A stretch of 64,000 bases of DNA, from the NCBI GenBank assembly GCA_947650365.1, contig OX393551.1, positions 63,973,644-64,037,643 of the forward strand. Reading direction: 5' to 3'. Each line of letters starts with the position of its first letter. The first letter of the stretch is position 1. The translations under genes were made by a program, and so were the position numbers. Source of the stretch: Chamaelirium japonicum (lineage: Eukaryota > Streptophyta > Magnoliopsida > Liliales > Melanthiaceae). Below the pieces are notes generated by a model that was not told the origin of the DNA, did no database searches, and saw nothing but the letters and a program-made list of their open reading frames with translations. Shown one piece after another: positions 1-64,000 of this stretch.

Positions 1-1018
1 GACAACAGAGCTTTTATTGAAATAAATAATCTAAATTAAAAGTAGACTAGAAGTAAAATCCACCTAGGAAAGGGATTGAAAAACCATAGTTCAGAGTTAA
101 CTTCTCTTGCAATGTTACTCTTATTTATCCACACTTGATATCGGAATTTTTATCATCTCAAGCGAAAAATTTAAAGTTAAAATCCATTTTATCTAATTTT
201 ATTATATAATACCCTCATAGTCTCAATAAGAAAGTCCTTCTTATAGAGAAGAAATATAACTCGCTCAATTGTGAGAATTTAGATAATACAAATTAGATAA
301 TAAAATTAATAATTTGTCTACTTAACCAATGATTGACTATCGGAGTTTGAAGTATCACCCGAGTCCCAATTAAACGGAAACACGGGTAAGCTTCTTCTCT
401 CTTCAAAATTAAAATCAATTAATTAAGGGGCGTATACATTAAGTAGATCGAGAGAAATTTGTAAGAAAATAAAGACAGCTACTTACCATGGCATCGAACC
501 CCTCTCCCTGGTGGGAGGGAGTTTAGCCTACCATGGTTATCATTATAATAAATGAAATAAAGTAAAAACTTATGGGAGAAGACGAATGCATAAAAAAAAT
601 TGATAAAAGAGCTTTATTGAAATAACACAGACAGTTACAGCAACTAATTCAGAAATTCAGCACTATAGCGCACTTGCTTCGCACCCTTTCTACAAACTAA
701 TGGATGATAGCTCTATGAAAACACTGCATGCCCCTCCCTAGCGGGAGGGGTTTAGTCTACCATGGTGCAGATAAGAACAAGAAAGAAAACATATGTCATT
801 GCTGAAATAAAAGATTAAATAAAAAGAAAGATTTTTATTGCTGAAAATTAACGGATTACACCCAACTCCTTTATTTCTTCGCAAATGAAGAGCATTACAC
901 ACACACACTCTCAAATGAATAAAATTAAGGTGAAAGCACTCTGGAAAAATGGATGCCCCTCCCTGGCAGGAGGGGGAGGTTGGTCCTTTCTCCCCCTTTT
1001 TTGAAGCCTACCATGGTC
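1..1018. repeat. Three degenerate units carrying a G/C hairpin and CCATGG box
   Basis: Three related blocks occur. Each has a box close to TTTATTGAAATAA (near 13, 612 and 836) and then a short G/C hairpin ending in CTACCATGGT (485-536, 727-766, 951-1018). In the second copy the hairpin is perfect: CCCCTCCC, loop TAGC, GGGAGGGG. The third carries about 20 extra bases between hairpin and CCATGGT. Surrounding sequence is AT-rich with no usable reading frame. The last two copies are about 225 bp apart. I do not recognise the family; read on the minus strand the AATAAA-like boxes could be old polyadenylation signals. Confidence 0.5.
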
Positions 1019-1020
1019 CA

Positions 1021-2520
1021 ACTTTAAATAGAGAGAGAAAACTTGGGGGAGAAGGAAAAGATGGAGAAGGAGAGAGGATCACAGGATCTTGAGAGAGACT
1101 AAGGCATACCTAGTTGGATTCAAATAGTGTCCGGACACATGAGAGAAGGAGAGGAGAGGGACGACTGTGATTGGGTTCATGCATGAGAGAGGAGATCGGA
1201 AGGCAAGAAAATCGGGAGGAAATAAAGAAGGGAGCAGATGGATCGCGTGGGTTTCGCGAGGAAAGAGAAAACGGGAAGAGAGATCGGAAAAAAGGGCTGA
1301 TCGTCGAGATTTTGGGTGGCTGGGATTTAGAGAGAGGGAGAATCGTAAAGAGATTTAGAGAGAGAAAGTAGAACGGGAATGAGAGATCGGGGAGGATTTG
1401 GATGGCTTTTAATGAGGAGATTATACATTTAAAAGAGAGATTTATTTAGAGAGAGAAGATTACGGATTGCAGCTAGAAAGGGGGAGAAAAAGGAAAGAGA
1501 AAGATCGGGAAAGATGGACTGATCGCCGGGTTAATAGGGAGACGAGAGAGGGACGGTCGGAATTAAAGGGAAGGCTGGGATTAGCAGAAGAAAGAAAGAG
1601 AGAGTGGATCGCAGGATTTTTAGGAGATCGACGTGCATGGGTGGAGTCGGGTGACAGAAAGGAAGGAGATCAGATTTAGAAAGAGATAAAGAGAGAGAGA
1701 AGGAAACGGGAGAGAAAAATCGGGATATCGCAGCAAAAATAGGAGGAGAGAGTTCTCACATGGGTTTTAGAGAGAGAAATGATGGCATGAAACTGGGTCG
1801 GGTTGAATGGATGGCTGCGATTAAGTAGGAAGGAGAGGATCACAAGAGAATGCATCGTTGTGATCGTTTTTATATATAGAGAGAGAAGATGAGATGCAGG
1901 TCGGCCGGGTTAAGACTTAAGGGATGAGAGAGTGAGTTGGTTTCAGTTGGGGGAAAATAGGAGAGATTTAATGGAAAGACATCTAGAGAGAGAAAGAGAG
2001 AGAGACGGCTGCGATCAATGCTGATCGGGGTAGCAGTTGAGATACTCCCGAGGTGATCAGTTATGGTAAGAGAGAGAGAGTGTAGAGCTGGACGTTATAG
2101 GTATCAAGGGAGATTGAGGAAATCTGAGATGGGATTGAATGGCTTGAATGGGCTTGGACGGCTGGGATCGGGTAGAGAATAGGAAAGAGACGGTTGGCTA
2201 TGATCGGGTAAAGAATGGGAATGAGAGAGAGGATTGGTGTTGGTCACATGCATGTGGGATTTGATAGAGAGAGAGCTAGGTTTGGATAGCTGTGATGAAT
2301 TTGCATGTAACGAAGGGTTGTGATGGTGTGCATGGTTTGTTGGGTTTTTAGTTTGGATGCAATGGGATCTTGGTGTGGTGGATTGGTAATTGAGAATGGG
2401 TGATGACTTGTGGTTTGGTGAAAGATGAAGCTAGAGAGAGAATTTGGGAAGCTTGTATTCAGGTTGGGTCATGAGATGAGGTGGGTCGATGCTTAAGAAG
2501 CTAGACGATCGGGTATGTAC
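1021..2520. repeat. Purine-rich (GAGA) low-complexity tract
   Basis: About 1.5 kb of plus-strand sequence is strongly purine-biased. It is built from GAGAGA runs alternating with words such as GATCGG, GGCTGCGAT and GGGTTGAATGG, which recur with drift, so it looks like an eroded tandem array rather than a simple microsatellite. The short open frames inside it only reflect stop-poor purine sequence. A gypsy LTR leader is one possible origin, because the LTRs near 5800 and 12240 have a similar GAGA block after a TATA box, but no LTR ends are visible here. Confidence 0.5.
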
Positions 2521-3050
2521 TAAGGTGTAGGCTAGGAGGTTCGAGATCATCCTTTGCGAGCTCAATTTCCAACCATCTGAACCAGTCACCGCATCCATTG
2601 ACTATCAATTAACACGCACATAGACTTCCTTCGGTAAACCACTGTAGATAATAAGTCTTCTCTTATTCTTCGCTTGTTCATCCATTGTCCGTCGTCGTTT
2701 TTACTGGTTATCAACGTGTGCCCTACGCCTGATGCCAACATCATTTCTGGTTCATTACATTGAAAGGAAGTTTTATTCCCTACGAAGCGAACATAAAATG
2801 ACGCTGATCAGTTTCTTATACTAAAATTGATAAAAAAAATAATAATGGACTATCGGGCTGTATAATTTTTATGCATGAGATGTATAAGAGCAGACCAATA
2901 CGCCGTAGTGTTCGTATGAAATTCTATTATGCAGTGGTACAAAAAGAATCATACAGTTTATATGTAGTATGAAGGTTTTACATAGCAAAGTGACGACAAA
3001 TGCATGAATATAAATGGATAAATAACACCAATTGGCCGCTCAACACGCAC
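2521..3050. other. Unassigned intergenic sequence
   Basis: I find no convincing gene, terminal repeat or array in this stretch. It is average in composition up to about 2800 and AT-rich afterwards. Confidence 0.4.
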
Positions 3051-4240
3051 CCTCCTTGTGGTCGTCCGAAGAAACCAGGGAGGGGGTCAGGCTAAACGAA
3101 CTCCCTCAACCCCCTCCCCCCCCCTCCGTGCGTGCTCCATCTCGCGGTCGCCCAAGATACCCTGTGCACGTGCTCCTTGCGGCCGTCTGAAGCAACCCCG
3201 GAATAGGTCGGGCGAACCGAACCCCCACCCCCCCTCTGCGCGCGTTCCATCTTGCAGCTTCCCAAGACGACCCACGCGCGTGTCCTCCTCGCGGTCATAC
3301 GAAGCAACCGAAGGCGATCCCTATGCGACCTCCTCGCAGCTACCCGAGCCAGCCCAAGGGGGGTCGGACGGACCACACACAGCCCTTCTCCATGCGACTC
3401 ATCTCGCAGCCGCCAACGATAGCATGGGGGAGATCGAACGGACCGAACGCTCCTCCCTCTCCTCACGACTCATCCTCCACCAGGTGACCACGTATGGATG
3501 GAAAGAAAAAGAAAGGGTCTGACTCCCCCCCACAACTATGCTCCCTTCTTTGCACAGGAGGTCACCCCTCCTGTGCGCGACCTCCATCCGACAGCGATGA
3601 CCCAGGGAGGAAGATCTGACTCCGTCGTACACGTGACCTCCACCCGACAGCGATGAGCCGGGGGGGGGGGGGGGGGGTGGGGGTGGTGATCCGACTCCCC
3701 CCTATGTGCGACCTCCACCAGACAACGACGACCCCGGGGGGAGATCCGACCCCCCCCCCCCCCGTGTGCTCCTCCACTTGGCAGGGATGACCCGGGGGAG
3801 AGAGATCTGACTCCCCCCCGTGTACTTCTCCACCCAACGCTAGCCATGGATAACAGAGGAGGGGGGAGGGATCCGACTCCTCCCCCCCTGACGGTACATA
3901 GAAACGGTGGCCGGTGGCGTCCACATCGTGCGACAGCGCCGGCCTGCACAACACATGTGAGCAGCGGTGTCCTATGAGCACAAGAGGTGTGGTGAGCGGT
4001 GCCTGATGGTTGCGCATATAAACGCAACGACTCTTCCTCACATGGCACAAGGAAGAGGGGAGGGATCCGACTACCTCCCCCACCCCGCAGGCTCTTCTTC
4101 GCACGACGGTAGCCGACGATTGGGGAAGAAGAGAACGATAATACGACTCCCTCCCCCCCTCCCGCGCATGCTCCCGGTGGCAGCCCTTGACAACGAGAGG
4201 GGACGGATAGCCTAACCCTCCGTTTATCCTCTCACCCTCC
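3050..4240. repeat. GC-rich degenerate minisatellite
   Basis: The words CGACCTCCACCCGACAGCGA, GATCCGACTCCCCCC and TGACCCGGGGGGAG recur in the same order, clearest between 3565 and 3880 with about five units of 60-75 bp, and more diverged out to about 3050 and 4200. Long G and C runs sit at equivalent places in the unit (for example 3660-3677 and 3750-3763). Many overlapping open frames exist on both strands, as expected of GC-rich repeats, and none resembles a known protein. Confidence 0.6.
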
Positions 4241-4385
4241 ATCGCCAAGGACCAAATAAAATTCAAGAAAAGGGAGAGGAAGGAAGGAAGCGTACCTGCA
4301 CAGGGAGGGCGACGACTAGAATGAATGAGGGAGGAAACCCAAACTTCAGACACCCTAAAATAAGGAACATCAGAATGCGAGTCCT

Positions 4386-4700
4386 AAAGTGTCACACACC
4401 GAAGCAGGGCAAAAATTCGACCAAAAAATTAAGTTTGGAATGTGCATTATGAAGCGTGGTGCACTGAAATAGGGCAAGAATTCAGACAAAAAATTAAGTC
4501 TGAAACATGCATCCCAAAGCGTGGCGCACCGAAACCGGACAGAATTCAGTCGAAAAAACTAAGTCTTGAATGCGCATCCCGAAACGTGGCACACCGAAGC
4601 AAGGCAATAATTCAGCAAAAAAACTAAGTCTAGAACGTGCATCTCGAAGCGTGGCACACCAAAGTAGGGTAAGAACTCACCTAAAAAACTAAATCTAAGA
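4386..4700. repeat. 65-bp minisatellite, about five copies
   Basis: Units begin near 4386, 4452, 4516, 4581 and 4646, giving a period of 64-66 bp. The consensus contains GAAGCGTGGCACACCGAAGC, then AGGGCAAGAATTCA, then AAAAAACTAAGTCT and GAACGTGCATC. Copies differ by point changes and 1-2 bp gaps. No protein is evident. Confidence 0.8.
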
Positions 4701-4957
4701 AGTCTACTCCTTAACCCGCAACTGAATTAACATCTCTGCTAGCTTGAGCCTACCGACCCCACAATATCGGGGGCTGCCTGAAATAGAGCCACACCACGCA
4801 ACAAAAGATTTATTTGCATTAGGAGATCCCAGCCGACCAACAAAACCCTGGCTTGACTAGGAGCGGATAACTGTGGGTGCAAAAATTATACCGGATCAGA
4901 CCAAACTCATATGAGCCCATGCAACATCTCAAGTGGGTAAGCCCAGGCCTATGGACC
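4701..4957. other. Left flank of the LARD insertion
   Basis: Ordinary sequence broken by the LARD at 4958. GGACC at 4953-4957 is the left copy of the target duplication, and the same five bases follow the element at 15436-15440. The flank contains a polypurine-like CGGGGGCTG near 4769, so it may be an older gypsy fragment, but I cannot assign it. Confidence 0.45.
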
Positions 4958-7900
4958 TGTAACACCTGTGGTGTTAGATTTGAGAATAATAGAAATCCTC
5001 AATGGCTAGTTTCGTCTTTTTACAGCCAGACTTTTTCTTCGGGCTTTTTCCCAATAAATGGATCATAAACCTATGAGATGTTTTACGTTCACATTCTCCG
5101 TAACTTCGAGCATGTCACGATGGTGCGTTTCGTGCAACGATCATGTGTATGCGCAGCCAGTTTCAGCAGCCCGGCAGGTAAACCCTAGAAAAGCGATAAT
5201 TGGGCGATAGTTGTAGCTGTTTTGTTTCTTACAAGAGATCGGGTGATCGGATCATAACGAAATAGGATACGTTAGATGAGGCTCTGAGGTAGCTTTCCAA
5301 TGAGCATGAGTTAGGGTCGATCCGACACCCGGGTGATTAGTTATTACTATTTTGAGTTTTGGAGTCTTTCCTTCTTTTCGGGAGATCCAGAGGTTAGAAA
5401 ATTATGTACCAAGTGCTAACGCGTTCGTGTTGACGAGACCTTTCCAACGAATCCTCTCGGGCCCTATTCCGACTTCCGGTTTGATAGTTACAAGTGATTA
5501 TTCTTTTTAGCCCGGTTGATGGACGAATCGCACCCGGATTCCAACCAAGCCCGGTTCAGGGCTCGGGACCGAGCCCGACTAGCCCTAGAGCCTACCTCCC
5601 GGTCTCCTAGCATAATTTTAAGCTCTCTTGACCTCCCTCCCCAGTTATTTAAATTCGAAATTCGGATGAGAATAATCGGGTAAGATTTTGGGTTGATAAA
5701 CCCATATCTTTTAGTCCTTATCCCTTCCCCTTAACCGACCCTATCCGCCCAGCCCATCTCACCATATCCACAACAGCCTCCCCCCTCTATAAATAGAGAG
5801 AGAACGGGATAGAGAGAGATAGAGAGAGAGAGAGAGGACGTGAGAGAACGTGAGAGTAGAAGAGAGAGAACGGGAGAAATAGAGAGAGAGAACGAGAGAA
5901 AGATAGAGAGAACGGGAGAAGTAGAGAGAGAACGCGAGAGTCAGAGAGAGGGAAGGAGAAGAGATCGTGGAGAAGACTGGAGCACCCCGACCCGCCCCTC
6001 GCCGGAGCCCCGGCGAGCACGCCGAGATCCAAGGTCAGCCCCCTTTCCTCCTCTCATCCCCTTCGCGACCCAACCCGCAACCCCCGGCCCATCCTTCTCC
6101 CTTGCCGCGGCCCGCTCGGGCGGACACCGCCGCCACACCGAACCCCTCCCCGGCGACCTCCGACCTCCGACCAAGCCCCGCGCGAGCCCCTCTCCGGCCG
6201 ACCCCTCGGGCTCCGACGGCCGCTCCGGCCGCCTCCCACCGCGCCTCCTCCGTGGGGGTGGTGCGGGAGAGGCCGGCCGAGCGCTCGCCGGCGCTCCGGG
6301 CCGCCCCCTCCCGTCGGCCGTCGGCGCACAGGAACCAGCCCTTCGGGCTGGTCGCGTGGAGAAGAAGGAGAGGAGGGGTGGTTTGGTAATTTCCTATGTT
6401 ATATTTAACCCCCAGACCCGACCCGTTTAGCCCTGAACCCGACCCGACCCAACATGGCACTGCAGACCCGACCCGACCCAGCAGACCCAACCCATGCAGT
6501 GAACCGGTCTGGTTCACTTGAACCAGACAGTCGATTTTGGTTCGACTGCCATTTCTCCGTCCGAACTCGGAATTGGACGAAACCAGCGCCATTTCGACCG
6601 GCTCAGAAAATACTACCTGTTGGCCTTAGTCTAGGATAGTAATTATACTGTTTAATACCTTTTTTTATCCTTGGACCGAATCTTATCGCGGTACCGTGGT
6701 TTGACCGTCGTTTCATCGTCCGAACTCGGATTCGGACGAAACTAGCGGCATTGTGCTCAGAACATTGAGCCCTACCTTTTAAACCCAGAATATAACCCTA
6801 GAACCCCTTCTACCCTAGTGAACCATCCATGCGATCGATTTTATCGGTTCTACGTGGTTTGACCCGAAACCATCCGATCGAAGTCAGATTCCAGCGAAAC
6901 TGGAACCATCGGAAAGGGTTCTTCGAGCCCGATTCGGTGAGTAGGTTTAGCTTCTGTTTACTTGTTTGGCCTAGTATTGTTTAGGTTCGAGTTTTTCAGT
7001 CGCACAGATTTGTGTGCTGTCGACTCAATGTTGGTCCCCTATTGAGGGTGCCCGACTATCCTTGGCATAGAACCCTCGTCGTAGATTCTTCTGTTTTAAT
7101 CGATAGAGTTGTGATGCGGAGCTGTGGTTATTATCAGACCTTGATCGTGATGATCCAGCGGAGACGGATCAGAAGCAAATAGCAAGCCGGAGTCGTGTGC
7201 GATCGACAACCAGGTGACATCTACTACCCTTGCGTGGTCTTTAATAGTGGAAAATGAGAATGACTAAGGGTAGGTGTCCATGACACTGCATGCGGGCCCC
7301 GCCGGGCATCGTCGCATGTGGTCAAGTGGATCCCGCCTTGCATGCGAAGTCGCGAGTCCGACGACGCATGCTTAAAATATTAATAGAATAATAATAATGA
7401 TTGCTTTTGATTGTATGCATGGACACCGTAATTAGGATTCCCTTAAATTAATCATTAAATTGAATATCTAATAATTATCGGGACACACCCTCCTGAGAGG
7501 AGTATGGCAACCCTCGCACACGGGTCACTGGGATGAGTGTTTTACTTTACTGATTTATTATGTTGCATTGGTTGCGAGAGCAGTACGGGACCAGGGGTAA
7601 ATTGTTGGAAATTGATAAGCATTAAATAGACTTTTTGTAGCTTCATTGTATATGTTGAAAGATGTTATGTGTGAATCTACCTGGTTAGAAGGTAGGGATC
7701 CCGTGCGCGCAAGGGCCGTGAACCACCCTGCGCGTACAGCCGAAGTTAAGTAGGTTATGGGTCACGGGCAAGGGTTGTGGTAAAGCCAATAGGAGGTGCC
7801 CTCGAGTAGGGATTGGCCTAGCAGCCCTGTCCCGGGGAGTTGAAGTCCCTATAGTAAAGCAAGTTGGGCGGTAGAGCTCCACCGTGAAAGACGGGAAACC

Positions 7901-9006
7901 CCTTATGATCATCTGGGTGATTTGTGCATGGTGTTGGTAGATGCACGGCGAGAGAGTTGGCCCTCTACATCGAAATAAAAGGCCCTATAGTAATGCCCGA
8001 CCGGGGGCAGGATGAACAAAATATCCGGGGTTCACATTTTGATAGTGTGTGTTTTATCTATATATGAATTTAGAATCGAGTGACTGTTTACATGATGACT
8101 TCGTGACTTTATATGAACGTCTTATTTAATTTGTTTTTTTATGTTGTAGAACATTGAATGGACTTCATGTTAGATAACCTAGTGACAGTAGGAATTGCAT
8201 GTGAATATAGACTACTGATAGGTTTAGGTATCATTCTGCAAATATTGATCCTACTAGAACTGATTGATCTTATCTTAATTTATTAAGATTAGTTATCTCA
8301 TATTATTAAAGACTATTAGGATGTCACTAGCCATTAATTTGGCTAATCTCCCAATTTTCTATTGGGGGCTACTCTTTCCCACGAGTAGGCTCAGTTGCTG
8401 GTCCGGAGGCTCAGGAGTAGCAGTAGGAGTCCAGAGGCGGAGTTAGAGTTGCAGTGTCACCTTTCTGCTTAGTACGTCTATCTTGTAGTCTTTTCTCTTC
8501 AGACTTTGTAATTGTATTGGAATAAGAGTTTTCATTAGTTAGTTAGTATTCTATGGTTGTAGTTGCAATGGTTCCAGCTGAATTCTTTTGGGTAGGCCTC
8601 TCCTTAAGGCCCCAAGCCTAGGTTAGATCACCACAAAAATATAAAACGAATAACTGACCAAATTTGACAAGCCCAGTAGATAGGACCTTCAGACAGATGC
8701 ACCGAGAGTTCGGGAGCGGGTGAGATACTCTGCTCGCCGTCGGAGGCTTGAGCCGCGTGCTCCTTTAGAAGATATTCTGTCAGTATGTTGTGACACCGTT
8801 GAGTCGCATGTACTGAAAGGATATCCCTTTTAAAGGTCGAGCCTGATCTTTTGTTTCTCCCCCTTCTTTCATTTGCTTGTGTGTGAGCGTAGAAAGAGCC
8901 CAGTGAGGATCCTAAATTGGCATAGTTAAGTAACCAGTCCCAAAACCCTCTTCCTTTTCCCACCTCACACCCCAGGGATCGGTCTTCAGATTTCTGGGGC
9001 GTGACA
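4958..9006 (+). repeat. 5' LTR of the LARD (4,049 bp)
   Basis: It begins TGTAACACC and ends TGACA directly before the primer-binding site. Landmarks are a TATA box 830 bp in, a GAGA block (5795-5960), a GC-rich leader (5990-6360), a direct-repeat-rich middle, and a pyrimidine-rich end. With the TATA box that early, most of the LTR lies downstream of the start site, so R plus U5 would be about 3.2 kb. The 196-residue open frame at 5840-6430 recurs in the other LTR and is low-complexity, so I do not call it a gene. Confidence 0.9.
5788..5795 (+). promoter_or_regulatory. LTR TATA box
   Basis: TATAAATA follows a pyrimidine-rich stretch and precedes the GAGA leader. The same box is at 12218-12225, exactly 6,430 bp away, at the equivalent position of the 3' LTR. 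Confidence 0.7.
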
Positions 9007-11387
9007 GCTGGTATCAGAGCTTAGGGATATGTTCCTAGGAGTTTCGTTAGGAGGTTATCTTGTGATTATATTAATGGGAGGTCTAGGCTATAATAGTGCT
9101 AGGGTAATTCTAAAGATAGTCGGGAGATTGATTTGTTAGTATCTCTTAGAATAGTTAGTGATAGCTTAGTGTGTGTATCTAAGGATGAAAATATATGGTT
9201 TATTGTAGAATTGGATAGGTTGGAGAAATTGATTTGTGATTAAGAAATTGTCCATACTTGAGTATTTGATTGATCAACACCTGATAGGGATTGATAGGGA
9301 TATGTTTACCTCCGGACCTTAGTGTTTAGGTACAGAGCTAGTCATGATGACTCAGGTAGGAATCACCTAGAACATCTTAACCAAGGATAGTGTTTGAGTC
9401 AATCACGGAGTTTTTATTTGGAGTCTAATGTTTATTTGGATTTGCTAGATGTGGGCCTGGTGGCGAGTCGACTAAGAACTGGATATCGAATTTTAGTTAG
9501 TAATATGGTTATTTGATTTTGGAAGATGAATGTATGATCGAATATGAAGGATGTACATCGGCATGGTTGTGAGGTCCTTTTTTGTTGGTTATTAATTTCT
9601 GCTAAACTTTAGTATTAGAAACCTAGCCGGTATTTTGGGACCCATTAATCTTCGTTGACCCTTAGCACTAGAGACCTAGCCGGTATCTTAGGATTCCTTG
9701 ATTCTACATCGACCATTAGTATTAGAGGCCTAGTCGGTATTTTTAGGATCGTCCGTTATTTAGTTCTAGGTATAATTTTCTTGATAATTTTCTCTGGTAT
9801 GTCATGGGCTGGTATAAAGCTTATATGTTATTTTAAAATAAATCCTATGAGTAGTGATGATGACCCATGGGGGTAGTGGTTTCAAAGAGTATACCAGGAG
9901 ATGGAAATCTCAGGTAGTAGTTGAGTTCACATGGTTCCAAAATTTTGGAATGTCTCGATGAAGACCCTCGCGACAAGATACGCACTGTTCCTCGAGAACT
10001 TTGGCGGTGGATTATGACTGTCCGGTAGAGGACATTGTGAGCCTACGCACTGACTCTTCGGAGGCTTTGGCGGTTGGTTACGCAGTTCCTGTTGAAACTT
10101 GCGGCAGAGCGTGCACTGTTTCTTCGGAAACTTTGGCACCTGGCAGAGCTTGCACTGCTCTCAAAAGGAACTTTGGCAACTAGTTACACAGTTCTTGTTT
10201 GGACTCGCGGGAGAGAGTGCACTAGCCATAGAGCAGTGACGTTGAGATGAAATTGAGATAATTGAGTACTAGAGTGTTGATAGTGATCCTGCTAAGGAAC
10301 TTGCTCACGGTTTTGGAAATTGGGAATGCATTATCAGTTGTAATCTTAAGAATAATCATTATTTAGGGGATTCACTTAGCTTTGTTTCTAATTGTTTTGG
10401 TTTAGAACCGATCAATCAATCTTGTAGAAAGATACTGTCAGTATAAGGTGTAGTCGTGTCGGTATCCTAGTTTTCGGCTCTATTTGGCCAGTAGGTTAGT
10501 TGTTCTCGTAGTTCAATATTTTCTACGTGAGTAGTAGGTTCCCTCGTATATCTGAATTGTGCATCATAGTTTATCTTTTAGAAGGTTTCTAAGTCTTGCG
10601 ATAATAGCGTAATTGGAATTGTTAGTGTTAGGTCTTTCATTGAGCATCAGCTTTTTCATTGTTCTCTTCTTATTCTCGCTCGTTTGTGGTTTAGTGTGTT
10701 ACCTGGAATTCAACATTTTTTTTAGGTTAGTTAGTGTGTATGTTGTGATATCCAATTCATATCTTAGTGGTTTTTCTTGTAGGTTAATAGGGTAGTAGTG
10801 GTTGTGTAGGTAATAGACGCATTTGCTCCGGAGAGAAGTCTCATAGGACTTAAGTCTAGGCGTACTAGTTCGAGTTATCTAGTTGTTTTCAATTCAATTC
10901 TATAGGTGTATAGGTATATGTTTATTTGTAGGAATTACGTTTCCGTGTTAGTATCGGTAGTTGAGAATGTCTCGTGATCTTGTTTCGTGAAATCAGATTG
11001 CTACCTCACTTTGAATAAGGGGGACGCTCCTTATCCAGGGAAGGGAGATAATTCAAAGTCACGAAATTTTTATTAGTCCATAATTGTTAGGACCACGATT
11101 GAACGTTATGCCTTGTGTGAGCTCCACGAGAACCTAATGTTATAATCATATCCTAATAATTATGTAACTCGATTGTATAAGTTCGGTTAGTAGTCTCGTT
11201 AGTGGCGGAGTATTTCTCTTTTTAGTATGATTGGCGTATTGATTTAATTTCTCGTGGACTGTATTAGAAAGGATATGGTACCAGTTGTGAATTCGTATTC
11301 GTTACTTTAGTGGTAGGTTGGTAGGATTGTATCGTCAGTTTTAGTAATTGAATTTTCGGGACGAAAATTTCTTTAAGGTGTGTAGGT
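9007..11387 (+). other. Non-coding interior of the LARD
   Basis: It opens with TGGTATCAGAGC at 9009-9020, complementary to the 3' end of initiator-Met tRNA, and closes with a purine-rich segment just before 11388. There is no gag, protease, RT or integrase similarity in any frame. It carries two small tandem blocks: three units of about 60 bp containing CTAGCCGGTAT (about 9606-9745) and about four units containing GCACTG and GAAACTTTGGC (about 9978-10225). Confidence 0.8.
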
Positions 11388-14300
11388 TGTAACACCTGTG
11401 GTGTTAGATTTGAGAATAATAGAAATCCTCAATGGCTAGTTTCGTCTTTTTACAGCCAGACTTTTTCTTCGGGCTTTTTCCCAATAAATGGATCGTAAAC
11501 CTATGAGATGTTTTACGTTCACATTCTCCGTAACTTCGAGCATGTCACGATGGTGCGTTTCGTGCAACGATCATGTGTATGCGCAGCCAGTTTCAGCAGC
11601 CTGGCAGGTAAACCCTAGAAAAGCGATAATTGGGCGATAGTTGTAGCTATTTTGTTTCTTACAAGAGATCGGGTGATCGGATCATAACGAAATAAGATAC
11701 GTTAGATGAGGCTCTGAGGGAGCTTTCCAATGAGCATGAGTTAGGGTCGATCCGACACCCGGGTGATTAGTTATTGCTATTTTGAGTTTTGGAGTCTTTC
11801 CTTCTTTTCGGGAGATCCAGAGGTCAGAAAATTATGTACCAAGTGCTAACGCGTTCGCGTTGACGAGACCTTTCCAACGAATCCTCTCGGGCCCTATTCC
11901 GACTTCCGGTTTGATAGTTACAAGTGATTATTCTTTTCAGCCCGGTTGATGGACGAATCGCACCCGGATTCCAACCAAGCCCGGTTCAGGGCTCGGGACC
12001 AAGCCCGACTAGCCCTAGAGCCTACCTCCCGGTCTTCTAGCATAATTTTAAGCTCTCTTGACCTCCCTCCCCAGTTATTTAAATTCGAAATTCAGATGAG
12101 AATAATCGGGTAAGATTTTGGGTTGATAAACCCATATCTTTTAGTCCTTATCCCTTCCCCTTAACCGACCCTATCCGCCCAGCCCATCTCACCATATCCA
12201 CAACAGCCTCCCCTCTCTATAAATAGAGAGAGAACGGGATAGAGAGAGATAGAGAGAGAGAGAGAGGACGTGAGAGAACGTGAGAGTAGAAGAGAGAGAA
12301 CGGGAGAAATAGAGAGAGAGAACGAGAGAAAGATAGAGAGAACGGGAGAAGTAGAGAGAGAACGCGAGAGTCATAGAGAGGGAAGGAGAAGAGATCGTGG
12401 AGAAGACTGGAGCACCCCGACCCGCCCCTCGCCGGAGCCCCGGCGAGCACGCCGAGATCCAAGGTCAGCCCCCTTTCCTCCTCTCATCCCCTTCGCGACC
12501 CAACCCGCAACCCCCGGCCCATCCTTCTCCCTTACCGCGGCCCGCTCGGGCGGACACCGCCGCCGCACCGAACCCCTCCCCGGCGACCTCCGACCTCCGA
12601 CCAAGCCCCGCGCGAGCCCCTCTCCGGCCGACCCCTCGGGCTCCGACGGCCGCTCCGGCCGCCTCCCACCGCGCCTCCTCCGTGGGGGTGGTGCGGGAGA
12701 GGCCGGCCGAGCGCTCGCCGGCGCTCCGGGCCGCCCCCTCCCGTCGGCCGTCGGCGCACAGGAACCAGCCCTTCGGGCTGGTCGCGTGGAGAAGAAGGAG
12801 AGGGGGGGTGGTTTGGTAATTTCCTATGTTATATTTAACCCCCAGACCCGACCCGTTTAGCCCTGAACCCGACCCGACCCAACATGGCACTGCAGACCCG
12901 ACCCGACCCAGCAGACCCAACCCATGCAGTGAACCGGTCTGGTTCACTTGAACCAGACAGTCGATTTTGGTTCGACTGCCATTTCTCCGTCCGAACTCGG
13001 AATTGGACGAAACCAGCGCTATTTCGACCGGCTCAGAAAATACTACCTGTTGGCCTTAGTCTAGAATAGTAATTATACTGTTTAATACCCTGTTTTATCC
13101 TTGGACCGAATCTTATCGCGGTACCATGGTTTGACCGTCGTTTCATCGTCCGAACTCGGATTCGGACGAAACTAGCGGCATTGTGCTCAGAACATTGAGC
13201 CCTACCTTTTAAACCCAGAATATAACCCTAGAACCCCTTCTACCCTAGTGAACCAGCCATGCGATCGATTTTATCGGTTCTACGTGGTTTGACCCGAAAC
13301 CATCCGACCGAAGTCAGATTCCAGCGAAACTGGAACCATCGGAAAGGGTTCTTCGAGCCCGATTCGGTGAGTAGGTTTAGCTTCTGTTTACTTGTTTGGC
13401 CTAGTATTGTTTAGGTTCGAGTTTTCCAGTCGCATGGATTTGTGTGCTGTCGACTCAATGTTGGTCCCCTATTGAGGGTGCCCGACTATCCTTGGCATAG
13501 AACCCTCATCGTAGATTCTTATGTTTTAATCGATAGAGTTGTGATGCGGAGCTGTGGTTATTATCAGACCTTGATCGTGATGATCCAGCGGAGACGGATC
13601 AGAAGCAAATAGCAAGTCGGAGTCGTGTGCGATCGACAACCAGGTGACATCTACTACCCTTGCGTGGTCTTTAATAGTGGGAAATGAGAATGACTAAGGG
13701 TAGGTGTCCATGACACTGCATGCGGGCCTCGCCGGGCATCGTCGCATGTGGTCAAGTGGATCCCGCCTTGCATGCGAAGTCGCGAGTCCGGCGACGCATG
13801 CTTAAAATATTAATAGAATAATAATAATGATTGCTTTTGATTGTATGCATGGACACCGTAATTAGGATTCCCTTAAATTAATCATTAAATTGAATATCTA
13901 ATAATTATCGGGACACACCCTCCTGAGAGGAGTATGGCAACCCTCGCACACGGGTCACTGGGATGAGTGTTTTACTTTACTGATTTATTATGTTGCATTG
14001 GTTGCGAGAGCAGTACGGGACCAGGGGTAAATTGTTGGAAATTGATAAGCATTAAATAGACTTTTTGTAGCTTCATTGTATATGTTGAAAGATGTTATGT
14101 GTGAATCTACCTGGTTAGAAGGTAGGGATCCCGTGCGCGCAAGGGCCGTGAACCACCCTGCGCGTACAGCCGAAGTTAAGTAGGTTATGGGTCACGGGCA
14201 AGGGTTGTGGTAAAGCCAATAGGAGGTGCCCTCGAGTAGGGATTGGCCTAGCAGCCCTGTCCCGGGGAGTTGAAGTCCCCATAGTAAAGCAAGTTGGGCG

Positions 14301-15435
14301 GTAGAGCTCCACCGTGAAAGACGGGAAACCCCTTATGATCATCTGGGTGATTTGTGCATGGTGTTGGTGGATGCACGGCGAGAGAGTTGGCCCTCTACAT
14401 CGAAATAAAAGGCCCTATAGTAATGCCCGACCGGGGGCAGGATGAACAAAATATCCGGGGTTCACATTTTGATAGTGTGTGTTTTATCTATATATGAATT
14501 TAGAATCGAGTGACTGTTTACATGATGACTTCGTGACTTTATATGAACGTCTTATTTAATTTGTTTTTTTATGCTGTAGAATATTGAATGGACTTCATGT
14601 TAGATAACCTAGTGACAGTAGGAATTGCATGTGAATGTAGACTACTGATAGGTTTAGGTATCATTCTGCAAACATTGATCCTACTAGAACTGATTGATCT
14701 TATCTTAATTTATTAAGATTAGTTGTCTCATATTATTAAAGACTATTAGGATGTCACTAGCCATTAATTTGGCTAATATCCCAATTTTCTATTGGGGGCT
14801 ACTCTTTCTCACGAGTAGGCTCAGTTGCTGGTCCGGAGGCTCAGGAGTAGCAGTAGGAGTCCAGAGGCGGAGTTAGAGTTGCAGTGTCACCTTTCTGCTT
14901 AGTACGTCTATCTTGTAGTCTTTTCTCTCAGACTTTGTAATTGTATTGGAATAAGAGTTTTCATTAGTTAGTTAGTATTCTATGGTTGTAGTTGCAATGG
15001 TTCCAGCTGAATTCTTTTGGGTAGGCCTCTCCTCAAGGCCCCAAGCCTAGGTTAGATCACCACAAAAATATAAAACGAATAACTGACCAAATTTGACAAG
15101 CCCAGTAGATAGGACCTTCAGACAGATGCACCGAGAGTTCGGGAGCGGGTGAGATACTCGGCTCGCCGTCGGAGGCTTGAGTCGCGTGCTCCTTTAGAAG
15201 ATATTCTGTCAGTATGTTGTGACACCATTGAGTCGCATGTACTGAAAGGATATCCCTTTTAAAGGTCGAGCCTGATCTTTTGTTTCTCCCCCTTCTTTCA
15301 TTTGCTTGTGTGTGAGCGTAGAAAGAGCCCAGTGAGGATCCTAAATTGGCATAGTTAAGTAACCAGTCCCAAAACCCTCTTCCTTTTCCCACCTCACACC
15401 CCAAGGATCGGTCTTCAAATTTCTGGGGCGTGACA
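11388..15435 (+). repeat. 3' LTR of the LARD (4,048 bp)
   Basis: It matches the 5' LTR at a constant offset of 6,430 bp until a one-base gap near 14927. It ends TGACA at 15435 and is followed by the right GGACC duplication. Most of the differences I could list against the 5' LTR are C/T or G/A. Confidence 0.9.
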
Positions 15436-15440
15436 GGACC

Positions 15441-15900
15441 TACTCTCTAGGATCCGCAAATCAAGCCCCCTTTATTGGGCCCGGACAATGGCCCAAAAGG
15501 GGCCCATCGATGAGGTCCGAGACCCGCGCCACCTCAACACTACCACGCCATCACTGCCATAACATGAACATACCTCAGGTATAAAAGAACCCCTATGGCT
15601 TAAATTGAAGGAGTTGGTCATTCGATTAGAGAAAGAGCGGATTCCAGAGTCAAAGCTCTATTCTTATCTTTTTGCTCTCTTCTAGTTGCTTCGTGCAACC
15701 ATATTGTAAGAAGCTTCTCTTGGTCTGTCAAGAGAATGCTCCCCCCCCCCCCAATTTCATATACATAATAATGCAAACAATATGGCACCTCTCGCCCAGA
15801 AACATAGGTCGCAAGACCAAACTTCGATAATAACTCCTCGTGTCGTCTCTCTATCTCTCTCTAATCTCTATCTCTACAACAAACAAACCATCCAAATCAA
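15441..15900. other. Right flank of the LARD, probably an older LTR fragment
   Basis: A plausible plus-strand promoter (TATAAAAG near 15581) is followed by a pyrimidine-rich stretch and a C run near 15742, an arrangement often seen in gypsy LTRs. No matching second copy is in the window. I see no coding sequence. Confidence 0.35.
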
Positions 15901-15989
15901 TCAAGAATTGTAGGGCGAAATTTCTGATCTAGATGGCACGAAAATTTTTCCCACAAAGTCGAAGATCTTTTATTTTAAAAGTAGAACTC

Positions 15990-18900
15990 AAAAACCGCTT
16001 CGTTTCTATAATAGCATCTAAGCTATTACTGATAATCAATATATCATCAAATATACACAGATGATCACTATATTGCCTTGATTCGCTTTAGTATATAGGC
16101 ATTTATCTAAGGTACTATGACTTAAACCATAAGAAGTTACTGCATTATCAAATTTGATATGCCACTGCTTTAATGCTTATTTCAGTATGTAGAGAGACTT
16201 AACAAGTCTACATACTTTATTCTATTAGCTAGTCAAAACAAACATTTTGGGTTGTTCCATATATACCTTCTCCTCGAGGTCGCCGTTAAGAAAGGCTATA
16301 TTTACATTCATTTGATGGACATGAAGATGGTGAATCGATGCTAGGACAAATAAGACTCAAATCAAAATCATTCTAGCCACAGAAGCATAAGTATCAAAAT
16401 AATCGATTCATTCCTTTTGACGAAATCCTTCACTACCAACATGCCTTAAAGGTTTAGAGAATAGCATATATATGATATTTTCTTTTGAACACCCATTTGC
16501 ACCCTATAGGTTTAGACCCAGAGGATAAATATGCTAGTTTTCAGTTTTAGTTACTCATGAGTGAGTCCATTTCATTATTTACTGGTTCCTTCCAAAAGAC
16601 AGCATCTCTAGATGATATGACTTCACTAAAATTCTTAGGGTCATCCTCTACCAGAAAGACAAAAGAAATTTTCTTAACTATTTAATTCTTATCTCCTTCT
16701 ACAAGATAGAAAGGGATCCGTTGGGAATCTATCTGATATGAGCCTAAAGATTTCTTTTTTCTTGCCCTTTGGCTTTTTACAAGGCTCATCAATATAATCA
16801 AATATAACAAGTGGATTCATATGAGATGGTTTAACCACCAACTCATCTCTAAAAATATGAATATTAGATTCTTTAAACTTAGATGTTAATGAGTTCTCAA
16901 AGAACTTTACATCTCTGGATTCCATTATGGGATTAGAATCCAAGTCCAATACTCTATATACCTTACTATTTTGTGCATACCCAATGAATGCATATCTAAT
17001 AGCTCTATGATCTAGTTTGGTCTTTTTAGGTTCAGAAACCCTGCAATAGGCTAAACCTTAGTCTTCTTAGAAGGTATCCTGTTAAGGATATGGCATGCAG
17101 TTAAGGGAGCTTCAACCTAAAGACCTAATGGTGGTTTGGAGGCAACAACATAGTGTTAACCATTTTCACAAGTGTTTGGTTTTTCTTCCAGCTAAACCGT
17201 TTTGTTGTGGTGTGTATGGTACAGTACACTGATATATAATACCATGATATTCACAGAAAGTAGAAAAATATTCTCCTCCTCTATCACTACACAGCATCTT
17301 AATCTTGCAATTAAGTTGATTTTCTACTTCTATTTTAAATAATATAAATATTAAAAGCTTAATCTTTATGTCTTAACAAATAGACATAATTGAATCTCGA
17401 GCAATCACCGATAAAAGTAATGAAATAACATTTTTCACCTCTCGTAATAACTCCATTAAGTTCACAAATGTCAGTGGGTATTAAGTCTAACAAGTTTGAA
17501 GTTCTCTCAACTCTAGGGAATGGTTTCTTAGATATTTTGAATTTTATACACACTTCATATTTATCAAACTTAGAAGCATCACAATCAGTTAAAATATATT
17601 TAATCATATTATTAATTGTGCTAATACTAATATGTGCAAGTCTATTATGCCACAAAGATAAAGAACACAAAATATAAGTAGAAAATCAGATTTGATTAAT
17701 ATATATCACTCTTAGTACAAAGTTTGATCATTCCATCATAGGAATATACATTCTCAACAAAAACATTATTTTTGATCAGGATTAATTTTTCTGCCTCATA
17801 CACAGTTTTGATTCCAGGCTTATACAGAAGGTCTCCACTTGCCAGATTTCTCGTCATATCAAAAATGTATAGAACATTACTGATGGTCACTTTCTTGTCA
17901 GCAATGAATAATATATTTACTGTTCATTTTCCAACTATCTTGGAACGTTCCTCATTGTCCATTTGTATCTCATGTCCATCTATCTCTTCATAGGACTTGA
18001 ATTCAACCCTATCAAGCAGACGTGGATCATTATGCAGGTGTCGTACCACCAGCCTTTTACTTCATTAACATCGCTCACCACAGTAATAATCGTTTTCTTT
18101 TCAACTGCATTGGTCTTGTCCTTCTTTTTGGCAAATTCTAGCAGTCGTGGGCATAATGCCCCTTTTTACCACAGACAATACAAGCACCTTTGGGTTTTTC
18201 TTCTTTGAATTTTGCTTGGTTCTTCTTAAATTTTCCTTGATCCTTCTTAGGACTCAAGGAATTGTCCTTATCTTTTACTTTTAGGATGACACTGTGTTTT
18301 CACTGTATTTGTCTTGGAATAATCCTCTTTATGGTCTCTAGATCGAGACTCTTCTTCTATGCGAAGTTGCTTCTGGATTTACTCCTAAGTAAAATCCTCT
18401 GTTTTATGCAGTATTCTCTTCATATAGTCTTTCCAACTCAGTGGTAATTTGGTAATAATTGCTCTTATTTGGAATGACTCAGGTATCTTAATTTTTACTA
18501 TTTTTATTTTGATAAGTAGAATTTGTAATTCACGTACTTGAGGAAGAATAGACTTACTATCTTCCATATGGAAATCGAAGTTGCAAAATATAAGAAATTT
18601 CTTCGTACCTTCTTCTTCTGCCTTGTATTTGAATTCATAAGCCTTCTATATTTACTTCACAGACGGATCATCGATGTAGAGATCGTACAGACAATCAATT
18701 AGAGTATTGAGGATATATCCTTGGCACATGAGTTCATCTTCTTGTCGCTTCTTTCTTTCGGCAGCACGCTCTTCGAGTTCTCCTTCATATTCCGAAATTG
18801 CAGGAATATCAGGATCGATGATGTAGAAAACCTTTAATGCCGTAAGAAGAAACTTCAACTTATCTTGCCTACAAGTAAAGTTCATCCCATCGAATCGGTC

Positions 18901-19854
18901 GAGATAAATGACATATTGATTCATGCATGACTTTGATGGTGGCAGCAGTAGGATCGATCTCCATTAGAGATAACGCTTTAAGATTGTTGGACAACTTGTA
19001 GATCAAGATCATGGAGACAGAAAATAATATAAATCAACGACTGAAGCGTGTATAATCCATTTTCCTTGAAGCGTTATTCGTGCCCACTTGTTGTTGTCGG
19101 GTCTCTCGCGAATTGCTTCCAGGATACTTCAGCCTTTGTAAGATTGCACCCAGCAATGGTGAAGAACTCCCAGGAATCTGCGACACGGGTTTCTCTAAAA
19201 GAGAATAAGAAGAAAAGAGAAAATTAGATTAGGATTCAGAGTACTTCGGAATAGCAAATAGGACTGAAATGGGTCTGGTTATATAGGGCTCGAGGCACCC
19301 CTTGGTAGACAACATATGCAATGGTTCGCAGGCTATCGGGTGCTAATCCGTCCAAGCAGATGGTTGCAACCTCCCACGCAAGTGTCCTGCCCATTCGGAT
19401 CGTAGCTTCCGCTTGGGCGGACTGTTGCCAACCGCCAACCCAAGCAGATGTTTGTGGCACCCTTTTAGACCCAATCGACACCCATTGGAGCCAACCGCTC
19501 CAAGTTGTAACCGTCATTTCAACTCGGCTCGGATCCAAGTTAGCCCAATTGGACTAAGCTTATCATAAAAGAAAAGCTCCTCAAGCGACTCGCGCCGATA
19601 TTAAATCCAAAGTGTGCCTCTAAAAGCCCAATGACACACGCACCGTATCGCCCAATCACACAACGTATAGCATCTCACCGTATAGGCACAAGTTTTATTA
19701 TTTATCCAAAATTGGCATATCATTCGTTGTACCCCGTGATATCCCTCCTTGTTAGTCACTCACTAACCAAGAAGTCTCAATAACTTTGTTGAAAGAATCC
19801 CAACTAAAATAGTTAAATATTAAACAATTTTGAAAATCCCCAACTGTTTTAAAC
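15990..19854 (-). mobile_element. Decayed Ty1/copia retrotransposon (Copia-C)
   Basis: Minus-strand order from high to low coordinate is: LTR (19092-19854), gag N-terminal region (about 18650-18925, beginning MNQYVIYLDRFDGMNF), gag middle and zinc-knuckle region (18120-18570), protease-side region (17690-17890), GAG-pre-integrase and integrase start (17359-17670, with WHNRLAHIS), and reverse-transcriptase remains down to about 16000. The matching 3' LTR is not found, so the low-coordinate end is missing or diverged. The element is broken many times over and is clearly a fossil, far older than the LARD beside it. The low-coordinate boundary is approximate. Confidence 0.75.
19092..19854 (-). 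repeat. 5' LTR of Copia-C
   Basis: Read on the minus strand it starts TGTTTAAAACAGTTGGGGA and ends GACCCGACAACA, next to the element's leader. A minus-strand TATA-like box lies near 19280. Ends were chosen from the TG/CA termini; no second LTR is available to test them. Confidence 0.55.
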
Positions 19855-20546
19855 AAGAGAATCATATTATATTATGCTAAAACTGAAGCCTCACACCGTG
19901 TTGTTTTCACATGAAAAGGCAAGCGACACAGAAACCGTTTGGCTGTTCGAAAGTGGGAGAAGTATAGGAAGTGTTGACTGTGACTTTTGGTCAGAAGTCT
20001 CAGTTCTGTTGTTTGTTTTGATGAAAGTGGTAAGACTAGAAACTGTAGCTCTTCCACTCTTACGGTTTGTTGTGGTGAAAGTGTTAGGCAGGAAAGTATG
20101 ACTTCCACCTCTTATGCTTGTTGTTTTGATGGAAATGCATGACTATAATTTTTTTTTAAAAAAAAAAGATCTCTCATGGTTGACCGGAAGTTAGGGGAAT
20201 GACGTGGCATAAAAAAACGCACTTCCGGACGTGGTAAGTGCGACTTCAAACCAAATTACTTTGAAGTCGAGTGGCTAAAAAACAAGCCTCTCAGATTTGA
20301 CCGAAAGTCACACTTTCGAGTTTCACACTTACATCGAAACTGACGCCTAAAGTGTTTGAGTTCTGGCACTTTAATGACTTCCGCGGCCAGTTACGTCGAA
20401 ACAAACTGCCCCATGGCTGATCTGTTTTCCCAAAGACCAGTTCGAAACTGGTGAGTCGTTCTAAAACTATTCTATTGTTGCGGCTTTGGTTCTTCATGCT
20501 AAACTCTTCGATCACTTACGAGTACGGCCTATTTTTGAGTCGCCGT
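19855..20546. other. Unassigned; repeat-like words but no element ends
   Basis: This stretch shares words such as GGAAGT and GTTTGG with 25640-25945 and contains an A/T run near 20151. I see no gene and no terminal inverted repeats. Confidence 0.3.
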
Positions 20547-21010
20547 TAGGGCTGACAGTAATGGGCCCGAATCCAGCCCAGGCCTGATTGGCCCAGCTCA
20601 CATCAAATTGATTTGGGCCTATATTCAAAACCTTATATATGGGCCTAGGCATATTTGTTGGGCCCAAAATTAAAACGGGTCAAATCAGAGCTTGTATAGA
20701 TCCGGCCCAAACACGGGCCACTTTTATAGTTCGGGTCTAGTTGATCTACAATTTGTAAAACAATTATATATATTTATAGAAGAATGAAAAATGTGCTAAC
20801 ATGCTCGATTGAATCTAAATAACCCTACTAAAGTAAAGTGGTCATTGGAGATTTTTGGACCCGGGCCTGAATCACTGATACGGGCTTTATCTTGCCCTTG
20901 TCTGTACTCGTTCTGAAAAGGACTCGGGCTTGGGCCAAACAAAAATATATATATGGGTATGACACGGGCTTGATGAAGTCCGGGCCAGGCCCGCCCTATT
21001 GCCAGCCCTA
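20547..21010. mobile_element. hAT-like MITE (GGGCC-rich)
   Basis: The ends form an inverted pair: TAGGGCTGACAGTAATGGG at 20547 and the complement of CCCTATTGCCAGCCCTA ending at 21010. The 464-bp interior is full of GGGCC and CGGGC words and an AT-rich core, with no transposase frame. This end sequence is typical of short non-autonomous hAT elements. I could not match an 8-bp target duplication, so the copy is old or its ends are slightly off. Confidence 0.7.
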
Positions 21011-21164
21011 CTACTAGGGCTTAGCACATGGTTAGCAACTAGCTATAAACAAGGAAATAATACAATTAAATCTTGTTTATCGAATTAGTTAGGTCAGGAG
21101 AAAATGTAGCCAATACATGTAGAGGGAAAGAAAGACACCACTCGAGATGGGTAAGATGCAATGG

Positions 21165-21360
21165 CTATCTTGTAGAGATCCAAGGGCACCCAACTGATAG
21201 TTCAGTTGGTGTTGCATCTCCCACTAGCAACCAATGGCAGTGGTCACGGTTCGACTCCCACTGTGGGTACTCCGCTTGCCAGATTTACTGGCCAAAAAGA
21301 TCCTTTAGGAAAGGGCCGCTTTCTCTTTCTATGTTGTTCCTGATTGTATTTTAACAGCTT
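21165..21360 (+). mobile_element. tRNA-derived SINE
   Basis: An RNA polymerase III A box (TAGTTCAGTTGG, 21198-21209, one change from consensus) and a perfect B box (GGTTCGACTCC, 21248-21258) are spaced as in a tRNA. The segment ACCCAAC to GTGGGT around them could pair as an acceptor stem. An unrelated tail with T-rich sequence follows. The tail and the imperfect cloverleaf argue for a SINE rather than a tRNA gene. Outer ends are approximate. Confidence 0.6.
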
Positions 21361-21606
21361 ACTATAAAGATTTAGAAAAGATTAATAATTGTAATGATTT
21401 TTTTATTGATCGGACTGGGGCGCCATGAATAGAACTCCCGTGGTTCCTACCTAAAAAAAAAAAGGTAAAATCAAATCCGATTTACTTTAGGCTAATTCGA
21501 TGGGTGGGCACGCCATAGGCTAATTTGGTGCTTACTATTGCATTTAATTCCTCTAATTCAGTGGTAATTGCTTGCCACCACATTTGCTTCCACTAATTTG
21601 TCGGTA

Positions 21607-22165
21607 ATTGTTTTTTGTTTTTAGAACCCCGAGGGTTAGGCGGCCCCCGACCAGTTATATTAAAATAAACTCATGAAACAATAAGGCTAAAAAAATCTTT
21701 CGCCTCAATAGACAGGGAGGCCGATCAAGGGACAAGCCATAGCTTGAAGGTTGAGACAACTGACCTTCTAAACTCCTCGGCGCTAGTTGTCTTATCATTG
21801 AATATCTGTTTGTTCCTTTCTAGTCATAGGACCCAGAGGATACCCATCACCAGTATATCCCACAAAATTCGATGTTCCTTCCTAACCCCCCTCCGCCTCC
21901 CCGAATGTCATAATTCTCTAATCCCTCGAAGTGATCATAGATTCTCCTCACCTTGGGACAGCAAAAGCAACAGGTGCACAGGGGACTCCTCAGCCGATTG
22001 ACAAAAGGTACAAGAGGAGTTTGACAGATTCAAGTTGTTTCTCTTCATGAGGTTCACTTTTGTCAAAATCTTATTCCGCGAGGCTAGCAATGAGAAGATC
22101 TTCACTTTAGTCGGTACCTTGGATATCCAGATCGTATTAGATGCATGGTAAAAACTTCTCAACCG
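21607..22165 (-). mobile_element. LINE 3' fragment (zf-RVT region)
   Basis: On the minus strand, around 21935-22162, the reading frame contains VPTKVKIFSLLASRNKILTK and a cysteine pair (CTFC), the zf-RVT signature found downstream of reverse transcriptase in plant LINEs. The low-coordinate end is T-rich (21607-21624), which on the element's strand is an A-rich tail following CCCTCGGGGTTCT. The RT and endonuclease parts are absent, so the copy is 5'-truncated. Confidence 0.7.
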
Positions 22166-22204
22166 GTGGAAGGAATTCGGCGATAATTATTGGTTGCAGA
22201 GAAA

Positions 22205-22364
22205 TTTTCAGCACGTCCTACGTACGCTACAACCGTTGCCCAGAGCCTATCAGCACGCTCTAAGTGCTGGGGGCCACTACCACCATGTGCTGGGGCCTAC
22301 TACCCCATGTCTCTTGAATTGTAGTAGGCCCTGCGGTTGTAGCATAAGCAGGATGTGCTGAAAA
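22205..22364. mobile_element. 160-bp fold-back element
   Basis: The left arm TTTTCAGCACGTCCTACG continues to GCTACAACCG (22205-22235) and is the near-complement of the right arm CGGTTGTAGC to GTGCTGAAAA (22334-22364), with a few mismatches. The interior contains a second small palindrome around CAGCACGCTCTAAGTGCTG. It would fold into one long hairpin. No clear target duplication is seen, so I leave the superfamily open. Confidence 0.6.
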
Positions 22365-22586
22365 ACATTTCGTTGGTCGCCACATTTAATTACTTCCTTT
22401 AAATCAGCAAAAACTTTCCTACTTCGGCAACTTAGCCACCGATTATAGTTGGTTATTTTTTTAAAAAAAATAATACAGATGTAATCATCCAATTTAACAA
22501 TGACCACCAATTTAGGTGCATTCTGTTGTAGTGTCTGACTTCCCCTACTTTTTTTTGTATCAACTTTTTATATTAAATTTGCAAAC

Positions 22587-22624
<38 letters not shown>

Positions 22625-23160
22625 CGCGCGCGCCATACGCACATGCGCACATACACACACCAAAACAATAAAAAGAAAAGAAAAAAAAAACAAAATATAG
22701 TAAAACTATAAAATAAATGTGCAATTATGGTTGCATCCTAGCGATTAACCCGATGTTTTTCTCTCGAGCAGTCGCATGATCAAATGTTAGGTTTTGTCTT
22801 TCGTCATGTGACGTATAAATAACACGTACGGTGCTCATGTGGAAAAAAACAAGGCTCGATCTTTTACAAGGAAAAAGCTTCGCGCACCTATGGTTGATAG
22901 GCTTCGACCTTTGATATATTTGGTGCAATGACACTTAATGCACCGCTCTAACAGATTGGTACGTCCTCTTTTTTAAAAAATAAGAAAAAGACTAATAAAA
23001 AACTATACATTGATAAAAATAAAATCTGATGATCAAAGCACGAGATAAAGTCGTCCTTGGAAAGCATAAAGGAGGTAACCTTACATACCACTTTGGTGGT
23101 GCTCAAACTCATGCACTTCTTGGAAAGTAAAAACTAGATGGCCTCAAAGTCCGACTTTCA
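22365..23160. other. Unassigned sequence with a poly-C/(GC)n run
   Basis: Nothing coding is seen. A run of 35 C residues (22589-22623) is followed by alternating GC (22624-22632) and CA-rich sequence, a site prone to slippage and assembly error. Confidence 0.5.
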
Positions 23161-23165
23161 TGTAA

Positions 23166-24660
23166 GATAATTTTTTTTTAGTACCCTCGAGGTGAGGGGG
23201 TTTTTTATAGACCCCAGCCTGTTTATTAATTAGCACCAAAGGAAAAATTAGAGATGATTACATACTACAAGGACACTACCCGAGAGGTCGGCGGGCATAC
23301 CCACGCTCCACTCGACCACAGAACACCAAATACATCCAACCATCTCATCCATCGAGCAGTATTTGTTGGAGAATACTCTAGCGTTACACTCTCGCCACAC
23401 GTGCCTAACCATGACAAGCACCATAACATCCCACTCATCTTGCTGTCTCCGACGTATATAGCTCCGGCGCCAAGAAGTCCACAAAGCCTATAGTGATGGG
23501 GGTGGTCGCCCTTGTACTCCGGCCGCTACACAAACACGCCTCCACACCTCTCTTGGTAGCGGTCAACGAATCAACAAATGTGCGACAGTCTCCCTTGAGC
23601 ACAAGTTACAACAAGGACAAGATAGATCTACAATGTCGGGGTGCTTACGTCATTGTAGATTGACCTTTGTCAGAATGCGGTTCTTAAGTACTATCCACAT
23701 GAAGAAACGAATCTTCAACGGAACCTTCGCCTTCCACAAACAACTCGCCACTGGGCAAAAAAGCCCCCATTGTTTATAAATCTACAGAACGAGCAAACTG
23801 AGAAGCTGCTCTCTCGATCCCAACGCTAACGTACAAAATCTCTCACACTCGAAACTGAGAAGTGGCCCAAAATCTTATACAATTATAGCAACATCGGCTG
23901 AAGGAGTTGTGGGATCACCCTTCGGATGGACACTCGCCAATACGTAGACCCACCCCGAGTCACACTGGGATTGGACAGAAACGTCAGGAGCCCATGCCAA
24001 GTCAAACAGGTCTGAGAATAGAACATTGAGTGACAGTTTCCCGATCCAACGATCCCGTCAAACGCTAATAACATTGCCATCACCTAGAGAAAAGCGACAC
24101 CCACAATGATAAACGTTAAAGGTTTTCAATACCTCATGCCAAAACAGAGAAACACACCCAGAAATCCTTCCCGGGGACTACAGTGGGGAGGCGCGACAAA
24201 AGTAACGCTCCCGCACAATGGCACTCCAAGAGTCTCCACAGTTAGACTGAAGTTGTCACCACCACTTTCCAAGCATCACCCTGTTGAAATCACGAAGATT
24301 CAAAACACCAAGTCTCCCTTGTTTCCTGGATTTGCATACTACCTTCCAACTTACCAGATTATATCTCCAAAGGAAGTTCCTCTGAATATGATCAATTTGC
24401 TTAACTACCCATGCCAGGAGTTGGTATAACTATAGCTTTGTATCACCCAAGTCCATTGAACCAAATATCGGAACTGGGACTTCAATGTCAAAACTGGTCG
24501 GGAGCACTCCCAATCTAGTTCTACTCATTTGGTGATTTTCGTATACTTGCGTGAAGCGAATATATGTAAGTAGGAAGTGGGACATCAGACCTGGCCACCT
24601 CACTTCCCAAAATATGTAAGTATGATTTCAGCCCAAAAAGTTCCTAAGCCACACTTCAGG
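23166..24660 (-). mobile_element. LINE fragment (post-RT, zf-RVT and C-terminal parts)
   Basis: The minus strand keeps three pieces of a plant LINE ORF2 in order: a post-RT region around 23900-24230, the zf-RVT region (23560-23760, readable as KNRILTKVNLQ and DLSCPCCNLC), and the C-terminal end (23248-23484, with VRHVWRECNARVFSNK). Stops and frame changes separate them, so it is a pseudogene. A T run at 23169-23178 next to GTACCCTCGAGG marks the A-rich 3' tail on the element's strand, and the same tail sequence is seen in the LINE at 21607. The upper boundary is uncertain. Confidence 0.7.
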
Positions 24661-25640
24661 ATTGTCGAGGAAGTATTGAATACGACATCGCAACACCGCA
24701 CATTTCAGTCGAGCCCACCCACTGGAACTCGAATGCGAATGTAGAACAATTCGGGTCACCTCTTTCCAAGGGAGCTAGGAATTGCGATGAACAACCCAAC
24801 ACTATCGATTGTGCGACATTGATTGTGTAGCCTTGTTCAATGACAAAGAGCCATTTTTTTACCCCCATTTCTTTCCAATGGATTTTTTGTGGATTCAACT
24901 TGTCATTTGAGAAGGTATGGAAACAAGAGGCAATACCCGGATGAACTTGCACACCACTTAGCACAGACAACATCGTAGCCGTCTGATGAAGTGTGCAATA
25001 TGAAGTGATTATGATTCACACAACTGGGTGTGATTCATTGTTAGAGAGAGAAAGAGAGATAATACTAATGATTTTTCTAATTAACATCAAATGACCATTA
25101 AATGTAATTGCATGGGTATGTATCATCTTTATAGTAGGTTTTTAAAAGGCCAGATTTATGAGAGTGAGTCGTGTTCACACACGGAAGAAGGATTCTGGCT
25201 CTGCAAAAGTGGTTCACGTGTCACAACACTGGAGAGAGGGCTCCATTTTAGTATTATACTAAACTCTAGTGTTTTGGAGAGAGTGGGGCTTGCCTCACCA
25301 GTTAAGAGATATATACTATAAATGTTAATTGAAACTAACAAGCATCATTTGACCTCTCTTTGTTAATCTTATATCTCAATTTAGACGGATCTCAATGGTG
25401 ATGTTGCTTTTCTAGAAAAAATTACAAGGAAAGGAAAGGGATGCTGCTTTTCTAGAAAAAATTAGAACCATGTTTCAATAATTGATTTGGGATGGTTGGT
25501 ATTTATGGAAGAATTAAAACACTTTAAAATGGTGTCAAATAAAACATATGGATTGGTAACCAGTTTCTTAAATAATATAAGAGAATAGCACAAATTATGT
25601 ACAAGATGCCTACTAGCCACTTCAGAGGTCATCATACTCA
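24661..25640. other. Unassigned intergenic sequence
   Basis: Sequence up to about 24990 may belong to the neighbouring LINE but I cannot name a domain. Around 25400-25470 the words GCTTTTCTAGAAAAAATTA occur twice about 58 bp apart. Otherwise I see nothing. Confidence 0.3.
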
Positions 25641-25708
25641 TACACTTCCATGGGAACCAAACAAGTAAGCAATGGAAGTACTGGAAGTCACACTTCCATC
25701 GCTTCCTG

Positions 25709-25860
25709 GCAACCAAACAACAAGACTGGTGGAAGTCCAGAAAGTTGTAGTTCTGAGCATGCCCAATTCCTAGCAACCAAACAACAAGACTGGTGGAAGT
25801 CCAGAAAGTCGTAGTTCTGAGCATGCCCAATTCCTAGCAATCAAGCATCTGAACTGGGAC
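25709..25860. repeat. 64-bp tandem duplication
   Basis: Two almost identical 64-bp units (25709-25772 and 25773-25836) contain CCAAACAACAAGACTGG, TGGAAGTCCAGAAAG and TCTGAGCATGCCCAATTCC, followed by the start of a third, diverged unit at 25837. The surrounding 25640-25945 keeps repeating AACCAAACA and GGAAGT and may be one MITE, but terminal inverted repeats were not clear. Confidence 0.7.
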
Positions 25861-26104
25861 TTTTGTCTGGAAGTCCCGGTTCATGAAAGTGCTAGTTCTA
25901 AGTTCTTTCACTTCATCAATAGTTCAAGTAACCAAACACGCCCCTATGGTATGTACAACCTTTTAGATATTACGTGATCACATTATCAAATACTTGGGAT
26001 GTGAGAGACACTCAATTGAGGGGATTTTTGTTAGATGGTTCTTAATTTAGGGTAATTATATTATCACCCCAAAATTAAGGGTACACCACGTTTCCCCTTA
26101 CGAC

Positions 26105-26725
26105 ATCCCTTTGTTTTATTTTGACAAGTATACTCTCACCCTACCCCACTACATGCCCATCACCTCAGTGCATACCCCACTTGCCTCACATCCTTCATAC
26201 CCCACCAACATCCTCATCTTCCTCCCCTTCCCCTCCTTCCCCTCCTCCTCCTCATCAGATCCTCCCTCCCCACCCCTCCTCCTTCTCCATCACCGGATCC
26301 GTACGTTGTTGCCTCCCCTTACCCTCCTCCCTCTTCCCTATCACATCATTTCCATCGTCGAAGTTGTCCTCACCTCCCCTTCCCCCGCTTCCTATCTCCT
26401 CTTTCCGTCCATCATCGCCCTCCTTCTCCATCACCATCGTCGTCAAAGGAAGGAGGGTAGACGGTGGTGTCTCAAGCGACAGGGAAGGTGGCGAGGGTGA
26501 AGGAGGCGAGGGGTCGCGACAACGCTCCAACAATGAAAAAGGAGGGAAGATGTCGACAGCTTCGATAGTGAGGAGGAGGGAAAGGGAGCTTGTGGCGACT
26601 CTGACGGTGGGAAAGGAGGAAGAAAAGGAGTATAAAGGATGGGAGGCATGTAGGATATGTAATGGGGGTCTCATGGTGTATGCAGTGGGGCAGGGAGGTA
26701 TATTTGATAAAATAAAAAATGAATT
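26105..26725. mobile_element. Long imperfect inverted repeat (fold-back or MULE-like)
   Basis: The left end (TTTTATTTTGACAAGTATAC, then CCTACCCCACTACATGCC) is the imperfect complement of the right end (CAGTGGGGCAGGGAGGTATA, then TTTGATAAAATAAAAAATG). Between them the left half is CT-rich (26200-26430) and the right half GA-rich (26430-26720), so most of the unit could pair. A 216-residue open frame spans it but is low-complexity and lacks known motifs, so I do not call it a gene. No target duplication was established. Confidence 0.5.
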
Positions 26726-26879
26726 TTTCAGGCTTCCCCACCCCCCTCGCACCAATCATCATAATCTGTAAGTCAAATATGTTTGACTGCTATTCTACTG
26801 TTCTAGATTTTTTTAGTGGACTGTTTTGCCTCTTGCTGTCAACAAACTCAATCTTGAATAAGAATATGAAGAAAATTTC

Positions 26880-27328
26880 CAAATTTGGCATTAAACCAAT
26901 TCATGATGAAGAACTTTATCTTCTTTCTCAAATCCAGTATCAAGAACCCATTCATAAGGGATCATAAGGAAGAAGATGAAACACATTCATGAGAAAAATA
27001 TATTCATGAGAAAGAAGATGAAACCCACTTGCGACGAAAAACCCATTTGGGAGGAAGAAAACGAACACGTTTGGGAGGAAGAATGAGGAAGAAAGTGAAA
27101 CCTATTCGTGGGAAAGGAACCCATTCACAAGAAGAGGTGACACATCCAGGAGGAAGAGATCGATGAAACTCATTCGTGAGGAAAGAAATGAAACCTATTC
27201 GGGATAAATTAACCCAACCGTGAGTAAAAGATGAAACACATTTGTGATGAAGGAACCCATTTGAAAGGAAGAAGACAAAACTCATTCGTGATGAAGGAAC
27301 CCAATATAGAGGAATAAGATAAAACTCA
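26880..27328. repeat. Minisatellite, left part (split by Copia-A)
   Basis: Units of roughly 40-46 bp repeat words like GATGAAACTCATTCGTGA, GGAACCCATTTG and GGAGGAAGAA. ACTCA at 27324-27328 is the left target duplication of Copia-A, and the array resumes after the element at 53740. Confidence 0.65.
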
Positions 27329-27894
27329 TGTGGGTGAAATATCAATTTTGAAAACTGGGTTTTGTTATATTATTTTTTATTACACTTGTACCGAGTTCTT
27401 TGTTTACCCGGTCAACAGATGGAAGTAGTGGGAAAATCTTTTGCCAACCACTACCTAGTTGATCGGGTTTTTTTGCTATGATGGGAGGTTATGGGCTTCT
27501 ATTACAGAGAATACCTTTTGGCTTTAAGTAAAGTAAAAACCCATTGTAACAGTATCAATTGAAAAACTAGTGACGGCTCTTTCTCAAAACCAAAAATCCT
27601 TCTCTCTTCTCCACTTAAGCTTTTGAGTTTTTTCATTTATTGGGCAGCCACTATGAAGTGGTTCTTATTGTGCTTTGATCAGATCGTGCAAAGAGATCAG
27701 TGTGAAGATCTTTGGAGTTCCGTTGTACCTTGGGATCAAGATATCCGATTCACCTACACGAGGGGAGGAATCTTGTTCTTAGGAAAGCTACCAAGCACCT
27801 CGATCCCAAAAAGAGTACATCAAAATTCTATTCATCATTCATCCTATATATCTAACTTGTTTTGCTTGGTTAAATTACTTAATTAGGTCCAACA
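27329..27894 (+). repeat. 5' LTR of Copia-A
   Basis: It starts TGTGGGTGAAATATC and ends GGTCCAACA. It aligns along its length with 53118-53739, sharing AAACCCATTG, CACTTAAGCTTTTGAG and GAGTACATCAAA. Confidence 0.8.
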
Positions 27895-28540
27895 ATCTAA
27901 GAACAATATCTCAATTTTTTAGATCTACCTGATTTTATAAAACATTATGTTAGCATCTACACCATGTAAAAGCTTAATACCTTGCAAATATATAATTCTT
28001 CACATATAGAACACTGATATACATAGATTTTTACATATATTTGCATCCAAAATATTTGCCTATGATTTTTACATTCCTTAAATTAGAAATTTGATATTTA
28101 TATTATGCACCATCATATATATTTTTTAGCATACTAAATTTATACACATTAGCCATTAATCTCTTATTCTTTAATTATATTCAGCTATTCTGCACTGAGC
28201 TAGAATAAACAGCTGACTGTTATTCCAGCTAGAATAAACAGCAAGTTGCGATTCAAGCCTGAATAAATAACTTCCAGCTAGAATAAACAAAAAACTGTTA
28301 TTCCAGCCTGAATAAACAACAATTGTTATTTCAGTCAGAATAACAACTAGAATAAACAACAAATTGTTATTCCATCTAGAATAAACAACAAATAGAACTT
28401 TGATCCTGTAATATATTTTTCACTATTGAATATTGCATGTATCGAATCCTAGATTATATTAGTGCATTTTATTTTAGTACTCACTCCATTATTTACACAT
28501 GAATATTATATTTGATTATAGTAAACTAGATAAACCATTA
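27895..28540 (+). other. Leader of Copia-A, with a hairpin-unit array at 28188-28392
   Basis: AT-rich untranslated leader between LTR and gag. From 28188 to 28392 the words GAATAAACA and TGTTATTC alternate, so each unit of about 35-60 bp is itself a potential hairpin (for example GAATAAACAG, CTGA, CTGTTATTC). Confidence 0.6.
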
Positions 28541-31500
28541 GATGGCCTCCTCTAGTGATCATAAGTCTATGAAGCCAGAGAAGTTTGATGGCTCGATCAT
28601 CTTGCAGAAGATGACAAACTCAAATATATTATTGGTTGACGATATTAGGTCATCTCTCTACCCTAGAAGAACTATTTCCCTTAGATAAAGCCTCAGTTGA
28701 AGGGTTTGGGAGATCAACCCAAATCAATTTAGAAACCTCCACTCCTTCTACCCCTAGTACACCCTATGGAGATAAAACCCCTAAGGATATCGACTACCAT
28801 TGCCTGCACAACCGAATCATTAGTGCCCTCTAAGAAAAACTCTATCACATCTATCTTAAAACAACCAAATTACCAAAGAACTGTGGGATGCCTTAGAGTC
28901 AGAGTACGACATCGATGATATTGGCATTGACCGATTTGCCACCTCCAACGTCCATAGCTTCAAGATGGTAGACAACAAACTCATCCGCGACCAAATTTAT
29001 GAGCTACAATTTATCTCAGAGAGATTAGGATCCAAGGCACTGCTCAAGATGGAATTACAAAGTATCATGCGTAATAGACAAATTGGAACCATCCTGGTAA
29101 GACTTTGCAAACTAGCTTAGGCACACCTAAGGTACGTATCTTGACCCTAAACCAATTCTATAACTTCTTTACGATAAAGGAGAAACATAAGTTGAGTGAG
29201 AAGAAACGTAGTAAGATGAAGACCAAGGTTTATCTTGTTGAACCCAAGAACACATAGAACAACTTTCGACCTTAGTGGAAAATGTTCAAACCCAATAACC
29301 AGGCAAAACCCAACCATCCTAAAATCCAAAACAACCATAACCCTTCCAAACCTTGAGGAGATAAGAAGATATGCTTTGTTTGTGGAAGAGACAATCACTT
29401 GTCTAGGGATTGCTAGTTCAGGAAGACTACCAACAACAAGCCATCAAGAAAAGGACCGAACGCTCCTACACATCAGATTAACATGGTGGAGGGAAATCTT
29501 TTGTCTCCTTAAGGTCAGTGATCTCTACCCCTCTATTAACTTTACTCTACATAACAATAATTGGTTTTTTTTTTAAAGATAATAACAATGATTGGTGGTT
29601 AGACTCTGGAGCTAATATACATGGTTGCTTTGATCACTCCTGGTTTTTCACTTATCGAGTCTTAAGTAGAGAAAGTGTGGCGTTGGAAAATAATTCTATT
29701 ACACAAGTATTAGGGAAAGGATGGATAAATTTGAAGATGACGTCCGGAAGATCCTGACCCTAGCCTACACAAAGTTCTATATGTTCCTGATGTACAGAGA
29801 AATCTAATTAGTGGATCATTGCTAGTCCAAATGGGCTATCGAGTTATAATGGAGTCCAATAAATTTGTAATTACCAAGGGTAATTGGTTTATATGAAAGG
29901 GATTTGTATTTGAAGGTTTGTTCAAAATGAATGGTGTTCCTATGACCAAGAATAATATTTATTCTTCTTTTGTCTTAAATGTTGAATCATGTAATATCAG
30001 ATATGATAAACTGCCATATAAATCTGAGATCCATTAAGAGGATGATGGACTTAGCATCATACCTAAGCCTGCCATAGATTTAATAACAGGTGTGAGATTT
30101 CTATTTAAGCTAAACAACCTAGAAAGTCATTTAAGGCTGTATAAAGAGACTCTGAGATGTTAGAGCTGATTCATAGTGATGTCTGTGACTCAAATCGGGT
30201 ACCCACAAGGGAAGGTAATAGGTATTTTATAACCTTTATAGATGACCACTCCAAATAGTACTACACCTACCCAATAAGAGCAAAGATGAAGCATTCAATA
30301 TGTTTAAAGTGTATAAGAAAGAGCCTGAAAACCAATTAGATAAGAAGATTATGATTCTTAGACTAAATAGATAAGGAAAGTATACCTCAAATGACATGAC
30401 TATATTCTGTCAAAAATATGGATAATACATGAGATTGCAGCCTCATACTTACCTCAGTTTCATAGGGTTACTGGAAGGAAAAACTCAAACACTTATGGAT
30501 ATGGTAACTTAGGGCCTGTTTGGATACGCTCCGATTCTAGGATTCTAGAATTATGGAAGCCCAGAATTCCTAAAAAAACAAAGAGCCTATTTGGATAAAA
30601 TCCGATCCCAAAAAGTGTTTCTGCGGAGAGCCCAAAATGTACTTCTAAGAGCCATTTTTCTGGAGCCCAAAATCAAGGCTCCGGGATCCAGAGCCCTTTT
30701 TTGGGGTTTTGGGATTCCAGGCTTCTAGAATCCCAGAATCAGAATTCTATCCAAACATGGCCTTACATGCTTATAAACTCAGGTGCTCTTGGAAGTCTAT
30801 GGGGGGAGGCTCTCCTTTATGCATGTCATATCCTGAATAGAATATATCTCAAATATAGTGAGAAAATCCCATATAAACTATCGAATGGTAGAATCCCTAA
30901 ACTTCAGTACCTCAAGGTATGGGGCTGCTTAGGTAAGGTAGGAATTTCAAATCCCAAGAAGAGTAAAATGGTCCCAAAACTATTGATATTGTCCTTGTAG
31001 GATATTCCATTAATAAAAATGTTAATAGTTTTTTATGATAAATTCAAATATTAGTGATATATCCATCAACACATTGATAAAGAGTAGAGATGTTATCTAC
31101 TTTGAGATCATCTTTCCTTTTAAGACTCATATTCCCAATGAGATTACAAAACCCTCGTCTGGACCTCCTTCCTCCCAACCTTCATCTAGTTATGAGTTAA
31201 ACCCTGAACCTAGGAGTAAGAGAGCTAGAGTGGAGACATACCTTGGAGAAGGTTTCTTTCACCTTCCTAGTTGAGGATACTTTGACTTCTTATCAGGAAC
31301 CCCTCAGCTCTGCTGACTCTCCTTTTTGGAAAGAAGCTATAAATGATGAGATACAGTCCATTCTTAGCAACAACACACAGATCTTAACCACTTTACCTTA
31401 TCGGAATAAACCTTTAGAATCCAAATGGATCTTAAAGAAGAAACCCAGAGTAGATGATCCATAAACAAATACAAGACTAGACTTGTAGTAAAAGGTTTTA

Positions 31501-32677
31501 CCCAAAAAGAAATTATTGGATTTTTTGACACCTATTCTCTAGTAGCGAGAATTACCTCTATATGAACTTTGTTGACACTGGCATCTATCCATAAGAAGGA
31601 AATATATCAAATGGATGTGAAAACCACCTTCTTAAGTGGAGATATTTAAGAGAAAATCATTATGTGGCAACCAGATGGTTTTATAACTCCAAGCCAAGAG
31701 AATAAGGTTTGTACACTGATAAATGGCCTAAAACAAGCACCCAAATAGCGGCATGAGAAATTTGATTTAGTTATTCTACCTTATGGCTTTTCAATAAATA
31801 AATTTGATAAATATCTATATTATAAAGTCATAGAAAATAAGTTTGTGTTGCTTCCTATATGTAGATGACATCCTGATCTTTGGCTATACTCTAGATGTTG
31901 TTTTTCATATCAGATCTTTTCTTTCTAGAAATTTTGATATGAAGGATTTAGGAAAAGCCAACCTCATCTTAGGGATGACTCGGAATCATACTGTAGGATG
32001 TATATCGTTGTCTCAATCGCATTACATTGTATAACTGATCGAGAAGTTTAGATTTTCAAACTCTAAATCACTTCCACTCCCTATGATTCTCGTTTTTAGC
32101 TTAAGAAGAACCTAGGGAAACCTATTTCTCAAGATAAATGTTCTTAGATTATAAGTTCACTCATCTACTTAGTCAACTGAACCAAACTAGATATAGCCTA
32201 TGCAGTTCCTAAGTTAAGTAGATATACATGTAAATCTAGTACGGAACATTGGACTGCAATATAAATGGTTTTAGGTACCTAAAGGGTGCCTTATCTTATG
32301 GTCTAGTCTATAGAGGCTATCCCACAGTAATAAAAGGGTACAACGATGCTAATTGAATCATACATTCCCATGATATTAAATCCATCAGTGGTTATATCTT
32401 CCTTTTAGGAGGTGTAACTATCATCTAGAGGTTGGTCAAACCAACCATCACTGCTAGGAACACAATGGAAGTTGAGTTTATTGCCTAGATACTACTTGCA
32501 CGAAGGCTGAGTGGATTAAGAACTTATTTGGTGACATCCTCTTGTAGAGAAACATATTACAGCTATATCTATTCATTGTGATCCTAAAGCTGTAATAAAC
32601 TTGTGCAAGCAAAGCACAACAAATGAAAAAAAAAATGAACGGATAAATTAGAGTTAGACATAAATCTGTAAGAGAAC
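28541..32677 (+). pseudogene. gag-pol remains of Copia-A
   Basis: Recognisable in order are a gag start (about 28541, MASSSDHKSMKPEKFDG), gag body (28630-29110), zinc-knuckle and protease region (29370-29760), integrase (30100-30500, resuming 30767-31000 around a MITE), reverse transcriptase (31300-31990, with FLYVDDILIFG near 31850) and RNase H (32300-32677). The gypsy LTR interrupts it at 32678. It is fossil coding sequence with many breaks and cannot make a full polyprotein. Confidence 0.8.
30512..30762. mobile_element. PIF/Harbinger-type (Tourist-like) MITE in Copia-A
   Basis: The ends GGGCCTGTTTGGATACG and the complement of CTATCCAAACATGGCC form inverted repeats, flanked by TTA on both sides (30509-30511, 30763-30765), the target size used by PIF/Harbinger. 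The 251-bp interior repeats AGAATTC, CCAGAATC and GAGCCC words and is partly self-complementary. It sits in the integrase region of Copia-A, whose sequence continues on both sides. Confidence 0.85.
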
Positions 32678-33959
32678 TGTAAGAACCTAAATTTTCTAAT
32701 ATATAAATTGTGAATAAATGACGTGACACTTGTGTGAATATATGTGATTATTTGTTGTGATGGTAAAGTAATGACCTTAATCCTAGTACAAGCTAGAGTA
32801 GGGTACCTATATGAATGTTTTAATATTTATTTATCTTTTTATTAGATATTTTTGGTCTGTCTCCATTTCTGGTTTTGTTTCACGTAAACCCTAGAAATGT
32901 TTTACGATATGTTTATTCGTATCTTCGACACCTTCGCTTTGACGCGTCCCGCGCGCCAACCATATTTTTATATGAGAAGTTATGATATTAGATACTTTTG
33001 GGGTAAATTTCTAGTGTGATCAATTGGATAATCGAAATTCTGTAAAATTATACCAGTTAGTTCGTCTCGTCGATACCTTCCCAACATATATTTTTGGAGA
33101 TTTTTTTGACACAGTTAAAGAGTTGCGTCTCAATGTCCGTTTTCATCATTCCAAAGTATAGGATGACGGAACGGAATTAACGAAATCCGATCAAACCCAA
33201 ACCATTGGTTCCGAACCGTCGAGATCTTTCCAACGGCAGATCTCGAGTAAGGATCATACTTACTGATTGAAAGTTATGATCGATTGTTGTTTACGAGATG
33301 GTACCCTATAATTGTCTTCGTTTGCCAATTACGTGGGTACCTCCATGGTCTAATCGGGCACCGTGGAGCGAATTTTCCCTCGAAGCAGGTATCCCTTGTG
33401 CGCGTGTGTGAATCCGAGCCATATGTATAGCACGCGTGTGCGAGTCCCTATCGTTAATTAATGTCTGCCTTGTATGCAAGTGTGAATCGCACCAGAGTAT
33501 TGTGGGCCGTTGTGCCTGTGTGCAAGTGTGAATCTTATATGTGTGCGAATCATAGCCATTGATCTCATGTTCATGGGATCAAGGAATCAATAAAGGCTGC
33601 CCCCACCGTTTTGATCCCCTGACCTCTTCGAACATTGCCCTAACACCCTACCCTTTGGGCATTTGGCCGGTCCCACCGAGAGAGGAAGAGTGGGAGCAAT
33701 GCAGAGAGAGAGAGAGAGAAAGAGAGAGAGATAGAATTGGAGAGAGTGGGAGATAAATGGAGAGAGAAGAAGGGGACCAGATCCCCCAATGCTACACAAT
33801 CGGACCGTACGGCCAGTACTCCCTCACCCTCTCCTTGAACCCGCGTTGAAAAACCAGTCCCCCACACCCTTCTTCCATGCCCATTAAACGAGAGGAGAGA
33901 AGAGAGAAGAAAGAGATGGAAAGTAGAACAGAGAGAGAGAGGGCTCGGGTGAGGGAATG
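32678..33959 (+). other. First segment of the giant LTR
   Basis: Non-coding. It includes (GA)n at 33700-33735, a block rich in GTGTGCGAATC-like words (33395-33550), and ends at the GAATG duplication of Copia-B (33955-33959). Confidence 0.55.
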
Positions 33960-34088
33960 TGTTAGGAGACGACGGCTAGGGTTTGGAGAGGAACAGAATG
34001 ATTCCATTGAGGGACTCAAGCCCAATATATGTACAGTAAACCCGACCCGACTATACAGTAAACCCGACCCATTACATTTACATTAACA
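33960..34088 (-). repeat. 3' LTR of Copia-B
   Basis: 129 bp, identical to 39047-39175. On the minus strand it directly follows the purine tract at 34089-34100. Confidence 0.93.
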
Positions 34089-34101
34089 CTCCCCCTCAAA
34101 C

Positions 34102-36906
34102 TCACGGTGGATCATGAACCGAGAGTTTGCCTAGAAAATGTCGGAAGCGAGCAGTCGTCAGTGGCTTCGTCAGAAAATCAGCAGTCTGCTCCGATGAGGG
34201 AATGAAAGGCAGGGAGATGATGTGATCGATAAACGCCTGGCGAACATAATGACAGTCAACTTCAATATGCTTTGTTCGCTCATGGAAGACCGGATTGCTA
34301 GCAATCTGAATAGCACTCCGGTTGTCACAGAAGAGAGGGGTCGGCCCGGATATCACCACTCCCAAGTCAAGCAGAAGACGTCGAAGCCAGACAATCTCGG
34401 CGGTGGTGAAAGCCATAGCCCTGTATTCGGCTTCGGTGCTGGAGCGAGCAACAGACTCCTGCTTCTTGCTGCGCCATGAAATCAGTGAGTCACCCAGAAA
34501 CACACAGTATCCTGTAGTAGATCGACGAGTGTCTGCATCTCCTGCCCAATCTGCATCTGAGTAGGAGCGCAGTACCAACGGAGAGGTGGAGGGAAACAGG
34601 AGTGAACGGGTGATGGTGCCCCGGAAATAGCGGATAATCCGAAGAACAGCTGCATAGTGTACTGACCGTGGAGCCTGAACAAACTGACTGACAATGCCAA
34701 CAGCATGGGCAATGTCTGGCCGGGTCATGGTGAGATAGACAAGCATCCCAACCAACCTCTGGTAGCGGGAGACATCCTGGAGCGGCTCACCATCGGTAGC
34801 GAGAAGCTTCAAATTGAGCTCCATGGGTGTATCAGCAGTACGTGTGTCAGTGAAGGCAGCATCAGTAAGAATGTCGGAGATGTACTTCTGCTGGGAGACC
34901 AACAGACCACGAGCTGACCTGGCAATCTCAAGACCCAGAAAGTAGCGAAGAGAGCCCAGGTCTTTCATCTCAAACTGACTCTGGAGGTGCCGCTGGAGAG
35001 AGGCGATGGTGGCACTGTCATCCCCAGTGATGATCATATCATCCACGTAGAGGAGAAGGACTGCAATGCCCTGACTGGAGGAGCGAGTGAACATGGCATA
35101 GTCAGAGTGACGCTCAACAAACCCGGCGGCCAGAACTGCACTGCGAAAGCGCTCAAACCAGGCACGAGGAGCCTGCTTGAGCCCATAGATAGCCCGGCGC
35201 AACCGACACATGTGTCCTGGAGGAACTGAAGTGCCCGGAGGAGGAGCCATGTAGACTTCCTCGGAGAGATCACCGTGAAGAAACGCATTGGTGACATCCA
35301 TCTGATGGAGAGGCCACCCTCGAGCAGCTGCCACAGCTAAGAGGGTGCGCACAGTAGTCATCCGAGCAACTGGAGCAAACGTCTCCTCGTAGTCAATCCC
35401 ATACTCCTGGGAGAAGCCACGAGCAACGAGACGAGCCTTGTGCCGCTCAATGGATCCGTCAGGTCGAGTCTTGACCTTGAAGATCCACTTGCAGCTAACA
35501 GGCACCACCCCGGGGGGACAAGGCACCAACTCCCAGGTCTGGGTCCGCTGAAATGCCTCAAGCTCAACTGACATGGCCTGCCGCCACTCTAGATGTAATG
35601 CTGCCTCACGGTACGATTGGGGCTCCCGATGAGTGTGAAGAGCAATAAGGAAGGCCTGAAAGGATGGTGAATAGGAGACACTGGTAGAGAAGCCAGAAGA
35701 GTCAGGAGAGTCAGTGGGAAAAGCAGAGTAACCAAACCTGTCAGGAGAGTAGTCGTATCTGGCAGGAGGGTGATGTTCGCGCGCTGGGTAGCGCCGAACA
35801 CGAGCAGGATCCACGACCGGGGAGGAGGGAGCAGCAGCATCAGGCGAGGGAGTACCAGGGAGAACCGACTCTGGAGGGGGAGCTACAGACCGATGTACAT
35901 AGACACGAGTAATGGGTGGTGGTGGTGGTGGCGTGGGGGACTGAGGAGGTGGTGGTGGTGGTGGCGATGGATACTGAGGAGGTGGTGATGGTGGTGTAGT
36001 AGGCGTGGATGGGGCAACAGAAACCGGGGGTAGAACAGGGATGTGGAGATGGGAGGAGGGCGAGGAGGATGACGAAGTAGGCAAGGAAAGATCCCGAGAC
36101 TCAGGAGCAAAATACGGGACATCCTCAACAAAGGAGACGTGACGGGAGACACGGATCCGACGAGCTAAGGGATCATAGCAGCGATACCCCTTATGCTCAC
36201 GACTGAGCCCCAAGTGAACACACCTAACAGACCTTGCAGAAAGTTTGGTGCGCTCATGGGGAGGAAGAAGAACGAAGCACGTGCAGCCAAACGTGCGAAG
36301 AAAAGAGTAGTCAGGTAGACTGGAGTGAAGGCGCTCGTGAGGGGTGGCACCGGACAGAGCAGATGACGGAGTGATATTGATGAGGTGGACAGCCGTCATG
36401 ACAGCTTCAGCCCAGTAGGAGTGAGGGACAGACGCAGAGAGAAGCAAGGCTCGTGCAGTCTCAAGGACATGACGATGCTTGCGTTCGGCAACGCCGTTCT
36501 GCTCATGGGTGTGGGGACAGGACTGCTGGTGAAGAGTGCTGTGAGACTGAAGAAGCTCACGCATCTCAGAGGAGAGATACTCCTTGGCACAATCAGACCG
36601 AAAGGTCTTGATTCGCCGACCACACTGGGTGTGTATCATAGTGGTGAATCGCCTAAAGATTTGGGGAATTTCAGACCGATGACGCATGAGATAGACCCAG
36701 GTGCACCTAGAATAGTCATCGATAAAACAAACATAATACATATAACCAGATAGAGATGCAACAGGAGCAGGACCCCAAATATCCGAATGAACTAAATCAA
36801 ATAAAGCATTAGACTGGGAAGTACTAGCAGAAAAAGGAAGAGCTAGATGCTTTGCCAGTCGACAACCCGTACAGACAGAGAGGGGGGAGAAAGACGCTCG
36901 ACCCAA
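34102..36906 (-). CDS. Copia-B pol: integrase, reverse transcriptase, RNase H
   Basis: A 934-residue frame. Residues 1-40 are the end of the integrase zinc-binding region (CTGCRLAKH). The integrase core follows (about 40-200, including HSDIWGP and HEQNGVAERKHRH). A proline-rich linker lies at about 280-400, then reverse transcriptase (about 455-700, with KWIFKVKTRPDGS, MDVTNAFLHGDL and the catalytic LLYVDDMIITGDD), and RNase H (about 780-920, with DADWAGD, SSTEAEYRA and the C-terminal ADFLTKPL). These act in copying element RNA and inserting the DNA. The frame is long and uninterrupted, in keeping with a recent insertion, but the polyprotein upstream is broken, so I treat it as a fossil. Confidence 0.92.
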   Translation of the reverse strand: MGRASFSPLSVCTGCRLAKHLALPFSASTSQSNALFDLVHSDIWGPAPVASLSGYMYYVCFIDDYSRCTWVYLMRHRSEIPQIFRRFTTMIHTQCGRRIKTFRSDCAKEYLSSEMRELLQSHSTLHQQSCPHTHEQNGVAERKHRHVLETARALLLSASVPHSYWAEAVMTAVHLINITPSSALSGATPHERLHSSLPDYSFLRTFGCTCFVLLPPHERTKLSARSVRCVHLGLSREHKGYRCYDPLARRIRVSRHVSFVEDVPYFAPESRDLSLPTSSSSSPSSHLHIPVLPPVSVAPSTPTTPPSPPPQYPSPPPPPPPQSPTPPPPPPITRVYVHRSVAPPPESVLPGTPSPDAAAPSSPVVDPARVRRYPAREHHPPARYDYSPDRFGYSAFPTDSPDSSGFSTSVSYSPSFQAFLIALHTHREPQSYREAALHLEWRQAMSVELEAFQRTQTWELVPCPPGVVPVSCKWIFKVKTRPDGSIERHKARLVARGFSQEYGIDYEETFAPVARMTTVRTLLAVAAARGWPLHQMDVTNAFLHGDLSEEVYMAPPPGTSVPPGHMCRLRRAIYGLKQAPRAWFERFRSAVLAAGFVERHSDYAMFTRSSSQGIAVLLLYVDDMIITGDDSATIASLQRHLQSQFEMKDLGSLRYFLGLEIARSARGLLVSQQKYISDILTDAAFTDTRTADTPMELNLKLLATDGEPLQDVSRYQRLVGMLVYLTMTRPDIAHAVGIVSQFVQAPRSVHYAAVLRIIRYFRGTITRSLLFPSTSPLVLRSYSDADWAGDADTRRSTTGYCVFLGDSLISWRSKKQESVARSSTEAEYRAMAFTTAEIVWLRRLLLDLGVVISGPTPLFCDNRSAIQIASNPVFHERTKHIEVDCHYVRQAFIDHIISLPFIPSSEQTADFLTKPLTTARFRHFLGKLSVHDPP

Positions 36907-36933
36907 AGCGCCCGAACGGAATACGCTTTTGAG

Positions 36934-37245
36934 TCAATCACTTGATATATGACCTAACCTTCTGTGCCACAGGTCGGCATCAGAGGTGACAGACATGACA
37001 GACGCAACTGAAGACACATGGAGATGGTCCAACTGGTAGAGTCCTCCTGCCCTACGGCCCAGCCCAATCCTCTGACCCGTTCGCGAATCCTGCACAACAC
37101 AAACAGAAGGGGTGAAGGTGACAGTCAGGCCAGAGTCGCAAAGAGAACTGATGGAAATCAAATTAATATTAAGACGGGGGGCATGATGGACATGGGATAG
37201 GGTCAGGCGACCAGAAGGGTCAGAGGTGGTGGTGATGGAGCCACA
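36934..37245 (-). other. Copia-B protease / pre-integrase segment
   Basis: This stretch links the gag and pol frames and carries the GAG-pre-integrase signature (DLWHRRLGHIS). It is where the element is interrupted. Confidence 0.7.
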
Positions 37246-38505
37246 TTACGGAATAGGGACGAGAGTCCCATCCGCAGTGCGAACCTCCTGGTGGGTGGTA
37301 GTGGGAGAACAGTCCGTGAGGACAGTGGAGTCAAAAGTAAGGTGACAGGAGGCACCCGAATCGAAGATCCATGGAGCAGTAGTACCAGAGGTGGCAGACA
37401 AGCCGTGCGCAGTCGCGGAGCCGGTGGAGGCTATGTGGCGAAGAAGGAGCTCCTCGAGGCGCTGAAGACGGTCCGGCTCAGGCGGCGAAGGAGATGTGGG
37501 AGCAGTGGGCAGTGGCGAGGCCTCTGTAGTAGCCGCTGCACCACCAAAGTGGCGAAAGGAAGACGAACCACGTCCTCGGCCCCGTCCACCTCGACCACCG
37601 CGTCGATCATCGCGAGAGGTCGAAGACCAGCGGGGGGATCTCTCATCCGGACCCCAGCGGGGGTTGCGTGGAGGACGTGTAGGGCACTCGCGCTTCATGT
37701 GGCCGGGCTCCTTGCAGTAGTGACAAAAAACAGCCTCATCGGAGAACCCGGCTGCCAAGACAGAGTCGGAGCTATGAGCAAGTGGAGGAGCACGAGCGCC
37801 CTGAGTCTGAAGGCGGGTCTCCTCATCGACTAAGGCGAGTAGGGCATCCTCGAGCCGAGGGAGGGGCTCACGGTGCAGGAGCTGGGCGACTATGAGAGCA
37901 AAGTCTGGTCGGAGTGCTGCCAGGAACTGGTGCAGGTGGCCCTCGTCGAGGTAACGCTGGAAGTCCCGGGAGCGGGGGCAGTCACACCGCTCCGGAATCA
38001 GTGAGTCCAGCTCATGCCAGTAGGCACTCATCTGACTGAAGAAGTCCTGAATGGTACGCTCCCCCTGACGGGCAGACTGCGAGTCGCAGATGAGCTGATG
38101 CCGGCGGGCGCCGCCGCGTGGGAGAAAACGGTCCCGGAGATACTCCCACATCGCGCGCGCAGTCGGAAGGCGGCCGATGGGAGCAAGGAGCGGACGAGCA
38201 ACCGAGTCCAGGAGGTACGCCCGGATGGCCTGATCGTGGCGGCGCCACGTAAGAGCAGCAACGGTGACGGCCGTGGTAGTAGTCGCTGCAGAAGATGTAG
38301 CACTGCTGGTGACAGAGGACGAGCCGGAGTAGTCAGTGGGAGGAGGATCCTCGCCGGTGATGTGACCCCACAGATCACGACTGGAGAGGGCGGCCTCGAC
38401 GGTGAGGGACCAGTCAGGCCAGTCGCTGGCCGACGACAACTGAAACGCAACCGCCTTTAGCGGTGGAGAGATCGCAACGACAGACGGTACGGCTGGAGAG
38501 GCCAT
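37246..38505 (-). CDS. Copia-B gag with start of protease
   Basis: A 419-residue frame opening MASPAVPSVVAISPP. The N-terminal two-thirds is a UBN2-like gag domain with the conserved WEYLRDRF-like segment (about 115-125) and a QLICDSQ-to-SAYWHELDSLIP stretch. A single zinc knuckle (CHYCKEPGHMKREC) lies near residue 265, followed by an RG-rich patch (GGRGGRGRGRG). The C-terminus carries the aspartic-protease active-site motif (FDSGASCHLT) near residue 390. Gag would package the element RNA. It begins about 540 bp inside the 5' LTR. Confidence 0.88.
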   Translation of the reverse strand: MASPAVPSVVAISPPLKAVAFQLSSASDWPDWSLTVEAALSSRDLWGHITGEDPPPTDYSGSSSVTSSATSSAATTTTAVTVAALTWRRHDQAIRAYLLDSVARPLLAPIGRLPTARAMWEYLRDRFLPRGGARRHQLICDSQSARQGERTIQDFFSQMSAYWHELDSLIPERCDCPRSRDFQRYLDEGHLHQFLAALRPDFALIVAQLLHREPLPRLEDALLALVDEETRLQTQGARAPPLAHSSDSVLAAGFSDEAVFCHYCKEPGHMKRECPTRPPRNPRWGPDERSPRWSSTSRDDRRGGRGGRGRGRGSSSFRHFGGAAATTEASPLPTAPTSPSPPEPDRLQRLEELLLRHIASTGSATAHGLSATSGTTAPWIFDSGASCHLTFDSTVLTDCSPTTTHQEVRTADGTLVPIP

Positions 38506-38519
38506 GGAGGAGGTTGTAG

Positions 38520-39034
38520 GGTGTCAGAGGGTGTCGGGGGGGCTGTAGGGGGGGTCGGGGGGGGTTTCGGGTGGTCGGAAGGGGCTGTAGGGGGGTTTCG
38601 GGTGGCCGGAAGGGGGGGCCAGTGGAGGAAGGGTGATGTAGGTGGTGGCGACGGCTGTAGGGGGGGTCGGGAGTGGAGGCGGGGGCTGCTGCAGGGGGTC
38701 GGGGGTGGAGGAGGGGCTGCAGGGGGTTTCGGTGGCCGGAAGGGGGGGTTGTGGGGGTTTTGGTTGGGCGGAAGGGGGGCTGTAGGGGTTCGGGGGGCTG
38801 GAGAGGGGGGTCGGTGGTGGAGGAGGGGGCTGCAGGGGGTCGGGGGTGGAGGAGGGGGCTGCAGGGGGTTTCGGGGGTCGGGTGGTGGAGGAGGGGGCTG
38901 CAGGTGGCCGGAGGGGGGGGCCGGTGGAGGAGAGGGGCCGGACAGAGTAGGTGCAGCCGGCGGAGGGATCAGCCGGAGGAGATGCAGCCGGCGGGAAGGA
39001 GGGAGACTGGAGAAGGTGCAGCCGTCACCCTAGA
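38520..39034 (-). repeat. C-rich leader of Copia-B (G-rich on the plus strand)
   Basis: The plus strand repeats GGGGGTCGGGGGTGGAGGA and GGGGGCTGCAGGGGGT many times with an irregular period of about 30-60 bp. It lies between the primer-binding site and gag, so the element's RNA would carry the C-rich version. The long plus-strand glycine-rich frames here are artefacts of composition. Confidence 0.75.
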
Positions 39035-39046
39035 GCTCTGATACCA
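39035..39046 (-). other. Primer-binding site of Copia-B
   Basis: On the minus strand this is TGGTATCAGAGC, complementary to the initiator-Met tRNA 3' end, directly after the LTR. Confidence 0.9.
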
Positions 39047-39175
39047 TGTTAGGAGACGACGGCTAGGGTTTGGAGAGGAACAGAATGATTCCATTGAGGG
39101 ACTCAAGCCCAATATATGTACAGTAAACCCGACCCGACTATACAGTAAACCCGACCCATTACATTTACATTAACA
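39047..39175 (-). repeat. 5' LTR of Copia-B
   Basis: 129 bp, followed on the plus strand by the second GAATG duplication. Confidence 0.93.
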
Positions 39176-39180
39176 GAATG

Positions 39181-41135
39181 AAAGAGAAAGAGAAAGAGAG
39201 AGGAAAGGAGAGAGAGAGAGAGGAAGAGAAGTAGAGAGAGATCGAAAGAAGAGCCGGCAGTAACCCTCTGCGTCGACGACTACCTGCAGCCCAAGGCAAG
39301 CCGACCCCCTCCTCTCATTTCAGTCGATACTAGCACCCGGTAATGGCCGGAGCCCAACCATGACCACCCCATGCGAACCCGTGGCCGGATTTCATGCCGG
39401 ACCACGGAGTTCGCCGGCACGAAACGAGCGCACCCCGGCGCGAGCGGTCGCTCCCCGGTGGTAACCCTTGGCTTCCTATTCGCGTCGATGGCGTGGGGGA
39501 GGCTAGCCGACCACCGGAGGTGGTGCCGAAGTTGTGCAACCCCCCCCCCCCCCCCCCCCCGACGAGTAGGGATGGCAACGGTGCGGTTTAAACCGAAAAC
39601 CGCAAAAAACCGTACCGCATGGTACGGTTTTGGTTTGCCAAAATATATAACCGTCACGATGTGGTTTCAGTGTAGCAGTACGATTTCGGTTTTGACCAAA
39701 ACCGTATAAAACTGCACCGTTTAGATCATTTCAGTGATAAACCACGATGCACCGTACCACACAGCACCGCATGGTGCGGTTTCGATTTTACGTAATGGTA
39801 CACCGTCACAATGCAGGACGATTTCGGTGTTGTGGTACGATTTTGGTTTTACCCGAAATCACTCCGTTGCCATCCCTACCTCCGAGTGCTGCTTCCATGC
39901 GAAAAAAGGGAGGAGCACATACGAGTTGTAAATTAGATACTCTTAAGGGCACATTAGTCATTTGTGTTAGATTTATTTAAAATGTTAGGGGGTGCCCTAA
40001 TAGGGTTTATAAAGGAATATAAGGGCTACCCTTAGCAACCAATTCAGTTGCTAGGCCCCACTCAATGGGTGGACCCCACATAAGTGATTGGGTCCCACCG
40101 TTGTGCAATGCATAGTGTTGAGATGGTTTCGGTCGTCGTTTCGCTGTCAGGAGTCGGAATTCGACGAAACTGACGGCAATGGACTTGATTTTTCTAGACC
40201 TACCCGTTGACAGTAGGTTAACCTAAAAGATACAAAATTACCAAAATACACTGTCATGGAGTTTAGTCGATCTTGTATCGGCCTTAACTTTGCGATCCAA
40301 ACTCCGAATCCCACAAAATTAGCGACACGGGTCCCGAATCCAGATACCAACTATCTATACCATTGGAATCTAGTGGAGGACCCTCAAAGATTCAGGGTCC
40401 CACTTAACTCCTAAGTCATGCCCTCCCAAAGGGTTGGACCCATTCTTTTGGGAACAAGTCCATGCACACCAAACATGATCATCGCACGGATCCCCATGCT
40501 CTTGGTTCAATATTGGTCCCCTATGGAGGGTGACCTGGCCAATACCATAGTGCCAAACGTCTGCCAAATCCCTATTGAGGGCGATCCAATAAGAGTGATC
40601 GAAATCACCGCCAGTTGATCCCCTATGGAGGGTGAACCGACTGTTTAGGCATAAAACCCTAGTTGCATCGATCGTAATGGTGCCATGACGTATCCACCCT
40701 ATATTTTTGTTGTTTTGACACGCGTACTTGGATTGTCGATTTACCAGGTTACCATGTGGAGTTCGATCGGTAGAGGTCTAACCCTGAGCAGAAGAGGAGG
40801 AGCTTACTACGAAATCCAAGGCAAGCCCCTATACTCCTAGTTTTAGGAATTTGGTTTAACAAATAGGGTCTATTACATGTTAATTAGGGTTAGATTCATG
40901 ATAATTCGGATCTAACACACACTAGTTGAGTTTTAACCATTGCTTGAATTAAGGTGTGCGAGTGTGTTAAATTAGGGTTCAGATCTTGTTTGGATTAGGG
41001 CTCTTTATGCTAGATGATGTTGGACTTGTGATAACTTATGGTTGAACTATACTAAGTTAAGACTTTGAATGTTTCGCATAGGGTTAGATCAATGCTAATT
41101 AAGATTTAAAGCATGCGGAGCTATGTTCTACTATG
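39181..41135 (+). other. Second segment of the giant LTR
   Basis: The GAGA block interrupted by Copia-B continues here, followed by a GC-rich leader (39250-39566), a hAT element, and a middle part that shares CGTCGTTTCGCTGTC and TTGGTCCCCTATGGAGGGTG with the LARD LTR middle. Non-coding. Confidence 0.5.
39567..39878. mobile_element. hAT-like MITE (CGGTTTTGGTTT-rich)
   Basis: The ends TAGGGATGGCAACGG and its exact complement CCGTTGCCATCCCTA are inverted repeats. The flanks CCGACGAG (39559-39566) and CCTCCGAG (39879-39886) match at six of eight bases, as expected for an eroded 8-bp hAT duplication. The 312-bp interior repeats GGTACGGTTTTGGTTT-like words and has no transposase. Confidence 0.8.
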
Positions 41136-42520
41136 TGATGCAGCATGATCAGCACCTTCGGATCATCGCCGAATCTCCAGATCATCGCCAGAGACCTTTA
41201 TTTACAGTCGTTTTTTATTTTATGCTTGGAGGACATTACCCATATGGGACTTGTTAGCCGTTTATTTCAGTTTTTGGCCATTTTCTATGTTTTTGGCCTA
41301 ATTTCTGCACTTAGTACTATTTATGTTCTTGCTCAATTCATGGGGGATGTCCATGATCTCATCTGAGGGCTTTTCGGATTGAATCCGGGTCTTCTCGGGT
41401 GAGTTTCTGCATGTTATTAATAAAAATCTGGGTACGTGTGTTTGCGGGGTACCGACGGACGAGATTATATCTCGAAACCGATGGTTAGATAGCGAAATAA
41501 CTCAAAATTGATGATGTGGCAGCATATGGGCTTCAACTAGGAGTTAAATGGGCTTATCTTAATCCCAATAGGGCTTCCCATTGAGTGCCGCTCCCCTCTC
41601 TCTCCCTTTTTCCGTGAACCACCCGCCCGCTACCCCTTGTCCGCGCGAAATAGGCCACCCGACCCCCTCTTCCATCCCCTCTCTTCTCTCTCTCTTTTCC
41701 CCCTTGTTTCTCTCTCTTTTCCTTGCCTTTCTTAGCCCATTGCATCCCCGCCATCCATCCTTAATTCCCTTTGATCTTGGACACCCAAAAGAAAAACCCT
41801 AATGCTACAAAAAGATGAAGAAAGGAGGAGAGATCAGAATTTGATAGTTGCTGAAATTCGTGCCTCTTCATGAGAGCCTCCGGGAGAGACTCGTGTCCCC
41901 GACCCTCGCCGCATCCGCGACTTCGTCTCGTGAAGGCCTTGGCTTATTTTTTCGAAGGATCCGGCTTCTCATGAAGTCCGGCCTTGCTCCGTGTGCGGGA
42001 TCATCGGCGCATCCTCTCATCGACCCACGGCGGGAAAACCCAGGCATTATCTATCCTTTATTTTATTTTCCCTTCGCATCCACCTCATTTTCATTTTGTT
42101 TTCATTGCCTCCGCTCCGCCTCGTAGCCGTAATCCTCCCGTTCATCACTAGTTGAAGCCCTAAAATATGCCTAATCATTATATTTGCTATCTTTAGTCTG
42201 TCGGTAACCCTAGCAAGCATGCTTAGCCTATTTTTAGTGAAAATCTGATGCAAACCTATCTTTAAATCTCAATATCTATTGCTGCGATTTAATCTCTTAT
42301 ATGCTGAAATTAGTTTCCGTGATACTATTGCGTCTTTTATTGTTAAATCTTAAACCTGCTTTATGTTGACTGCATAGACTCTTAGTACTGCGTGAGATAG
42401 TTTATGTTTGCTGTCCTTTTGAGTCATACGATGTTATATTGATAAATAAATCTTAGTTGTTGACCAAAGGGAACCCTAAAGGGCTTAAGATTGTAGTGCA
42501 CCTTATCGGTGCCTGCATCA
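41136..42520 (+). repeat. 5' LTR of the chromovirus-like element
   Basis: 1,385 bp, ending CTGCATCA three bases before the primer-binding site at 42524. It contains a CT-rich block (41580-41760). A short frame at 41581-41802 also occurs in the 3' LTR and is not a gene. Confidence 0.9.
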
Positions 42521-42523
42521 AGT

Positions 42524-42535
42524 TGGTATCAGAGC
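42524..42535 (+). other. Primer-binding site of the chromovirus-like element
   Basis: TGGTATCAGAGC, complementary to the 3' end of initiator-Met tRNA. Confidence 0.9.
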
Positions 42536-42691
42536 TTGAAAGAACCTGTTCGGGTTTCTTTTAAGTGCTGAAATTCAGCAAACCCTCATCTTCTTCTTTG
42601 CTGATTTTGCATAGGGCATAATCTTGCGTGCTTGAAATTGCATCTAGTGTTAGGATTGCATCGTGTGAAACATCTGTATATCTCATAACCC

Positions 42692-44040
42692 ATGGCTGAT
42701 CGTACCCATCTGCACCGGGATGCCCGGAATCGGGGACGTTTCCCTCGAGGACCACAACCTCGTGGTGCTTGGCAAGAAGCGACCCAAAATACGTTGGATC
42801 GACATGCAACCTTGTTGCAAGAGATCACCGATAGGCTGGGATTACTATTACAAGATAGAGGCGTCAACCCTCATACTCGATCGGTCGAAGAGGACCCGGG
42901 AGGGACAGAAGCCAATCCACATACCGAGGGTCATAGGGTCGAAGAGCAAGACCGAGACCAGGGCTTAAATCGAAATCCGATTCTAACCCCACCTCAGTAC
43001 CAGAACCAAGCCTTACCTCGGAATCACAACCGATACCAACTGCACGAACGAAATCGAGCTGACTATCTTGACTCGCCCCCTGAGTCTGAAGCTGAGTTGG
43101 ACGAGTCCGACGTAGACTTCGAACGAGAGTACGTTCAGTTCGATCGTCCAAGAAACCTATGAGAGTAGCATGCGTGTGATCAGCACGGCATGGAAGAGCG
43201 TCTTATGCGAGCCCTTGAGAGATCCCAAGGTTATGGAGTCCGAGTTAACATCGATGACTTTAGGGGAAGCCATAATACTGACGCATTCCTTGACTGGATA
43301 GAAAGCGTCGAGCACTTCTTTGAATGGAAAGGTCCCCCTGATGATCGAAAAGTCAAACTCGTGGCAACTAAACTGAAAGAAGCCACTTTGGTTTGGTGGC
43401 GAGAGTTGCAAACAAGTCGCCTTAGGAAAGGAAAACAAAAGGTCGCAACGTGGACCAAAATGCGTGACAAGATGCGACTGAAGTCCCTTCCTCCTGACTA
43501 CCGTACCTCTCTGTACCAGAGGTTGCTTAGCCTGAAACAAGGCAATCAAAGCGTACAGGAGTACACTGAAGAGTTTGACATCCTGACCATTCGTAATGCC
43601 ATCCCGAAAGACGATGAACAGAAGGCTGCACGCTACGTCTCGGGATTGCGCTATCAAATTCAGGACGCGCTAGCAATGCAGACCATCCTCACTGTGATGG
43701 AAGCATCTAGGCAAGCTCTCAAAGCTAAGAAGATTTAACAACGAGCCTTTAGGAGAGAGGTTGCCCCTAGAGTACCCCCAGGTGCCCCTTCAGCTGGAAG
43801 AGGAGCACCCCCTACCAGAGTCACCCCATCTGTTCCGACTCTGACTACAACTCCATCAAGAACCCATCAACCCCCTGGTCGGGTTGAACAACCAAGTCGT
43901 GAGCAAAGTGCGATAGGGAGTCGACCACCCAGAGCGACTTACAAATGCTTTGAGTATGGAGAAGTAGGACATCTCATCGCCCAATGCCCAAAAAGGAGAC
44001 CTCAGACCCACCTGACGGAGAGTGAAGAGCCAACTGAGAA
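42692..44040 (+). pseudogene. gag region of the chromovirus-like element
   Basis: The first part (42692-43162) starts MADRTHLHRDARNRGRF and is polar, as in gypsy gag leaders. The second (43190-43738) holds the retrotransposon gag core, with FLDWIESVEHFFEW, KLVATKLKEATLVWW and SVQEYTEEFDIL. A zinc-knuckle remnant lies near 43945-43995. Fossil coding sequence. Confidence 0.85.
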
Positions 44041-47000
44041 AACCCTAAACAACATGACTGAAGAAGGGTATGATGATGATCCTAGAGATGCCGAATATCA
44101 GGAGGATGACGAAACACACGATGTCGTCGCTGAAGCTGACAAGGCAACGCATGCACTAGTCATGCACCGTGTTTTGTCGACACCGAAAGCTCCTGAACCA
44201 AATCGATGGCTTAGAAGGAACATCTTTCACACCACTTGTACCTCAAAGGGGAGGCATTGCATTCTCATCATAAACAGTGGTAGTACCGAGAACTTGGTCG
44301 CCTAGATCATGGTCGACAAGTTAGGGCTCAAGATAAAGAAGCTGGTCAAGCCATATAACTTGTCTTGGTTCAAGAAAGGATCAAATGTCACTATTAAAGA
44401 GCGATGCTTAGTCGAATACACTATTGACAAAATATATAAGAAAGCCGTTTGGTGTGACGTGGTGCCCTTGGGCATTTGTCACATTCTGTTGGGCCGCCCG
44501 TGGCAGTACGACAGAAAGACAAAACAAGATGGGGAGAAGAACACTTACTCCTTCTGCACAGATGACTATAATATCACCTTAGTGCCTCAGAGGGAACCCC
44601 TGAAACCAATTTCTAGTGAGCCGACACCCCCACCCATCACCCCGAAATTACCAAAAGAGAAACCGAAAGCCCTACCAACATTGCTGACACAAGCTTGCTT
44701 CGAGGATGAGCTTAGAGAATCTCGCTCCATCTTTTTCCTAGTAGCAAAAGAAGCCGCAGAGGGCCCTAGCATTCCGCATGAGGTTCGAGTCCTACTTGAA
44801 GACTTCAATGATCTCATCCCAGAGGAACTACCTGAAGGACCTCCACCTCTTTGGGATATTCAACATTGCGTTGACCTAGTTCCAGGAGCGACGCTACCTC
44901 ACCTTCCTCACTACCGAATCAGTCCGTCTGAATATGAGGAGATGTGTCAACAGGTTACCGAGTTACTACAAAAGGGACTAATCTAAGAGAGCATAAGTCC
45001 ATGAGCAATACCTGCACTCCTAACTCCCAAGAAGGATGGGACATGGAGAATGTGCATAGATTATCGTGCCATCAATCGAATAACTGTCAAGTATAGATTT
45101 CCGATTCCCCGATTGGATGATATGCTTGACATGCTATATGGTGCGAAAATCTTTTCGAAAATTGATCTTTGTAGCGGTTATCATCAGATCTGCGTACGAC
45201 CTGGTGACGAATGGAAGACTGCATTTAAAATCCGGAAAGGACTGTATGAATGGCTAGTAATGCCATTTAGTCTATTGAATGCACCAAGTACCTTTATGAG
45301 GTTTATGAATCAGGTTCTCAGACCATTCATATGAAAGTTCATTGTCGTATACTTTGATGACATCCTTATCTATAGTACGACATCTGAACAGCATGTCGAT
45401 CACTTGCGAGAGGTCCTGAAAATGCTAAGGAAAGACAAGCTGTACATCCATCTGAAGAAGTGCACCTTTCTGACAGACAGCTTGACCTTTCTAGGCTATA
45501 TCGTGTGCTCCAAAGGGATACGGGTCGATCCAGAGAAGGTCGAAGCCATCAAATCATGGCCCGTTCCAAAGAACATTAGTGATGTGCGACGGTTCCATGG
45601 TCTAGCGTCTTTTTATTACAGATTCATTAAGAACTTTAGTTCCATCATTGCACCTCTCACGAACTGTATGAAGAAGGGTGGTTTCCTTTGGACCCCCGAA
45701 GTTGAAGCGAGTTTCGACCTCATCAAGGCCAAGATGATGAGTGCTCCAGTTTTGGCACTCCCGAACTTTGAAATGGTCTTTGAGATTGACTGTGATGCCT
45801 CTCACGTCGGGATAGGAGCAGTCCTTAGTCAAGAGGGATGTCCTGTCGCAATCTTCGGTAAGAAGCTGAACGCCGCGTGTTTGAATTACTCGACATACGA
45901 CATTGAGTTTTACGTGATTGTTCAAGCCCTCAAGAGGCATTACTTGATCCAGCGAGAATTTGTGCTCAATTCTGACCACGAAGCACTTCGCTATCTGAAG
46001 TCTCAGCATAGCTTGAACCAACGTTATGCTAAGTGGTCAAATTTCTTACAAGAGTATACATTCAACCTCAGATATAAGGCTGGAGTCCTGAATAAAGCTG
46101 CTGACGCTTTGAGTCGACGAGGCCTGATGCTAGTCACTTTACAGCCCGTCGTTATTTCTTTTGATGCTCTGAAATCAATGTACGCGATTGATCCGTACTT
46201 CGGTCCCATCTGGGAATCCTGTCAGGAAGCGAGCACTGATCCCACGGCATCCTATATCATCCAAGAGGGATTCTTGTTCCGTGAAACTCTCCTGTGCATC
46301 CCAGAGTGTTCCCTTCGCGAGAGTCTTGTTTAGAACACCCATGAAGGGACCGTCTCTGAGGAAAATCCTAATGAATCTTTTAGAGATACATTAATCCATG
46401 AATTGCACGAAAGTAATTTGGGAGGTCATTTTGGCCAAACCAAAACAATTGAATCAGTGGAACGACACTACTTTTGGCCTCACTTAAGAAAAGATGTCGT
46501 CAAGTTTGTGCAATGATGTCGAACCTGTCAAATATTCAAAGGCAGGAAGCAGAACACAGGTCTGTACATTCCTCTGCCAACCCCTGCTCGTCCTTGGGAG
46601 GATATCACCATGGATTTCATTGTGGGTCTACCTCGAACACTTCGGCACGTCGATTCAATCTTTGTGGTTGTAGACCGATTTTCTAAAATGGCACATTTCA
46701 TACCATGTAGGAAAACTTCTGATACATCTTATGTAGCTGAGTTATTCTTTAGAAAAGTTGTTCATCTGCATGGCATTCCACGGTCATTCACATCTGATAA
46801 GGACACTAGATTTTTGAGCCACTTTTGGCGTACTCTTTGGTCAAAGTTAGGAACCAAACTTCAATACAGTAGCGTGTATCACCCTCAAACTGATGGACAA
46901 ATGGAAGTTATCAACCGTAGCCTTGGGGATATGCTTCGATGTCTAGCTGGCGAAAGACCAAAACAGTGGGATGTAGTTTTACCACAAGCTGAATTCGTAT

Positions 47001-47690
47001 ATAATAGTTCAATTAATCGCTCAGTAGGTAAAACTCCTTTTGAAATCATCTATGGCCATGTTATTCCCCACTTCCTGGATAGAACTGCCTTACCGCCTAC
47101 AGGTCCTGCAAGTGCTGATGCTGATGAATTCCTTGAACACATCAAGACCGTACAATAAGAGTCGCTTGAGAAACTGAGGAAAAGCAATGCCAGGTATAAG
47201 GCCAGCGCAGATTTACACAAGCGAGAGAGCACCTTTCAGCCAGGGGATTGGGTCCTCGTTTACTTTCGTAGAGAGCGGTTTCCCACAGGTTCTTATGGGA
47301 AACTAAGCCAGAGGAAGTTTGGGCCCTTCCGCGTTCTCCGAGCGTTGGGACCCAATTCTTACCTGCTGGATTTGCCAGATGATATGCCGACATCGTCGAT
47401 CTTCAACATCTCAGAGTTGTTCCTTTTCCACGGAGACCGGCCAGATACGCCTTCAGCGCCACAGATTTTTTTTCAGATGCACAGCGAGACGAGACAGAGC
47501 AGATACAGGAGATAGTTGACGTCAGAGAGCTTGCTACCCGCCGCGGTGTTTTCTGACGGTTCCTTGTTCGGTGGGTACGCAGGCCACTTTCAGACTGTAC
47601 CTGGGTGGATGAGCGACAGTTACAAGCACAGCGGCCTGACCTCGTACAACAACTTGACGTCCACTCGACGGAGTCGAGTTCTTTCTAGTC
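44041..47690 (+). pseudogene. pol region of the chromovirus-like element
   Basis: Recognisable in order are a protease region (44200-44520), a linker with the pre-RT segment (44700-44985), reverse transcriptase (45000-45420, with [11 protein letters not shown] and [11 protein letters not shown]), RNase H (45700-46120, with CDASHVGIGAVLSQ and ADALSRRG), the integrase zinc-binding part (about 46390-46560), the integrase core (46610-47158, with MDFIVGLPRT and YHPQTDGQMEV), and a chromodomain-like stretch (about 47500-47690). The chromodomain, known in this group to aim integration at certain chromatin, is why I call it a chromovirus. The region is broken several times. Confidence 0.88.
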
Positions 47691-47699
47691 CGGGGGAGT

Positions 47700-49083
47700 T
47701 GATGCAGCATGATCAGCATTTTCGGATCATCGCCGCATCTCCGGATCATCGCCAGCGACCTTTATTTACAGACGTTTTTTATTTTATGCTTGGAGGACAT
47801 TATCCATATGGGACTTGTTAGCCGATTATTTTAGTTTTTGGCCATTTTCTATGTTTTTTGCCTAATTTCTGCACTTAGTACTATTTATGTTCTTGCCCAA
47901 GTCCTGGGGGATGTCCATGATCTCATCCAAGGGCTTTTCGAATTAAATCCGGGTCTTCTCGGGTGAGTTTTTGTATGTTATTAATAAAAATATGGGTACG
48001 TGTGTTTGCGGGGTACCGACGGACGAGATTATGTCTCGAAACCGACGGTTAGATAGCGAAATAACTCAAAATTGATGATGTGGCAGCATATGGGCTTCAA
48101 CTAGGAGTTAAATGGGCTTATCTTAAGCCCAATAGGGCTTCCCATTGAGTGCCGCTCCCCTTTCTCTCCCTTTTCCCGTGAACCACCCGCTCGCTACCCC
48201 TTGTCTGCGCGGAATAGGCCACCCGACCCCCTCTTCCGTCCCCTCTCTTCTCTCTCTCTTTTCCCCCTTGTTTCTCTCTCTTTTCCTTGCCTTTCTTAGC
48301 CCATTGCATCCCCACCATCTATCCTTAATTTCCTTTGATCTTGGACACCCAAAAGAAAAACCCTAATGCTACAAAAAGATGAAGAAAGGAGGAGAGATCA
48401 GAATTTGATAGTTGCTGAAATTCATGCCTCTTCGTGAGAGCCTCGGGAGAGACTCGTGTCCCCGACCCTCGCCGCATCCGCGACTTCGCCTCGTGAAGGC
48501 CTTAGCTTGTTTTTTCGAAGGATCCGGTTTCTCCCGACGTCCGGCCTTGCTCCGTGTGCGGGATCATCGGTGCATCCTCGCATCGACCCACGGCGGGAAA
48601 ACCCAGGCATTATCTATCCTTTATTTTATTTTCCCTTCCCATCCACCTCATTTTCATTTTGTTTTCATTGCCTCCGCTCCGCCTCACAGCCGTAATCCTC
48701 CCGTTCATCGCTAGTTGAAGCCCTAACATATACCTAATCATTATATTTGCTATCTTTAGTCTGTTGGTAACCCTAGCAAGCATGCTTAGCCTATTTTTAG
48801 TGAAAATCTGATACAAACCTATATTTAAATCTCAATATCTATTGCTGCGATTTAATCTCTTATATGCTGAAATTAGTTTTCGTGATATCATTGCGTCTTT
48901 TATTGTTAAATCTTAAACCTGCTTTATGTTGACTGCATAGACTCTTAGTATTGCGTGAGATAGTTTATGTTTGCTGTCCTTTTGAGTCATACATCATTAT
49001 ATTGATAAATAAATCTTAGTTGTTGACCAAAGGAAATCCTAAAAGGCTTAAGATTGTAGTGCACCTTATCGGCGCCTGCATCA
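47700..49083 (+). repeat. 3' LTR of the chromovirus-like element
   Basis: 1,384 bp, preceded by a polypurine tract ending GGGGGAGT and followed by CTATG. Confidence 0.9.
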
Positions 49084-49099
49084 CTATGTATAACTTGGA

Positions 49100-49990
49100 T
49101 TTGATGACCCATATGTATCTAGGGTCTAGTAACTCATATGTAATCAAGGTCCGAGGACCCTTGCTTATCTTGGGGCTGATGACCTATGCCTTAACAAGGG
49201 TCTGATAACCCTCGTGCAAACCAAGTCTGATGACTAAATCGTAATTAGGGTCTGACAACCCATACAAGTCCAGGGTCTTATGACCCATGTGTAACCAGGG
49301 TCTGTTGACCCATGTGCAACCAACGTCTGATGACCTATAAGCAACCATTCTCGGAAGACCATAAGTGACCAGGGTCTGATGACCCATACACGATCAATGT
49401 CTGATGACATATAGATAACTAAGGTCTGATGACCCATAGTTAATCAGGGTCTGATGACCCGGATGTAAATAGGGTCTTAGGACCCATGTGAGAATTAGGA
49501 TTTCTACTTATATATAATCATTGTCAGATTGACCTAAGTGTGATCCGGGTCTGATGACCGAAGTACATCAGGATCTAAGGAGCCTTGTGTAATTAGGGTC
49601 AGAGGATTCATATGAAAATAGGGTTTTAACTTAAAGTGTAATCAGGAAACAATGATCCATACGATAATTAGGGTCCGACGACCTGTGTGTAATTAAAGTC
49701 TGAATAACACCATGATTAGGGATTAATGACATATATAGGATAGTAAATGATATGTTTTGGTTTAATGACACAAGGATTATAACACCTGAATAAGATGATG
49801 CAATATTTAGGATATAGGATATATCAAAGTTTGTATATACCATGATCATGATAAGGGTTAAGGAACATATGATTGTTTGAGAGTCTATGACCCTACAGTA
49901 GTTTAAGGGCTAATGCCCTATGATTGCTTGAGGGTCTATGACCCTATGTTAGACTTGAGGGCCAATGGCCCTATGTTGATTTTTAGGGTC
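49100..49990. repeat. Hairpin minisatellite (GGGTC-TGAT-GACCC type), more than 20 units
   Basis: Every 30-45 bp there is a short palindrome, typically GGGTCTGATGACCC, separated by spacers such as CATGTGTAACCA. Variant units keep the pairing with different arms: ATGTC/GACAT (49397-49410), AGTC/GACT (about 49224-49235), AGGGCC/GGCCCT (about 49958-49972) and AGGGC/GCCCT (about 49905-49920). It lies in the giant LTR directly downstream of the gypsy insertion. Confidence 0.8.
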
Positions 49991-52430
49991 CACGACCCTA
50001 TGTGATTAAGCTGATCGATAAGCATGACGAAAGCACGAATCAAAATAGTAGATAATTTATTTAGGCTAAGGACAAGCATAGCTTTGATCAGGGCTGATCT
50101 AATGGCATTCGTGCCTGGAGTAGAAAGAATCAAACCACGTCCCTACATGCGTAGGTATGTGAAGTACGTGGTAGGTTCAATCCATACATGCAGAATGTTG
50201 CATGACCATCGTGTGTGGGATGGAGGTGGACCCCATAAACTCACACGAATGATGGTCATGTAGCCGCATGCAAATGGTTAAACCTACCACGTAGCACATT
50301 TTTATCAAAGCTGAACCTACCGGATGTCGTGATAGATTCGTCAGCCCTATGAGTCTAACTATATTGACATAGAGTTATGTCAAATCCTTGTTTAAATGAT
50401 TGACTAAACTAATTTTCGGCGACTCTTCCAAAAGAAACGGTATGTCACCGTTACAGCAGGATGGTTTTAGATTTGAGAAGATATAATTAATATTTTGAAA
50501 GATTTTCAGCGGATGCATAAATCTAAAAGATGAAAGGATGAGTTAATCGGTACATAATGATATGCTTAGTATAGGCCATGACTTGAGTGTGTTATACCCT
50601 TGTATGTATGTATTGTACCCCTATATGTATGTTTGTACCCGTGTATACATGTAATTGACCCCCTAATTGTTTGTACTGTGCATGTTAGGATTTCAATATT
50701 CCTAGGTAATAATAGGTTACCTAGTGTATATTTGTGTGTCTGTATTGTAACGTTAGAATCCTTGTATCGCTTAGATGATTGTAAGTTATCTAATATTATG
50801 TCAAGAACCCGCACCTATCCTTAATATAAGGAATTGCGAAGCCATAGCATACTGTCGTTGACACTAGTAAGCTAGTACTGTGGTACTAACTCTTGGGGAA
50901 CTATGGGTCCCAAGCATGGCACTCGAGGAAGGTTAGTTGTTTTACCTGAGAGGTATGCCTTTTCGGACACAAGAAAGTTCGGAGATAGCGAATGCCTTGA
51001 TCAAGCATGTCACTGGGAGTAGTGGTTCGATGAGACGTTGTGAAGCGGGACTTGGTCTGTATGATACTACTACCGGACTGTGGTTGTGAGGGTGTGAGTG
51101 ATCAAGAGTGTACGCTGTCATGGTTTTTTCGGGTCGATGGGCCCGAAGAAAAGCAAAGGTGCGCCCTAACTTTTGTGTTTTTGTGGTTTCGGCAAGATCT
51201 TTATCCTAAGTGTGTTAGTATAGTAAGTCATGGTAGCATCAATGAGGACTGATTGTGATTATGCATTGTTGATTCTAAGATGAGGCAAACTGATATCCGC
51301 CATGGGCTGATGATCATGGATTAGACCGTTGAGTTTTAAATTGTGTTAAAGTGGTTGGGGTTTACAAAGAAATTGTAAGATTAACAGTGATTGATCCAAT
51401 TTTGGTTATGTATTACTGAGCATATAGGCAACACATAGTGCTTTCAGTTCTGTATAGATGACATTGAGTCATATTACTAATAGTGATAATAATAGTTTGA
51501 GTTGTAAAGGACATTGTAAAATTGACGAATTAAGGTTGTATGCTATGAAAAAGAGTTGAACAATTGTAGTTAATAAACATAAGATGAAACCAAAGGACAA
51601 AAATGAGTAATGATAGTTATACGTAAACATTATGGTTTTGCTTGATTGATAGTTTAAGTATTTTTCATTGGCAGTCTTGCTTCATATTTTAGTAACACTC
51701 TTGCGTGACCAAAAAATGTGTCTCCTATCTTTGTTTGGTTGGAAAACACGTTTCATGATCATCAAGAGTATTTATACAAGAATGCAAGATATTTTTTAGG
51801 AGTGATCGCTGCGTCATTTCGTTCCTATTCGAAGTGACTAAGGGTTTGGAAATTATCATATACCAAATTCAGGTATCGAGATTCGTGAGCACGAGTAGGA
51901 GCGAAAGGATGACGAGTTACAGCTGGAGCAGCAATATACCTTGAAGACTGGAGCCATCGTGGAGTTTGAGTGCTAGAGTAGGAGCGGAAGTTGGAGCAGC
52001 CGTTAGCCGTATAGAGATCAAAAGTTGTATATAGTTGTAAGTCGTTGTATAAAGGAAGTCTTGTAATAGTTGTATCCGGTTGTCGATATAAGTTTTACTC
52101 TTTTAGTGAAAATGGACTGAAGCGTTTGTATATCAGCTGCTCTCTAATATTATTAATCCAACACTGAGTATGGGGCCTCTAGGATAGTTGAGTGGACGTG
52201 AGGTCCAGTTCGCCCTATGGGCTGAGCTACGTGCTCTCGTAAGAGTATAACACTCTTGCGTAATCAAGAAGTGTGTCTCTTGTCCTTGTTTGGTTGAGTA
52301 GCACATTTTCTAATCACCAAAGGTGATGCCTGCGACGGTCGAGTTGTTCTTTCTTTCTATTTTAATCTTTTGGTTCTTCTTTGCGAGCATGAAATCCTAA
52401 TGAAAATTAGGGACCACCCGAGCAAGGAAG
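49991..52430 (+). other. Last segment of the giant LTR, with an 80-bp direct repeat
   Basis: Non-coding. Two copies of about 80 bp (51693-51775 and 52248-52327) share ACACTCTTGCGT and CTTTGTTTGGTTG-like sequence, 555 bp apart. The block at 51880-52150 resembles the end region of the LARD LTR (GAGTAGGAG, CTTGTAATAGTTG). Confidence 0.5.
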
Positions 52431-52444
52431 AATAAATAAAAAAG

Positions 52445-53117
52445 AAAAAGTATCAAAATTCGTAAGATCAGAGAGAAATAGAGTTGATCATTTGACCAAA
52501 GGTCTTTCTACAAACACAGTACTAGAATCATCGAGGAGGATGAGATTACAACTCATAGGCTAGTCACATATAACATCAACCCTTCTTCTGTGATTGGAGA
52601 TCACATGAAGGAGGTTCAACGAAGACTAACAAGCTGATAGAGTGATCAGTGGGGGAGCACAATTCTTAGGAGTATATCTTCTCCCCATCTATATGGTGAG
52701 TGTTCTGATCACGAGTGACGGTCTAGGATGAACTTTTCTCTTAATGAATCCAAGACGAGATTTTGCGAGGTACCATTCCGTCACTAGTGCCCTTGAAAGA
52801 CTCACATATATGAGAGTAGTCGTGGGGCTACGATTATGGGAATTACGCAATTCCATAATAACTCTTGTGAAGAAGCAATGTACAAGTGCACGACGTAGCA
52901 CACTAACCCACTATGAACCCACTTAGTTTACTCTGCGTGTGGCTTTGAATTCTGGCTCAAAGGTCCTAATTCAAGACCTAGTTCAATGTGCATCCTTTAG
53001 ATGGAAAGAGTTAACATTAAGTGAAGGCTCATGTCCGAAAGACTCCTTTATCGGTTATACAGTATAGTGTTACCCAATATTTTTTTGATTTTTAAAATTT
53101 TAAATTTTGTGAGGGAT
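52445..53117 (+). pseudogene. Copia-A: end of RNase H region and 3' untranslated part
   Basis: A readable stretch close to KFVRSERNRVDHLTKGLS is the C-terminal RNase H signature of copia elements, continuing what stops at 32677. It is followed by non-coding sequence and a purine-rich GTGAGGGAT immediately before the 3' LTR. Fossil. Confidence 0.75.
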
Positions 53118-53406
53118 TATGGATGAAATTACTAATTTTGAAAATTGGGTTTTGTTATATTTTTTTTTTATTTCACCTGTACAGAGGTTTTTGTTTACCT
53201 AGTTAACAATCAGTGGAAGTACTGGGAAAATCCTTTGCCAACCAGCTACTTCCTAGTTGACCGGGTGTCGTGCTGTGATGGGGTTATGGGTTTCTGTTAC
53301 GGAGCATACACCTTGTCTAAGTAAACCAAAACCCATTGCAAAAGTATAAGGTGAAAAACCATAGAAGGCTCTCTCTCTCTCTCTCTCTCTCTCTAACCAT
53401 AGAATG

Positions 53407-53438
<32 letters not shown>

Positions 53439-53739
53439 GCAAAAAATCCTTTCTCTTTTCTGCACTTAAGCTTTTGAGTTTTATATTTGTTGGGTAGCCA
53501 CTACGAAGGGATTGTTCGATCAGATCAATCGTGAAGAAGAGAACGGAGTGAAAGTCTTTGAGGTTTCATTGTACCCTGAGATCAAGATATTTAGTTCACC
53601 TGCACAAATGGAGGACTCTTGTCCTTAGGATAGCTACCAAGTACCTCAATCTGGAAAAGAGTACATCAAATTTTTATTCTTCACCCATGTTATTTCTCTA
53701 ACTTGTTTTACTTAGCTAAATTGTTGATTAGGTCCAAAA
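53118..53739 (+). repeat. 3' LTR of Copia-A
   Basis: It starts TATGGATGAAATT, aligning with the 5' LTR start, and ends before ACTCA (53740-53744). It contains a duplicated CT microsatellite (about 53369-53433) absent from the 5' LTR. Confidence 0.8.
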
Positions 53740-54110
53740 ACTCATTCATGAAAAGTAAACCCACTCCGAAGAAAGAAGATAAAGAATTTTTTCAAATCCT
53801 CAATCTAAGATGGAAATCGACTCCAAATCCTAAGATACCCATTCGGGAGGTAGAAGATGAATATCTTCTCTTAATCATCAAATTCTAAAATTTTAATACC
53901 GGCATTGGATAATTTTTTTTCATCTTTTTTCTCAAATATTATGTTTTGGATTGTAAAGGGTAAAACGATCAACTAAAAATTCTTACAAGGTAGAATAACA
54001 ACCAAATATGTTTGACTTCTGGGACGAGTCCCTGGATAAATCCAATTACCAACCAATCGAGGGGCTAATAATAATTTTCATATGTATATTTAGGGGAGTA
54101 AGTTTAAAAC
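53740..54110. repeat. Minisatellite, right part, then unassigned sequence
   Basis: ACTCATTCATGAAAAG, ACCCACTCC and CATTCGGGAGG to about 53855 continue the array that stops at 27328. From 53890 to 54110 nothing is recognised. Confidence 0.55.
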
Positions 54111-54590
54111 TAGGGGTGACAATCCTTGACCTGACCCGCCAATCCGACTCAAAGTTAGTGGGTTTGGGTTTGGTTCGGGTCATAAACGGGTCGACCAGCT
54201 TGACCCGTTTATTTAATTGGTCGGGCTCGGGTTTGTACTTATAATCTGATTGACCCGACTTGACCCATTTACCAAATGGGTCGTGTCAACCCAACCCGAA
54301 CAGACCCAACCCAACCCGATCAAATCCGGCCCAATCCGAATTGTCTTGACCCAACCCGGCAGGTTTACATGGGTTCTGTTGACCCAACCCGAGCCAACCT
54401 AACCCGACATGACCCGACCCGTTTAGTAAACGGGTCGGGTCGGGTCGGGTCAACCCATTTATTAAACGGGTTGTGTTTCGGTATAAGTTTTTGACCCGCT
54501 TATTAAACGGGTCGAGCTCGGGTTAGATGTTTTGCCCTTATACCTATGTCCCAACCCGACCCGACCCGACCCGACCCATTGCCACCCCTA
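54111..54590. mobile_element. hAT-like element (CGGGTCGGGTC-rich), complete
   Basis: The terminal inverted repeats are TAGGGGTGACAATCC and the complement of CCATTGCCACCCCTA. They are flanked by a perfect 8-bp duplication TTTAAAAC (54103-54110 and 54591-54598), the size used by hAT transposases. The 480-bp interior is a patchwork of CGGGTC/GACCCG words without coding capacity, so it is non-autonomous. It lies about 1 kb upstream of the glucanase start. Confidence 0.92.
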
Positions 54591-54598
54591 TTTAAAAC

Positions 54599-55440
54599 CC
54601 TCAATAATAATGAGAATAATGAGAAACGAGACTCACCAGAGTCATCCAGCCATCCCGTGAGTCCCTCCCAAATGTTTAAAGAAGCCTATCAAGGCCAAAA
54701 GTCCAAACATACATTCAATGCTGTCGTCCACGACATCCCCTTTGACCACCTTTCTCTCCCGCGAATACAGAGCATTTTCGCTCCCCCTGTCGCCCAATCG
54801 TAGCGTGCCACGTTGTCTATTTAAAAGTTATGATGGGACAGCGAATTATACCGAACGTCCGGGTAGCATGTGTAATCCCCGTTATACCCTTTTTAAAAGA
54901 CGACGTGTCACATCACGATTGGAGGAAAAGCAAGTGCAGCAATTCAATCGGGTAGCAAAAATAATCTCCCTTGGATCCCTCTTGCCAGCCTGGAAAGCCT
55001 GGTAGTGAGCTCAGATCTCCTCCAGTCGGTCGGCCCTGGTCGGTGGGCCCACCGCTTGGAGGAGGTCTCACGACGTGCGGCTGTGATGCGTGCTGGGCCC
55101 ACCGACCCGACTTGAGGGGATCTGAAACTCCCTGGTAAAGTACGAACCCACACTCCCCCCTCCCACTCATCGTTAGTTCCACTGGTTTTTCTCTCCCCTA
55201 CTCAAATTTAAGAGAATGCTTTGCCCACATGCGCCTGGCACTGACACATCACCGCCCAGACCTCCCCTCCGTGCATCCGAGTACGATGCACGGTTCCAGT
55301 AGGGTGTGGGCATCTTTTGTCCACACCATGTGTGGGCATAGCAGCTCCATCGCTCAAGTTTGTGTCGCTCGTGTTGGGTCGAGTTCGCCGGTCCCTTTTC
55401 TTTGCATCCCCGTCACCCAAAACTGGGGGGCCCGTCCGCA
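54599..55440 (+). promoter_or_regulatory. Upstream region of the glucanase gene
   Basis: Single-copy-looking sequence between the hAT element and the 5' leader. I see no second gene and no unambiguous TATA box, and cannot assign specific regulatory sites. Confidence 0.4.
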
Positions 55441-55570
55441 TCCCACTCTCTGCACGAATAAATCAACTTCAAAATTAATAAGAGCACCCCAAGTGCACCA
55501 CCATTGTCATCCTCACAGTCTGTTGCTGCTTTAGAGAGAGAAACAGAGAAGGTAGAGAGAGAAGGGAGAG
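55441..55570 (+). promoter_or_regulatory. Probable core promoter and GA-rich 5' leader of the glucanase gene
   Basis: An AT-rich patch (about 55450-55485) precedes a purine-rich stretch of GAGA repeats (55533-55569) directly upstream of the start codon. GA-rich leaders are common in plant genes. The transcription start is inferred, not seen. Confidence 0.4.
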
Positions 55571-57050
55571 ATGAGCATGTACGGGCGGGACCCGTGGGGC
55601 GGGGCGCTGGAGATCTCGCACGCGGACTCGGCGACGGACGACGAGCGGAGCCGGAACCTGGACCTGGACCGGGCGGCGCTGTCGACCGCCTCCCGGACGC
55701 TCGACGAGACCCAGCAGAGCTGGCTGCTCGCGGGGCCGGGCGAGCAGGGGAAGAAGAAGAAGAAGTACGTCGACCTGGGGTGCCTCATCGTCAGCCGCAA
55801 GATCTTCATCTGGGTCGTCGGAGCCCTCCTCGCCTCCGCCGCGCTCTCCGGCCTCGTCGTCCTCATCGTCAAGACCGTCCCCCGCCACCACCGCCCCCGC
55901 CCCCCGGCCGACAACTACACCCTCGCCCTCCACAAGGCCCTCATGTTCTTCAACTCCCAGCGATGTGAGTTGCTCGATCTCCATTAATGCCTGCAGCATC
56001 GCTTGGACTCTCCCAAAAAATCTCATTTTTCCCGGGTTTCTTTTGATTTTTCGCACCTTTTTCTTCCAATGCATGCAATGCCCCTTCAAAAATCCCACTT
56101 TCCCGAGCTTTCTCTTGATTTCCCCCCGCTTCCCCTCTTCAAAAGATCCGATTTTGCGGAGCTTTCTCTTGATCTTTCTCTGTTTTGGCAGCCGGTCCCT
56201 TGCCGAAGCACAACAACGTGTCGTGGCGGGGCACCTCAGGGATGAAGGACGGCCTCTCCGACCCGTCGGTCCGGCGGAACCTCGTCGGAGGCTTCTACGA
56301 CGCCGGCGACGCCACCAAGTACAACTTCCCGGCCTCCTTCTCCATGACCCTGCTGAGCTGGAGCGTGATCGAGTACAGCGCCAAGTACGAAGCCGCCGGG
56401 GAGCTCGCCCACGTCAAGGAGATCATCAAATGGGGCGCCAATTACCTCCTCAAGACCTTCAATTCCTCCGCTGACACCATCGACCGCATTGCCGCGCAAG
56501 TAAACAGAGTCACGATAGAGATTAGTGAAGAAAAAAAGGAATTTTGAGCTGCGATTCCTGAGCTGGTGTTCTGTGAAATCTATGGCAGGTGGGGCAAGGG
56601 GCCGCCGCGTCCGGAGGGGCCACTCCGAACGACCAGTACTGCTGGATGAGGCCGGAGGACATCGACTACCCGCGGCCGGTGTACGAGTGCCACAGCTGCT
56701 CCGATCTCGCGGCCGAGATGGCGGCGGCACTGGCCTCGGCGTCCATAGTGTTCAAGGACAGCAAGGCCTACTCGCAGAAGCTGGTCCACGGCGCCACGAC
56801 CCTCTTCAAGTTCTCGAGGGACCGGAGGGGGAGGTACAGCCCCGGCGGCTCCGCCCCCTCGTTTACCTACAACTCCACCGGTTACTGGGACGAGTACATG
56901 TGGGGAGGGGCGTGGATGTACCTCGCCACCGGGAATTCATCGTACCTCTTCTTGGCGACCCATCCCGACCTCGCCAAGCATGTTGGAGCCTTCTCGGGCG
57001 GCCCTAACTATGGGGTGTTCAGCTGGGACAACAAGCTCACTGGTGCTCAA
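55571..57050 (+). CDS. KOR: KORRIGAN-type membrane endo-1,4-beta-glucanase (GH9), exons 1-3 of a partial gene
   Basis: KORRIGAN is a type II membrane glucanase that works with cellulose synthase at the plasma membrane, trimming beta-1,4-glucan during wall building and cytokinesis. Exons are 55571-55964, 56192-56499 and 56589-57050 (1,164 nt, 388 codons). The GT...AG introns are 227 and 89 bp, and a third donor (GTAAGT) is at 57051. The N-terminus [11 protein letters not shown] is cytosolic. It has the family's targeting motifs, LL (52-53) and YVDL (66-69), then a transmembrane segment (about 78-100) and the GH9 domain with the catalytic-base motif DAGD (168-171) and [15 protein letters not shown] 55571 is chosen; 55577 is the alternative. 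The family is about 620 residues, so the C-terminal third with the catalytic Glu is missing from the window. Exons are very GC-rich. Confidence 0.93.
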
Positions 57051-57168
57051 GTAAGTACTCATGAAACTTCTTTCCTTTTTTACATGGAATCAATGCCTCT
57101 AGTTCTTAAACAGTGTCAGCATTGTAATCATCAAGATTGAATTACTTGTCTTGGTTGTAGACAGTTTC
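57051..57168 (+). other. Start of intron 3 of the glucanase gene
   Basis: It begins with a consensus GTAAGT donor. After 118 bp of AT-rich intron sequence it meets an LTR at 57169. No exon coding the expected LLSRLRLFLSPGYPYEE continuation was found in the rest of the window. Confidence 0.75.
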
Positions 57169-58030
57169 TGTGGAGGGTTTTTCTAGAATTGGTGGTTCAA
57201 CGGGAAGACACAACCTAATAATTCAAAGAACACAAGTAGACTGGGTTTACGTGGAAAAATCCTTCGCAACGTCGAAGGAAAAAAGCCACGGGGTGAGACG
57301 AGAATATACTAACAAGGCAACACGAGTACAAACGCTCACCCTGACCCACATACATCCGGAGAGGACTGGCCTTCCAAAATGCTGACCTCTCAAGTCTCTC
57401 TCTCGCTAGCTCTGAAAATTCAGGAATGCGACGGGCAGCACTTCTCCTTCCCAAAATTCCGATCATTTTCTTTGAAGGGGTGGGCCTTCTTTTATAATGC
57501 TTCAGAGTGACAATTGGGACGTTCCGTGTGGGGCGACATTGATGGCGTGCTTCCGCGACTTGTGTCACTACTCGCGAGTGGACGACGTGTCGCATGGCGG
57601 GCACCCGATAATTATGGCCAGGGGTGTTTTTTGCCTTACTGGTCAACCGAAAATCTCGGGGCATGGGCTGTCTTCCTGTAACCGTCACCTGACAGGGATT
57701 CTTGGAAGTAGCTGTTGCATGATCTTGATGCGTGGTTTTCGTGCGAACTCGTTGCGCGAATATCGGAATTGCCTTGGGGGCGGAGATAGCGGGTTTCCCC
57801 TCTTCGGAAGATGAATGTAGCGCACGGTCGGTTGATCCTTCTTGAGGTGAAACGCTTGGCTGGCTGATCATTTCCGAGATGTAGCGCATGGCTGGTCGCA
57901 AGTGAAACGCACGGCCGACCGCACCTCCCCGAGGTGAAAATAGTGCACGGATGGCCGCACCTGCCCGAGGTGAACATAACGCACGGCCGGCCACAAACAA
58001 CATGCGCAGTCGACCGTTCATGTCTGATGA
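57169..58030 (-). repeat. Gypsy-type LTR, minus strand, in intron 3 (solo or fragment)
   Basis: Read on the minus strand, it has a TATA box (TATAAAAG, plus 57489-57496), a segment with CCTTCGACGTTGCGAAGG and a terminus AAAAACCCTCCACA at 57169. These match, in order, the LTR that ends at 62760, so the two are one family in opposite orientations. The U3 side (57815-58010) contains units of about 31 bp with GCACGGCCG and CCCGAGGTGAA. No primer-binding site adjoins the end, which suggests a solo LTR. The upper boundary is uncertain. Confidence 0.6.
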
Positions 58031-58044
58031 GAGTCAAAGCTTGT

Positions 58045-58255
58045 GGCCTATGCTATCAAAGTCGGGACTAGTCGGCGACTAGTCCCCCACTAGTCCCCAG
58101 GCGGCATTTTGCCGACTGATTAATTCCGATTCTGTCATTGCTGGGCGGAATCCCGACTAGTACCCGACTAGACCCGACTAGCTCGACTAGTCCCCAACTA
58201 GCGACTACCGACTACCGACTAGTCCTCATGCAGCATTTTGCATGATTTTTTTTTT
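58045..58255. repeat. CGACTAGTC-rich repeat, probable MITE piece
   Basis: CGACTAGT and ACTAGTCCCC recur more than ten times, and two similar blocks (GGCGGCATTTTGCC and TGCAGCATTTTGCATG) lie about 140 bp apart. A T run follows at 58248. Subterminal arrays like this occur in plant hAT MITEs, but I could not fix both ends. Confidence 0.45.
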
Positions 58256-58475
58256 TTTGAAAGTAGTCTTTGCAAGCAATTTTGTTTGGATTTTTTTACA
58301 TTGACTCAAAGTCTTGAGTCGCAAGACGCACAATTATGGCTCTTCCCTGTAATCATTTGTTGAGCACCTGAGAATCTCAGATAAAAACATATACAAATAA
58401 TTAGTTTATTTGTTGATATCCATATAATACTATAATCAAAATTGGGGTTGTTCACAGATTAAACATCATCAAACA
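58256..58475. other. Unassigned AT-rich sequence
   Basis: No element ends or coding sequence recognised. It may be original intron 3. Confidence 0.3.
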
Positions 58476-58856
58476 TGTTACGAGAGAGAGAGAGGAAGGA
58501 TGCAATTGGGATGATGGCTGTGCTCTCACGAATCCGTGATCGCCTCTTGTTTATTCATAACACATATATAGAGAGTTAGGGATAAGGGATAGACGTGTAG
58601 GTTAGATATATATCCCACCAAAGTGGGCAGTCACATATATCCGTAACACTCCCCCTTGGATGCCCACTTTTCAAAAACATTGTCTCGTTAAAACCTTACT
58701 AAGGAAAACCCAATGGGACAAAACCTTTAGTGAAGGAAAAAGAGTACAACGCGTTCTTCAAGAACGTAGTTCTTCAGGAACAGATTCGTCTGGAATCTCA
58801 GATTCTTCTGGAATCTTAGTGGGTGCGACTTACACTGCCTCATTAAAACCTTTCTG
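58476..58856 (-). mobile_element. Copia LTR and adjacent 3' part, minus strand, truncated
   Basis: A 173-bp LTR (58476-58648) has inverted ends TGTTACG and CGTAACA. Next to it the plus strand reads CTCCCCCTTGGATG, a polypurine tract on the minus strand, then the segment with CTCGTTAAAACCTTACTA and AACCCAATGGGACAAAACC that precedes the LTR in a widespread plant copia group. It is cut off at about 58856, where a gypsy LTR seems to begin. Broken and incomplete. Confidence 0.65.
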
Positions 58857-58909
58857 TGTGTACCCTCCCGGTCGGCTGCGCAAAGAAACAAGGAAGGAGT
58901 GGGGGGGGG

Positions 58910-59190
58910 GGGGGGGTCGACCGCGCAACAAACCCCCCCTCCTGCCTCGGTCGGCTGGTCATCAGACAAAGGGGGGAAACAGCCCCCCCTTCCTGCCTCG
59001 GTCGGCCGGTCATCAGACAAAGGGGGGGCAACAACCCCCCCTCCTGCCTCGGTCGGTCGGTCATCAAACAAAGGGGGGCAACAGCCCCCCCCTCCTGCCT
59101 CGGTCGGCCGGTCATCAGACAAAGGTGGGGAACAGCCCCCTCCTTCCTGCGTCGGTCGGCCGATCATCAGACAAAGGGGGGCATTAGCCC
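58910..59190. repeat. 60-bp minisatellite with G6/C6 hairpin, left part
   Basis: Five units read CTCGGTCGGCCGGTCATCAG, then ACAAAGGGGGGCAACAGCCC and CCCCTCCTGC. The G6 and C6 runs around CAACA can pair in each unit. AGCCC at 59186-59190 is the left duplication of the solo LTR. Confidence 0.8.
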
Positions 59191-59892
59191 TGTGGACGCA
59201 GAAAAAAGATTCGGGTCGTCTTTATTGCGGATCACACGAGATTACAAATTTTTGATCAGGAGATTGTGGGAGAGATCCTCTGGAGGGTCCCTTTGATCCG
59301 CGTCTCCACGTGGTATTCGTGCAAGAGCTCTGAAGGGGTTGCCCAAGACAAAGGTCTTTACAGGGTGAGGGTTTCTTGAGAGTCTAAGGAGTTTCTGCCG
59401 TTGATTTTGTCCCGTCCGTGCTTCGCGCTTTCTCGGCTAGGGAGGCCTTAGGCTTCGTTCCTCGGTCTTCGTGTCTTCCTCGATCCTTGCTCGACCTCGG
59501 CGTCCTTGATCGTCGGTTCGCGGCGTCGATCGTGTTTTTGGCGTCAGCTTTGGCTTTAGCTTTGGCTTTGGCGTAGCTTTGGCGTGGCTCTGGCGTTTGC
59601 TTTGCTTTGGCGCTTGCGCTTGAACGTAGGCGGGTAGAGACTTGCGATGCTTTAGTTCTTCTGGACTTCGCGTTGTATCGGCTAGAATGTGCGGTGCTTT
59701 GCTCGTGACCGTCGTAGTTGCTTGGCTTTGGCACGTGCGTTGCTTTAGCGCGGGCTTTACCGGTGCGTTTGCTTTGGCTTCTTGCGTCGGCTTTGACTTT
59801 AGCTTTGACTCGATCTTCTTCTCGAACGACTGGCGTTACTTCTTCAAGGCTTCTTTATTCTTCCGGCTTCCTCGACGGTTGTGGCGTCGGTC

Positions 59893-60290
59893 TTGGCTTT
59901 TCGGCGGGGGTAGCACCGATCTCTATGCGACGGTTGTAGCGTCGGCTTTTGTTGATGAAGACGGCGGGGGTAGCACCGATCTCCGCACGACGGTTGTAGC
60001 GTCGGCTTTGTTGGTGAAGACGGCGGGGGTAGCACCGATCTCCGCACGACGGTTGTAGCGTCGGCTTTGTTGGTGAAGACGGCGGGGGTAGCACCGATCT
60101 CCGCACGACGGTTGTAGCGTCGGCTTTGTTGGTGAAGACGGCGGGTGTAGCACCGATCTTCGTTCGACGGTTGTAGCGTCGGCTTTTGTTGATGAAGACG
60201 GCGGGTGTGGCACCGGCTTCAGCACGACGGTTGTAGCGTCAGCTTTTGTTGACGAAGACGGTAGGGGTAGCACCGGCTTCAGGCCTTCTT
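59893..60290. repeat. 59-60-bp minisatellite inside the solo LTR, about seven copies
   Basis: Units contain GGCGGGGGTAGCACCGATCT and ACGACGGTTGTAGCGTCGGC followed by TTTGTTGATGAAGA. An extra copy recurs at about 60705-60775. Confidence 0.85.
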
Positions 60291-61145
60291 CTCCAAGCTT
60301 TCTTCTTCGTGCGAGGAGTCGACGCCTTTGTTGAAGACGACGGGTGTTGTCGGCTTCGATCTTCTTCTCCGGCCTTTGCTTCTGGCGTCTTCGGAGCTGA
60401 TGAAGATCGTTGGAGAAGTCGGGATGACGACGACTCCGGGTCTTCTTCTCCAAGCTTTCTTCTTCGTGCGAGGAGTCGAAGCTTTGATCTTCGAGTGCAA
60501 GGTCTTCACGTTGATGAGGACTTGAAGGGCCAAGGATTCCCGTAGGACATGCTTACCGTGCCTCGTGAAGCCTTCGGTCTTCAAGCGTTGGAGCTTCTCT
60601 TGCAGAGCCCTTTCGTCTTCAGCTTTTCCGACCTGGTGCGGTTGTGGTGTCGGCTTCTTCTCCGGGCGTATTTGGCTTGATCGGAGTTGAAGGCTTCTTT
60701 TGGAGATGGCGGGTGTAGCACCGATCTCTATGCGACGGTTGTAGCGTCGGCTTTTGTTGATGAAGACGGCAGGGGTAGCACCGACTTCAGGCCTTCTTCT
60801 CCAAGCTTTCTTCTTCGTGCGAGGAGTCGACGCCTTTGTTGAAGACGACGGGGTGTTGTCGGCTTCGATCTTCTTCTCCGGCCTTTGTTTATGGCGTCTT
60901 CGGAGTTGATGAAGATCGTTGGAGAAGTCGGGGTGGCGACGACTCCGGGTCTTCTTCTCCAAGCTTTCTTCTTCGTGCGAGGAGTCGAAGCCTTGATCTT
61001 CGAGTGCAAGGTCTTCGCTTTGATGAGGACTTGATGGGCTAAGTGTTCCCGTAGGACGCGCTTGCCATGCCTCGCGAAGCCTTCGGTCTTCAAGCGTTGG
61101 AGCTCGTCTTTGCAGAGCCTTTTTCTCTTCAGCTTTCGACCTTTT
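60150..61145. repeat. 508-bp direct duplication inside the solo LTR
   Basis: Sequence from about 60230 to 60640 recurs at about 60738-61145 at a near-constant offset of 508 bp (GGCCTTCTTCTCCAAGCTTT at 60282 and 60790). Within each copy CTTCTTCTCCAAGCTTTCTT also appears twice. Confidence 0.8.
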
Positions 61146-61165
61146 GTGCCTTCCCCCACCCCTTC

Positions 61166-61173
61166 TATTTATA
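61166..61173 (-). promoter_or_regulatory. TATA box of the solo LTR
   Basis: The minus strand reads CTATAAATAGAAGGGG, a strong TATA box about 800 bp into the LTR. Confidence 0.6.
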
Positions 61174-61684
61174 GGCAAAGGGGGGCGGTTAGGGGAGATA
61201 TGGCTGAAATCTTTTTGTTTCATCCGATATCTCCCCCCATAACCATCAAGATATTGTTCCTTTATCCGAGGAAACAAACTCGATCCCCTCCTTTTTAGTT
61301 GGGGTGGTTACGGGCTAGATGTGACTCGATCTTTAAAGATTGAGTTGTTATTTTTTGCACTTTTGGATCGGATGGCGACACAACGTCATCTTGTCCGTTG
61401 GATCGAGGGATCGTCGCGGATCTACGACTGCGTAGACGTCCACGCCACCGCCCCCCCCCCCCGCATCGAGGCGGTTATGATTTTTTCTTTTCTTTTCTTT
61501 TTCTTTTTCTTTTCTTCTTATTTTTCTTTTCTTCCCTTTATGGCCGGCCACACCTCCCCATGGGGAGGGGGCACGGTTTTCCATGAAAGGGAGGGCCGGT
61601 GGGCCCCTTTTTGGGTTCGGGTAGCGGGTCCGGTGGGACCTGTTCGCTTTGAGCTAGGCCCTTTTTATGAACGGGCCATTGTGC

Positions 61685-61935
61685 GCGAACTGAGTTCGCA
61701 TGCGGGCCGTTGTGTGCGGGTCGAGTTTCGCATGCGGGCCATTGTGTGTGGGCCGAGTTCGCATGCGGGCCGTTGTGTGCGGGCCAGGTTTCGCATGCGG
61801 GCCGTTGTGTGCGGGCCAGGTTTCGCATGCGGGCCGTTGTGTGTGGGCCGAGTTCGCATGCGGGCCGTTGTGTGTCGGCCAGATTTCGTATGCGGGCTGT
61901 TGTGTGCGGGCCAGGTTTGCATGCGGGTCGGGTCC
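61685..61935. repeat. 32-bp minisatellite, about eight copies
   Basis: The unit is GAGTTCGCATGCGGGCCGTT followed by GTGTGCGGGCC, with the CATG-centred word GCATGC in each copy. It sits in the U3 part of the solo LTR. Confidence 0.85.
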
Positions 61936-61968
61936 AATCCGTGGGCTAATTTCGGTGCCCACAAGCCC

Positions 61969-62150
61969 CCCCTCCTTCCTTCCTCGGTCGGCCGGTCATC
62001 AGACAAAGGGGGGCAACAGCCCCCCCTCCTCCTTCCTCGGTCGGCCAGTCATCAGACAACAAGGGGGGGGGGTTGGCTTCGCAACACCCCCCCCTTTTAT
62101 ATTTCTTTCCTCCTCGGTCGGCCGTGCAACAAGCCGAGGTACGATGCGAC
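61969..62150. repeat. 60-bp minisatellite with G6/C6 hairpin, right part
   Basis: It continues the units of 58910-59190 (CTCGGTCGGCCGGTCATCAG and ACAAAGGGGGGCAACAGCCC) after the solo LTR, with the last units diverged. Confidence 0.75.
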
Positions 62151-62326
62151 AGTCGAACCCGGAGATCTCGGAGGCTACGGGGATCTGACTATGCTCCGAG
62201 ATTCCCGGCCAAAGTGACCGAGCGTCGACCGCGCGCCACGTCATCATTACCGTAACGGTTGAGCTCATTGCGGGGACACGTCGTCTACCCGTTTTTCGCG
62301 GAGCGCCATAACCGTCACCCCACCAC

Positions 62327-62334
62327 TATAAAAG
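62327..62334 (+). promoter_or_regulatory. TATA box of the plus-strand gypsy LTR
   Basis: TATAAAAG, about 430 bp before the LTR end. Confidence 0.65.
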
Positions 62335-62764
62335 GGGTCCTACCCCTTCAGCAAGAGGAGAAGAATTCTGGAGGAAACGCTGCCCGTTTCGTCCCGAAAT
62401 TCGCGGAGCTGCGGAGGTCGGTCGGACAGTAGTCAAAGATTGTCTGCGGAGGTCGGTCGGTAGCCAGATACTGTCTGCAGCGACCGGTAGTCAGACGCTG
62501 CCTGCGACGGTCGGTCGTCTGAGTGAAACTGCAGAGGTCGGTAGTTTGGGAGACCGGTACTCGGGGTGTGTAATTGGGGTTAAGGTGAGAGATTGTAACC
62601 GAAGGAATTGTTTTAGTGCATTCTCGCCCCACCCGTGGTTTTTTCTCCTTCGACGTTGCGAAGGGGTTTATCCACGTAACTACCGTCTTCTCTCTTCTCT
62701 TTGGCTTGTTGGATTGTGCTTGCCACCCGAACCGCCCGGTTCGACTAAAAACCCCCCACAATCT

Positions 62765-62779
62765 TGGCGCCGTCTGTGG
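62765..62779 (+). other. Primer-binding site of the gypsy element
   Basis: TGGCGCCGTCTGTGG, four bases after the LTR end. Confidence 0.8.
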
Positions 62780-62918
62780 GATAGTCTTCGAGACTTCCTA
62801 CTAGAGCTTTCGACTGTTGACCCGTGGGTGTCGACCAGTCCGAGGCTACCTGCAACCAGCAATCCACGACCACACGGTTGAAGAACGATGGCCGGTGGAC
62901 CGTATTGTACTCGCTCGA

Positions 62919-63423
62919 GTGTTCTAAAAAGCGGTCTAGGCGGCCGCCTAGGCGGCGCCTAGGCGCTAGGCGGCCCCCCACCGCCTCGCCTAGGCCCTAG
63001 GCGCTCCAGAAAAGCGGCCAAGCTCCCAGGCGGAGCTAGGCGGCCGCCTAGGCGGTCTAGGCGGGCTGAGGTTGGCCAGGCCGACCAGGCGAGCCAGGCA
63101 GGCTGAGGCTGACCAGGCGGGCCAGGCGGGTTGAGGCTGGCCAGGCGGACCAGGCGGGCTGAGGCTGGCCAGGCGGAACATGTTTGCTTTTGTTCTTGTT
63201 AATCACTCAATCTTGAATTATGGTTATATACTTGTTCTTTAAAATAATGGCTTGGGATAATCTTGAACTTATATTAATTTTTAAACATATATATATATAT
63301 ATATTATATAATATCAAAATAATAATTAAAATAATTAAAAAAAAAAGACAAAACGCCTAGGCGCCGCCTAGGCGCTAGGCGGCCCCCCACCGCCCGACTA
63401 GCGCCTAGCGCTTTTTAGAACCT
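62919..63423. mobile_element. hAT-like MITE (CTAGGCGGC-rich) in gypsy gag
   Basis: The ends GTTCTAAAAAGCG and CGCTTTTTAGAAC are inverted repeats. The flanks TCGCTCGA (62911-62918) and TGGCTCGA (63424-63431) match at seven of eight bases. Next to each end the word CTAGGCGGC/GCCGCCTAG is repeated. The interior has a GGCTGAGGCTGGCCAGGCGG tandem block (63061-63178) and an AT-rich core (63181-63350). No transposase frame is present. Confidence 0.85.
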
Positions 63424-64000
63424 TGGCTCGACGTCGCAGCTCCCATCCGAAGCTGCACCACTCGGAGATGCCAATGATGTCGGGCGTCTTGTTCAACCAC
63501 CAACGGACACGGAGCGCGTAGTCCCGTTAGCGAATCCTGTACTGGGGGTCGGAGAGTCCAGTCAAGCTCCGGTAGCAACCCTGGCTCCTCTAACAGGGGG
63601 TCTATCGGAAGCTTTCCTGGCCACTATGATGATGACCCAGCAAGGTCTTACCGCCCAACTCCAAACAATGCAACGCAACTACGAGGAGTTGCGCAACTTC
63701 GTGCGGGCCGCACCGACGAGTGGTCTACTCAACCAGGGCATGTTGGCCCAAGCGGGACAGAGTCTTCCTACTCAAGCTGCCCCACCAGTGCAAATGCAGC
63801 CGCAATCAGTGCCTCAGGTGAAGGTCAGGGTTAATCGCTCGGTGGAGGTCCAAAGTGCGAATCCCGACGGGTGGGACTCGAGTAGCCCGGAACCTGCGGA
63901 AGGAAACAAGCACACCAGAGCGGCGTCGGCACGCTCGGATGTCTGGTCCCGGCTCGGGGCACACCCCCGATAGCCGCCTGCCTCCAAGCATCACTCGAAG

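What the first reader, a model, noticed from the sequence alone, without database searches (positions are those of the whole stretch)
32678..52430. A gypsy LTR of about 6 kb, apparently solo, inside an old Copia
Copia-A RNase H sequence stops at 32677 and resumes at about 52445. After subtracting three younger insertions, the intervening sequence is about 6.2 kb, has no gag or pol, starts TGTAAGAACC, and follows the LARD LTR's order of landmarks (GAGA leader, GACGAAACTG, TTGGTCCCCTAT, CTTGTAATAG). LTRs above 5 kb are rare. If right, this is a distinct giant-LTR family related to the LARD at 4958.
Basis: partly seen in the sequence, partly recalled or inferred. Interest (0 to 1): 0.7.

Follow-up and report, generated by a model that had tools for sequence, protein, structure and literature searches.

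The report
Giant-LTR non-coding gypsy retrotransposon
This is an old, decayed copy of the 6.3 kb end repeat of a gene-less jumping element whose young copies consist almost entirely of two huge repeats around a tiny core, an extreme and recently active form of a known kind of plant retrotransposon.

Summary
With a Copia (33960-39175), a small TIR element (39566-39879) and a gypsy (41136-49083) set aside, 6.29 kb of non-coding sequence remains between 32678 and about 52456, inside a Copia whose RNase H is interrupted. It aligns colinearly (2284 bits; no hit in 280 randomised sequences) with an LTR that is paired elsewhere in the same genome. The best pair (C16) has 6373/6374 bp LTRs, 99.97% identical, the 5-bp TSD TCTCC, a PBS, a PPT, and a non-coding internal domain of only 1024 bp. 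Twelve tabulated copies (11 sites) have LTRs of 5.97-6.39 kb and internals of 1.02-1.04 kb, so the LTRs are about 92% of the element. Solo LTRs with perfect TSDs and three-LTR tandems also occur. The window copy lacks the last ~46 bp of the LTR, its TSD and 27 bp of Copia, so 'solo' is likely but not provable. The LARD at 4958 is a distant relative. A coding chromovirus relative shares the U3 start, PBS and PPT core but has a 3.2 kb LTR. I file it as a LARD-like, Tekay/Del-type non-autonomous family with unusually long LTRs and an unusually short internal domain: a new variant of a known kind.

The parts
32678..33959 (+). Giant LTR, segment 1: U3 start TGTAAGAACC, GA-rich leader; last 5 bp are one copy of the nested Copia's TSD
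39181..39565 (+). Giant LTR, segment 2a (GA-rich end and beyond)
39880..41135 (+). Giant LTR, segment 2b; its part up to about 40666 lies in the region homologous to the LARD LTR
49089..52456 (+). Giant LTR, segment 3: palindrome-rich tract, best conserved block about 50800-51300, two ~80-nt stem-loops; last ~46 bp of the LTR missing
51686..51772 (+). Stem-loop A (about 80 nt)
52241..52327 (+). Stem-loop B, diverged duplicate of A
52457..52460 (.). AATT microhomology at the deletion junction between LTR and Copia
33960..39175 (-). Younger nested Copia, 129-bp LTRs 100% identical, TSD GAATG (orientation read from the PBS-like motif near its right LTR, not tested further)
39566..39879 (.). Younger nested small element with 16-bp terminal inverted repeats
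41136..49083 (+). Younger nested gypsy, LTRs about 1385 bp, 95.3% identical, TSD CTATG
32300..32677 (+). Host Copia, RNase H region up to the insertion point (left part)
52461..52700 (+). Host Copia, right part after a 27-bp loss
4958..15436 (+). Distantly related LARD: LTRs about 4050 bp, 98.8% identical, internal 9008-11387 (2380 bp)

Best explanation
The stretch is the remnant of one LTR (6.29 of about 6.3 kb) of a non-autonomous gypsy family related to Tekay/Del chromoviruses. Shown: an intact member is two 6.0-6.4 kb non-coding LTRs around a 1.0 kb non-coding internal domain, with TG...CA ends, 5-bp TSD, PBS and PPT. Inferred: one transcript from the 5' LTR to the 3' LTR, about 7.4 kb (LTR plus internal), is packaged, reverse transcribed and integrated by proteins supplied in trans by a chromovirus with matching PBS, PPT and LTR ends. 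Solo LTRs and three-LTR tandems are seen in other copies; that LTR-LTR recombination made them is inferred. In the window a copy inserted into an old Copia, lost its internal part and second LTR, lost its right edge in a deletion with AATT microhomology, and was then hit by three younger elements.
For: Colinear alignment with the C16 LTR, bases 2-6201 of 6373, 2284 bits, no hit in 280 randomised targets. Paired LTRs 6373/6374 bp at 99.97% (C16), pairs at 99.5% (C72) and 99.05% (C256), and a C6 triple. TSDs TCTCC, GTAAC, GTAAC, GATAC on multi-LTR copies and GTAGC, GAAGT, GAAGC, GGATC on solo LTRs: 8 of 9 copies with both outer ends in hand (7 of 8 sites, since C6 and C72 are one site); C119 has none. 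PBS TGGTATCAGAGC and PPT AAGGAGGGAAGGT at the internal edges. The internal domain keeps its length (1.02-1.04 kb in 12 tabulated copies, eight of them measured from match coordinates only). No Tekay protein homology: no hit below E 1 to the internals, and the one LTR hit is E 0.027; no Pfam match in 3 LTR open frames. Of 83 exact LTR ends, 23 continue into a PBS; they form 54 single, 10 double and 3 triple clusters. A coding relative (C6:59881375-59890437, minus strand) has an integrase 72% identical over 484 residues to that of another Tekay-like copy, the same PPT core, PBS and TGTAAGAACC start, and its LTR matches the giant LTR's last 2.4 kb in four ordered pieces (best E 3e-50).
Against: The window copy itself has no TSD, no PBS and no internal domain, so its own subfamily's internal is unknown. 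It is only about 75-80% identical to the intact copies in the blocks that align. Part of the LTR middle does not align by BLAST, only in the nhmmer search, and the reciprocal nhmmer search breaks into four pieces. The coding relative's 5' LTR ends GTGATA, not GTGACA, and its open frames are interrupted, so a working helper is inferred. No expression or replication data exist.
Confidence: 0.93

Rival explanations
1. Not a solo LTR by LTR-LTR recombination, but the 5' LTR left after one deletion of about 7.5 kb that removed the LTR's last ~46 bp, the internal domain, the 3' LTR, the TSD and 27 bp of Copia.
For: One event explains the missing 46 bp, TSD and 27 bp together, and AATT is shared at the junction.
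Against: Single LTRs are the commonest state among exact ends: 47 of 54 single ends lack an exact PBS (some may be 3' LTRs whose partner end has mutated). Of five single copies read at both ends, four are solo LTRs with a TSD and one, C119, has no TSD. A small later deletion would do.
Confidence: 0.45
2. A composite of unrelated fragments.
For: Segments are separated by long insertions, and parts give no BLAST match to the C16 LTR.
Against: One colinear 6.2 kb alignment to a paired LTR, no hit in 280 randomised targets.
Confidence: 0.02
3. An LTR of an ordinary coding Tekay element: the window's own subfamily might have had gag-pol.
For: A coding relative shares PPT core, PBS, U3 start and the 3' part of the LTR. 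The internal of the copy closest to the window in segment 3 (C5:67739133) was not seen.
Against: The coding relative's LTR is about 3196 bp and its 5' half shows no nhmmer match to the giant LTR. The 19 PPT-LTR junctions within 3 mismatches of the family's are all assigned by internal matches to the 1 kb type (13) or the 1.46 kb sibling type (6); only some were read in full. A looser pattern did reach the coding relative.
Confidence: 0.06

Closest known systems
LARDs (large retrotransposon derivatives; type example Sukkula of barley, recalled)
   Same: Long non-coding LTRs, a conserved non-coding internal domain, PBS and PPT kept, presumed mobilised in trans
   Different: LTR 6.0-6.4 kb and internal 1.0 kb, against about 4.4 and 3.5 kb for the type (recalled; the defining paper is not held)
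Del/Tekay chromoviruses
   Same: U5 end GGGGCGTGACA has the GGG at -8 to -10 of type A att sites (PMC4029996, section 14 read); homologous LTR 3' part, PBS and PPT core in a coding copy
   Different: No genes. LTR far above the 1.1-4.4 kb range given for Del in PMC4029996 (passage; one group mean there is 4559 bp)
LARD at 4958-15436 in this window
   Same: LTR 5' half homologous and colinear, same LTR end, PBS and similar PPT
   Different: LTR 4050 bp, internal 2380 bp; its LTR 3' 1.1 kb matches the 1517-bp LTR of another coding element, C8:52803566, in three pieces at 85-92%
Tandem LTR-retrotransposons (PMC11899658, passages)
   Same: LTR-internal-LTR-internal-LTR with one TSD, polymorphic between haplotypes
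   Different: The 28 selected in that paper carry coding domains; here the unit is non-coding
TRIMs such as Cassandra and Wukong
   Same: Non-coding, tandem-forming (PMC7215508 passages; PMC4528315 start of abstract)
   Different: TRIM elements are characterised by small size; these are about 13.8 kb

Membership tests
LTR retrotransposon | Two direct LTRs with TG...CA ends and a target site duplication | tested here: met
   Met in C16, C72, C256 and C6; the window copy has the TG end only
LTR retrotransposon | PBS and PPT next to the LTRs | tested here: met
   (genome copies, not the window copy)
LARD | No gag-pol in LTR or internal domain | tested here: met
LARD | LTRs of several kb | tested here: met
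   5.97-6.39 kb in 12 tabulated copies
LARD | Large conserved non-coding internal domain (about 3.5 kb in the type, recalled) | tested here: not met
   Internal is 1.02-1.04 kb, conserved in length but small; hence 'LARD-like', works like a LARD
TRIM | Very short LTRs and small element | tested here: not met
Tekay/Del | Type A U5 att, GGG at -8 to -10 | tested here: met
   LTR end GGGGCGTGACA
Tekay/Del | Polyprotein with integrase-chromodomain of this clade | tested here: not met
   Absent in the element. Present in coding relatives: Chromo matched at 19 bits in the C8 copy, below the Pfam cut-off of 25.1; the C6 copy's integrase aligns with it to residue 505 of 507. No RT tree was built, so the clade name is inferred

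The most novel reading that the evidence does not exclude
In these gene-less elements the LTR grows as the internal domain shrinks, so that the length of the packaged transcript (LTR plus internal) stays near that of a helper element. Four non-autonomous (sub)families give LTR/internal of 6230/1027 (mean of 12), 6259/643, 5150/1457 and 4050/2380 bp; the second and third come from match coordinates. LTR and internal correlate at r=-0.98, and the sum is 6.4-7.3 kb with a CV of 5%. The 4958 LARD (6430 bp) nearly equals its coding relative (1517+4833=6350 bp). Selection on RNA length or on LTR-borne RNA structure would explain why the LTR, normally kept short, exceeds 6 kb. Against it: only four related points, and the coding relative nearest to the giant family has a 9.06 kb unit.
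Probability: 0.25. Interest if true: 0.7.

Novelty: new variant of a known kind. Interest (0 to 1): 0.5.

Why it matters
LTRs above 3 kb are called uncommon (PMC3485330, passage), and Del LTRs were described up to about 4.4-4.6 kb (PMC4029996, passages). A recently active family with 6.4 kb LTRs and a 1 kb core is near the far end of what an LTR element can be. It lies outside the LTR cap of 6000 bp and the coding filter of a reference survey (PMC6317226, passage), so such elements can go unannotated. They are natural material for asking what an LTR element needs in cis, and why LTRs stay short elsewhere.

Tried and rejected
Composite of fragments: rejected. BLASTN between the LARD LTR and giant LTRs gave only short matches: none with C16, 2 with the window LTR, 4 with C12; nhmmer was needed. 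Conserved RNA structure: 39 of 195 alignment windows (both strands, three sequences) had an alifold z below -3 and 2 above +2, but that control destroys local palindromes. nhmmer found 18 stem-loop hits, 17 kept (one on the minus strand dropped); 13 of the 17 were aligned, four near-duplicates left out. On these, 91.2% of cells pair, against 89.2% in shuffles (2 of 500 as high), while pairs with double-sided changes (4 against 5.4) and further pair types (22 against 25.5) are not above shuffles. So stem-loops are there, but selection on them is not shown. Rfam gave only a weak MIR1515-like match at the place of stem-loop A in C16, E 0.017, 29.4 bits against a gathering score of 140: not accepted. 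Palindrome excess in LTRs (40 against 15.4 in window segment 3, 65 against 27.9 in C16) counts long stems several times. The coding-partner search by LTR-start/PPT pattern gave 19 sites; three that were on no earlier list were read: one coding Tekay-like (L041), one with zinc-knuckle-like residues (L039, by eye), one without recognisable coding (L040). The copy closest to the window in segment 3 (C5:67739133) is itself broken by insertions and did not give the left end. In the listings and passages I saw, no element with LTRs above 6 kb and a 1 kb core was described; the library is partial.
Full report
1. The observation. The window is C3:63973644-64037643 of an unnamed 1.52 Gb genome. Copia similarity ends at 32677 and resumes at 52457 against each of the three genomic Copia relatives that I fetched (of 40 scored places); 27 bp of Copia are absent from the window in all three comparisons. 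Between the two ends lie three younger insertions: a Copia with 129-bp identical LTRs and TSD GAATG (33960-39175), a 314-bp element with 16-bp inverted ends (39566-39879), and a gypsy with 95.3% identical LTRs and TSD CTATG (41136-49083). The remainder is 6.29 kb. It gave no match at E 0.01 to Tekay-like gag, RT or integrase queries, which did match the nested gypsy; its longest open stretch is 152 aa stop to stop.

2. It is one LTR. The first segment found 40 scored places out of 676 candidates, and 38 of the 40 (the window included) begin at its first base. Several come in pairs about 7.4 kb apart. In C16 the pair is 6373/6374 bp, 99.97% identical, with TSD TCTCC on both sides. C72 (99.5%) and C256 (99.05%) are also pairs, and C6 has three LTRs and two internals. 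C12 has one 6208-bp LTR and a second one that matches only over its first 3.7 kb. LTRs of these young copies start TGTAAGAACT and end GGGGCGTGACA. The PBS TGGTATCAGAGC follows two bases later, and AAGGAGGGAAGGT precedes the 3' LTR. The window segments, read in order, align as one block with bases 2-6201 of the 6373-bp C16 LTR (2284 bits); none of 280 targets randomised by a second-order Markov chain was hit. With the window LTR as query the match to C16 is split into four ordered pieces. The window copy ends in the AATT of the LTR's '...TCAAAATT' (as in C12), about 46 bp before the LTR end, and passes straight into Copia. No TSD partner for AGAAC is left.

3. The family. The internal domain is 1024 bp in C16. 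A search with it gave 65 matches from 40 scored places (410 candidates), of which 20 cover bases 14-1022 or more. In the 12 copies tabulated (11 sites; eight measured from match coordinates only), LTRs are 5965-6389 bp, internals 1024-1038 bp, and LTRs are 92-93% of the element. The longest ATG/GTG/TTG open frame in the C16 LTR is 148 aa, with no Pfam match in the three frames tested. Tekay-like proteins do not match the internals at E below 1 and match the LTR only at E 0.027. An exact 19-base LTR end occurs 83 times; 23 of these continue into an exact PBS. They form 54 single, 10 double and 3 triple clusters. Of five single copies read at both ends, four are solo LTRs with perfect TSDs and one, C119, has no TSD. 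C6 (three LTRs) and C72 (two LTRs) have flanks 99.9% (801 bp) and 99.6% (2252 bp) identical and the same TSD, so the same insertion exists in two forms; haplotypes are likely, an assembly error is not excluded. In 5 of 12 elements looked at (4 of 11 sites) the 5' flank holds a 23-bp satellite.

4. Relatives. The LARD at 4958 shares the LTR end, the PBS and a similar PPT, and its LTR bases 107-941 and 757-2125 align with window-LTR bases 206-1097 and 1142-2456 (E 9e-12 and 2e-29). A sibling family (L031 read; C11 and C241 by matches) has, from C11 coordinates, LTRs of about 5150 bp and internals of 1457 bp. A coding element at C8:52802901-52809915 has gag, RT, RNase H, integrase and a weak chromodomain match. 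Its LTR is 1517 bp, and bases 502-1517 match the 4958 LARD's LTR in three pieces at 85-92%. A second coding element, C6:59881375-59890437, has a PPT core and U3 start like the giant family's. Its integrase is 72% identical to the C8 one over 484 residues, its LTR is about 3196 bp and ends GTGATA, and that LTR's last 1.64 kb match the giant LTR's last 2.4 kb in four ordered pieces. The first halves of the two coding LTRs show no match to the giant LTRs tested, while the two non-coding families share theirs. This suggests modular descent but does not prove it. The C6 coding copy is broken into several open stretches.

5. How it probably works. Shown: cis signals are complete and coding is absent. 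Recent movement is shown by near-identical LTR pairs with TSDs. Inferred: a transcript of one LTR plus internal, about 7.4 kb, uses the proteins of a chromovirus with matching ends. PMC4029996 (passage) proposes that att sites could identify the machinery used by LARDs, and the LTR end here fits its type A. Long LTRs recombine, which fits the many single LTRs and the triples. PMC3485330 (passages) says that longer LTRs inhibit transposition, citing a paper whose title, seen in part there, adds that Ty1 then forms tandem multimers.

6. Known or new. Non-coding LTR elements with long LTRs are known (LARDs), and tandems are known and common in Tekay of rice (PMC11899658, passages). What is unusual is the proportion: 6.4 kb LTRs around a 1.0 kb core. 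PMC6317226 (passage) searched with an LTR cap of 6000 bp, kept only coding elements, and reports LTRs up to about 5 kb in non-chromoviruses. PlantLTRdb used a cap of 7000 bp and reports no LARDs (PMC10025401, passages).

7. Results against my reading. The window copy alone cannot show that it was solo. Its own subfamily's internal was not seen. The stem-loops lack covariation support and were not found in the coding C6 LTR, the sibling L031, the LARD or the coding C8 LTR. The constant-sum idea fails for the C6 coding relative (9062 bp). The clade name rests on LTR ends, the chromodomain and homology, not on a tree.

Noticed in passing
window 51686-51772 and 52241-52327; C16 LTR 5528-5609 and 6089-6167: An ~80-nt stem-loop present twice in 8 giant LTRs and once in C5a (17 copies), not found in 5 other sequences searched; apical CTTGTTTGGTT almost invariant. 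Pairing kept in 91% of cells, covariation not above shuffles.
   Followed up: partly
window 49104-50010: Tract of degenerate ~25-bp units, many of them short palindromes of the type GGGTC-NNNN-GACCC, with one GGGCC/GGCCC version.
   Followed up: partly
window 50164-50283: Long imperfect hairpin of about 120 nt, conserved in C12 and C16 (41 pairs, 35 invariant, none compensatory); perhaps an ancient foldback insertion.
   Followed up: partly
L011, L012, L014, L028: Young copies sit in arrays of a 23-bp satellite (TCGTACGAATGAATTAGAATGGA) that switches strand repeatedly.
   Followed up: no
C6:56762254-56783469 and C72:58385-72174: Same insertion and flanks (99.6-99.9%) with three LTRs in one and two in the other.
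   Followed up: yes
L033/L037 (C8:52802901-52812000): Coding Tekay-like element whose 1.5 kb LTR shares its last kb with the window's 4958 LARD; its unit length (6350 bp) nearly equals the LARD's (6430 bp).
   Followed up: partly
window 33960-39175: Very young nested Copia (129-bp LTRs identical, TSD GAATG).
   Followed up: no
L039 (C2:31897501-31899500): PPT-LTR junction TGTAAGAACCCAT preceded by a stretch with zinc-knuckle-like residues (by eye), perhaps a gag-only derivative.
   Followed up: no
window 58925-62069: Several short tandem or dispersed repeats (50-100 bp units) in a GC-richer region.
   Followed up: no
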